From the NCBI GenBank assembly GCA_012719595.1, contig JAAYAB010000009.1, forward strand, positions 1 through 37,664: a DNA stretch of 37,664 nt. The letters are read 5' to 3'. The notes below the pieces were generated by a model. That model ran no database searches. It saw only the letters and a program-made list of their open reading frames with translations, and was not told where the DNA came from. This document shows, in pieces, positions 1 through 37,664 of the stretch. The translations under genes were made by a program, and so were the position numbers. The first letter of the stretch is position 1. Every line of letters begins with the position of its first letter. Source of the stretch: Bacillota bacterium. Its GTDB lineage: Bacteria > Bacillota > DTU014.

Positions 1-170
1 GGCACAGGAACATCGGGATCATCGGCTGTGATGGCAAAGCTCTGAGTCCCGTCCGGAGGGTCTTCCCACTTCAGCGGTGGAGAGAGGTTCCTGCCTAGGC
101 GGGTATTGCTGTACAGATCAGGAATCGCCTCTCCGTGCTTAAGCGCATCGCTGAATAACCGAAACCCCAT
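1..170 (-). CDS. YbhB/YbcL (PEBP/Raf kinase inhibitor-like) protein, 3' part beyond window
   Basis: This ORF is not in the supplied track because it runs off the left edge. Reading leftward from an ATG at 170 gives a protein starting MGFRLFSDAL, followed about 30 residues in by SPPLKWEDPP and then FAITADDPDVP. In the bacterial PEBP family (YbhB/YbcL) the segment SPPLxWxxxPxGTxSFAxxxDDPDxP is the hallmark anion-binding region, so the family call is firm although only about 56 of the usual 150-180 residues are present. An in-frame TGA lies seven codons upstream and a GAAGGG-like ribosome site precedes the ATG, which supports this start. The physiological ligand of bacterial PEBPs is generally unknown. 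The gene lies 40 bp downstream of, and on the same strand as, the next gene, so the two may be co-transcribed. Confidence 0.82.
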   Translation of the reverse strand, partial: MGFRLFSDALKHGEAIPDLYSNTRLGRNLSPPLKWEDPPDGTQSFAITADDPDVPV

Positions 171-210
171 GTCGATCGCCCTTCTACATCAGGAAATGCG
201 CTCACGAGTC

Positions 211-642
211 CTAGTCGTTGATGTCAAAGTCAGTGTTCTTCAGGCCATGATAGTAATTCCCCTTGCTTGCAGTGAACTTGATCAATGCGAAGTCTGGGTC
301 AGTGCAGCCCAAGGGGTAATACCTCTCCATTCCGTCGCTCCAGAACTCTCTCCTCTTCTCATCATCCCAGGAGACTTCTGCTTTTCCTATCAGCATCAAG
401 CCCTCGAAGGTCGTCTCATCGTAGAAGTAGAGGCTGGCATTGGGGTTCTTCTGTATCTGGGTCACCCTCTTCGAGGACGTGTTGGAACAGAACCAGAACT
501 CCTTCAGCCCGCTTGCAGCTGTCTTGATCATCGCCTTCAGATAGGGAATCCCGTTTTCATCGACCGTGCCCAACACTCCTGTGAAGCTTCGGTTCACAAG
601 AGCTAGCGACTTCTCAACGATCTCGCTTGTCTCAATGCTCAT
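211..642 (-). CDS. pyridoxamine 5'-phosphate oxidase-fold (FMN-binding split barrel) protein
   Basis: This 143-residue protein has the compact split-barrel layout of the PNPOx-like/general stress protein 26 group. It opens with a helix (residues about 4-18), then GVLGTVDENGIPYLKAM, where the family places its first barrel strands. Next come EFWFCSNTSSKRVTQIQKNP (usually flavin-phosphate contacts) and NASLYFYDE. Length matches the family norm of 130-160. The family binds FMN or related cofactors in the cytosol and is usually linked to redox or stress functions; the substrate here is unknown. GGAGG lies 9 nt before the ATG at 642, which supports the start. The gene is followed closely by the PEBP gene on the same strand. 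Confidence 0.85.
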   Translation of the reverse strand: MSIETSEIVEKSLALVNRSFTGVLGTVDENGIPYLKAMIKTAASGLKEFWFCSNTSSKRVTQIQKNPNASLYFYDETTFEGLMLIGKAEVSWDDEKRREFWSDGMERYYPLGCTDPDFALIKFTASKGNYYHGLKNTDFDIND

Positions 643-747
643 TTCGGTAGTCCTCCGCTTCTGATCTCAGGGCCTGGTTTGGCCTCAGCGCCTTGCAGGA
701 CTGTTGTTTCACAGCTCCACACCCGATGCTTGTTGGTTCCATCGTAT

Positions 748-753
748 TATAAC
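748..753 (-). promoter_or_regulatory. candidate -10 element upstream of the PNPOx-fold gene
   Basis: Read on the minus strand, the gap between the PNPOx-fold gene and the divergent flavin reductase-like gene contains a perfect TATAAT. It would give a leader of roughly 100 nt before the ATG at 642. No good TTGACA-like element sits 16-18 nt upstream of it, so the call rests on the -10 hexamer alone. The complementary plus strand reads ATTATAAC and could equally help the rightward gene. Confidence 0.3.
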
Positions 754-800
754 TAGAGCATCAAATACAAGGCGTCTTGCCAACAAAGGAAGAGATGGTA

Positions 801-869
801 ATGACAGAGAAACTCATTGCAGACACTCAGGAGTATCAAGCCGAAGGAGCCTTGATGGGGAAATGGGAC
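801..869 (+). other. probable out-of-frame N-terminus of the flavin reductase-like gene
   Basis: An ATG at 801, preceded by GGAAGAG about 9 nt upstream, opens a reading frame starting MTEKLIADTQEYQAEGALMG and continuing KWD. It looks like a sensible protein N-terminus but runs into TGA 40 codons later. The recognisable flavin reductase sequence (FHYGANAVCFEKNG) continues in the frame one base back. A single missing base near 868-870 would join the two as MGKWD-x-DLFHYGANAV. This is either a true frameshift, a consensus error, or a short leader peptide; I favour a one-base indel. Confidence 0.45.
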
Positions 870-1291
870 TTGATCTGTTCCACTATGGCGCAAACGCTGT
901 CTGCTTCGAGAAGAACGGTCGCGAGTATGGGATGATCTGTTCTTGGGCAACTCAGGTTGCTTACGACAGGATCCTGATGCTCCTAGGTGCTCAGAGCGTT
1001 ACCGGAAAGAACATTTCCAAAGGTGACATCATCGGTGTGAGCGTGCTAAGCACGCGGCAAGAGCACGTCATGAATACGTTGGGCTCTAGCCATTCCGACG
1101 ACGTAGACAAGTTTGAGAACCTGAACTACACCTCAGTGGGCACGGCCATCTTGATCGACAACGCCAGCGTCAATATGGTAGTTGAAGTGATCGATGTTCT
1201 CCATTTGCCAGGAATCGAGGAAGACAACTTGGTGTATGGGCTGGTGAAATCGCATACTCAAAGCGACGCTCCTATGTTGACTACTCGATGA
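863..1291 (+). CDS. flavin reductase-like FMN-binding protein (N-terminus uncertain)
   Basis: The conserved part starts at about DLFHYGANAVCFEKNG and continues through GMICSWATQVAYDRILMLLG, SVTGKNISKGDIIGVSVLS and a C-terminal GLVKSH. This is the order seen in small flavin reductases related to the FlaRed fold: cofactor-loop strand, then SxxTxxxIxxxGxFxVNxL-type segment. The family binds FMN or FAD and uses NAD(P)H or partner redox proteins in the cytosol. The track's ORF begins at 704, but the translation before codon 863 (MFHSSTPDAC...) is unlike the family. The first plausible in-frame start after it is ATG 863, giving 142 residues, a little short. A better N-terminus exists in another frame at 801 (see separate entry), so the gene may be frameshifted. 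No cofactor specificity can be assigned. Confidence 0.7.
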   Translation: MGLDLFHYGANAVCFEKNGREYGMICSWATQVAYDRILMLLGAQSVTGKNISKGDIIGVSVLSTRQEHVMNTLGSSHSDDVDKFENLNYTSVGTAILIDNASVNMVVEVIDVLHLPGIEEDNLVYGLVKSHTQSDAPMLTTR

Positions 1292-1651
1292 ACAAGAGCC
1301 GGTGTGGTTCGTCACCAAGTCACCCCCGCCTCACTTCCCACTCCCCACTCCTGTCTCACGCCCTCCGCGCCCTGCGATCCTGACTCGCGTGTCTGCTGTT
1401 CATGTCCAACCGGCCGACTATGGACGCAGGTCGCATTGAGATCATCATCCTCCGCATCGGATTGCTCTCTTCTTTTGCCGCATGGTTCAATCTATGAAAA
1501 TTGTCTCTCAACACTCTGTGCCAGAAGTGGCGTCGTTGCGAAGGAATAAACGCATCGATGTTGAACCATTTAAGAGGCTAAACCATTTTGTCGATTATGT
1601 TTGGCCACTTGATAGGTGCGCATTTTGGAGGCGGCACTCGGAGGGATTTGT
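1292..1651. other. 360-bp intergenic region upstream of the hydrolase operon
   Basis: No credible gene is present. The first part holds a pyrimidine-rich tract (1322-1351) whose complement has several G-runs. The second part is AT-richer and contains two copies of AACCATTT 17 bp apart (1564 and 1581), plausibly a regulator site for the operon starting at 1652. I could not place a convincing sigma-A promoter. The short track ORFs at 1304 and 1482 have no recognisable features. Confidence 0.5.
1564..1588. repeat. direct repeat AACCATTT-N9-AACCATTT, possible operator
   Basis: Two identical octamers, each extended to similar flanks (TTGAACCATTTAAG and CTAAACCATTTTG), lie 17 bp apart and about 65 bp before the start of the first hydrolase gene. 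Tandem sites of this kind are used by AraC-type and some response regulators. No such regulator is encoded in the window, so the function is unproven. Confidence 0.3.
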
Positions 1652-3775
1652 GTGGCGGTTTTTTACGTAGACAGCATGGCTCAAGAAACTTCTGAAAGCA
1701 ACTTCGGGTCGGAGAAAGCTCCCTTTCGGACGATAGGAGAAGCTGTGGACCATCTTCGACCCGGCGATACGCTGTACGTCAAGGCAGGTGAATACTTCGA
1801 ATCATTGCAGCTGACCAAGGGCGGCTCCCGGGAGGCCGGCTATGTCACGATTCGTTCCTTCGGCGATGATACGGTTACACTGACGGGCGCAGTAAGGGTC
1901 GGGACCGAAGGCTGGACGATGCTGTCCGAGGGCACATACGCCTGTCAGATACCTGAACGACTGGACCCATATGCTCACGACAAGTCACGGCCCAGAGCCT
2001 TCTGTAACGGCATGGAGATACCCCTCCGTCAGCAGGTCGTCGAATCCGAGGTCAATCAGCACAATGAGCAGGGTCTCATGGGATTGGATCTGCCGGATGC
2101 CCCTGATGATCCTAGATACTCGCACACTCCGGTAAAGCACTTTGAGATAGACAGGGCCACCAATACGATCACTATCTACTGCCCTGGCTATCATCCTGCA
2201 GAACTCAAGATAGAAGTATCGGTTTTGCGAAGCGCATTCCTCGTCCTGGGGGAGTACTTCCGAATCCAGGGGTTTCGGATCTTCGGGTATGCGGGGGCTG
2301 GCATTCATGTCGAAGCGCCCCACGCTTTGGTGGAGTACAACTACGTGGAGGCGTGTGGCACGGGCATCCTTCTCGCGGACGACGTGTCCTATGAGAGCAT
2401 AGTGCGGAGGAACACCATCATGCGCAGCAGCCAGACCGGCCTTCATTGGAAGAGCCGAGGCTGTACGATCGAGGACAACTCTGTCGTCCAGAGCTGCACC
2501 AACTCAATCATTGACACCTGGAGCGGCGGTCTGAAGTCGAACGCCGGCGGCTGGAGCCTCATAAGAAACAACGTGGTGGTAGGCACCGGAAAGCACAGAG
2601 TCCCTGGATCTTGCCATGCCTGGGGGGCTCTGTGGGGAGACATTCTGGCCAAGTGCAACATGTTGACCGGCAACACCGTTCACGGCAATGAATGGGTCGG
2701 GATCTACGTAGAATGGGGCCAGGACGGTCAACAGATACAGCTCAACACCAGTTCTCGCAACTTCTACGGCCTCTGCTTCAGAGGATCCAACTACGGAGTG
2801 GCCATGCGGAATGTATTCGCTGACAATGTGAACTCCCTCGGCTTCTTCAGTCCGCGGACTGAAGACAACTTCGTGAAGGGAAATGTCTTCATCGGCGGCA
2901 AGAACGCCATGGCCAGAGAGTATCAGCATGACTGGGAAGTGAAGCAACAGCAGACTAACGTAATCGACGATAACGTCTGGGATAGCGCACATAGTTGGGA
3001 CGATTTCACCCTCTTTGAGAGCGCATATGGCAGAGAGATCCGTCGCACTGTCAAGGATGATCCTCGCCCAGGCGATGTGGGACTGAACGTTGTCATCCTG
3101 CGCAACGCTTTCAGCCTAGAGAACGAGGTCATGATGATGGTCGGCAACAAGGACATCAGCCTGTCGGAGCCGGCCAATGAGGTGGTCCCGTACTTCTGGC
3201 GCCCTGGCGTACGCTCGGGTGAGTGCGTACATGACCCCTTGGCCAGGCCTTGCGTAGGCAAAGAGGCAGTGTTCGGCCGCGCCTGGGTTCCGGGGTTCAT
3301 AACAAAGAGAAGCATATCGAATGCCTTCGGACTGGGAAAGGCAGGTCTGGTCGAGTTCGGCGACGGAGCTCTGGGAGTCTTGGGTAACGCCGACGCTGCT
3401 GAGTCTGACAGCCTCTGTGTGGGCTGGTCCTCGCCAAGCCTGCCGATACGGGCAGGCAACAGGCTCCGAGTGTCCCTCACTATGTCGCTTCTGGGCGACG
3501 CCGCAACCTCGAAGGGTAGCGTCGGCGCTTCGAAGGGGCGTATACCGATAGTCGAGGTGCAGTGGGCAAGCGTTACGGGACAGAGGATGTCCAGCACCTC
3601 ATTGCTAGGGCCGGAGGAGGACTATGCTGACAGGGGGAGCTACAGAGTGGATGGCGTGGCCCAGGCTCCGGTTGATCTAGGCAGCAACCTGCGCTTTGTG
3701 GTCTTTCTCGGATGCGGCGGATACACAGGACCAATCAGCTTCACCGACATCAAGATCGAGGATCTGGGCAGATAG
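1652..3775 (+). CDS. right-handed parallel beta-helix protein, predicted cytoplasmic, 707 aa
   Basis: The N-terminus FYVDSMAQETSESNFGSEKA followed by PFRTIGEAVDHLRPGDTLYV matches the YYVDS-x-GxDxNxGTxxxPFxTIxxAv opening that begins the mature beta-helix domain of many pectate-lyase-like proteins. Helix rungs (about residues 150-430) show repeated N-V/I-asparagine ladders such as YNYVEACGTGILL and RNVFADNVNSLGFFS. The last about 150 residues form a separate beta-rich domain. The track starts at GTG 1616, but GGAGGG lies 6 nt before a GTG at 1652, giving MAVFYVDS with no signal peptide. I therefore use 1652. The family includes polysaccharide lyases, C5-epimerases and glycosidases; no catalytic residues can be assigned with confidence. 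It heads a tight operon with three glycosidase-like genes (21 bp to the next), which argues for a role on imported oligosaccharides. Confidence 0.85.
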   Translation: MAVFYVDSMAQETSESNFGSEKAPFRTIGEAVDHLRPGDTLYVKAGEYFESLQLTKGGSREAGYVTIRSFGDDTVTLTGAVRVGTEGWTMLSEGTYACQIPERLDPYAHDKSRPRAFCNGMEIPLRQQVVESEVNQHNEQGLMGLDLPDAPDDPRYSHTPVKHFEIDRATNTITIYCPGYHPAELKIEVSVLRSAFLVLGEYFRIQGFRIFGYAGAGIHVEAPHALVEYNYVEACGTGILLADDVSYESIVRRNTIMRSSQTGLHWKSRGCTIEDNSVVQSCTNSIIDTWSGGLKSNAGGWSLIRNNVVVGTGKHRVPGSCHAWGALWGDILAKCNMLTGNTVHGNEWVGIYVEWGQDGQQIQLNTSSRNFYGLCFRGSNYGVAMRNVFADNVNSLGFFSPRTEDNFVKGNVFIGGKNAMAREYQHDWEVKQQQTNVIDDNVWDSAHSWDDFTLFESAYGREIRRTVKDDPRPGDVGLNVVILRNAFSLENEVMMMVGNKDISLSEPANEVVPYFWRPGVRSGECVHDPLARPCVGKEAVFGRAWVPGFITKRSISNAFGLGKAGLVEFGDGALGVLGNADAAESDSLCVGWSSPSLPIRAGNRLRVSLTMSLLGDAATSKGSVGASKGRIPIVEVQWASVTGQRMSSTSLLGPEEDYADRGSYRVDGVAQAPVDLGSNLRFVVFLGCGGYTGPISFTDIKIEDLGR

Positions 3776-3796
3776 CATAGACAGGAGGCAGTCGCA

Positions 3797-5113
3797 ATGC
3801 AGCACAAGTTCAACCATGAGTACCATCAGTCACTCGTCTATAAGATCATGAATGCCAGGAAGCCTGATGTCGTTCTTGTGACATTCGAGGACTCACTGGA
3901 CATGATCAAGAGGATCCACAAAATGACCGGCGGGTTGAAACAGATTGTCTATTTGACCGGCTGGCAGTATGATGGGCATGACTCCAAGTATCCAGCCTGG
4001 CACGAAGTCAACCACCGCTTGGCTCGACCGCAGGACAAGAGCCCGAGAGACAGCTTTCTCTGGCTCATGCGGGAAGCCAAGAAATACAACGCCTTCGTCA
4101 GCGTCCACGTGAACATGTGTGACGCCTACGAGAACAGCCCTCTCTGGAAGACATACTATGACGAAAACCTCCTGATACGAGACAAGGATGGCAATCTCGT
4201 GAAAGGCGGGGTCTGGGACGGAGATCAGTCGTATCTAGTATCCAAGGCGGCCGAATGGAGGTCCGGAAGGGCGAAGGAGCGTATAGACTATCTGATCGAC
4301 CTGCTGCAGCTGGCTGAAGTGGGTACTGTTCACATCGATGTGTTCCATCCACGGCCGAGCGAGTACCACGGTATCACATATGATGACGATGTGGTCGCTT
4401 GCCAGGAGATACTCAAGTACTTCATATCCAGGGGCGTAGAAGTTACCAACGAGTGGTTTCACCATGAATACGCCGGACTGATGCCGTACGCCTGGCACTT
4501 CAACTTGGATGAGAGAAGCCGGCTCAAGTATCCGCCGTCTGTCATTACCGGCGGGGGTCCCGGGTGTAACCTCAGGTGGGCAAGGAGGCACACAGCTACG
4601 GCTTGGCCGGGCTGGTTTACAGCGCCTGAAGCAGGCTGCCTCTACGAGGACTGCTGGGGAACGTCCATCGATGGCGAACCTACCAAGGACCTCAGGGCAT
4701 TCACCCATGACTTCTTCACTCGTACTCTGCAGTGGCATTTTCTGAACAATCACAGAGTCATAAAGCATGTCCATACCCCACAGGTATATGAGGTGTATTT
4801 CGAGGACGACGTCGTTACATCCATGCGGACCAGCGATAGGCACTTCACCCTCACGCATCAGGGCAGAGTTCTGAGGGAACAGTCTGATCTGCTGATCCCT
4901 GCTCTATGGCTGGATCGGACACTGATGGGATATAGCGAGAACGGATGCACGCGGGAATGGGAACTGTCGGCTGACTGGGCCGACGCCTCACGGGCCAAAG
5001 TCACAACAGTGACACCTGCTGGGAACGAGTCATCTACTCAGGTGCCTGTGGTCAATGGGAAGATCAGGCTGACTCTAGAGCCGCGTCAGGGAGTCATGGT
5101 TACTCCGGCGTAA
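3797..5113 (+). CDS. GH101-like (endo-alpha-N-acetylgalactosaminidase-type) TIM-barrel hydrolase, 438 aa
   Basis: The core resembles the catalytic barrel of family GH101. YLTGWQYDGHDSKYP (about 52-66) corresponds to the GWQxxGHD motif, and FLWLMREAKKYNAFVSVHVN (about 87-106) to the following strand. TVHIDVFH places an aspartate (D181) where GH101 has its nucleophile, and EVTNEWFHHEYAG places a glutamate (E219) where it has the acid/base. The C-terminal segment IRLTLEPRQGVMV looks like the small beta-sandwich that follows the barrel. Classical GH101 enzymes exceed 1,000 residues and are secreted or wall-anchored; this one is minimal, leaderless and probably cytosolic. GH101 releases the Gal-beta-1,3-GalNAc disaccharide from O-glycans, but divergence here is large, so the substrate is open. 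AGGAGG precedes the ATG. A clear paralogue lies at 25835-28465. Confidence 0.75.
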   Translation: MQHKFNHEYHQSLVYKIMNARKPDVVLVTFEDSLDMIKRIHKMTGGLKQIVYLTGWQYDGHDSKYPAWHEVNHRLARPQDKSPRDSFLWLMREAKKYNAFVSVHVNMCDAYENSPLWKTYYDENLLIRDKDGNLVKGGVWDGDQSYLVSKAAEWRSGRAKERIDYLIDLLQLAEVGTVHIDVFHPRPSEYHGITYDDDVVACQEILKYFISRGVEVTNEWFHHEYAGLMPYAWHFNLDERSRLKYPPSVITGGGPGCNLRWARRHTATAWPGWFTAPEAGCLYEDCWGTSIDGEPTKDLRAFTHDFFTRTLQWHFLNNHRVIKHVHTPQVYEVYFEDDVVTSMRTSDRHFTLTHQGRVLREQSDLLIPALWLDRTLMGYSENGCTREWELSADWADASRAKVTTVTPAGNESSTQVPVVNGKIRLTLEPRQGVMVTPA

Positions 5114-5133
5114 AGAGGTTAGCAGGGGAAAGC

Positions 5134-5162
5134 GGCCTGCAGGGCAAGAAGGCTGGCAGGCC
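5134..5162 (+). other. intercistronic stem-loop
   Basis: GGCCTGC (5134-5140) pairs perfectly with GCAGGCC (5156-5162) across a 15-nt loop in the 105-bp gap between the GH101-like and DUF4038 genes. No U-run follows, so it is more likely an mRNA processing or stability element than a terminator. Confidence 0.4.
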
Positions 5163-5218
5163 TGGAGCGAACGATGCATAGGAGAGACTAGCCGAGGTCA
5201 CTTCAGGAGGGTGTACCG

Positions 5219-6853
5219 ATGCCAGTAAATAGATATGCTGTTCAGAACCATGTGACGGAGTGGGGCTATCAGTCTAGCCATGTATATGAAGACCCCTTCA
5301 ACCAGATCGAGATGGACGTTGTCTTCTGCGACGAAGCATCAAGCGAGTGGCGTGTCCCCGCCTATTGGGCGGGAGACAACGAATGGCGCGTTCGCTTCTG
5401 CCCGCCGCATCCTGGCGTCTACCATTATCGGACCGTCTGTACCAACGAGGCCGACAGTGGCCTCCACGGGGTCACCGGCGTCCTATGGGTGGCGGAGTAT
5501 CAGGGAGAGCACCCACTCTACAAGCATGGTCGCCTGCGCGTCAGCGGCGATCGGCGGCGATTCGTGCATGAAGATGGGACGCCTTTCTTCTGGCTCGGTG
5601 ATACATGCTGGTTTCTCCTTTCGTCCAGGCTGCAGTGGCCCGATGAATATCAGCTGTATATACAAGACAGGCAAACGAAGGGCTTCACGGTGATGCAGTT
5701 GGTGGCCGGCTTATATCCAGATGGGGACTCCTTTGACGTCAGAGGCGTCAACGAAGCCGGATTTCCTTGGGAACAGGGATACCGGACGATCAATCCGGCC
5801 TACTTCGATGCCGCAGATGTAAGGATACAGTGGCTGGTGAAGTCAGGAATGGTCCCGTGTATCTTCGGCTGCTGGGGCTTCCTCCTGCTAAAAATGGGCA
5901 TGGAGAAGATGAAGCGCCACTGGAGGTATCTGGTCGCCCGCTACGGAGCATATCCCGTGACCTGGAGCCTGGCCGGCGAGGCCACCATGCCCTATTACCT
6001 CTCAGAGACGCCGGACACTGACAGCCAAGCACTGAAGACGGGTTGGACTGAGGTTGGAAGGTATGTCCGCAGCATCGATCCATTTCATAATCCGATAACC
6101 ATACATGCACCCCACTACAGTGGGTCTCGAGCGCAGGTGGTCGACGAGTCTGTGTTGGACTACGACATGCCACAGCCGGGGCACGGGACGAATGAGCATG
6201 CTCCCCATACAGCGAAGCTCATATCGGAGCTGATCAACACCGAGCCTCACATGCCCGTGGTCAACGGTGAAGTCCTGTACGAGGCCAACTTCGATTCAGC
6301 TTACGGTGGTATTCAAAGGTACGCCTTCTGGACGACGATGCTGATGGGCGGCGCCGGCCATACGTATGGAGCCAACGGGCTCTTCCAGCTAAATCGACCC
6401 GGAGATCCATTCGGACCTTCACCTCACGGGATGCAGTGGGGCGATATTCCATGGACCGTCGCATATAGGTTCCAGGGATCGACCGATGTCGGGATAGGCA
6501 AATCCATACTGGAGAGATACCGGTGGTGGGACTTCGTCCCTCACCCCGAATGGATCGAACCTCATGCCGGCGAGAGGGGTTACAATCTCCCATATGCCGC
6601 CGGGATACAGGGCGAGGTGCGCATGTTCTACTTGCCCGGTCCGATCCATCCTTGGTGCTCTCGACCGGTACTGAAGAGGCTAGACCGAAGCAGGAAGTAC
6701 CGAGTCTTCTGGGTAGATACCACCACAGGCGTTGACACGCCTATAGATGATGTTCGCATCGATGCAGATGGAGATTGGCAGATGCCTCTGCCTCCAGTCA
6801 TGCGTGACTGGATACTGGTGATAGAGGAGGATGACAGGCATGGTAGCACTTGA
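5219..6853 (+). CDS. DUF5060/DUF4038 glycoside hydrolase (GH140-like), 544 aa
   Basis: Three regions are visible. The first is an N-terminal beta-sandwich (about 10-95; NEWRVRFCPPHPGVYHYRTV is typical of DUF5060). The second is a TIM barrel (about 105-420) starting at RRFVHEDGTPFFWLGDTCWF, the signature opening of DUF4038. The third is a C-terminal sandwich (about 440-540) like the putative collagen-binding domain of this family. SLAGEATMPY (E254) and PVVNGEVLYE (E351) sit at the two barrel strands where clan GH-A enzymes keep their acid/base and nucleophile. DUF4038 includes the GH140 apiosidase of the rhamnogalacturonan-II pathway, but most members are uncharacterised. There is no signal peptide, so cytosolic action on oligosaccharides is expected. 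AGGAGGG precedes the ATG. The gene overlaps the next gene by 14 bp, which implies translational coupling. Confidence 0.88.
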   Translation: MPVNRYAVQNHVTEWGYQSSHVYEDPFNQIEMDVVFCDEASSEWRVPAYWAGDNEWRVRFCPPHPGVYHYRTVCTNEADSGLHGVTGVLWVAEYQGEHPLYKHGRLRVSGDRRRFVHEDGTPFFWLGDTCWFLLSSRLQWPDEYQLYIQDRQTKGFTVMQLVAGLYPDGDSFDVRGVNEAGFPWEQGYRTINPAYFDAADVRIQWLVKSGMVPCIFGCWGFLLLKMGMEKMKRHWRYLVARYGAYPVTWSLAGEATMPYYLSETPDTDSQALKTGWTEVGRYVRSIDPFHNPITIHAPHYSGSRAQVVDESVLDYDMPQPGHGTNEHAPHTAKLISELINTEPHMPVVNGEVLYEANFDSAYGGIQRYAFWTTMLMGGAGHTYGANGLFQLNRPGDPFGPSPHGMQWGDIPWTVAYRFQGSTDVGIGKSILERYRWWDFVPHPEWIEPHAGERGYNLPYAAGIQGEVRMFYLPGPIHPWCSRPVLKRLDRSRKYRVFWVDTTTGVDTPIDDVRIDADGDWQMPLPPVMRDWILVIEEDDRHGST

Positions 6854-8549
6854 CATCGCTTCAGTTCCATTCAGTCGATATGGTTCGTATCTCGCCGTGT
6901 CTCGCACGTCAGGGCCGTCCGGTAAGGGACTCTATCTCAGGACTGTCCATGGAAGAGCGATTCCCAGTGAGCTGCTGTTGCTTGAGCCGGTACATGATGG
7001 CTCGCCGATGGGCTATGCTGTGTATGCCAATCCCGACGTGCTCCGCCTGGAGTCCTCCTGTGGCTGGGTAGAGATCTGCATTTCGGAGTCCGACGCAGTA
7101 CGTCTCCGGGGCGAGGGTATAGGCCTGCGCCTCAGTGCGGTGACGACACTCATGGATCCTATCATCCCAATAGGTAAGGGCCCTGACTCCTGGCTTCTGA
7201 ATTTCAGGGTAACCCGGGTGAAGCTGCTGGCATCTATGATGACTGGTCAGGTCACAGTGGGTACCTTCGATGGTGCGACCGGCGGAGTCAGTGAGCAGAT
7301 CTGCTTTGCACCAGAGCAACACACGAACCGGTGGGAAGGCTTCCTCGAGGAGTTCAGCGGAGCGTTCACACTGGCTGCTCAGCAGGAGTCGTTTGAGCAG
7401 TGCCGACGCAAGGCCCATGATGAGTTTGCTGATTGGTTAGCCAAGACACCTGAAGTGCGCGACGGAGTGGACGGAGGTGAAGACCTCGCCGTTGCTCGGG
7501 AGCTGGCCGCGTACGTCAACTGGTCAGCGGTAGTGAGGCCATCGGGAATTCTCAGGCGTCCGGCCATGCTCATGTCGAAGAACTGGATGACGAGCGTCTG
7601 GGCATGGGACCACTGCTTCAACGCCATGGCACTCGCCATGGGTAATCCAGAAGCAGCTTGGGATCAGTTTATGCTTCTCTTTGACTATCAAGATGAGAGC
7701 GGTGGGCTCCCAGACGTGGTCAATGATTGCCAGCCCGCGTGGAACTACTGCAAGCCCCCCATCCATGGTTGGGCCCTAAGGTGGATGATGAAGCACTCCG
7801 AAGCAGTGACTGTCGACAGGCTTCTGGAAGCATATGAGCCGCTATGCAGGTGGACCAGGTGGTGGATGAGCCACCGCGATTACAACAGAAACGGATTCGC
7901 AGAATACACCCATGGTAACGACTCAGGATGGGACAACTCAACAGTGTTCCGTCATGGAGCTCCTGTCGAATCGCCCGAACTCTGTGCGTTCTTGGTACTT
8001 CAGATGGAGACCCTGGCCGAGGTCGCGGCCGTTCTTGGGAAGTCTGAAGATGCAGGCGACTGGCGGACCCAGGCTGAGCAACTTCTCAGGTCCACTCTGG
8101 CTAGGTTTTGGCGGGGAGATAGATTCGTCGCAGTCAAGGCATGGGATGGCGGAGATATCGAATCAGACTCGTTATTGCTGTTCGTGCCGCTGGTTCTGGG
8201 AAAGCGGCTTCCTGAGGATGTCAGACAGACATTGGTGCAGCGGCTGGCTACGGGTGGCTGGCTAACCTCCTACGGCCTTGCGACTGAGCTGCCCACGAGC
8301 GAGTACTACGAGGCCGACGGATATTGGCGCGGCCCTATCTGGGCACCATCCACTATGCTAATCGTCGACGGCCTCGTGGATGCGGGTGAGGATGATCTGG
8401 CGTCGGAGATAGCTCAGAGGTTCTGTCACATGGCAGCAGAAGCAGGCATGGCTGAGAACTTCGATGCATTGACAGGCAAAGGCCTCAGAGATCCAGCCTA
8501 TACCTGGACGTCCAGCACATTTCTGGTGCTGGCGGGCATGTACATCTGA
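6840..8549 (+). CDS. GH63/MGH1-like (alpha/alpha)6-barrel glycoside hydrolase, 569 aa
   Basis: A beta-sandwich N-terminal half (about 1-190) precedes an (alpha/alpha)6 barrel. Barrel motifs are WAWDHCFN (254-261), GGLPDVV (288-294), EYTHGNDSGWDNS (355-367), YWRGPIW (495-501) and AENFDALTG near residue 540. This is the pattern of the mannosylglycerate hydrolase-like/GH63 C-terminal domain, related to trehalase and amylo-alpha-1,6-glucosidase. By analogy with characterised GH63 members, D361 in GNDSGWD and E539 in AENF would be the catalytic pair. These are inverting exo-acting alpha-glycosidases. The track begins at ATG 6831, but AGGAGG abuts that codon; the in-frame ATG at 6840 has a 9-nt spacing, so I chose it. 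No leader peptide is present. It is the last gene of the four-gene plus-strand operon. Confidence 0.85.
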   Translation: MVALDIASVPFSRYGSYLAVSRTSGPSGKGLYLRTVHGRAIPSELLLLEPVHDGSPMGYAVYANPDVLRLESSCGWVEICISESDAVRLRGEGIGLRLSAVTTLMDPIIPIGKGPDSWLLNFRVTRVKLLASMMTGQVTVGTFDGATGGVSEQICFAPEQHTNRWEGFLEEFSGAFTLAAQQESFEQCRRKAHDEFADWLAKTPEVRDGVDGGEDLAVARELAAYVNWSAVVRPSGILRRPAMLMSKNWMTSVWAWDHCFNAMALAMGNPEAAWDQFMLLFDYQDESGGLPDVVNDCQPAWNYCKPPIHGWALRWMMKHSEAVTVDRLLEAYEPLCRWTRWWMSHRDYNRNGFAEYTHGNDSGWDNSTVFRHGAPVESPELCAFLVLQMETLAEVAAVLGKSEDAGDWRTQAEQLLRSTLARFWRGDRFVAVKAWDGGDIESDSLLLFVPLVLGKRLPEDVRQTLVQRLATGGWLTSYGLATELPTSEYYEADGYWRGPIWAPSTMLIVDGLVDAGEDDLASEIAQRFCHMAAEAGMAENFDALTGKGLRDPAYTWTSSTFLVLAGMYI

Positions 8550-8698
8550 TGACACGGCGAGTCGGGGGCTCTGTAGCGATGTCCCGAAGCGATAGTCGCC
8601 CGAGCCGTGTTAGCCCGAGCCCATGCTGTGCTACACGGTTGGTAACGCAGACCAAGGGGTCCGGCGCAAGGGGTCTGGGAGGCGCATCGCAACCGTTT
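8550..8698. other. convergent intergenic region with hairpin and short degenerate repeats
   Basis: The plus-strand hydrolase operon and the minus-strand transporter operon end here. CCGTGT-t-AGC (8605-8614) pairs with GCTACACGG (8630-8638), a 9-bp stem with one bulge that could serve either strand as a weak terminator, although no U-run is seen. CCCGAAGC/CCCGAGCC/CCCGAGCC recur at 8583, 8599 and 8614, at 15-16 bp spacing, resembling the repeat array at 16425-16581. A second stem, CAGACC/GGTCTG, lies further right. Confidence 0.45.
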
Positions 8699-9640
8699 CT
8701 ACTCAACCAGCCCCGTCCTCTCAACGCTCTCGACGAAGTACTTCTGAAGCACTGCGTAGAGTATCAGCACCGGCGCGATGAACATGACCATGGCTGCATT
8801 GCTTACGAAAGACTGGAGCACTTGGTTGGGCTGAAGCCCTGCGTGCTCACGGACGAAGTAGTTGACATACGCGCCCGTAACTCCAAGCATCTTGTTGGGC
8901 AGGAACGACGCATCTTTCAGGTAAAGGCCGGTGTAGAAAATGTCATTCCACTGCCAAACGACCGAAAACAGGAAGACGATCATGAGCCCCGGCTTGGCGT
9001 TTGGCAGCATGACGCTGAAAAACGCACGATAGGGGCTAGCTCCATCGACGTATGCAGCCTCTTCGAGGCTTGACGGCATCCCTCTGAATATCTGGCGCAT
9101 GATGTATATGAACAACCCGTTTCGGAATGCCGTGGCAGTCGACGACGTCAGGATAAACGGCCAGTACGTCCCGATGAGGTTAATCGGCTTATCCAGCAGA
9201 CCAAAGAGGCTGAAGAAACGGAAGTTGAGGAACATCGGTATCATTATTATGTGAGGTGGAATCAGCAAGACGAGGATGATCAACGCAAACACCAGGTTCT
9301 TCAGGGGGAAATCAAACCTCGCGAGTCCGTACCCCACGAGCGTACATGACATCAACTGCAGCACGCCGGTGATCAGCACGAGCATAGTCGACTTGCCGAA
9401 TGCGGTCGGATAGTCCATGCTTCGAAACGCCATCTTATAGTTCTCGAGTGTCGGGTTCCGCGCTATCCACTGGACAGTCCGGTCGAATATATCGCTCTGC
9501 TGCATAACCGATGTAGCTATCTTGCTGGCTATAGGTCGTAGTATGATATACGATACAGCGATTATGACTGCTGTTCTTACGAGGCTCCCCAGTGCCACCT
9601 CAGGTGAGCGCCACCCAGTGAGCCTTTTCAAAGTGCTCAT
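8699..9640 (-). CDS. carbohydrate ABC transporter permease, MalG type
   Basis: This inner-membrane permease of about 313 residues has six predicted hydrophobic segments. The cytoplasmic EAA loop reads EEAAYVDGASPYRAFFSVML, which fits the EAA---G---------I-LP consensus that docks the ATPase. The large loop before it and LEXYXXAFR-like ENYKMAFRSMDY are typical of CUT1 MalG proteins. The track starts at TTG 9646, but AGGAGG is placed 7 nt before the in-frame ATG at 9640, which I prefer. It is the last gene of the minus-strand operon, 23 bp after its partner permease, and forms the second of two permease pairs. Confidence 0.9.
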   Translation of the reverse strand: MSTLKRLTGWRSPEVALGSLVRTAVIIAVSYIILRPIASKIATSVMQQSDIFDRTVQWIARNPTLENYKMAFRSMDYPTAFGKSTMLVLITGVLQLMSCTLVGYGLARFDFPLKNLVFALIILVLLIPPHIIMIPMFLNFRFFSLFGLLDKPINLIGTYWPFILTSSTATAFRNGLFIYIMRQIFRGMPSSLEEAAYVDGASPYRAFFSVMLPNAKPGLMIVFLFSVVWQWNDIFYTGLYLKDASFLPNKMLGVTGAYVNYFVREHAGLQPNQVLQSFVSNAAMVMFIAPVLILYAVLQKYFVESVERTGLVE

Positions 9641-9663
9641 GCCCAATCCTCCTCAGGCCCAGA

Positions 9664-10575
9664 CTACTGCTGATAGAAGACGTGTTTGGATACCAGCTTC
9701 AGGGATAGAGCGAGAACCAATGCTACAGCCGCGAAATACATCCATGCCATGGCCAAGCTGCCTCCGAAACCGGCTCCCGACCACATGTTGGCCTCGACCA
9801 GCCTGATCACACCATTCGTAGGCGCCGTAAACGAGTCGATCATCACATACACGATGTTCGTCGGCAGAAGCGGGGTGATTAGCGGGAAGGTGATCTTCCA
9901 GAAGCTCTCCCAGCTAGTCGCGCCCTCGATGTCCGAAGCTTCGTAGTACGACTGAGGAATCGACTGCAATCCCGCCAAGAAGATGAGAATCGGTATCCCT
10001 GATGCCGACACTATCTGTGGAATGCGATCCACTGCAAAGGCTACGTAGTTGAGCAGATCCTGCGGAAGCCGCATTGCCATCATGAACTGTCTAGCTGCAA
10101 TACCCAGTGTTCCCATCTGCCTCATCTCCTGGAGAGTCTGATCGACTAGTCCTGTGGCATAGTCCACCTCCTCGAGGCGGGTGAGCACTCCGGAAGTGAT
10201 GATCACCGGCAGGAAGAAGATCATCCTCGCCATCGCACGACCTCTGAACTTCTGATTGAGAAGAGCAGCCGCCAAGAAGCTGAAGACCAGGATCAACGGA
10301 AGCTCAGTTAGAGTCTGTGCGATCGTCCCTGTAAAGGTCGGCATAAACGCAGTGTCCACGAGGAGAGCGCGGCGGTAGTTCTCCCACCTGATGAACTCCA
10401 GCTCATATCCATTGGATGTCACTCTGAGCTGGTTGAACGTGAAGACTATCGACTGCACCAGAGGATAGAGGCAGAAAAGGAGGAAACCTATTACGAACGG
10501 CGATATAAACACCAGTCCGGCTATGGCCCTTCGACGCTTGATGGACATTCGAAAGATCCTCTTGTCAGTGCGCAT
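9664..10575 (-). CDS. carbohydrate ABC transporter permease, MalF type, with enlarged extracytoplasmic loop
   Basis: The protein has 303 residues, with an N-terminal GLVFISPFVIGFLLFCLYPL first membrane segment and an EAA loop YYEASDIEGATSWESFWKIT followed by FPLITP. Between FFLPVIITSGV and the next membrane segment (ASGIPILIFLAGLQSI) lies an insertion of about 60 residues (RLEEVDYATGLVDQT...), longer than in ordinary MalF/UgpA permeases. From memory, this insertion is also found in permeases that accompany DUF5696 and YIP1 genes in other bacteria. Its start overlaps the end of the DUF5696 gene by 11 bp, showing translational coupling. AGGGGGT lies 7 nt upstream of the ATG. It pairs with the MalG-type gene downstream. 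Confidence 0.88.
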   Translation of the reverse strand: MRTDKRIFRMSIKRRRAIAGLVFISPFVIGFLLFCLYPLVQSIVFTFNQLRVTSNGYELEFIRWENYRRALLVDTAFMPTFTGTIAQTLTELPLILVFSFLAAALLNQKFRGRAMARMIFFLPVIITSGVLTRLEEVDYATGLVDQTLQEMRQMGTLGIAARQFMMAMRLPQDLLNYVAFAVDRIPQIVSASGIPILIFLAGLQSIPQSYYEASDIEGATSWESFWKITFPLITPLLPTNIVYVMIDSFTAPTNGVIRLVEANMWSGAGFGGSLAMAWMYFAAVALVLALSLKLVSKHVFYQQ

Positions 10576-13279
10576 CGTGGTTACCCCCTTGATACACTGC
10601 GAAATCCATGGCCGCCACCCTCACATCGCCGATAACCACATCCTTGCGACCGTAGTTGACCAGTACTCTCGTTCCATCCTCGTATGTCGTTTCGTAGACG
10701 TCGTCCATTACCTTTCTATGGCCCACTATCCGCTGGTCTTGCACCTGTCCTAGCAGTGCGTTGACCTGTTCGTACAGTTGCGCCGCCTCTTCCAGCCAGT
10801 CACGATATCCAGCACCGAACAGGTAATTGAAAGGAGTGTCCTTCACCACTGATGGGCTGCTAAAGAAGAGCTCATAATGGAGACTGGCTCCAGCCTCGAC
10901 GGATTGGAGGATGCTTCGTCTGTAGTCACCCGCCAAGTTCACTGGCTCGCCAGCATAGGGTATGTAGCCGTGCAGCACGATCGGATAGAAGGGAACGCTT
11001 TCATCCAGAAGGTTACTGGAGGAACAGCTCAGGGGCATATCTACTACCACGTCTGCGTATGGCAAAGCATACGCATTCACGCCGCTCAACATGAGGCTCA
11101 TCCCTGAGTCTACGCGTAGACGCTTGAGCTGCTCTTCCATGATCTGTCTCGACTGCTGCCTGTCAATGAGCAACTGAGGATCTTCCCTGAAATCCGAGCT
11201 AAGTTGCTGTCCGAGGAACCTAGGTGAAAGGGCATCGATACCATACCCGCGATAGCTGGGCAGGAAACTGTCAATCAGGTCATCGACAAGCCCAGGAGAC
11301 AGCACGTATCGGCCCATCCCATCGTCATCGATGGTAGCTACCATTCGATCGGGACGCCTAGCTGATGAGCCTGAGACTGTGAAACCATCGAACAGGCTAG
11401 TCACATAGACGTTGATCAGACTGATATCCGGATAGAAACTCATTCCTCTAGCTTTGAGATAGTCCCTCAGTCTGTCGAATTCTGCTCGTCCGCCAAGTAC
11501 TGGCTCCAGATGTACCTTGCTTGGGTAGTAATGGCGAATGCCCCCCTTGGTCCAGCCCAGGTACTCTAGCTGGATGTTGCTTACCCCTGCAGCACTCAGC
11601 TCCTCCACAATCTGAATGGCCTGCTCATAGGTGGTCACCGGCACAGCTATGTTGCGAACGATGCCGAAAACAGAGCGCCTGGCAGTGATGGCTCCTACCA
11701 CCTGAAGGAAGAAGGGGAGATCTTTGCTGACTGGCTTTTTCGTCAGTGCTCCGCGCTCTAGCAGGTAACTTTGGTAGTGATGGGCCATCCCCACGTAGTC
11801 GGCGTTCTCGCCTTCCAAGAAGGCGTATCGAACTCTGATATCTCCTTGATACATTCGGCTCTGATAAACGTTGATCTGGGCGGCTCCCCATCCTTCATGC
11901 CCTGTCGTCTTTGCGATGGACGTCTTGCCATTGGGAGTGACAGTGAACGCCCCATAGACTGACTTGAAGCTGCTGGATACATCGGCGACAATTCGGGCCA
12001 GGGCGTCGCCATCCTCGATGATGGCGAAGAACGCGGAATCGCCTCTCTTCAATCCGAAAACCGGAAGATATGCCTGCACCTTTTCGGCCGCATCCTTGAC
12101 CGGATCTACCAATCGTTTCTGCCACGCAGGGCCAATATCGAGATTGGCCATATCGAGGCCGTAGACCCTTATCCCGTACTTCGATGCCCCCGCCCGATCG
12201 ACGAAGCGGAGCAGAGCGCCGGGGCCATCTGGCACGAAGGCATAGCCTTGCTCTTCCTTGGTTCCGCAACCGAAATACGGAAGAACGTTGATCTCCGACA
12301 AGGGAAGGTGGGTCGCTTTGACTTTGAACGCCGCACTCGATCGAGTTATCCATGCTTCCTGATCTACGAAGGGATATGTAACATCCGACACTGGTATCCT
12401 GACTACGAAATCGTCTCCATCTATGGCATATTCGATAGACACGCCGAAGACCTCGAGGCTGCGGCTGGGTCCTTTCAACCCATATCTCTCATGCTCCTCG
12501 GTGACACTCTGAGGGGTGAATCCCGCTGATTTGAACGCCTTTATGACTCGGTTTAGTGTAAAGGCCGGTATATCGTTCATCACATAGGTAGGCGTATCGA
12601 CGAGGCCCCTGATATGGCCCAGCGTCACAGCCTCGGTACTAGGAACGCCGTCGCTCCAATCTCTCACATAGCGCAGGAGAGCCCAGAGGGCAGTTGTCGT
12701 CTTTGCCTTGGGGTCAGATGAGACGACCTTGTATGGTCCTAGCAGCTTCTCAATGTTCAGCCCAGAGATCTCCACTGGAGGTTCAGATCCCCGATCCACC
12801 AGACTGATCTCTGTGTAAGCGTCGAGCACCGCCTTCTGATCAGAGCTGCTCAGCTGCGAAATGACTTCATTCATCCGCTCAGCGGAGATGACCACTGGGA
12901 CATAGTCTGCGTCCTTCCACTCTCGTCCGATCCTATAGTCGACACGGACGCCTCCGTCGATGTCTGTCACCTCAAACTGGCCATACGGTACACTGTCCTT
13001 GCTGGTGTTCATGACTAAGAGCTCGTCGACCTGATTCCAATAGGAGATCGACAGGGCAGGCTGCCCTGGAGGGTTCGAGTACCAGGTACGACCGGTTCTC
13101 TTATCGTGGACGGCCACGTCCGTGTTTGTGCGATCGATATAGAGGGCGAGTGTATCGCCCTCTGCAACCATATCCATGCTCGCTAACCTTGCATCGACTG
13201 GCTGCTGGGCAGCGGCGGAGCGGCCTGCCAAAGCCAAGATGACAAGCACCATGAAGAGGATCCTCTTGCGGACGCCCAT
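10565..13279 (-). CDS. secreted DUF5696 domain protein, glycosidase-like, 904 aa
   Basis: A clear signal peptide (RKRILFMVLVILALAGRSAAAQ) is followed by an N-terminal half rich in beta structure (about 30-500; GRTWYSNPPGQ, ALLRFVDRAGASKYGIRVYG). The C-terminal half resembles a TIM barrel (about 530-850): NIQLEYLGWTKGGIRHYYPS, GMSFYPDISLINVY, GYGIDALSPRFLGQQLSSDF and SGVNAYALPYADVVVDMPL. The end, YETTYEDGTRVLVNYGRKDV, is the small sandwich commonly found after glycosidase barrels. The layout matches DUF5696 proteins that sit beside sugar ABC transporters. The overall shape is glycosidase-like, but I know of no biochemical proof and no catalytic residue can be assigned. With SPase I cleavage after the AAA region it should act in the periplasm or outside. 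ATG 13279 has GGAGGG 9 nt upstream. It lies between YIP1 and the second permease pair. Confidence 0.82.
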   Translation of the reverse strand: MGVRKRILFMVLVILALAGRSAAAQQPVDARLASMDMVAEGDTLALYIDRTNTDVAVHDKRTGRTWYSNPPGQPALSISYWNQVDELLVMNTSKDSVPYGQFEVTDIDGGVRVDYRIGREWKDADYVPVVISAERMNEVISQLSSSDQKAVLDAYTEISLVDRGSEPPVEISGLNIEKLLGPYKVVSSDPKAKTTTALWALLRYVRDWSDGVPSTEAVTLGHIRGLVDTPTYVMNDIPAFTLNRVIKAFKSAGFTPQSVTEEHERYGLKGPSRSLEVFGVSIEYAIDGDDFVVRIPVSDVTYPFVDQEAWITRSSAAFKVKATHLPLSEINVLPYFGCGTKEEQGYAFVPDGPGALLRFVDRAGASKYGIRVYGLDMANLDIGPAWQKRLVDPVKDAAEKVQAYLPVFGLKRGDSAFFAIIEDGDALARIVADVSSSFKSVYGAFTVTPNGKTSIAKTTGHEGWGAAQINVYQSRMYQGDIRVRYAFLEGENADYVGMAHHYQSYLLERGALTKKPVSKDLPFFLQVVGAITARRSVFGIVRNIAVPVTTYEQAIQIVEELSAAGVSNIQLEYLGWTKGGIRHYYPSKVHLEPVLGGRAEFDRLRDYLKARGMSFYPDISLINVYVTSLFDGFTVSGSSARRPDRMVATIDDDGMGRYVLSPGLVDDLIDSFLPSYRGYGIDALSPRFLGQQLSSDFREDPQLLIDRQQSRQIMEEQLKRLRVDSGMSLMLSGVNAYALPYADVVVDMPLSCSSSNLLDESVPFYPIVLHGYIPYAGEPVNLAGDYRRSILQSVEAGASLHYELFFSSPSVVKDTPFNYLFGAGYRDWLEEAAQLYEQVNALLGQVQDQRIVGHRKVMDDVYETTYEDGTRVLVNYGRKDVVIGDVRVAAMDFAVYQGGNHDAH

Positions 13280-13294
13280 ACCAATCCACCCTCC

Positions 13295-15493
13295 CTACAA
13301 CCTGAATGTGATCTCTCTGTAGATGCCAGAGAGCAGACCCACCATTTCTCCGCATACGCTGAAGAGCGTAAGGGCGATGAACAGGAACGTACCTATACCG
13401 ACCACCGTAACCGCTCCGGTCAGGAGCGTCTTGACCCCGCTATACTCATGCACGTTCATCATCCCAAAGAAGAGAAGGATGATTGACCAGATCAACGATC
13501 CGACTATCATGATGTGATAGTAGGTCCCCTCTTGCAGAGTCATGTAGTTCGACAAAAACGTAGCCGGAAGGCACAGGAGTATCACCGGTGTCAGAGCGTA
13601 GGCAGTCGTGACGTACACGTCCTTGAGTGTCCCCTTTCCGTCGGTAAGGGTAGTCAAGGCCCAGTTCACGACCACCCACAGTCCAAACGGCACCAGTACG
13701 CTCATGATCTCCACACCCAGATTGAGCCTGGATACATCGTGATAGGTGAAAAGAAAGCCTGAATACTGACGCAGGTAGATGTATGTGGCTACGACCAGTG
13801 CAAGGATGACCGTGGCTCCTGACGCATTGCCCCTCTTCTCATGCTTGAGATCCCAGAATCCGTCCATGGGATGGAAAATCACGTATAGTGCATAGCTCAC
13901 GCAGGCGTATGTCTGAGCTGCCCAGGCCAGGACTTCACGGGCAGCTCTTGCGGTTCTCCCCTCGCCGCGGCGGAGCCAGAGAGTAGCTCGCTGTGCCGAT
14001 GCGCTCCTTCGAAGGGGATCGAGCAGCCATCTTCGGATAAGGGTCCCCCCATGATACCTCTTCGCCAGCGACGTGGCTATGACCAACAGAACGAAGCCAG
14101 TCATGATCATGCTGAAGTGATCGGTGATGGTGTCTGCTCGGTACTTCGAATACGCATATGAGTAGTCTTTTCTGTTGTACCCAAGTCTGAAGTTGGCCAT
14201 AGCTTCGACGTATCTTGCCTGACGAAGCAACGATCTTCCGATGCCGCTGTACGCCTGGTCATAGTTGACGTTGAAGCGCAAGACAGTCTCCCAGGCGTCA
14301 GCCGACAACTCATACTCTCCCATTTCGTAGAGCTCTATGGCTGCGTGAATCGCCCTCTGGTATTCCGTAGGGCCGAAAAGCGTGAGCTTCGATGACCGTC
14401 TGTCCAGGACCAAGATATCGTTCCCCAGACTATCGATGGCCACCGGATCGCGGAAGGCGCCTATGGAGTCACCGATGGTGCCGAACGTATATAGGAGATT
14501 CCCGTTGGAATCGTAGGTAAAGACCCGGCCGTGCGATGATAGGGCGCTGTAGATCCCCACCTCTCTGGCAGCGATATCCACCCACGTAGTTCCGCCAGCA
14601 GTGAGGGTGACGATCCCCTGTTCTCGGCTTACAGAGCTGACCACAAAATCCCCTATGGGATCGAAGAAGCCGTTTCTGACCAGCACGTCACTTCCGCCCG
14701 GATTCAGCCGCTTGATTTCTGAGGCTGTCGCCGCCATCATGAAACCCTCGTGGTCTATGTCGAGCGTGACATACTCGACAGGCAGGATCAGGGCCGATTG
14801 CTCACGCTGCTCCTTGGTGAACAGCCTACGCCAAAAGATCTCCGCTACGCTGGGCGTGACCTTTGGGGCGCCGACAAACCCCTGGAAATTCCCCTTCTGA
14901 TCGAACTCGAGCAGGCCGTCATAGGCATCAAGGGACACCACATAGATCTGGCCCAGCGGGTTGACTACCACCTTGATTGGCCTGTATTGGAAGTTCGCGG
15001 GCAGGATTCCCTCAGTCTTGGGACTCGGGGGTCCGTAAATCCTCAAGAGGTTTCCATGCCTATCGAGGATCACCAGCCGCGCATTCCCGGTGTCAGCGAC
15101 GTAGATCTCCCCTTCGTCTGTCACGAAGAGACCCCTTGGGTTCCTGAACCTGTCGGCACTGCCGGAGTTGTCAAACTCGGAAATCACCCGCACAAGGCTG
15201 CCATCCTCGGTCAGACACAGTATGCGACTGTTGCCCGTGTCCAGGACATAGATCGTCCTATCGCTCCCAACGACGATATCCTGGGGATCCTTTAGGGCGC
15301 CCGCTCCCACGCTGTTCAAATCCAGTACCCTCAAGGGCACGTAGGCCTGAGGAGCCGGCACGGCTTCTCCCCAGATGTTGTAAGTGTAGCTCGGATATGG
15401 TATACCGGCGCAGGTCGGCGCGGCGGTGCCAACAGTCAATGCCGAGAGCGAGAGCAAGGTAATCGCAATCAACTTGTTGATCGATAGACGCAC
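13295..15493 (-). CDS. NHL-propeller/TPR/Yip1 multidomain membrane protein, 732 aa
   Basis: A signal sequence or anchor (LIAITLLSLSALTVGTAAPT) precedes repeated NHL/six-bladed propeller motifs between about 50 and 390: DPQDIVVGSDRTIYVLDTGN, NPRGLFVTDEGEIYVADTGN and DPVAIDSLGNDILVLDRRSS. A TPR-like stretch (about 395-460, AIELYEMGEYELSADAWETV) comes next, then a membrane helix (about 468-490) and a five-helix C-terminal Yip1 domain (about 560-725). Topology suggests an extracytoplasmic propeller tethered to a polytopic domain. Propellers of this kind bind glycans or proteins, TPRs bind partners, and bacterial Yip1 function is unknown. The start is GTG 15493 with GAGGTG about 7 nt upstream. It lies 32 bp after one permease and 15 bp before DUF5696, strongly implying that it works with the transporter. 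Confidence 0.85.
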   Translation of the reverse strand: MRLSINKLIAITLLSLSALTVGTAAPTCAGIPYPSYTYNIWGEAVPAPQAYVPLRVLDLNSVGAGALKDPQDIVVGSDRTIYVLDTGNSRILCLTEDGSLVRVISEFDNSGSADRFRNPRGLFVTDEGEIYVADTGNARLVILDRHGNLLRIYGPPSPKTEGILPANFQYRPIKVVVNPLGQIYVVSLDAYDGLLEFDQKGNFQGFVGAPKVTPSVAEIFWRRLFTKEQREQSALILPVEYVTLDIDHEGFMMAATASEIKRLNPGGSDVLVRNGFFDPIGDFVVSSVSREQGIVTLTAGGTTWVDIAAREVGIYSALSSHGRVFTYDSNGNLLYTFGTIGDSIGAFRDPVAIDSLGNDILVLDRRSSKLTLFGPTEYQRAIHAAIELYEMGEYELSADAWETVLRFNVNYDQAYSGIGRSLLRQARYVEAMANFRLGYNRKDYSYAYSKYRADTITDHFSMIMTGFVLLVIATSLAKRYHGGTLIRRWLLDPLRRSASAQRATLWLRRGEGRTARAAREVLAWAAQTYACVSYALYVIFHPMDGFWDLKHEKRGNASGATVILALVVATYIYLRQYSGFLFTYHDVSRLNLGVEIMSVLVPFGLWVVVNWALTTLTDGKGTLKDVYVTTAYALTPVILLCLPATFLSNYMTLQEGTYYHIMIVGSLIWSIILLFFGMMNVHEYSGVKTLLTGAVTVVGIGTFLFIALTLFSVCGEMVGLLSGIYREITFRL

Positions 15494-15524
15494 TACCGTT
15501 CACCTCTTCTAAGCTATCGGCATC

Positions 15525-16385
15525 CTAGTCGATACCAGATGTTGCCATGGTCTGGACTACCTTAGTCTGATTTACTACGAAAACGACTATCGGTACGGTC
15601 ATCATCACAAGCGCAACCGCATATGTCACACCCGCTCGTCCGATACCTCCTGCAGCTATCTGACGCAACGCGTATGGCAAGGGCTTCAGCTGCTCTGCAT
15701 ACAGCACGTTGTCCCCTGTCACTCCCCAAAGGTGTTGGAATGCCAAGATCAGCATCGTCAACCATGCCGGCTTGACAAGGGGCATCGCTACCTTCCAGAA
15801 GATCTGCAGCTCCGTAGCCCCATCAAGCCTCGCTGCCTCTAGGTACGTGTCCGGTATCATGGTGTCCATGAAGTTCCTCATCAGGTATAGACCTAGAGTC
15901 GATCCCCAAGTCGGCACTATGACTCCCCAGTACGTATTGATGAATCCCAGGTACGACAGGGTCAAGTAGTTTGGGATCGCCACCACCGGCGAGGCGAACA
16001 TCAGCGACAGCAGTATCATGTCATTGACGAGCTTCTTGCCGGGGAACTTATGCTTCGACAGCACGTAGGCTGCCAACGAGCCGAAGATGATGTTTCCTGC
16101 CAGTCCCAGCAACACGATGATTACCGAGTTCAGTAGATATCTCGAGATCGGCACCCACGACTTGCCCATCAGGATCAGGAGATCACTGAAATTCTTGAGG
16201 GTCGGGTTTCTGACCAGGAACTGAGGTGGAAACAAGAACAGCTCGTTCATCGGTTTGAACGCACTGCTGATCACAAATACCAGAGGAAGCGCTGAGAAAG
16301 CTGCCCCCGCCGCCAGCATCGTCAGGATCACCATATCTCCGCCAGTGGAACGCGATAGCCTTTTTCTGCAGATCTGGATCTTCAC
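15525..16385 (-). CDS. carbohydrate ABC transporter permease, MalG type
   Basis: The protein has 286 residues with about six membrane segments. The EAA loop YLEAARLDGATELQIFWKVA followed by MPLVKP is a textbook ATPase-contact motif of CUT1 permeases, and NPTLKNFSDLL is the MalG-type region after the first helix. The start is GTG 16385 with AGGAGG 10 nt upstream. It is separated from the preceding MalF-type gene by a 189-bp gap carrying a tandem repeat array, unusually wide for a permease pair that must be made in equal amounts. It is the partner of 16575-17546. Confidence 0.88.
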   Translation of the reverse strand: MKIQICRKRLSRSTGGDMVILTMLAAGAAFSALPLVFVISSAFKPMNELFLFPPQFLVRNPTLKNFSDLLILMGKSWVPISRYLLNSVIIVLLGLAGNIIFGSLAAYVLSKHKFPGKKLVNDMILLSLMFASPVVAIPNYLTLSYLGFINTYWGVIVPTWGSTLGLYLMRNFMDTMIPDTYLEAARLDGATELQIFWKVAMPLVKPAWLTMLILAFQHLWGVTGDNVLYAEQLKPLPYALRQIAAGGIGRAGVTYAVALVMMTVPIVVFVVNQTKVVQTMATSGID

Positions 16386-16424
16386 GAGCCCAGCACCTCC
16401 TACGTGCCAATACCAACCCGTCGG

Positions 16425-16581
16425 CGGACCTCCGACACTTCGGACTCCCAGTCCTTCCGACTGGCGACCTCTCGCACTGCCAGCTCTTCCAGCTCTTAGC
16501 TCCTCAAGCAGCTGGCCCTTCGGACCCCGGCCCCTCGGGCTGCTAGCCCTTCGGACTCCTAGCCCATCAGACTGTTAGCCC
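16425..16581 (-). repeat. about ten tandem copies of a degenerate 16-bp repeat
   Basis: Read on the minus strand, the gap after the MalF-type permease splits into consecutive 16-base units: gggctaacagtctgat, gggctaggagtccgaa, gggctagcagcccgag, gggccggggtccgaa (15), gggccagctgcttgag, gagctaagagctggaa, gagctggcagtgcgag, aggtcgccagtcggaa, ggactgggagtccgaa and a partial tenth. Consensus is roughly GGGCTAGSAGTCCGAA. The first unit includes the TAA stop of the upstream permease. The 16-bp period is not a multiple of three, so the array is not coding. It is transcribed between two permease genes and may fold or be a neutral expansion. Confidence 0.8.
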
Positions 16582-17546
16582 AGTTTTCTCAGCAAGCTCT
16601 GTACTCCCCTCTGCGCTGCCAGCATTCCGAAGAAGAGCACTACTGCTATAGCGCAGGCATACCCCATTTCGAATCGGACGCTTCCATAGTCGTTCAGGTG
16701 CTGCATGATGGTCCAAGTATGCCAGTCCGTCGGGGTAGGTCCTGTGAGCATCTGTATGTTGCTTGCTGCCATGAACGATCCAGTGATTGACATGATAGCC
16801 CCGAACATCAGATAGTTCTTCATCATCGGCAACGTCACGAACCACAGCTCCTGCCACCGGTTCTTCACCCCGTCCAGGGCAGCTGCTTCGAAGTAGTAGT
16901 CATCTATACCCTGCAAACCCGCTATGAAAACCAGGAAGCTCACTCCCAGGCTCATCCACAGACTCACTACTATGACCACCGGCCACATCCAGGTGGTGTC
17001 GACCAGCCACTGTATCGGCTGGGTGATGACCCCCAGGTAGAGCAGAATCGCATTCAGGTATCCATAGCTGTCTCCGCTGAATATGAAGATCCACACCACA
17101 GCCGCTGTCCCAGATATCGACGGCGCATAGAAGAGCAGTGTCAGTATCGCCCTGATCCAAGGTTTCAGCTCGTTGATCAACCACGCGAACAGGAAACACA
17201 GGATGTAGCTGACCGGTCCGGTCACCAGTGCGAAAAACAGCGTGTTCTTTACCGCTATGAGGAAGACTTCATCCTTCAGAAAGAGCCTCAGGTAGTTCTC
17301 CCACCCCACCCACCGGGGGAAGTTCAGCATGTTGAAATAAGTGAAGCTCAACACTATTGACAGTATGACCGGCAATACCGTGAAGGTGAAGAACAGGATC
17401 AAGAACGGTGCCAGGAACAGATACGACATCCTGTTGGCCTTGATCTCACGCCATAGGCCCTTTATCCGTGGGACTGCGGGGACTGCAGCTGCCGCAGCAA
17501 AGGGTGCGGCGACCCCCGTACTACCCTCAGGGGCGATAGAGCTCAT
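16575..17546 (-). CDS. sugar ABC transporter permease, MalF type
   Basis: This inner-membrane protein of about 323 residues has a low-complexity Ala/Pro-rich cytosolic head (GVAAPFAAAAAVPAVPRI), then SYLFLAPFLILFFTFTVLPV as first membrane segment and an EAA-like loop YFEAAALDGVKNRWQELWFV. The track begins at TTG 17579, overlapping the previous stop by 3 nt, but GGAGGT sits 6 nt before the in-frame ATG at 17546, a much better start. The stop lies inside the first unit of the tandem repeat array. It forms the first permease pair with 15525-16385 and follows the large solute-binding protein gene. Confidence 0.88.
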   Translation of the reverse strand: MSSIAPEGSTGVAAPFAAAAAVPAVPRIKGLWREIKANRMSYLFLAPFLILFFTFTVLPVILSIVLSFTYFNMLNFPRWVGWENYLRLFLKDEVFLIAVKNTLFFALVTGPVSYILCFLFAWLINELKPWIRAILTLLFYAPSISGTAAVVWIFIFSGDSYGYLNAILLYLGVITQPIQWLVDTTWMWPVVIVVSLWMSLGVSFLVFIAGLQGIDDYYFEAAALDGVKNRWQELWFVTLPMMKNYLMFGAIMSITGSFMAASNIQMLTGPTPTDWHTWTIMQHLNDYGSVRFEMGYACAIAVVLFFGMLAAQRGVQSLLRKLG

Positions 17547-17575
17547 TCCACTACCTCCATTCAGCAGTCGATCAA

Positions 17576-20500
17576 TCAATTACGCCAGGTTTGTGGTCTC
17601 AAGTCTCTCTCGGCATCCAGCCTGTGCAGATGGACGTAATGATCCCAATACGCCTTCTTCCACTCCTCAGGTACATCTTCCAGGTTGGTCTCGTATCCAA
17701 ACTCTAGGCGCTTTCGGGCTATCTCCTCATTGATCATACGATCGTAGTCAACCACAGACTCCCTCACAGGCTTGCCATCCAGCACCACTGCCCTAAAGAG
17801 CCAGTCGAACATCCTGGTGACGTAGTATCCTCCCAGCACCGGCGGGGTCCCCTCTACCCACTTCCACTGCTCCAGCAAGACCGCTCGCTCACTCGAACCC
17901 CATGGCAGCTGCTCGAGCGCCTCCATGTTGGCCGTCGGATACCTCGCTGCCGCTCCCATGAGCGCCTCCAGCTCCCGACCAAACCTGGCCTGGGTGTCTG
18001 CCCTGGTCCACCACTTCAGAAACTCCCACGCAGCCTCTTTCTTTTTTGACCCCTCCAGGATGATCGCTCCGGAACTGCCCGCCGGCACCACCCTGCTGAT
18101 GGTTCCATCTTCTCTCACTGTCCCTGGCACAAGCGCTATTCCCCACTCGCCTCGCAGCTCAGGGGCGAAGACCTTGATCTGGTTGTAGAATCCGTAGTCG
18201 CCGATCACCAGCGGCATTTCTCCCATCCGGAATCTGTTCGCTGCATTGAACTCCAGTGGGAACTCATATAGCCTGTACAGGTCCGTCAACTGCTTCAGGG
18301 TGGCTATGGCTAGCTCAGAGTCCAGGTTCGTAGCCACCATATCCTCCTTGTAGAGAGGCACCCCCTTCTGATACAGCAGCATCAGATACGTGCCCATAGT
18401 GGGCGAGAGTCCAATCTGCATGTAGTTCCTCTGCAGCTCCGGAACCATTCTATACACGTCGTCCCAGGTCTGGGGCACTTCAAGGCCCAGTTCCGCCAGG
18501 ACATCTTTTCTGTAGAAAAGCACCGGGAACGGATGGGTCTCCGGCAGTCCATACACCTTGTCCCGTATCCTCATCGAGGTGAAAGCTGACTTGGAGAATC
18601 TCTGAGCTACTTCCTCGAAATCCTCGAACTGACGAAGGTCTGCTATAGCTCCTCTGAAGGCCAGGTCCATGTTGAGGGCCCCGAGCGCCACATCGGGAGC
18701 CGTGCCTGCTATAATCGCAGGTATCAGAAGTGACCCTGTATCCGAGATCAGCTCCAGGTTCACTTGTATACCCGTCTCAGGGGTGAACGTATCCTCGATC
18801 ATCTGCTTCAGAATCTGGGCCTGGTCTCTGCCGGCTCCGCCGCCACCGCCCACATAGGTGCTTTGGCCAATCCAAACCTTGATCGCCTCATCAGATGTCT
18901 CCTGTTCACCTGAACCGCCGTCAGCACTAGTGCTGATGTCGTGCACTCCGGTATAGTCATGGGTAAACGATGCGGCTAGAGCGCTGAGCTCATGCCTCAC
19001 CAGCTGCCAGAAGGTCGGCGATGCGCTCGGCAGTTTCTGGTCCGGCGAAGCCACCACGATGTAGTCGATCTGCAGCGGTTGGTTGCGGGAGTTCTGCATC
19101 CACTCGCCCAGCGAACCAACGCTGTCTCTATAGGTAGCGAAGTGACTGGGGATGAGGTCCGGCCTGGCAGACATGTTCCTCAGCAGTCTCGCGAAGTCTC
19201 TAAGGAAGGTAGTGTGGCCTCCCTGCTGGCCAGTGACCGTCTCGAACGCCAAAGCTAGATCAGTCAGCTCCTGGCTCGCAGCCTGCAGCGACTCTACCAG
19301 ACCGGGGATCCTCTTCTCCAGCTGATAGCTTCGGAGAGGGTCAGGGTTGGCCGACGTAACCATCATGATTGTTCTGTAGATGGTAGTCAGTTGATAGAGC
19401 ACGTTCTCAGTCCGCTCCAGGATGTGAGCCAGATCTCCGAGGGTGACCTCGAGTCTCATAACGTGCTTTCCTCTGGTCAGATAGACGAGAGCGGGATTCC
19501 CGTACTCATCTGTGAGAGGGACCATGGAGTAACGATCGGTGAATGAGAACTTGATCGCCTCTGCCTCACTGAACGGCACCTTGCCGTCGATCATCATCTT
19601 GCGGCTGCTGTAAGAACCCCGGACCAGGTCCTGCTTGCCCTTGATAGCTATCTGGTAAAGCCCATCCTCTGGCACTTCGAACTCCCACTCCACCCACTCC
19701 CCGGTCAGCTGCCATCTGAAGCCTCCGATGGAGTTCAGCCTGACCTGGGCAGGATGGTATGGTTCCAGAGAAGGATCCCCCTTGTCGAACTCGGCGAATA
19801 TCCCGATGGCAGATCTGCGGACGGCGTTCTCTCCCTGAATCTTCTGAAGAACTCCAGTGGTCGGCTTATACCCTAGTTCCATGTACTCCTGAGCAACGAC
19901 CCTATAGGGCCTGGCCGCCTCCGCCTGCTCCAACCGCAATTCCGATATTGCTATGGGCTCGGACAGCGAATCTATACGAATCACATTGACGCCTTCTTGC
20001 AGGTAGAAGCTATAGGGCTGAAGCTCGTACCCGACAGGGTCCGTGATGTAGACAGTCTGCCACTCCGGCCTCTCCACCTGTCTCGGGCGGACATCGTTTC
20101 CCGCTGTATCCTTTCGGACCGGGCCGGAGTCTCCCCAGACCCTCTGAAAGCTCAGGAATTGAGTCCCCTCAAAAAGCCTGTCGCCGTTGATGGTCAAAGC
20201 CCTCTCGATGGCAATGCCTCTCCCGGGCAGGGGGTAATAAGTCAGGGCGATGTTGTAGAGTCCGGCTTCCGGCACATTGACCTGCCACTCTATGTATCCG
20301 CCCTCATCGGTGCGAACTACACTGCCGGACAACCCTCCAAGCTCCTCAACGATGGTGACCCCCTCGCCGGACGTGTACGATACTGCCGGCACTATGACCT
20401 TGATGTTCGGGCGCGGTGCTCCCGCGTACTGTGCGAGGTAGTCGTCATACGCGATCTGCCGCTCGTAAAAGGTGGCCACATCCTCGAGGGCGTCTGATGT

Positions 20501-20623
20501 GGCGACATCGTCCAAAGCGTCTGCGGTAGCGAGGCCTTCCATTGCGCCGAACACTACCAGCACAAGACCGATGACAGCGGTGATAAGCATCCTAGGATGG
20601 ACAACGGTAGCGTGCCTCATCAT
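17576..20623 (-). CDS. extracellular solute-binding protein (family 1) with N-terminal carbohydrate-binding-like domains, 1015 aa
   Basis: A leader (LITAVIGLVLVVFGAMEGLATA) without lipobox cysteine is followed by two similar beta-sandwich segments. The first (about 80-240) contains GYIEWQVNVPEAGLYNIALT, and the second (about 270-420) contains WVEWEFEVPEDGLYQIAIKG. Both resemble sugar-binding CBM/galactose-binding-like modules. A helical linker (about 420-570) leads to a complete family 1 binding protein (about 585-1000): SLLIPAIIAGTAPDVALGAL, YGLPETHPFPVLFYRKDVL and GSSGAIILEGSKKKEAAWEF. Normal family members have about 420 residues. I infer that it captures long or branched glycan at the membrane and hands it to the permease pair. 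Just after the leader, DALDDVAT is repeated as DALEDVAT, mirrored by a 24-nt DNA duplication. GGGGAG lies 5 nt before the ATG. Confidence 0.87.
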   Translation of the reverse strand: MMRHATVVHPRMLITAVIGLVLVVFGAMEGLATADALDDVATSDALEDVATFYERQIAYDDYLAQYAGAPRPNIKVIVPAVSYTSGEGVTIVEELGGLSGSVVRTDEGGYIEWQVNVPEAGLYNIALTYYPLPGRGIAIERALTINGDRLFEGTQFLSFQRVWGDSGPVRKDTAGNDVRPRQVERPEWQTVYITDPVGYELQPYSFYLQEGVNVIRIDSLSEPIAISELRLEQAEAARPYRVVAQEYMELGYKPTTGVLQKIQGENAVRRSAIGIFAEFDKGDPSLEPYHPAQVRLNSIGGFRWQLTGEWVEWEFEVPEDGLYQIAIKGKQDLVRGSYSSRKMMIDGKVPFSEAEAIKFSFTDRYSMVPLTDEYGNPALVYLTRGKHVMRLEVTLGDLAHILERTENVLYQLTTIYRTIMMVTSANPDPLRSYQLEKRIPGLVESLQAASQELTDLALAFETVTGQQGGHTTFLRDFARLLRNMSARPDLIPSHFATYRDSVGSLGEWMQNSRNQPLQIDYIVVASPDQKLPSASPTFWQLVRHELSALAASFTHDYTGVHDISTSADGGSGEQETSDEAIKVWIGQSTYVGGGGGAGRDQAQILKQMIEDTFTPETGIQVNLELISDTGSLLIPAIIAGTAPDVALGALNMDLAFRGAIADLRQFEDFEEVAQRFSKSAFTSMRIRDKVYGLPETHPFPVLFYRKDVLAELGLEVPQTWDDVYRMVPELQRNYMQIGLSPTMGTYLMLLYQKGVPLYKEDMVATNLDSELAIATLKQLTDLYRLYEFPLEFNAANRFRMGEMPLVIGDYGFYNQIKVFAPELRGEWGIALVPGTVREDGTISRVVPAGSSGAIILEGSKKKEAAWEFLKWWTRADTQARFGRELEALMGAAARYPTANMEALEQLPWGSSERAVLLEQWKWVEGTPPVLGGYYVTRMFDWLFRAVVLDGKPVRESVVDYDRMINEEIARKRLEFGYETNLEDVPEEWKKAYWDHYVHLHRLDAERDLRPQTWRN

Positions 20624-20685
20624 CTCAACTCCCCGGAAACAGAACGCTGGACCACCACACCCGACATCTCAACCTTGCTAAGACA

Positions 20686-20732
20686 GAGTTGCCCTCAGCC
20701 GAGCATCACTACTCTTTGCCGAGGGCAAACTC
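20686..20732 (-). other. intercistronic stem-loop between the two binding-protein genes
   Basis: GAGTTGCCCTC (20686-20696) pairs with GAGGGCA(A)ACTC (20721-20732), 11 bp with one bulged A, around a 24-nt loop. Two further palindromes (GTCATG/CATGAC and TCATCGATGA) follow toward the stop of the upstream gene. There is no U-run. In binding-protein operons such hairpins typically protect the upstream message and lower expression of downstream permeases; that role is inferred here. Confidence 0.55.
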
Positions 20733-20809
20733 ATTTTCAGTAGTTGCACGCCGTCATGGACGAATCGGTCTCATCATGACCGGGTCTGTGTCATCGATGA
20801 CTGATTGAC

Positions 20810-22141
20810 TCAGTTGAACTCCTCGTCCAGCATGGCCTGAACTACTGGTGCCTTGGCATTGAGCCCGGCAGCTGGGCTGGCCATATCGACATCGCTCAAA
20901 ACGCCGAAGTAGTGCATAGAAGCATGAGCATCGACCTTCGAGTCGACGAGCTTCATCATCTCCAGAGTCTCTTCGTCTCTGATGTTGAACTTAGCCGCCC
21001 ACGCCATCCAAGCATCTTCGAGACCAGTCTCAGGATCTATGTAAGGCACGGTGAGCTTGAACAGGGCATTGGCTACTTCTATCTTCGCTCTGGGGTTCTT
21101 GACACCCTTCGGGATGATGAGCCCGAACATACGAGATCCGTCAATGGCGTAGTCATCTGAGTAGATGCTGTCAACATTCGGTCCCATCGGAGGAGGAACT
21201 ACGCCGAAGTCGTCCTCGATTTCGAAGACGATTGGATAGTCGAGCATCTCGACGTGCTCAACCATCCTCATGGCGATTTTGCCCTGCTTCCAAACTGAGT
21301 GATTCTCATGGAAGCCCTGGGGAGCCATGGCCTCGCCTATGTTCAAGATCTCATTGGCAATGCGGACACCCTCGATGAAGGCTGGCTCATTGGCGGTGTA
21401 TACCAGCTTCCCATCGATCTCACGCACGGCGCGTCCGCCATTGGTTGCGATCGGAGGAATCTGCCCCTCAGGAATCCAGAATCCCCACTGATCGATCTCG
21501 CCATCGCCGTCCGTATCCTTGGTGGCCAGGTTGGCGATCTCAATCATCTTGTCCCATGTCCACTCGTTGTTCTCGACTAGCTCATAGAGGTTGGGCAGGC
21601 CCTCTCTCTCGAAGAGGGTCTTGTTCCACATGACGACACGGCATGCCGCCGGCAGCAGCTGAGCAGGGAATAGGACAGTCTGTCTACCGAACTTCGCCCA
21701 CTTCTCCGGATTCTGAGCCAAGCCGATATTGGGATATCTCTGCCAGAACCCTTCCTCAACGAACTCTTCAGCCGGAGTGGAGAACTCAACGAATCCGAAT
21801 CCCTTCATGAAGGAGCTATGCCAGATCAGGATATCGTTAGGCTCGTCACCGGCGAGGATCGCTTGCTTCTCCTCATCAGATGCAGGCCAGGCCTTGGGAT
21901 TCTTGAACTCGATCTTGCAGTTGAACATCTTCTCGACTTCTTCTTTCCACGCCTTGCCTTCGCCATCCTGGAACTGACCAAAGAACAACTGATACCATCC
22001 ATCCCAACCTACGACGAACGACACAGTTTCTCCACCGAGGTCGAATTTCGGATACTCCTCTGCCTGGACAAGTGCGGCCATCGACGTCACAAGAATTACG
22101 CACAGCCCAATGGTGACAATTCTTCTCAGAGATCCTCCCAT
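20810..22141 (-). CDS. extracellular solute-binding protein, sugar ABC transporter, 443 aa
   Basis: A signal peptide (RRIVTIGLCVILVTSMAALVQA) ends at an A-x-A-like site without a lipobox cysteine. The mature protein has normal family 1 length. Features include NDILIWHSSFMKGFGFVEF, VVMWNKTLFEREGLPNLYEL, NEWTWDKMIEIANLATKDTD and a calcium-loop-like DTDGDGEIDQWGFW. Aromatic residues in the N-terminal GWDGWYQLFF and later WGFW suit sugar stacking. It is the first gene of the minus-strand operon and probably the most highly expressed; AGGAGG lies 10 nt before the ATG. Two binding proteins with two permease pairs suggest either two importers or one system with alternative receptors. No ATPase gene accompanies them. 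Confidence 0.88.
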   Translation of the reverse strand: MGGSLRRIVTIGLCVILVTSMAALVQAEEYPKFDLGGETVSFVVGWDGWYQLFFGQFQDGEGKAWKEEVEKMFNCKIEFKNPKAWPASDEEKQAILAGDEPNDILIWHSSFMKGFGFVEFSTPAEEFVEEGFWQRYPNIGLAQNPEKWAKFGRQTVLFPAQLLPAACRVVMWNKTLFEREGLPNLYELVENNEWTWDKMIEIANLATKDTDGDGEIDQWGFWIPEGQIPPIATNGGRAVREIDGKLVYTANEPAFIEGVRIANEILNIGEAMAPQGFHENHSVWKQGKIAMRMVEHVEMLDYPIVFEIEDDFGVVPPPMGPNVDSIYSDDYAIDGSRMFGLIIPKGVKNPRAKIEVANALFKLTVPYIDPETGLEDAWMAWAAKFNIRDEETLEMMKLVDSKVDAHASMHYFGVLSDVDMASPAAGLNAKAPVVQAMLDEEFN

Positions 22142-22231
22142 TGTGTAAATGCCTCCTTCCTTTCCGTCCGCTCACTGGTAGCCGAGATCGCATCCACCAG
22201 CAACCGATAGTACCCAAATACTAGGCTCCGT

Positions 22232-22272
22232 CGCGAAATCCTGCTGACTTCGCGGATTTTTTTCTTTTTTTG
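22232..22272 (+). terminator. intrinsic terminator-like hairpin with T-tract in a divergent promoter region
   Basis: CGCGAA (22232-22237) and TTCGCG (22249-22254) form a perfect 6-bp stem around an 11-nt loop. It is followed within 2 nt by TTTTTTTCTTTTTTT, so it reads as a rho-independent terminator for rightward transcription. No rightward gene precedes it, because all genes to the left for 13 kb run leftward. It could stop antisense transcription, act as an attenuator in a long leader of the DUF362 gene, or simply be an operator palindrome plus an A-tract UP element for the leftward promoter. Confidence 0.55.
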
Positions 22273-22304
22273 TTCGGCAACATGAAAATTGCCGGTCCGA
22301 AATG

Positions 22305-22313
22305 TGGTAGAAT
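22305..22313 (+). promoter_or_regulatory. candidate extended -10 promoter of the DUF362 operon
   Basis: TGGTAGAAT matches an extended -10 element (TGn plus a five-of-six TATAAT) about 36 bp before the ATG at 22349. The -35 position is poor (AAAATT), as is common for extended -10 promoters. Transcription from here would begin downstream of the terminator-like hairpin. Confidence 0.35.
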
Positions 22314-22348
22314 GAGTGTGTAACCAACAGTCCGTGGAGGTGCTCTGC

Positions 22349-23941
22349 ATGACTACAAACGATCTAGAAGAGGCCAAACGTATATGCCCGAAGACCGGGC
22401 GGATCATTGACCCTGGCAACCACTTGGGAATGAAGCGCTCGGGAATCTCGAGATGGTTTCTTCCCGTCGGCGGGTTTCTGGCCCTTATTTGGTTCTTGAT
22501 AAGAGTCATTCCGAAGCCGAGCAGGGCAACATACCCCTGTCAGAAGGCCGCTGCTCCGCTGGCCGCAGCCTTTGTCGTCTGGGTCTCGGGCTTGGTCGGA
22601 TCTTTGGCAGCCGGCAGACGACTGCGGCGCCTGCTGATCCAAAGGCGGTACCAAGCTGCCCTCGGATTCGCAGTCCTCATTCTCGTTATAGGCGGAATCG
22701 CTGTGGTTGGCCTGCATTCGGATACGCAATCAGCCAGCATAGTCGGTCCTGTTGGAGTCGGTGTCGGGATCAACCCCGGTCGAGTGGTATGGTGCCACGA
22801 TCCTGACGCGACCTCCTGGGATGGAGAGAGCGGCTACTGGTGGGAAGATGAACACACAGATCAGGCCGTGGTGGATCGGATGTTCCACGAATCGCTCTTG
22901 GCCCTCACTGGCGGCAGCGATGCCAGGGATTCATGGGAGCGGCTGTTCAGATATGCGAACACAAAGCTCGAAGGCGAATCCGCGCCATACTCAGCCGGTG
23001 AGAAGGTCGTGGTTAAGCTTAACCTCAACACGCAAGACCGTCACACATGCATCCACAATACTGTGGATCTCTCTCCCCAGGTCGTGCTGGCCTTCGTCCG
23101 CAGCCTGGTCAGGGACGGCGGCATACCCGAAGAGGACGTCACAATGTATGACGCCTCTCGATGGGTGGCTGACAAGATCTACGACAGAGTGAAGGCGGAG
23201 TTTCCCGGAGTGGTATTCGTAGACAATCAGGGCGGAGATGGACGAGAGAAGGTCGTACCTGATCCGCGAACTCCCATCTACTATGACGGCATAGGCATTG
23301 ACACCCCCGATCTCCTGCCTACGTGCGTCTCAGAGGCCAAGTACATGATAAACATATCTATCATGAAAAAGCACACACTGGCTGGCATAACCGCTGCAGC
23401 CAAGAACCACTTCGGGTCGATATTCCGCACATCCGACAGCCAGTGGTCTCCTTCCCACCTGCACGACTTCGTCACCACAACAACCCGGCCGATGGGGAGC
23501 GCGAATCCTCTGGTCAGTCTCATGGGTCACAAGGAGCTTGGAGGAAAGACCATACTCTACATAGTCGATGGCATGTATCCAGGCATGCAGCAGAGCAACG
23601 AGAACCCCAGCCGCTTCTGGATGCCGCCATTCAATGGCGACTGGACATCCAGCATGTTCATGTCTCAAGACCCTGTTGCGATCGAGTCTGTCCTGTGCGA
23701 TTTCTTCGCTGCTGAGCGCGGAGTGCCGGCCAACACCCGCAACTACTTGGTAGAAGCTGCTCTAGCCAACGATCCCCCGTCAGCGACCAGATACGATCCT
23801 GAGAGAGATGGGACGCCTCTGCAAAGCCTAGGTGTTCACGAGACCTGGAACAACCAGAGAGAGAAGCGCTACAGCGGCAACGACAATCCCGGGACTGGCA
23901 TTGAGCTGATAGCTCTAAGAACGGGAGGCGGAGGAAAATGA
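22349..23941 (+). CDS. membrane-anchored DUF362 domain protein, 530 aa
   Basis: After a short cytosolic head (EEAKRICPKTGRIIDPGNHL) come membrane segments near 31-46, 59-78 and 100-120, with the conserved-looking YPCQKAAAPLAAAF between the first two. The rest (about 140-530) is a DUF362 domain: KVVVKLNLNTQDRH, EEDVTMYDASRWVADKIYDR, YMINISIMKKHTLAGITAAA followed by KNHFGSI, and a C-terminal MSQDPVAIESVLCDFFAAER. DUF362 members are often ferredoxin-linked or of unknown role; no CxxCxxC cluster motif is seen here. The track starts at GTG 22316, but GGAGGT is 7 nt before ATG 22349, which I use. The stop overlaps the next start (ATGA), so it is translated with the secreted beta-helix protein. The function is not established. 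Confidence 0.82.
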   Translation: MTTNDLEEAKRICPKTGRIIDPGNHLGMKRSGISRWFLPVGGFLALIWFLIRVIPKPSRATYPCQKAAAPLAAAFVVWVSGLVGSLAAGRRLRRLLIQRRYQAALGFAVLILVIGGIAVVGLHSDTQSASIVGPVGVGVGINPGRVVWCHDPDATSWDGESGYWWEDEHTDQAVVDRMFHESLLALTGGSDARDSWERLFRYANTKLEGESAPYSAGEKVVVKLNLNTQDRHTCIHNTVDLSPQVVLAFVRSLVRDGGIPEEDVTMYDASRWVADKIYDRVKAEFPGVVFVDNQGGDGREKVVPDPRTPIYYDGIGIDTPDLLPTCVSEAKYMINISIMKKHTLAGITAAAKNHFGSIFRTSDSQWSPSHLHDFVTTTTRPMGSANPLVSLMGHKELGGKTILYIVDGMYPGMQQSNENPSRFWMPPFNGDWTSSMFMSQDPVAIESVLCDFFAAERGVPANTRNYLVEAALANDPPSATRYDPERDGTPLQSLGVHETWNNQREKRYSGNDNPGTGIELIALRTGGGGK

Positions 23942-25854
23942 GACGGTTTCCACGACTGGTCATGTCTGTGCTGACGGCAAGTCTGCTGATTTGTCCAGTT
24001 GGCTCCGATTCTCTGGCAGAGGAGGCTCTACCTATGCGTGTAATCGATGTGACATCGTACGGGGCCGACGGCAGTGATGAACTCGACGACACCGCGTCGA
24101 TACAGAGTGCCATCAATGCCGCCGCAGCCGGAGACACTGTCTACTTTCCCGCAGGCACGTACATCGTGAACCAAGGTACGGTCAGCGATGGAATAGGCCT
24201 GAAATCTGGCGTGAACCTCCTGGGCGAAGACGGTGCCGTGCTGAAAGTGACAGTCGACAACAAGCGGGCCCTCTGCATAAACGGACAGACCAACATCGTC
24301 ATCGACAATCTGAAGTTCATGGGTAAAGGACTGCGCATATATGGCGGTTCCAGCTATATCACTATTCAGAACTGTGAGATGGAGGAAGTCCGAGGCACTT
24401 GGCCATACAGCCATGCCGTCATGATAAACGAGAACGTGCATCACTGCTACTTCCTGAACAACTACTTCCACGATAGCGGTGAGATATTCATGTGCTGGGA
24501 CATCAAAGACTCAGAGTGGATAGGCAACTTCTTCGAACGAACCCATGAGCCGATCCACACTGTAGGCAACTCCACGGGCAACAAGTACATACGGAACAAG
24601 ATCTACTACTACAGCCGAATAGGCATAGAGATCCAAGACAATGCTACCGGAAACATCTTGGAGGGCAATGATATCCGCTATGAGCTGGACCCTGAGGGGT
24701 GTTACGCCATTTCCTTTGCCGCTCCATACACCCACAATGCGCTCATCAAGAACAACATCCTCGTCGGTGGCCGGACACGAAAGGCATACGCTGACGGAAA
24801 CTGGGGAGCAGCAGTAGAAGTCATGGGACAGGTGACAGTAGAGAACAACATCATGATAGACTTCCAGCACGGGTGTCAGGTGAGCACCGGCTATAGTCTT
24901 GATCGAGATTCGCCGATCATTGGTGGGCCGATCATCAGAAACAACTTCATGAGAAACCAGTCTGAGTGGGGGATCTGGAAGACTCACGTGACTGACCTGA
25001 TGCACATGAAGATAGAGGGGAACTTCATTGAGAATGCTCAGAAAGACGGCATATTCATCAACCGAGACCATAACCCAGGCATCGAGATCACAGGAAACAT
25101 GATTGTTCGAGACGCGGGGCACTGGGAGGGAGATGCCGTCCGCCTGTACTCTGGCATCAAGCTCCAGCAGAATGCGGAGACGCCTGCCAACTCCGTTACG
25201 GACAACTACATCTTGCTGCGGTCAGACTCGATGCCGAGTGGCTTCAGCTTCTATGGCGTTTATTTCTCACGCGGCAACACCTACGCTCCCTCTTTCGCCG
25301 ACGTTGTGGTAAAACGAAACCGGATAGTCTGCAGGGCGGTGCAATCAGAGGATGTGGATCCACGACTCTCAGCCAAACCTACCGGCATCTCCTATGATAC
25401 CTATGGGTCGATGAAGTCAGTTGCCTTTGTAGACAACTACTTCGAAGGTCTGGGAATAGTCATGAAGCCCGGAAGGGCCGGAGACTTCATCGCAACGGGG
25501 AACGTCAGCCTCGACTGCCCTGATCCAGGTCAGGAAAGGATCATTTCAAATGAGACTGCGAACAGAATGCCCGCAGTCGATGCCGGTGCCGATCAGGTCG
25601 TCACATATCCAGACAAAGTAGAACTGGCTGGTGCTGTGGTCGATGACGATGAACACCTTGAGGTGCGTTGGGAGAAGTTCATCGGAGTCGGAGATGTCAC
25701 CTTCGAAGACGATTCAGCACTCACCACGACAGCTGCTTTCTCCCATCCTGGATGGTACGTGCTGAAGCTGTCAGTGGATGACGGCGAGCACAGGCCATGG
25801 GATACTGTGTTGATCCAAGTGGAGGGACCACGGCATGTACATAGACGAGACTGA
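23938..25854 (+). CDS. secreted pectate lyase-like beta-helix protein with C-terminal PKD-like domain, 638 aa
   Basis: A signal peptide (RRFPRLVMSVLTASLLICPV, predicted cleavage near SLA-EE) is followed by MRVIDVTSYGADGSDELDDT, the typical start of the pectate lyase superfamily (Pectate_lyase_3/GH28-like) fold: YGADGxxxDDTxxIQxAI with GDTVYFPAGTYIV. Asparagine-rich helix rungs run to about 530 (IQNCEMEEV, NKYIRNKIYYYS, IEGNFIENAQKDGIFI). The last about 90 residues (PAVDAGADQVVTYPDKVELA, then WYVLKLSVDDGEH) form a PKD-like sandwich. The likely role is extracytoplasmic cleavage or binding of an acidic or pectic polysaccharide, but no lyase residues can be assigned. It overlaps the upstream DUF362 gene by 4 bp and the downstream GH101-like gene by 20 bp, so the three are one translational unit. 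Confidence 0.85.
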   Translation: MRRFPRLVMSVLTASLLICPVGSDSLAEEALPMRVIDVTSYGADGSDELDDTASIQSAINAAAAGDTVYFPAGTYIVNQGTVSDGIGLKSGVNLLGEDGAVLKVTVDNKRALCINGQTNIVIDNLKFMGKGLRIYGGSSYITIQNCEMEEVRGTWPYSHAVMINENVHHCYFLNNYFHDSGEIFMCWDIKDSEWIGNFFERTHEPIHTVGNSTGNKYIRNKIYYYSRIGIEIQDNATGNILEGNDIRYELDPEGCYAISFAAPYTHNALIKNNILVGGRTRKAYADGNWGAAVEVMGQVTVENNIMIDFQHGCQVSTGYSLDRDSPIIGGPIIRNNFMRNQSEWGIWKTHVTDLMHMKIEGNFIENAQKDGIFINRDHNPGIEITGNMIVRDAGHWEGDAVRLYSGIKLQQNAETPANSVTDNYILLRSDSMPSGFSFYGVYFSRGNTYAPSFADVVVKRNRIVCRAVQSEDVDPRLSAKPTGISYDTYGSMKSVAFVDNYFEGLGIVMKPGRAGDFIATGNVSLDCPDPGQERIISNETANRMPAVDAGADQVVTYPDKVELAGAVVDDDEHLEVRWEKFIGVGDVTFEDDSALTTTAAFSHPGWYVLKLSVDDGEHRPWDTVLIQVEGPRHVHRRD

Positions 25855-28465
25855 CCCCCGTAAGGGAGCCGAGGTGCGCCAGGGCTTCGTTCCCGCCCTG
25901 CTGAGAGTCGAAGTATCCACCGACCTGATGATGAGTGGCGATGAGCTTCTAGTGACTGCGTGGTGGCAGAATGCGGGTCAGAAACCTGCCACTACACGGG
26001 GTATATGCTTCCTGGATCTCGAGTTTGGATATCAGAGGATCATGGAACACCAGCAGAAGACCCACCGCATCACCTGGGATCCGTATCCGCCTATGCACCA
26101 GTGGCAGCCGGGAGATATCTGGGCGACTACAGGTCGCTGGCGCAACCCCGGCATCTGGGGCGGCACATACCATCTCTACCTGGGCCTGTGCGATGATGAG
26201 AGAGTTCCCTTCACGCTCATCGGCAAGGACGGAGTCCCGACCCGCCGTATCCTGATCGGTGACATCGAGTCTGGATGGGGATCAGGCAGGCCTGCACTCG
26301 AGCGGACGAGAAGGCCGTGGACCGTAGAGTTCAACAGACCTGCCCCTGTCAACAACCGCAGAGCTGACCCGGCTGATGACTCGCGCATCGACGACTCCCC
26401 CATCACTATCAGCGACGGCATCGCTGTGAGGTTGAGCTCCATGCGGCCGATGGTGTTTGGAATGAGCGAAAGTGGCCACAGGAATCACGATGAGACTGGA
26501 CCACCATGGATGACGGTACGTCCAGACATGACACTTCCTGAGGTTCGATTCAGGGACAGGAAGTCTGACAGGCTGATCTACAGTTGCCAGCAGGATGTCT
26601 GTGTCGAGTATAGCAGGACTGCGTTGACGGGTAACCGCGCTTCATATACAGGAGTAGCCCATTGCTCTGGCGAGAAGATGGCTGAGTGGACACTGCATTT
26701 CGCCGTCCACGACAGGAAGCTGGAAATCACTCTGGATCAGATCAGTGAGGAAGACGGCTATGAACTCATCGAAGTGAGACTGCCTGCCTTGGCATCGGCT
26801 AGCGGCTCCGATGCCTGCATGGTGGACTTCTTCATGGGAGGCCGGCTCATACCGGTTGCGAAGTCACCCCCCATGGGGGTGGAGCATGTATACGACGTGA
26901 GAAACGCCGCGGCGGTATTCACCCCCCAGGGAACTGCCGTCGTCGAGTGCACAAACCTTGACAGCAAACTCTACCAGAGCATTCAGCAGACTGCGGATAC
27001 CAAGATGGCCGTCGTCGGCATCGGCCTCATCGCCAGGCTCAGAGCCTATGGCTGCCTGGAGTCTGTCCCGGTTCGAGGTCCCAAATCCGTGACCGTACAG
27101 CTGCTAGACGACTCGTTTGGACCACCTTCCTGGCAGGCTGCAGCGCGTGCTCTACGTGTGGGCGTCCATGGCCTAACGCCAGACATCTACAAGAGAGCCT
27201 TGGTCCGCAAGTATATGCTGCCCACAGGTCCTGCGCTCGACAGGCGGCGCCAGGCTAACCGAAGTGGCGGCCGAACCTTTAGGTCAGTTTTGGATATGAT
27301 CCGCAAAGTGCACAATCTGACCGACGGCGTGCCACAGGTGGTGTATATGGTGGGGTTTCAGTGCGAGGGGCACGACACAGGATATCCCTTTGTATTCGAG
27401 GTGAACCAGCTGGCCGGCACCTATGAGGACCTGATTGAGTGCATATCAGAGGCCAGACGGTACAACACAGTCCTCAGCATGCACGACAACTACGATGACG
27501 CCTACAAGGGCCCCTACTTCGATCCTGACATCATCGCCATGGATGAAAGGGGCCAAATGCTCAAGGGCTGGATATGGACTTCCGGCCTAAGCTACATCAT
27601 CAGTCCGGCGAAATACGTGAAGTCCGGACGCATGAAGGACAGAGTCAAGAAGACCGTGGAGATGTACAGGATTCATACATCCTATCACTTGGACGTCCTG
27701 ACATCCGAGGCGCGGAGGCCCGACTTCGATCCGGCATGGCTCGTCGATTCCGACTCCGCCCTCCAGTGCAAACATGCCATTGTCAATGAGTTCAACAAGT
27801 ATGGAATCGACATCACCAGCGAAGTCCTTTGCCATGCGTTCGTGGGGAAGGTCGGCTTTGCATACCACACGAGGGGCAGCGGGCACTCGGATCAGTCGCT
27901 CATTCCAGGGGATAGGCCGATTCCGTTGACACAGTTCATCTACCACGGCGCCATGCAGTACATGGCATCGTGCCAGAACGAGATTGAGATGCTCCGTTGT
28001 ATCGCCACCGGGGCATTGGCCAACTGGGACGAAGGCTCTGATGACATCGCGAAGCAGCTTGCCGCGTTCTACATAGTGACACTGCCGCTGGGACTCCTCT
28101 ATCGTCGAGACATGAAAGACTACACGGAGGAGGGCTCTGTGGTGCATGTCAGCTATTGCGGCGACACCCACATTGACATCGACATGGCCAACGAGGAATA
28201 CACGATAGTCGTCGACGGCAGAATCGTTGGACGGAACTGGACTACATTCGCACCCGGATTCAGAGAGGGAAGCTACCTCGCATATTCGCTGAGGGGCGGG
28301 CGTTTCTGCTACCCGGCTCCAGAAGGATGGCACGATGGCATGATGGTCCAGGCAACTACGCTGACCGCTGAGGGTGAGGGTCAGGCCCTGGAGTGTGTTA
28401 TCGCAGACGGATGCATCGTCATGAACGCCCCAGCGGGAGTACCAGTGAGGGTTGTGCCAAGCTGA
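25835..28465 (+). CDS. large GH101-like hydrolase with N-terminal sandwich domains, 876 aa
   Basis: The N-terminal sandwich (about 15-145; DELLVTAWWQNAGQKPATTR, WGGTYHLYLGLCDDERVPF) resembles the immunoglobulin-like region accompanying DUF4832-type hydrolases. A second beta-rich region (about 190-440) is followed by a barrel homologous to the protein at 3797-5113: VYMVGFQCEGHDTGYPF aligns with YLTGWQYDGHDSKYP. YHLDVLTSE supplies D620, and DITSEVLCHAF supplies E663, at the GH101 nucleophile and acid/base positions. A short C-terminal sandwich closes the protein. No signal peptide is visible although the gene directly follows a secreted protein, so it may be cytosolic. GGAGGG lies 8 nt before the ATG. 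Substrate is unknown; GH101 proper cleaves O-glycan core 1, but this sequence is far diverged. Confidence 0.75.
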   Translation: MYIDETDPRKGAEVRQGFVPALLRVEVSTDLMMSGDELLVTAWWQNAGQKPATTRGICFLDLEFGYQRIMEHQQKTHRITWDPYPPMHQWQPGDIWATTGRWRNPGIWGGTYHLYLGLCDDERVPFTLIGKDGVPTRRILIGDIESGWGSGRPALERTRRPWTVEFNRPAPVNNRRADPADDSRIDDSPITISDGIAVRLSSMRPMVFGMSESGHRNHDETGPPWMTVRPDMTLPEVRFRDRKSDRLIYSCQQDVCVEYSRTALTGNRASYTGVAHCSGEKMAEWTLHFAVHDRKLEITLDQISEEDGYELIEVRLPALASASGSDACMVDFFMGGRLIPVAKSPPMGVEHVYDVRNAAAVFTPQGTAVVECTNLDSKLYQSIQQTADTKMAVVGIGLIARLRAYGCLESVPVRGPKSVTVQLLDDSFGPPSWQAAARALRVGVHGLTPDIYKRALVRKYMLPTGPALDRRRQANRSGGRTFRSVLDMIRKVHNLTDGVPQVVYMVGFQCEGHDTGYPFVFEVNQLAGTYEDLIECISEARRYNTVLSMHDNYDDAYKGPYFDPDIIAMDERGQMLKGWIWTSGLSYIISPAKYVKSGRMKDRVKKTVEMYRIHTSYHLDVLTSEARRPDFDPAWLVDSDSALQCKHAIVNEFNKYGIDITSEVLCHAFVGKVGFAYHTRGSGHSDQSLIPGDRPIPLTQFIYHGAMQYMASCQNEIEMLRCIATGALANWDEGSDDIAKQLAAFYIVTLPLGLLYRRDMKDYTEEGSVVHVSYCGDTHIDIDMANEEYTIVVDGRIVGRNWTTFAPGFREGSYLAYSLRGGRFCYPAPEGWHDGMMVQATTLTAEGEGQALECVIADGCIVMNAPAGVPVRVVPS

Positions 28466-28517
28466 AGCCTGACTGCCCAGTGGGTGGAAAAGCTGAACGC
28501 CGCCTGATTTCTTTCAT

Positions 28518-28539
28518 CTAGCGACAGCAAAAACGCTAG
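28518..28539. other. stem-loop after the GH101-like gene
   Basis: CTAGCG (28518-28523) pairs with CGCTAG (28534-28539) around a 10-nt A-rich loop, about 50 bp after the stop at 28465. No T-run follows on the plus strand, so it may end the message by a rho-assisted route or protect its 3' end. The remaining gap to 28673 holds no gene that I can support. Confidence 0.35.
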
Positions 28540-28673
28540 CGGAGGAGTCGGCATGGCGCCTTTATTGCACCGGTCAGCTTCTCTCAACGGCATATCCGTG
28601 CTACGAAAACGCAGCTGATCTTGGCATGGCAGCTCAGTAACAGCCGCGAGGAGATCAAGAATCTGTTTTTCAC

Positions 28674-28696
28674 ACTTTCATAGCATATACGAAAGT
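28674..28696. promoter_or_regulatory. palindromic candidate operator of the sugar-phosphate operon
   Basis: ACTTTC (28674-28679) and GAAAGT (28691-28696) form a perfect inverted repeat with an 11-bp spacer, ending 5 bp before the -35 element of the promoter at 28702-28730. The position suits a regulator dimer. The RpiR-type protein encoded as the last gene of this operon is the obvious candidate, by analogy with autoregulated RpiR operons. Confidence 0.5.
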
Positions 28697-28701
28697 TTAT
28701 C

Positions 28702-28730
28702 TTCCATTCTGACACATCCAGTGTTATAAT
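28702..28730 (+). promoter_or_regulatory. sigma-A-type promoter, TTCCAT-N17-TATAAT with extended -10
   Basis: A perfect TATAAT (28725-28730) is preceded by TGT, making an extended -10, and lies 17 bp after TTCCAT (three of six matches to TTGACA). Transcription would start near 28737, leaving a leader of only about a dozen bases before the GTG at 28749. It is the clearest promoter in the window. Confidence 0.65.
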
Positions 28731-28748
28731 ACAGAGACGGAAGGCAAG

Positions 28749-29363
28749 GTGACGGAATTGACCGACGAAGAGATCATCAAGTCGATCGAATCTGTTTGGG
28801 AACTAGAGTCCCGAGCGATAGCGAGTCTTGCGGACAGCATGGACAGGCGAGTATTGGTCACCCTCGTGAAGACATTTGCTTCGCTAGGCTCAAATCGGCT
28901 TTTCACCACAGGCTCAGGCACGTCGGCCGCAGCTGCCAGGAAGATCGCTCACACCCTCTCCTGCGTCGGAATACCGACGTCATTCATAGTGCCATCCGAT
29001 GCGGTCCATGGAGCGCTCGGTGTTCTTCGAGAAGGCGATATGGTGATAGTGCTGTCAAAGGGTGGCGGCACTCCTGATGTAGTTCAAATGATCCCGAGCG
29101 TCAAAGGAAAGAAGGCGAGGATCATTGGCGTTACCGAGAACAGAGACTCAGTCCTGGCTCGATCCTCCGATATTCTGGTTGAAGTAAGGGTTGACAGAGA
29201 GGCGTGTCCCTTCAACATGCTCGCCACAGCCAGCACCATGGCTGTGACAGCGGTCTTTGACGCAGTAGCATCAACGCTGATCACATATACAGGCTACACC
29301 AAGGAGGACTTCGCAGTCATCCATCCATCAGGCGCTGTCGGTGAGAGACTGCTGGGAAAATGA
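28749..29363 (+). CDS. SIS-domain sugar-phosphate isomerase, KpsF/GutQ-like without CBS domains, 204 aa
   Basis: A single SIS domain covers the protein. TTGSGTSAAAARKIAHTLSC holds the phosphate-binding loop, PSDAVHGALGVLREGDMVIV and SKGGGTPDV continue the fold, and VDREACPFNMLATASTMAVT and FAVIHPSGAVGERLL match the end of the SIS part of KpsF/GutQ arabinose-5-phosphate isomerases. The two CBS domains usual in those enzymes are absent, as in short KdsD-like and phosphosugar isomerase variants. The family interconverts aldose- and ketose-phosphates in the cytosol; the exact sugar here is unknown. The GTG at 28749 is only a few bases from GGAAGG, and TTG 28758 is an alternative start. It is the first gene of the sugar-phosphate operon, directly behind the promoter. 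Confidence 0.82.
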   Translation: MTELTDEEIIKSIESVWELESRAIASLADSMDRRVLVTLVKTFASLGSNRLFTTGSGTSAAAARKIAHTLSCVGIPTSFIVPSDAVHGALGVLREGDMVIVLSKGGGTPDVVQMIPSVKGKKARIIGVTENRDSVLARSSDILVEVRVDREACPFNMLATASTMAVTAVFDAVASTLITYTGYTKEDFAVIHPSGAVGERLLGK

Positions 29364-29385
29364 GAAGAAGGAACGGGTTAGTTTC

Positions 29386-30423
29386 ATGAGAGCTTCGGTA
29401 CTCGTGGGACCCAGACAGCTTGAGCTGAGAGAGATCGATACACCAACGACCCCGATAGACGGCATTTTGGTTAGGGTCATGGCCTGTGGTATCTGCGGGT
29501 CTGACATCAGAAGCTTCGAGTCAGGGCTTCGCGGTGACATATCAGAACAGGTCATGGGACATGAGATAGCCGGAACTGTCGAGGATGTTGGCCCGCAAGC
29601 AGAGGGCTTCAAGCGAGGCGACAAGGTAGCCATAGCTCCTGACGTCTGCTGTGGTGAATGCTTCTACTGCAAAAAGGGATGGGTCAATCTGTGTGACAAT
29701 CACAGGATGATCGGAACTCATTGGCCCGGTGGATTTGCCCAGTTTCTCAGCGTTGACGGCTACATGCTGAAGCATGGAATGGTTCATCACATGCCTGATG
29801 AACTCAGTTTTGTTGATGCCACAATGTCAGAACCGGCATCATCTGTTTTGGCCTGTCAGGAGAACATCAATGTGAGCTTAGGCGATACTGTGGCTATCAT
29901 CGGTGATGGCCCCATAGGCTGCCTTCACATTGAAGTAGCTAGAGCCAGAGGTGCATCCCGAGTCTTCATGTCTGGCCTTCATCGGCTAGATTTTGCAGAG
30001 GAGTTTCACCCCGATCTCCTGGTCGATGCAGGAAGTCAAGATCCAGTGAGAGAGATCTTGAATGCCACAAAAGGCCTAGGTGTTGATCATTGCATCGTAG
30101 CGACACCCGTAGCCGACACTCAGCGACAGGGTGTTGAAATCGTCAGAAAACGAGGAACGGTTGTTCTCTTCGGTGGGTTACCCAGGACTGATCCAATGAC
30201 AACTCTCAATGGCAACAAGATCCACTATGAAGAGATCAGGGTTGTTGGAGCCTTCTCATACCAGGCGCGGCACCATCGCCTGGCGCTCGACCTGATCAGG
30301 AGCAAAAAGATCAGTGCGTCCAAATACGTCACCAGGGTAGTGTCACTGACAGAGATTGAGGAAGGCATCCGTATGGCACAGCAGGGTGATGCGATGAAGG
30401 TAGTGGTGGATCCTTGGAGGTAA
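29386..30423 (+). CDS. zinc-dependent medium-chain alcohol/polyol dehydrogenase, 345 aa
   Basis: The GroES-like catalytic domain contains ACGICGSDIRSF (C37 as catalytic zinc ligand), GHEIAG (H59-E60) and SEPASS (E149). The structural-zinc loop CGECFYCKKGWVNLC holds four cysteines in the usual C-x2-C-x2-C-x7-C spacing. A Rossmann motif GDGPIG (173-178) binds NAD(P)H. The layout is that of sorbitol/threonine dehydrogenases, which oxidise a secondary alcohol of a polyol or amino acid. The track opens at GTG 29341 inside the previous gene, but the family N-terminus (MRASVLVGPRQLELREI) starts at ATG 29386. It is likely to oxidise or reduce the sugar or polyol feeding the kinase two genes on. Substrate cannot be read from sequence. 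Confidence 0.88.
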   Translation: MRASVLVGPRQLELREIDTPTTPIDGILVRVMACGICGSDIRSFESGLRGDISEQVMGHEIAGTVEDVGPQAEGFKRGDKVAIAPDVCCGECFYCKKGWVNLCDNHRMIGTHWPGGFAQFLSVDGYMLKHGMVHHMPDELSFVDATMSEPASSVLACQENINVSLGDTVAIIGDGPIGCLHIEVARARGASRVFMSGLHRLDFAEEFHPDLLVDAGSQDPVREILNATKGLGVDHCIVATPVADTQRQGVEIVRKRGTVVLFGGLPRTDPMTTLNGNKIHYEEIRVVGAFSYQARHHRLALDLIRSKKISASKYVTRVVSLTEIEEGIRMAQQGDAMKVVVDPWR

Positions 30424-30465
30424 CCCTGTGCCAGCTGAACTCGGACAGACAGGGAGCGGTTGGAC

Positions 30466-31752
30466 GTGTATGCAATAGATGAGAAGCTGGAAGAGCTCGA
30501 GTCGGCCGGAACTCCAATACAGATCGGTCTAGTCGGTGTTGGACAGATGGGCAAGGACATCATTGCCCAAGTGGTCGGCATGCGCGGCATCGAGATCGCT
30601 GTGGCCGTTGATCTCACTACAGATAGAGTAGCAGAAGGGTTTCAGCTGTCGGGCGGAGACGTAGATATCATTTGTACTGATGACGTCAGCGAAGCAGACA
30701 AAGCGCTTAGAGCTGGCAAAAAAGTCGCCAGCACCAACTACAGAGTCGCCACTCGTTGTGAGAATATTCAGGTCGTAATAGATGCTACAGGGTCTCCAGA
30801 GATGGGCGCAAGAATCTCGCTCGACGCAATCAACAACAAGAAGCACATTGTAATGATGAACGTCGAATGCGACGTCACCATTGGGCCTATTCTACGCCAG
30901 CTCGCCGACAATGCAGGCGTTGTATACTCTCTCTCGGCCGGTGACGAGCCAGGATCGATAATGGAAATCTACAGATTCGCAAAGGCCCTGGGGTTTGAGA
31001 TAGTAGCCGCTGGAAAGGGCAAGAACAACCCGCTCGACAGCTACGCTACTCCAGATCAGTGGCAGGAACGAGCTCGCGCCAGGAACATGAATCCTCAGAT
31101 GCTGGTGGAGTTTGTCGATGGTTCGAAGACCATGGTCGAGATGGCGGCAGTGTCAAACGCTACAGGTCTCGTGCCCGAAGTCAGAGGCATGCACGGTCCA
31201 AAATGTGTGGTCGAAGATCTGACCAAGGTCTTTTGCCCGAGGAGCCAGGGAGGCATCCTGGGGAGGACCGGCGTTGTCGACTACGCTATAGGCGACATAC
31301 ACCCGGGAGTATTCGTGATAGTAACCACAGATAACCGAAGAATCATCGAGGGGCTTGTCCAACGAGACATGGGCAATGGCCCGAACTACTTGCTCTATCG
31401 CCCTTACCATCTCTGCAGCATCGAGACTCCACTCACGGCAGCGCAGGCCGTGATATATGGGGAGCCCACCATGAAACCGAGGAAGCGACTCACTTCGGAA
31501 TGTATAGCTGTGGCAAAGACAGATCTCAAAGCCGGTACGGTGCTCGATGGCATAGGCGGGTACTGCTACCGCGGCAGTATAGACCTGCACGAAACCGCGA
31601 AGAAAGAACGGTTCCTTCCTTTAGGTCTGGCGAAGGGTGCCAAGCTCAAGACGGATGTTGCGATCGATCAAGTAATCACCTATGATATGGTTGACCTACC
31701 TGAATCAGTACTGCTGCAGCTGCGCAGGATCCAAGACACGCTCATGTCATAA
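30466..31752 (+). CDS. DRL-type NAD(P)H oxidoreductase with SAF domain (DXR-like family)
   Basis: The N-terminal Rossmann fold is marked by IQIGLVGVGQMGKDIIAQVV. The middle region (DEPGSIMEIYRFAKALGFEI, AAGKGKNNPLDSY) is homoserine dehydrogenase-like, and the C-terminal part (SECIAVAKTDLKAGTVLDGI, LPLGLAKGAKL) is an SAF domain. Order and length (about 430) fit the DRL family, whose Brucella member catalyses the DXP-to-MEP reductoisomerase step in place of DXR (established for that protein). Most relatives are uncharacterised. Its place between a polyol dehydrogenase and an FGGY kinase argues for reduction or rearrangement of a sugar-phosphate, not isoprenoid synthesis. The track starts at TTG 30460, but AGGGAG is 9 nt before GTG 30466, so I chose that. 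Confidence 0.8.
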   Translation: MYAIDEKLEELESAGTPIQIGLVGVGQMGKDIIAQVVGMRGIEIAVAVDLTTDRVAEGFQLSGGDVDIICTDDVSEADKALRAGKKVASTNYRVATRCENIQVVIDATGSPEMGARISLDAINNKKHIVMMNVECDVTIGPILRQLADNAGVVYSLSAGDEPGSIMEIYRFAKALGFEIVAAGKGKNNPLDSYATPDQWQERARARNMNPQMLVEFVDGSKTMVEMAAVSNATGLVPEVRGMHGPKCVVEDLTKVFCPRSQGGILGRTGVVDYAIGDIHPGVFVIVTTDNRRIIEGLVQRDMGNGPNYLLYRPYHLCSIETPLTAAQAVIYGEPTMKPRKRLTSECIAVAKTDLKAGTVLDGIGGYCYRGSIDLHETAKKERFLPLGLAKGAKLKTDVAIDQVITYDMVDLPESVLLQLRRIQDTLMS

Positions 31753-31781
31753 TGCGGATGCCATAGTGCTAGAGGAGGGAT

Positions 31782-33290
31782 CTGGGCACGTTCATTGGGC
31801 TTGACGTAGGAACCACGAACTGCAAGGCAGTGGTGATAAACGAAGAGGGACGTCCAGTCGGGCAGGCATCACAGGAATACTCCATATCTCACCCCAAGAC
31901 CGGGTGGGCGGAACAGGATGCCCTAGAGGTTTGGCAGACCGTCAAAGAAGTGATCAAGAACGCTGTCTCTGCTTCTGGCGTCACCGAAGTCGACGCAATA
32001 AGCCTTTCCGTTCAGGGCGACGCAGTAGTGGCTGTGGACAGACGCCTGAACCCTCTCAGGCCGTTCATCCTGGGCATGGACTATCGCTCGAAGCCTCAGT
32101 CTGACCGATGTGCAGAGGTCTTCGGCGGAGAAAACCTGTTTCGGGTTACGGGCATGCCCCCTCACCCCCTCAATTCGCTGACCAAAATCCTATGGATAAA
32201 GGAACAAGAGCCTGAGATATATGAAGCAGCTTGGAAGTTCATGACCTATGCTGATTACATCCTGGCCAAGCTGGGAGCCGACCCAGTGATCGACTACACC
32301 ATGGCATCCAGGACCATGGCCTTTGATCTGGCGAATAGGTCATGGTCCGATCAGATCCTGGGCAAACTCGACATATCCAAAGACCTGCTCTCATCTGCTG
32401 TTCCCTCAGGTCAGGTCGTAGGGAAGCTTCTGGACAGCCTGCGCGACGAGTTCCATATCGCGTCAGACGTGGCATTGGTGACAGGAGGTCACGACCAGAC
32501 CTGCGCTGCTTTGGGTGCCGGCGTAATAGGCGAGCGAATCGGAGTGGATTCCACCGGCACAGCTGAGGTGCTCTCCACCGCGTTTGCGGAGCCAAGACTT
32601 GGCGAGGAGATGTACCGCTGGTTCTACCCATGCTACATCTACGTGGATTCCGACCTGTACTTCACCTTTGCACTCAATCACACAGGGGGAATCGTGCTCC
32701 AGTGGTATAGGGACGAATTCTGCGAAGTAGAAAAGAAGAGGGCAAGCGAGCTAAACATCAGTGCATATGACCTCATTGTGTCACAGATGCCGAAAACCCC
32801 AACGAAGCTCTTCTTCTTCCCTCACCTAAATGGAACCGGAACGCCTACCTGTGACCTGAATGCGAGGGGATCCGTACTAGGCCTCTCGCTTGAGACCACC
32901 AAAGGCGAGTTGGCGAAAGCCATACTGGAAGGTCTCACCTTCGAACTGCGTCTCAATCTGGACTATCTGAGTCGTGCTAAGATCGAGATCGATGAGATTG
33001 TGGCTGTAGGAGGAGGCTCCAGGTCAGAGGAATGGCTGAAATTGAAAGCGAATATCACCGGCAGGCCCATCAAGACTCTCAAGAACAAAGAAGCCGCCTG
33101 TTTCGGTGCAGCCATGTTGGCCGCAGTTGGCTCCGGGTACTATAGCGAACTGCGCCAAGCAGTCTCTGAGTGTGTTCAGTACGAGAGAACTCACGAGCCC
33201 ACACAGCACGTTCTGGACATGTATAACGAGAAATACTCCATCTACAGAAAGCTCTATGACGAATCGCGAGCGATTACGGCTCAGATCTAG
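31782..33290 (+). CDS. FGGY-family carbohydrate kinase, non-canonical start, 502 aa
   Basis: Conserved parts in order are FIGLDVGTTNCKAVVINEEG (phosphate loop of the actin-like ATPase fold), SLSVQGDAVVAVD, ILGMDYRSKPQ, VTGGHDQTCAALGAGV, DSTGTAEVLSTAF, FFFPHLNGTGTP and IVAVGGGSRSEEWLKLKANI. This is the xylulokinase/erythritol kinase branch of the family; it phosphorylates a ketose or polyol using ATP. The track's ORF begins at GTG 31830, which would remove the essential DVGTT loop. The frame is open back to a TAG at 31770 but contains no ATG, GTG or TTG there. A CTG at 31782, just after AGGAGGG, would give MGTFIGLDVG, and an ATT at 31794 is an alternative. A small indel cannot be excluded. It is the fourth gene of the operon. 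Confidence 0.88.
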   Translation: MGTFIGLDVGTTNCKAVVINEEGRPVGQASQEYSISHPKTGWAEQDALEVWQTVKEVIKNAVSASGVTEVDAISLSVQGDAVVAVDRRLNPLRPFILGMDYRSKPQSDRCAEVFGGENLFRVTGMPPHPLNSLTKILWIKEQEPEIYEAAWKFMTYADYILAKLGADPVIDYTMASRTMAFDLANRSWSDQILGKLDISKDLLSSAVPSGQVVGKLLDSLRDEFHIASDVALVTGGHDQTCAALGAGVIGERIGVDSTGTAEVLSTAFAEPRLGEEMYRWFYPCYIYVDSDLYFTFALNHTGGIVLQWYRDEFCEVEKKRASELNISAYDLIVSQMPKTPTKLFFFPHLNGTGTPTCDLNARGSVLGLSLETTKGELAKAILEGLTFELRLNLDYLSRAKIEIDEIVAVGGGSRSEEWLKLKANITGRPIKTLKNKEAACFGAAMLAAVGSGYYSELRQAVSECVQYERTHEPTQHVLDMYNEKYSIYRKLYDESRAITAQI

Positions 33291-33390
33291 CGTTGATCGG
33301 TTGTCGTCGACGTGCGACCATCAGCCGAGTGAGCAGCATGAAAGCTCCGGCTGGGATCGAAGCCGTGTTTAGCGGCCTGGAGGGATCTCG

Positions 33391-34278
33391 ATGTCTGAAG
33401 TCGATAGGAGTGGGAACAGCAACCCAAACTGGCTGGTCAGGCTGAAGGCAGTGTACAACTCACTGAAGTCGGCAGAGAAAAGGGCAGCCGACCTGCTGCT
33501 TCAAGACCCTGCTGCGTCAACTCGGATGACCATCACGGAGATAGCTGACGCTTCTAACGTCAGTGAGGCCACGTTTGTCAGACTGGCCAAGAGGATCGGC
33601 TACAAGGGGTACCGTGAGCTCAAAGCCGAGATGCGATCTGCTCCGCCCATGGAGGAGACGAGCCTGTATCCTAACATTTCTCCAGAGGATACCTACGCTG
33701 ATCTGCTTGCCAAGGTCACCCTCTCGTCAGTGAAGACCCTGCAAGATACACTGAATGTTGTGGACATCGGCCAGTTTGAGAAGGCCATCAAGGCATTGTC
33801 CAAAGCGAAGAGGATTGCCTTCTACGCACTTGGCGATGCATCGGCGGTCGCGCTTACCGGACACTACAAACTCCAGCGGATAGGCTGGCAGTCCAGCTTC
33901 TTTTCAGATCCTGACCTGGCGCTCATAACGGCATCACACCTAGAGCCCGGAGACGTAGGGATCGGCATATCATACTCAGGACGAACAGCGAGCGTTATTC
34001 ATGCAATTAAGCGCACCAGGGAGATGGGTGCCACCACAATAGGGATCACGAACTTCCCTCTCTCCCCTCTCGCCAAGATCTGTGACATCGTGCTGCTGAC
34101 AGCCGCATTTGCGGATCCAATGGAGTTTCGCTCTGTCGAGGGAGACGTCCTTGCTCGCCGTATAGCGCAGCTGTGCATATTGGAGGCACTCTATGTAGCG
34201 CTTCTGGTAAAGGAAAGACCTTCCCTGAAGGCTGCAGTCCGCCACGCAGATGAGGCGCTTCATATCAACAAGGTGTGA
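33391..34278 (+). CDS. MurR/RpiR family transcriptional regulator, 295 aa
   Basis: The N-terminal HTH of RpiR proteins is clear (about 15-90): YNSLKSAEKRAADLLLQDP, MTITEIADASNVSEATFVRL and AKRIGYKGYRELKAEM. A SIS effector domain follows (about 120-265): AKRIAFYALGDASAVALTGH, GDVGIGISYSGRTASVIHAI and GATTIGITNFPLSPLAKICD. The SIS domain in this family senses phosphosugars. GGAGGG lies 6 nt before the ATG. The gene follows the kinase by 100 bp and probably controls the operon through the palindrome at 28674-28696; the ligand would then be an intermediate made by the kinase or the SIS isomerase. Repressor or activator mode cannot be told. Confidence 0.92.
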   Translation: MSEVDRSGNSNPNWLVRLKAVYNSLKSAEKRAADLLLQDPAASTRMTITEIADASNVSEATFVRLAKRIGYKGYRELKAEMRSAPPMEETSLYPNISPEDTYADLLAKVTLSSVKTLQDTLNVVDIGQFEKAIKALSKAKRIAFYALGDASAVALTGHYKLQRIGWQSSFFSDPDLALITASHLEPGDVGIGISYSGRTASVIHAIKRTREMGATTIGITNFPLSPLAKICDIVLLTAAFADPMEFRSVEGDVLARRIAQLCILEALYVALLVKERPSLKAAVRHADEALHINKV

Positions 34279-34384
34279 AAATCTGACGTGTTTCATTATG
34301 GCGCATATGCCGTGTGTCTCACGACGTCTGTTGGTCATCTCAAGAACCGTCTGTTCGAAGGAACACATCGATGGAATCTGCCGA

Positions 34385-34614
34385 TCACTCTTTCATTGCA
34401 AAATCGTAGGCTTCTCTGATCCAGTTCATGAGCTCCGTATCAGCTTCGCTACGATTTTGGGCAATGAGATGGTGTATCCGGCGGTAGAGATCTGTGACTT
34501 TTGAATCCTTATCTGAACATCAGGATATTCGGCTAGGACTCTTTCCGCGAACGTATTGTACAATGGCAATGCCTGCGGCACTTTATCAAAAAAGGAGCTC
34601 GTGTCAATATCCAT
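34385..34614 (-). pseudogene. decayed DUF5655-like gene with internal deletion and frameshift
   Basis: The minus-strand ORF of 62 codons begins MDIDTSSFFDKVPQALPLYN and contains YPDVQIRIQKSQIS, the pattern expected at the N-terminus of DUF5655-type proteins (FF...PEALPLY...L...PDVEIRVQKTQISF). It stops soon afterwards at 34426. In the next frame, DTELMNWIREAYDFAMKE ends at TGA 34385, which looks like the family C-terminus (DEELxxWIxEAYxFA). About 40-50 residues normally found between these parts are missing. A remnant with an internal deletion plus a frameshift explains both. No ribosome site is evident. It is flanked by gene-poor sequence. Confidence 0.5.
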
Positions 34615-34960
34615 CTATGTTAGTGGCCACGATAGAATGGACATAGGGGGATCCTCAACTGGCCATTGACAATCTGACTTCACCACCGATGAATCAATAC
34701 GTCGAACTGCTTGATCTTCCTACAAACATAAGTTCATCTTTCCACCCAGCATAAAGCAGCTCCCACCCTTGGCCCGGAACGCCCACCTGGTCTGCGTGTC
34801 GAATACGCTGCTCCCAATCTCATCGAGGTATGGAGGAGTGTCAGCCGACTCATAGAAACAAGAACTCCGTTGGCCGGGCTGCGCCCTGTTGATCCAGCTG
34901 CGTCCCGTCCCACATCAAACGCCACCACAACAACGCCACTCCAACCGAGGTGCACATCCC
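34615..34960. other. 346-bp region without a supported gene
   Basis: Sequence between the DUF5655-like remnant and the HD-domain gene. The track's minus ORF at 34734-34955 and the extended start at 34889 lack recognisable motifs, and the latter translates as an improbable proline/arginine-rich leader. No convincing promoter, hairpin or RNA gene was found. Confidence 0.4.
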
Positions 34961-36259
34961 GTGATTGCCGACCTGAAGATCTCGCTTTGTGACCTATCGA
35001 TGGCGCTTTCCGACGTCATGGATCTCGTTAGCCCCGTATTCTCAGGGCACCACAGACAGGTTGCCTACATCGCCCTGAGCATCTCCAGAGAAATGGGGTT
35101 ACCCGAAAGCGAGCGGAGCACGATCGCGTTCGCGGCCGCTCTGCACGATATGGGCGCTCTCTCCGTTCGCGAGAGAGTGAGCGCCATGGAGTTCGAGGTG
35201 GTGCAGCCACACGCTCACGCTGAGCACGGGTACTCACTGCTCAGGACATTCGCGCCCCTAGCGGAAGCTGCAGATATCATCCGCCTTCATCACGTGCGGT
35301 GGGATGAGCGACTGGATTCGGAGGTAGTTGAGGCTGCCGGCGGTAATGTTCCGTTGGGCAGCTACATCGTTCACATCTCTGACCGCATCGCTGTGCTTAT
35401 CGATCGCACGAGAGACGTCCTCTCTCAGTCAGGTTCGATACGGGATCGGATAGCTCGCGAGTCTGGAGCTATGTTCATGCCCGAACTCGTGGACGTGTTC
35501 GAAAAACTGGCGAACCGTGAGTACTTCTGGCTGGATCTCTCGTCCCCGAGCGTCGGGTCTGTACTGCACAAACGCATGCACAAAGCAGACGTAGAGCTCG
35601 ATTTCGACATGCTCCTCAGCCTCGCGGATCTATTCAGGCGAACGATCGACTTCAGGAGCCGCTTCACGGCAACGCACTCAGCGGGGGTTGCAGCAGTAGC
35701 AGAGTCACTCGCAAGTCGAATCGGCTTCTCCAGACGCGAGTGCCTCCATATGGAAGTCGCCGGATACCTGCATGATCTCGGCAAACTGGCAATACCCACC
35801 GAACTGCTAGAGAAGCCGGGAAGGCTCAGTCCTGAGGAAATGAACGTGATGAAGAGCCACACGTTCTACACGTATCGGACCCTGGAGTCCATCCCCGAGC
35901 TCAGCACAATCGCCGAATGGGCAGCGTTTCATCACGAGAGGATAGACGGCACGGGCTATCCGTTCAAGCTGTCCCGCAAGGAACTCCCCATAGGGTCTAG
36001 GGTCATGGCCGTCGCTGATGTCTTTACTGCGTTGACTGAGGACCGTCCGTATCGGAAGGGAATGTCGCCTGAGCAGGCAGCCAGAGTGATCCGCAAGATG
36101 GCGGATGGGCAAGCGCTCGATCCGGACGTGGCATCAGAGGCGCTTACGGACCTCGAATCGATCAACCAAGCTAGAATCGATGCTCAGTCCAAGTCGACGA
36201 TCGAGTACGACTCGTTCTCATCGATACCGACGGAAGGACGGTCGGCGGCGAGCGACTGA
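34961..36259 (+). CDS. tandem HD-domain protein with C-terminal HD-GYP, predicted c-di-GMP phosphodiesterase, 432 aa
   Basis: Two metal-dependent HD domains are present. The first (about 25-165) has GHHRQVAYIALSIS, AALHDMG and later IIRLHHVRWDE. The second (about 215-400) is a full HD-GYP: FTATHSAGVAAVAESL, GYLHDLGKLAIP, HHERIDGTGYP and ADVFTALTEDRPYRKG. HD-GYP enzymes hydrolyse cyclic di-GMP, and the residues that bind metal and form the HHExxDGxGYP motif are intact. The first HD is probably the regulatory or degenerate partner seen in double-HD proteins. There is no receiver or membrane segment, so it is likely cytosolic. The track starts at 34889; I prefer GTG 34961 with GAGGTG 8 nt upstream. 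Confidence 0.85.
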   Translation: MIADLKISLCDLSMALSDVMDLVSPVFSGHHRQVAYIALSISREMGLPESERSTIAFAAALHDMGALSVRERVSAMEFEVVQPHAHAEHGYSLLRTFAPLAEAADIIRLHHVRWDERLDSEVVEAAGGNVPLGSYIVHISDRIAVLIDRTRDVLSQSGSIRDRIARESGAMFMPELVDVFEKLANREYFWLDLSSPSVGSVLHKRMHKADVELDFDMLLSLADLFRRTIDFRSRFTATHSAGVAAVAESLASRIGFSRRECLHMEVAGYLHDLGKLAIPTELLEKPGRLSPEEMNVMKSHTFYTYRTLESIPELSTIAEWAAFHHERIDGTGYPFKLSRKELPIGSRVMAVADVFTALTEDRPYRKGMSPEQAARVIRKMADGQALDPDVASEALTDLESINQARIDAQSKSTIEYDSFSSIPTEGRSAASD

Positions 36260-36266
36260 GCGCCGT

Positions 36267-36379
36267 GACCGTCCGGCCCAGCCAACAACCGAGCCCCGCG
36301 ACCACCCGGTTGAGCCAGCCATCGGGCCCTGCGACTGGCCTGCCGAGGCAGCAGTTGATCCCTGTCACCGCCTGGCAGG
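36267..36379. repeat. 33-bp degenerate tandem repeat, about 3.4 copies
   Basis: Just after the HD-GYP stop, units beginning gaccgtccgg (36267), gaccacccgg (36300), gactggcctg (36333) and caccgcctgg (36366) recur at exactly 33 bp. In one plus frame they read as an 11-residue repeat (RDHPVEPAIGP, CDWPAEAAVDP), but that ORF overlaps the HD-GYP gene and has no start signal. Each 33-bp unit may be two halves of about 16 bp related to the array at 16425-16581. Confidence 0.6.
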
Positions 36380-36386
36380 ACGTCAA

Positions 36387-37058
36387 TCAACCCACAGCGG
36401 CCTTCCCGGCATCTGACTCCTCGATCCCAAGTACCGCCAGCAGCTCGGTCACGCATCTCACTACTGCTACCGGCCAGTACTCGTGAAGCTGCTCAGCGGT
36501 AGTCGTCCCGGTCAAGACGCTGATGAACGGCACTCCTGCAGCGGCGGCCGCTTGCCCATCGACTACATGATCGCCGATATAAACAGCACGTTCGGGTGGG
36601 CATTCAAGACGCTCCAATGCCATCAATAGTGCCCCTGGGTCTGGCTTGTGACTGGGTGCGTCCTCGGCTCCGACGATCACCTCGAAGAAGCTATCAATAG
36701 ACTCTCTCCGCAGGATCTCCAGAATGCGGCGGCGGAGCTTGTTTGAGACGATCCCCTGCCTGATCCCATGCTCATGAAGTGTCCTCACGAGCTCAATCAC
36801 TCCTGGATAGAGGTGAGTCAGGGGCGCCATGACCTCATCTGCTCGAGCTATGAAGTGCCTCAGGAAGGCTGCATATTCGTGTTCCTCAACTGCTCTAGAC
36901 GCGACCGAGTCCAGCGCCTGTGCCAGCGGCAGCCCAATCGTCCCCTTGATTGTGTCAGGAGACGGGACGTCCATGCCAAGCCGCTCGAGGGCGTAGTTCA
37001 TGGACGCGATGACTCCCTTTGACGAGTCTACGAGGGTGTAGTCGAAGTCATAGACCAC
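36387..37058 (-). CDS. HAD-superfamily phosphatase, phosphoglycolate phosphatase-like, 223 aa
   Basis: All four HAD motifs are visible: DFDYTLVDS (motif I, nucleophile and general acid aspartates), GIVSNKLRR (motif II), HKPDPGALLMALERL (motif III lysine) and YIGDHVVDGQAAAAAGVPFI (motif IV). A helical cap (about 15-90) between motifs I and II makes it subfamily I, like Gph and PpaX. It dephosphorylates a small phospho-metabolite in the cytosol; the substrate is unknown. GTG 37058 gives MVYDFDYT, which truncates the first beta-strand. A CTG at 37073 would give MKPRVVVYDFDYT, with GGGAG about 10 nt upstream, and is structurally more sensible. It is transcribed convergently with the HD-GYP gene across a repeat array. 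Confidence 0.88.
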   Translation of the reverse strand: MVYDFDYTLVDSSKGVIASMNYALERLGMDVPSPDTIKGTIGLPLAQALDSVASRAVEEHEYAAFLRHFIARADEVMAPLTHLYPGVIELVRTLHEHGIRQGIVSNKLRRRILEILRRESIDSFFEVIVGAEDAPSHKPDPGALLMALERLECPPERAVYIGDHVVDGQAAAAAGVPFISVLTGTTTAEQLHEYWPVAVVRCVTELLAVLGIEESDAGKAAVG

Positions 37059-37149
37059 TACTCGTGGTTTCAGACCGCATCATCTCCCGGCGAGTCCATC
37101 TGAGGTAAAGTTATCCTCATGATACCACAGACTCCCGAATGTGCAACAC

Positions 37150-37664
37150 TCAGACTGACTGCCCCTCGGCCCTATCCGCTATCTGGCTCAACATGCGCGG
37201 CAGAAGTATGGCTACGATCAGCAGCGCTCCGATCACGACCGTCATGACCTGGCCGGGTATGTTGAGAAGGCTCATACCGAACCGCGCAAAGCCGATCAGG
37301 AAGAGCGACAGAACGACACCGAGCATATTGCCGGAGCCGCCGGTGATGGTGACTCCTCCGAGGACAACAGCAGTGACGACCTCCAGCTCAAAGCCCTGGG
37401 CTATGTTTGGGCGAGTGCTGTAGATCCTGGAGGTGAGGAGAACCGCCGCAAACGAGGACATGAGGCCTGAGAGCGTGAACAGGATGACCTTGATGCGATC
37501 GACGGGAACTCCCGAGTATCTGCAGGTAGCCTCGTTGTCTCCCATGGCGTAGATGAACCGCCCGAACGTCGTGCGATGCAGAAGTATCCCGAAGACTACT
37601 GCCAGCACTGCGAAGATGACTAGTTGGTTGGGCACCGGGGTCCGGCCCAGGTAGCCTTGCCCCA
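37150..37664 (-). CDS. ribose-type (RbsC family) ABC transporter permease, C-terminal part
   Basis: The frame is open to the right edge (GQGYLGRTPVPNQLVIFAVL), so only about 170 C-terminal residues of the usual 310-340 are present. RFIYAMGDNEATCRYSGVPV is the conserved cytoplasmic region of CUT2 permeases (family usual: GRxxYAiGgNxeAAxlsGI). VVTAVVLGGVTITGGSGNML and IPGQVMTVVIGALLIVAILL complete the pattern. These permeases import monosaccharides such as ribose, xylose or rhamnose with an RbsA-type ATPase. The track's start at GTG 37635 is internal. The gene ends the visible part of a leftward operon and is separated by 91 bp from the HAD gene. Confidence 0.9.
   Translation of the reverse strand, partial: GQGYLGRTPVPNQLVIFAVLAVVFGILLHRTTFGRFIYAMGDNEATCRYSGVPVDRIKVILFTLSGLMSSFAAVLLTSRIYSTRPNIAQGFELEVVTAVVLGGVTITGGSGNMLGVVLSLFLIGFARFGMSLLNIPGQVMTVVIGALLIVAILLPRMLSQIADRAEGQSV

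Follow-up and report, generated by a model that had tools for sequence, protein, structure and literature searches.

The gene and its surroundings

The window, by which we mean the whole 37,664-nucleotide stretch analysed, carries on its forward strand a gene for a compact sugar-cutting enzyme of 438 residues related to the giant GH101 strippers of mucin sugars (Table 1). The open reading frame begins with ATG, and the N-terminus of its product has no hydrophobic stretch: the highest 10-residue mean is 1.45, compared to 1.9-3.1 in relatives with signal peptides. Because this N-terminus aligns with the starts of independent relatives that also lack a leader (MNYRHEYHQ, MSKFRHAYHQ and MAKPAYRHQYHQ), no upstream domain has been cut off, and the compact architecture is genuine. 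The earlier note on this DNA had read the frame in the same way, as 438 residues with no signal peptide. Its two sequence features were also recovered: the GWQxxGHD-like motif is GWQYDGHD (residues 55-62), and the catalytic residues it named, D181 and E219, lie within VHIDVFH and VTNEWFH and are present in all 36 rows of the alignment of relatives.

Table 1. Features of the window around the 438-residue glycosidase gene. Residue numbers refer to the 438-residue protein unless SpGH101 is named; AF2, AlphaFold model.
Feature	Position	Strand	Basis
Right-handed beta-helix protein, gene immediately preceding the GH101-like one	1616-3775	+	Pfam NosD/Beta_helix
Ribosome-binding site AGGAGG of the GH101-like gene	3783-3788	+	Sequence reading
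GH101-superfamily glycosidase, compact, leaderless, 438 aa, clade Q	3797-5113	+	Pfam, PDB phmmer and profile, AF2, Foldseek, tree
YHQSLVYK, barrel strand 1, in the place of the GH101 VDWQD motif	3821-3844	+	Family alignment and secondary structure; equivalence by eye
GWQYDGHD; D62 = Asp658 of SpGH101, first D of the DDE triad	3959-3982	+	Invariant GHD in alignments; PMC10949244, PMC11861894
H104-V-N106 = His694/Asn696 substrate contacts of SpGH101	4106-4114	+	Alignments; PMC10949244
Lid motif GGVW: first GH101 lid Trp missing, second (W140) kept	4205-4216	+	Alignment
D181, predicted catalytic nucleophile, end of beta4	4337-4339	+	36/36; aligned with GH101 nucleophile
E219, predicted acid/base, strand beta5	4451-4453	+	36/36; aligned with GH101 acid/base
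C-terminal beta-sandwich, residues 321-438, equivalent of Glyco_hyd_101C	4757-5110	+	AF2; PF17451 14.8 bits; hhalign
DUF5060 + apiosidase-like (GH140-type) glycosidase, no obvious leader	5219-6853	+	PF13204 209.7 bits, PF16586 56.6 bits
MGH1-like glycosidase, no obvious leader, recurrent clade Q neighbour	6831-8549	+	PF22422 196.8 bits; linkage
Two ABC sugar-importer permeases, convergent with the glycosidase genes	8699-10575	-	PF00528 in both ORFs
DUF5696 protein, signal peptide, convergent with the glycosidase genes	10565-13279	-	Pfam
732-aa protein: NHL-type repeats, helical-repeat stretch, multi-helix membrane part	13295-15493	-	By eye
ABC solute-binding protein fused to a long N-terminal region, 1015 aa	17576-20623	-	
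Probable solute-binding protein of the importer region, signal peptide	20810-22141	-	Sequence reading; no Pfam match
Second GH101-superfamily protein, 876 aa, no leader, clade P	25835-28465	+	PF12905 61.4 bits; tree
SIS isomerase, zinc dehydrogenase, DRL-type oxidoreductase with SAF domain, FGGY kinase, then RpiR-type regulator	28749-33290	+	

Beyond the glycosidase genes, the fusion seen in the 1015-residue solute-binding protein is unusual for an importer component, and the gene for the 732-residue repeat protein sits inside the transporter gene set. The catabolic genes towards the far end of the window may process the sugar that is released. The genome has exactly two matches to the Pfam GH101 model PF12905, both of them inside the window.

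Family relationships and predicted fold

By sequence, GH101 is the nearest characterised family. PF12905 covers residues 30-223 and scores 75.4 bits (cut-off 25), the match to the beta-sandwich model of GH101 (PF17451) is weak, and the sole PDB sequence matches found by phmmer are EngBF (9e-11) and pneumococcal GH101 (1e-8). A profile of 35 family members (A3) retrieved pneumococcal GH101 from the PDB at 3.7e-31, EngBF at 4.7e-26 and GH129 at 1e-4. When the family was scanned member by member, PF12905 was matched by all 35, and PF11308, the Pfam GH129 model, was absent from the families matched. An hhalign comparison with five giant GH101s gave 7.7e-36, the alignment extending through the C-terminal sandwich. 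Identity to GH101 over the barrel is about 22-27%, and the NCBIfam SpGH101 model scores the protein at 57 bits where 2900 are required; by the NCBIfam standard it is therefore not of the SpGH101 type.

The AlphaFold model built with A3 predicts a barrel followed by a beta-sandwich with high confidence (pLDDT 93.7, pTM 0.93). In Foldseek, the top 15 PDB matches to this model consisted entirely of GH101 chains and engineered fusions of GH101 (E ~1e-24, TM ~0.7 by query length), followed by GH129 at 5e-14 and amylases at 2e-11. The overall rmsd to GH101, 6-7 A, reflects differences in domains and loops. In the model D181 ends strand beta4 (177-181) and E219 lies on strand beta5 (215-220). Catalytic residues occupy strands 4 and 5 in GH13 barrels. 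The predicted placement of D181 and E219 fits the GH13-like barrel reported for GH101 (PMC8106489). The earlier note had allowed that these residues might fall away from the barrel centre, or that another family might match better; the model sets them on beta4 and beta5, respectively, and GH101 came out best by sequence, profile and predicted fold. It is hardly credible that we are seeing a coincidental TIM-barrel match to a protein with the function of another family, such as GH13 or GH31. GH13 amylases and GH31 do occur far down the match lists, but GH101 is ahead of the amylases by ~13 orders of magnitude in Foldseek and of GH31 by ~30 in the PDB profile search.

GH129 deserves closer attention. 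Its members (NagBb, 5WZN; the GH129-like 3,6-anhydrogalactosidase 5OPQ, which lacks one of the NagBb catalytic residues) have a related barrel, and the catalytic domain of NagBb has been described as similar to GH101 (PMC8106489). Unlike the 438-residue protein, they are ~640 residues long and have an N-terminal sandwich. Our enzyme could be an exo-acting alpha-N-acetylgalactosaminidase on Tn-type residues like this bifidobacterial one, given that GH129 is second-best in both fold and profile and that an open lid would suit cytosolic exo action. We consider this unlikely, because the sequence link is weak (1e-4), the Pfam GH129 model went unmatched in the member-by-member scan and we identified no catabolic genes specific to GalNAc in the window. 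Moreover, the Zobellia GH129-like enzyme cleaves 3,6-anhydro-D-galactose (PMC5698469); the superfamily thus changes specificity, and GalNAc should not be assumed for the 438-residue enzyme.

DUF5696 (PF18952) gives a profile-profile match of 7.8e-27 over the barrel, which places it in the GH101 superfamily. It differs from the 438-residue protein in being secreted here, in its large N-terminal region and in an acid/base position that is not conserved, being Ser in the copy in the window and some relatives and Glu in others. Planctomycete matches of 640-660 residues that we first read as GH129 proved by Pfam to be mostly DUF5696, a domain of which our literature search found no mention.

Scanning 84,980 species genomes returned 37 family loci, in Planctomycetota, Lentisphaerae, Kiritimatiellae, Verrucomicrobia, Bacteroidales, Paenibacillus, Nonomuraea, Armatimonadetes and Clostridia. 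The nearest relatives of our protein come from two MAGs, one from Planctomycetota (51%) and one from a lake (49%). Its lineage was established with a maximum-likelihood tree built on 84 barrels, which places it in a 34-row clade (clade Q; support 99/99) that spans at least seven phyla and is apparently an unstudied branch. Clade Q lies outside the giant GH101s, which make up a 26-row group of their own on a long branch (100/100). This separation is well supported; we are unsure of the order among the deep branches, owing to some long branches and a root that was not inferred. A3 survey scores are likewise bimodal, at ~330-580 bits for the family and ~55-114 bits for the giants. The second GH101-superfamily protein of the window belongs to a different branch, clade P, with Armatimonadota, Planctomycetaceae and Paenibacillus (93/89). 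Clade P shares with the 438-residue protein the PF12905 match, Tyr65, Asp109 and the catalytic Asp and Glu, and differs from it in its large N-terminal domains; the clade P protein of the window retains a W-x-W lid (KGWIW), unlike the 438-residue one.

Among 399 genomes of its own phylum, only this one and one with a giant exceeded the PF12905 cut-off, a near-absence suggesting that the clade Q gene was probably acquired laterally. Two sub-threshold matches in the phylum (G177 and G219) were dropped as seemingly unrelated, since they lacked a match to the family profile in the corresponding loci (L006/L007). No relatives were found in viral contigs scanned with the single protein, and tblastn against plasmids returned giant GH101s only, which served as outgroup. 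One record labelled as a Pseudomonas aeruginosa plasmid (L011, NZ_CP151545.1) carries a giant Gram-positive-type GH101 gene that looks foreign or mislabelled. In Verrucomicrobia, Phycisphaera and Cryptobacteroides (L032, L037 and L020), clade Q genes occur in tandem or near-tandem pairs.

A conserved catalytic set in an altered first subsite

To interpret the active site we took the roles of GH101 residues from PMC10949244, PMC11861894, PMC8106489 and PMC12550630. The DDE triad of SpGH101 (Asp658, Asp764, Glu796) is present as D62, D181 and E219, and its HxN contacts (His694, Asn696) as H104 and N106. D62, D181, E219 and R162 are invariant in the family, while H104 and N106 are each found in 34 of 36 rows. 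Since the patterns used in the scan are confined to residues 35-42 and 55-62, the conservation of D181 and E219 does not stem from the way the relatives were found. Loss of the acid/base does occur in this superfamily, as the Ser of the DUF5696 protein in the window indicates, but with Asp, Asp and Glu invariant in every one of the 36 family rows it is very improbable that our protein is a catalytically dead or purely binding relative.

With the characterised GH101 enzymes (SpGH101, 5A55-5A5A; EngBF, 2ZXQ; POGases) the protein has in common the barrel and beta-sandwich, GHD, HxN, the DDE triad and the second lid Trp. The giants alone exceed 1000 residues, are surface-bound or secreted, and have the WxW lid, VDWQD, His661 and extra substrate-shaping domains; our protein has no leader and a single lid Trp. 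Where the giants carry the double-tryptophan lid (W-x-W, GWDWLDQ) it reads GGVWDGDQ: the first Trp is present in 0 of 18 clade Q rows compared to 14 of 14 giants, and most clade Q rows retain the second (W140 here). The position of His661 is Tyr65 here, Tyr or Phe throughout clade Q (18/18) and His in all 14 giants. In place of VDWQD, clade Q has YHQxxxxK, an equivalence drawn by eye. The Glu that follows HxN in the giants is Asp109 in clade Q, His replaces Tyr two positions ahead of the nucleophile, and Gly288 follows a Trp where the giants have Gln868 (equivalence by eye). The residues that shape the outer subsites of SpGH101 lie partly in outer domains (E1253, D1254; PMC12550630), and this region has no counterpart in the 438 residues.

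Taken together, the replaced lid, His and strand features and the absent outer domains suggest that the first subsite keeps the catalytic machinery and not the full core-1 grip. A core-1 O-glycan is probably not the substrate, going by the residues present, and the active site lends such a substrate no support. The protein could nevertheless be pictured as a miniature true GH101 endo-alpha-N-acetylgalactosaminidase that frees Gal-beta-1,3-GalNAc from imported glycopeptides: its nearest characterised family is GH101, the triad, HxN and second lid Trp are kept, and a Phycisphaera relative has M60-type peptidase, GH20-like and sulfatase genes nearby. The lost first lid Trp, the Tyr at the His661 position, the replaced VDWQD, the Gly equated with Gln868, the missing E1253/D1254 region and the place of clade Q outside the giants make this quite improbable. 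The GH101-like assignment of the earlier note therefore stands at the level of the superfamily and does not extend to GH101 proper: the protein belongs to a sister clade with several active-site features replaced and, strictly speaking, is no GH101 enzyme.

Location, partners and proposed function

Location was called by a heuristic check of start sites and hydrophobicity. Compact leaderless relatives of ~410-460 residues occur in Planctomycetota, Lentisphaerota, Verrucomicrobiota, Paenibacillus and gut Clostridia, whereas signal or lipoprotein peptides are found in Tannerella, Cryptobacteroides, Muribaculum, Nonomuraea, some Paenibacillus and Kiritimatiellae. The exported forms nest among leaderless ones inside clade Q, so location has changed more than once and leaderlessness does not define the clade. 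The proposal of a cytosolic subfamily consequently holds in part: among the nearest relatives, those whose starts are clear have no leader, yet secreted and lipoprotein forms share the clade. The narrower description that fits is a GH101 sister clade that looks cytosolic in this and several other bacteria, and we infer a cytosolic location for the enzyme here.

The MGH1-like gene of the window is the only strong one in its genome, and such a gene lies within 10 kb of a clade Q gene in 6 of 12 genomes compared to 0.31 expected (P 1.5e-7 under random gene placement, a value that overstates the link because carbohydrate genes cluster generally). Other neighbours vary by locus (GH78, GH95, GH42, GH20-like, sulfatase, alpha-galactosidase, M60 peptidase, heparinase-like), which argues against one fixed substrate.

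We think it likely that the protein is a retaining alpha-glycosidase of a GH101 sister clade, cytosolic here, that trims ABC-imported oligosaccharide with its leaderless neighbours. Its predicted architecture has just two of the units of GH101, a distorted (beta/alpha)8 barrel and, after it, a beta-sandwich. By homology, it would work by double displacement, with D181 at the end of strand 4 as nucleophile and E219 on strand 5 as acid/base, and D62, H104 and N106 would complete the first subsite. The neighbouring ABC transporter would import an oligosaccharide, and the enzyme would trim it in the cytosol in a presumed partnership with the apiosidase-like and MGH1-like enzymes encoded just downstream. 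Since the first lid Trp, the active-site His and the outer GH101 domains are missing, it would probably remove a single alpha-linked residue or short unit from the oligosaccharide and not whole core-1 disaccharides from glycoproteins.

Because clade Q proteins match PF12905, they could be annotated as mucin-type endo-alpha-N-acetylgalactosaminidases despite several differing substrate-binding residues, and caution is needed when mucin degradation is predicted from PF12905 matches in rumen or environmental genomes. It is tempting to speculate, and quite possible although we would not yet count on it, that clade Q is a new GH family, its members being retaining alpha-glycosidases of two domains, often in the cytosol, that arose alongside GH101 and have MGH1-like partners and a new specificity in the first subsite. 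Clade Q would then represent the GH101 active site in a naturally minimal form. A GH101 active site cut down by design to 290 residues did fold, but showed no activity that could be measured (PMC10949244); clade Q is a natural two-domain solution of ~420-450 residues, with its catalytic set conserved across phyla. Its members thus provide small starting points, and a direct test of what the outer parts of GH101 do for catalysis as opposed to core-1 recognition.

Follow-up and report, generated by a model that had tools for sequence, protein, structure and literature searches.

A recurrent gene cassette linking CUT1 permeases to NHL-TPR-Yip1 and DUF5696 proteins: a candidate glycan-uptake system in Bacillota

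The window, by which we mean the whole stretch of 37,664 nucleotides from a Bacillota bacterium (GCA_012719595.1, JAAYAB010000009.1:1-37664) that was analyzed, carries on its minus strand, from position 22141 down to 8699, eight genes in the order SBP1-bSBP-B1-B2-NHL/TPR/Yip1-DUF5696-A1-A2, where SBP denotes a solute-binding protein and A1, A2, B1 and B2 are permeases of two importers. A first-pass annotation had described a colinear minus-strand set here, and every gene was found to be present, with order and positions as proposed. Its further remark that several of the genes are coupled by overlaps holds at two junctions, bSBP/B1 with 4 bp and DUF5696/A1 with 11 bp, but not for the others, which are separated by gaps: 15-31 bp in the remainder of the core, 189 bp between B1 and B2, and 186 bp between SBP1 and bSBP. 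Across loci, adjacent core genes overlap or lie no more than 40 bp apart in 91-100% of cases. A promoter scan gave matches no better than those obtained with shuffled sequences, and none within the intergenic stretch 22142-22315. Pfam matches identified locus-specific enzymes on the plus strand at 1616..8549 (a beta-helix protein, a GH101-like protein, an apiosidase-like protein and an MGH1-like glycosidase), which, judged by neighborhood, may take part in the function of the cassette. The divergent plus-strand genes at 22316..34278 may likewise be tied to it; by Pfam they encode DUF362, a pectate-lyase-like beta-helix protein, a second GH101-like protein, an alcohol dehydrogenase, a DRL oxidoreductase, an FGGY kinase and an RpiR regulator, together with a SIS protein read from the sequence.

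SBP1 (443 aa; 20810..22141, minus strand) has a signal peptide without a lipobox, and its paralogues adjoin other cassettes. It has no Pfam match, but phmmer aligned it with the arabino-oligosaccharide-binding protein 6rjy (E = 2.6e-10). In the AlphaFold model (pLDDT 88) of the giant bSBP (1015 aa; 17576..20623, minus strand), a hydrophobic helix at the N-terminus precedes two beta-sandwich (CBM35-like) domains, which are followed by a helical linker and the C-terminal SBP domain. The second beta-sandwich is the domain that matches the CBM35-bearing part of 5x7g (profile residues ~281-404, E = 9e-9), and the C-terminus matches SBP_bac_1 (E = 2e-26) and closely resembles binding proteins for beta-1,2-glucan and cyclic glucans. 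The earlier description of bSBP as a CBM-like giant binding protein is borne out by these two matches, and both bSBP and SBP1 would, on the strength of their matches, be sugar-type SBPs.

A textbook CUT1 importer has a single SBP, a pair of permeases and an ATPase in two copies. B1 (16575..17579), B2 (15525..16385), A1 (9664..10575) and A2 (8699..9646), all on the minus strand, exceed the Pfam cut-off for BPD_transp_1, which provides two permeases per pump. The EAA motif for coupling to the ATPase is present in all four (EAAALDGV...LP in B1, EAARLDGA...MP in B2 and EAAYVDGA...LP in A2), and the signature is kept in 108 of 113 B1, 106 of 109 B2, 115 of 118 A1 and 96 of 116 A2 sequences. The operon contains no ATPase gene; three full-length UgpC/MsiK-like ATPases are encoded on other contigs of the genome. 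In its SBP, its paired EAA-bearing BPD_transp_1 permeases and its lack of an ATPase gene in a genome where candidate UgpC-like ATPases are encoded elsewhere, the cassette resembles CUT1 systems with a shared ATPase (MalEFGK2, UgpABCE and those served by MsiK/MsmX), but it differs from them in that each operon has two permease pairs, the permeases form dedicated families, and genes for two accessory proteins, NHL-TPR-Yip1 and DUF5696, are obligate.

The first accessory protein, NHL-TPR-Yip1 (732 aa; 13295..15493, minus strand), scored above the curated Pfam cut-offs for both NHL (E = 4e-17) and Yip1 (E = 3e-16; 60.2 bits against a cut-off of 28.6). Its layout comprises a signal peptide, an NHL propeller, a TPR region, one transmembrane helix with positive charge after it, then a variable linker and finally the Yip1 domain, in which five transmembrane segments are predicted (residues 556-713); the propeller and TPR parts have PDB matches. 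From the signal peptide and the transmembrane layout, the propeller and TPR should lie on the extracytoplasmic side, as had been supposed for the propeller. The linker has a mean conservation of 0.13, while that of the propeller, the TPR and the Yip1 domain is 0.46-0.51, and many species encode NHL-TPR and Yip1 in two separate genes. Eukaryotic members of the Yip1 (YIPF) family are Golgi proteins with a role in membrane trafficking, and we know of no reason to expect such a role for bacterial Yip1. The cassette protein shares with the YIPF family the Pfam domain and five predicted transmembrane helices, but its Yip1 domain is fused or linked to the predicted extracytoplasmic propeller and TPR and is encoded in a sugar-importer operon.

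The second accessory protein, DUF5696 (904 aa; 10565..13279, minus strand), matches Pfam PF18952 with an E value of 3e-178 and is predicted to be secreted, in agreement with the first-pass annotation. When its AlphaFold model (pLDDT 89) was searched with Foldseek, GH129 and GH129-like structures came first (E = 1e-22 to 3e-30), followed by GH101, and a sequence profile match to GH129/GH101 (E = 3e-12) agrees with the structural matches. The modeled protein has the GH129/GH101 fold: it shares an N-terminal beta-sandwich, a TIM barrel and a C-terminal beta domain with GH129 (NagBb), ZGAL_3152 (a 3,6-anhydro-D-galactosidase) and GH101, although the identity is 12-13%, the catalytic Asp and Glu positions are not conserved, and DUF5696 always occurs with Yip1 and permeases. 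According to the entry titles, Asp764 and Glu796 are the residues mutated in solved GH101 complexes. Profile alignment to the GH101-like protein of the window, together with predicted strands, maps the catalytic Asp to column 688 and the Glu to near column 732, a placement that rests on a distant alignment; in a smaller alignment, the nucleophile fell one column before this. A search of the phylum for GH129/GH101 relatives to align yielded none beyond the two proteins of the window. The window DUF5696 has Phe688 and Ser732 at these positions. Among 117 DUF5696 sequences, column 688 is Asp in 57, Glu in 6 and non-acidic in 54, column 732 is acidic in 36, and both are acidic in 18. The label "glycosidase-like" therefore suits the fold but not the window copy's residues at the catalytic positions. 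We disfavored DUF5696 as a plain GH101/GH129 enzyme on the basis of these residue columns. The protein is probably not a hydrolase of the GH129/GH101 kind, and because columns 688 and 732 are so poorly conserved we suggest, with moderate confidence, that the family mostly binds glycans rather than cutting them.

Alternatively, DUF5696 might belong to a new family of active glycosidases, exo- or endo-acting, in which other residues carry out catalysis; it would then trim oligosaccharides at the membrane for the A importer, with NHL-Yip1 serving mainly to anchor it. The clear GH129/GH101 fold speaks for such an enzyme, as does the conservation, at about 90%, of Asp696 (105 of 117) and Glu795 (106 of 117), which could be a shifted catalytic pair. 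There is also a precedent in the GH129-like ZGAL_3152, which retains the catalytic Asp of GH129 but not the second catalytic residue and is still active (PMC5698469). However, the Asp common to GH101, GH129 and ZGAL_3152 is the one that aligns with the frequently non-acidic column 688, which is Phe in the window copy, and the predicted strand ends at 687, nine residues short of Asp696. We think that an active glycosidase is unlikely.

The 3-Mb assembly (313 contigs) contains 22 matches to PF18952 in about 20 places and a similar number of Yip1 protein paralogues, and the genome appears to have about 18-22 cassettes, the range reflecting copies broken by contig ends. The arrangement Yip1-DUF5696-A1-A2 recurs on contig after contig, with most Yip1 paralogues 41-47% and most DUF5696 paralogues 32-41% identical to the window copy. 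There were two exceptions: contig C250 has an additional 263-residue ORF between Yip1 and DUF5696, and on contig C150 a bSBP gene is accompanied by the A pair alone. The neighbors vary from copy to copy (GH20, GH43, GH2, GH130, LacI regulators and others), and this variation suggests a generic uptake module with a variable substrate. One complete Paenibacillus genome contains nine copies of the cassette.

A scan of species genomes with the Yip1 alignment as the query located 80 loci in Paenibacillus, Clostridia, Halanaerobiales, Limnochordia and a Dictyoglomus-labeled MAG. Nearly all of those not broken by a contig end have the order bSBP-B1-B2-Yip1-DUF5696-A1-A2, with the smaller SBP at either end, and the few runs lacking B1 or B2 may reflect losses in ORF picking; the identical order was seen at about 90 further loci. 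When the scan was started from DUF5696 in seven genomes, Yip1 lay directly upstream in 27 of 28 runs, the 28th being broken by a contig end, and A1 lay directly downstream in all 28; wherever the contig continues, A1 is directly 3' of DUF5696. Because six of the seven genomes (all but G023) had been reached previously through their Yip1 loci, the unbiased test is the phyletic comparison of 300 genomes of the phylum, in which DUF5696 and full-length NHL-TPR-Yip1 occurred in exactly the same 25 genomes. One additional genome (G249) gave a partial match to the propeller (207 bits). The chance of an identical pattern is 1/C(300,25), or ~5e-37, if genomes are taken as independent, which they are not; the 25 genomes fall in 15 of 216 genera. 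The association of YIP1 and DUF5696 with CUT1 permeases in other bacteria, which the first-pass annotation had noted, is confirmed as a fixed unit, the opposite of a rare and random linkage.

The permeases also appear to belong to the unit. Against the cassette models, most permeases of the cassettes reach 200-530 bits, whereas non-cassette permeases of the same stretches get no more than 168, except for an orphan A1-A2 pair (C304) and a displaced B2 (L163); part of this gap arises by construction, since cassette members served to build the models. By sequence, the four permeases are dedicated to the cassette. The distance matrices of the cassette proteins correlate at 0.74-0.90 in 94 full cassettes and at 0.87-0.94 in 14 cassettes from two related genomes, where the correlation was equaled in 0-1 of 500 permutations and is not merely a matter of species phylogeny, because the comparison is largely among paralogues. 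As judged from these matrices, the permeases co-evolve with NHL-TPR-Yip1 and DUF5696. One could argue that the genes are adjacent by chance, or that each is merely common near sugar importers, and CUT1 operons are indeed frequent in such genomes. That explanation was rejected on the basis of the neighborhood analysis and the phyletic pattern, and with the fixed order, the dedicated permeases and the concordant matrices also against it, we consider its probability negligible. A real, co-inherited gene unit is well supported.

The obligate core of this unit is Yip1-DUF5696-A1-A2. Copies without B1-B2 still keep all four genes, and no cassette-type B1-B2 pair was seen without the core where the contig continues. 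At least nine copies in the genome of the window, and four in another (G001), lack the B pair. When 61 Yip1 proteins were placed on a tree, every deep branch had the form with B, and absence of B was limited to one clade, which comprises the family of the window and near relatives; presence and absence of B require 2-3 changes on this tree, as compared with ~14 when the labels are shuffled. The simplest interpretation is that the double importer is ancestral and B dispensable, the bSBP-B1-B2 half having been lost in part of the lineage represented in this genome. The idea of two importers wrapped around YIP1 and DUF5696 thus stands in that both pairs are present in the window and at most loci, but B is not obligatory. 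An obligate double importer was rejected, because many copies in this genome retain YIP1-DUF5696-A1-A2 but have no B.

A role of the cassette in glycan uptake is well supported. Glycoside hydrolases of families GH10, 26, 3, 32, 43, 130, 2 and 20 are encoded near cassettes, in line with the glycan-uptake system first proposed, and LacI and two-component genes adjoin some of them, so that transporter genes stand beside glycoside hydrolases and regulators as in polysaccharide-utilization loci. For the window copy, we would guess at a pectic side-chain glycan as the substrate, from the apiosidase-like, rhamnogalacturonase/epimerase-like, GH101-like and FGGY kinase neighbors and the arabino-oligosaccharide match of SBP1.

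Taken as a whole, we favor a model, to which we assign a probability of roughly 0.5, in which the cassette is a dedicated, co-inherited glycan cassette whose surface docking platform feeds CUT1 importers. The transmembrane helix and Yip1 domain would hold the propeller and TPR on the outside of the membrane. Together with the secreted, GH129-like but mostly non-catalytic DUF5696, these parts would make up a platform for docking, situated on the permeases or next to them. Locus-specific hydrolases would release oligosaccharides or polysaccharide ends; the CBM35-fused SBP and DUF5696 would grip the released glycans and pass them to the SBP-fed CUT1 pumps, for which a shared ATPase of the UgpC/MsiK type, with its gene elsewhere in the genome, would supply the power. 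The platform would be generic, and the substrate would differ between cassette copies. The model draws on the conserved gene order, the identical phyletic pattern, the core retained without B, the dedicated permeases, the correlated matrices, the predicted outside propeller, the GH129/GH101 fold with its poorly conserved catalytic columns, the CBM35-like domain, the varied neighbors and the ATPases elsewhere. It is weakened by the ~90% conservation of Asp696 and Glu795 and by the acid that about half of the DUF5696 proteins keep at 688. We infer the docking mechanism, the handover of substrate and the physical complex, the docking role being a guess from the architecture.

A different role for the same two proteins would be that of a substrate sensor, in which NHL-TPR-Yip1 and DUF5696 bind glycan outside the cell and, instead of handing over substrate, send a signal across the membrane that gates the pumps or induces the locus. 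The signal peptide, the outside propeller and TPR, the transmembrane helix and the variable cytoplasmic linker would suit such a sensor, and two-component kinases and regulators do adjoin some cassettes. However, the protein has no cytoplasmic signaling domain, the linker is its least conserved part, and the regulators change from locus to locus while the core stays. We therefore consider a sensor quite improbable. A closer association with the pumps is also conceivable: NHL-TPR-Yip1 and the pseudo-glycosidase DUF5696 might be integral subunits of the CUT1 pump, ancestrally of two pumps simultaneously, that grip large or chain-end glycans outside and hand or thread them inward. We put forward this integral-subunit reading tentatively, at somewhat less than an even chance.

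In the open-access literature searched, DUF5696 is not mentioned. By title and abstract, no relevant open-access paper treats Yip1 with sugar importers, and none was found that links Yip1 to Caldicellulosiruptor or to polysaccharide utilization loci; papers on Paenibacillus JDR-2 and GH161 mention neither Yip1 nor NHL. As far as the open-access literature searched goes, this agrees with the first-pass annotation, which knew of no assigned substrate or mechanism for the YIP1 and DUF5696 genes. SusC/SusD of Bacteroidota, also a generic cassette present many times per genome beside differing hydrolases and regulators, offers an analogy and no more; no homology to SusC/SusD was seen in the cassette proteins, and the cassette has ABC pumps for uptake.

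The cassette looks like an apparently undescribed route of glycan uptake, for plant and other glycans, in Gram-positive-type bacteria. CUT1-based uptake, a major route, would then include uncharacterized, co-evolved subunits in Bacillota and a Dictyoglomus-labeled genome, bacterial Yip1 domains and DUF5696 would gain a concrete, testable function, and the cassette would flag many overlooked glycan-utilization loci. If the integral-subunit reading is true, the cassette would represent a multi-subunit importer of glycans that forms a class of its own, a new one, and would be the counterpart of SusCD in Bacillota, where it is widespread.

Two GH101-like proteins flank the window cassette, one encoded at 3797-5113 and the other, on the opposite side, at 25835-28465; these were the sole matches to PF12905 among the 120 genomes of the phylum that were searched. 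Genes for a SIS protein, an alcohol dehydrogenase, a DRL-type oxidoreductase, an FGGY kinase and an RpiR regulator lie consecutively at window positions 28749-34278. This row looks like a catabolic operon with an unusual sugar as its substrate, and an apiosidase-like protein adjoins it.

Within the window cassette, the spacer between B1 and B2 (16386-16574) is 189 bases long and is built of repeated GGAGTCCGAAGGGCT-like units, whereas in the cassettes of relatives the two permease genes are almost gapless. Several other copies in the same genome are irregular. On contig C304, a cassette-family A1-A2 pair (L047:1620-3477) stands without an adjoining Yip1 or DUF5696 gene, and on contig C150 (L041, 25001-43362) the order is SBP-Yip1-DUF5696-A1-A2, followed downstream by bSBP, with B1-B2 absent. 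The only insertion seen at the Yip1/DUF5696 junction is on contig C250 (L053, 138-1044), where a 263-residue ORF separates DUF5696 from the end of Yip1. In the copy on contig C81, DUF5696 is split into two ORFs by an in-frame TAG (L038:15518-18298). Because the adjoining Yip1 gene likewise carries a TAG, assembly error or decay is possible at this locus. In many of the Paenibacillus-type cassettes (L096-L138), a co-directional gene of approximately 370-390 residues precedes bSBP.

The small solute-binding proteins at the cassette ends also differ between groups. A lipobox was found in none of the 14 from the family of the window bacterium (its own genome and genome G001), in contrast to 34 of the 45 from other loci (L061-L140), a difference that may reflect a different cell envelope.
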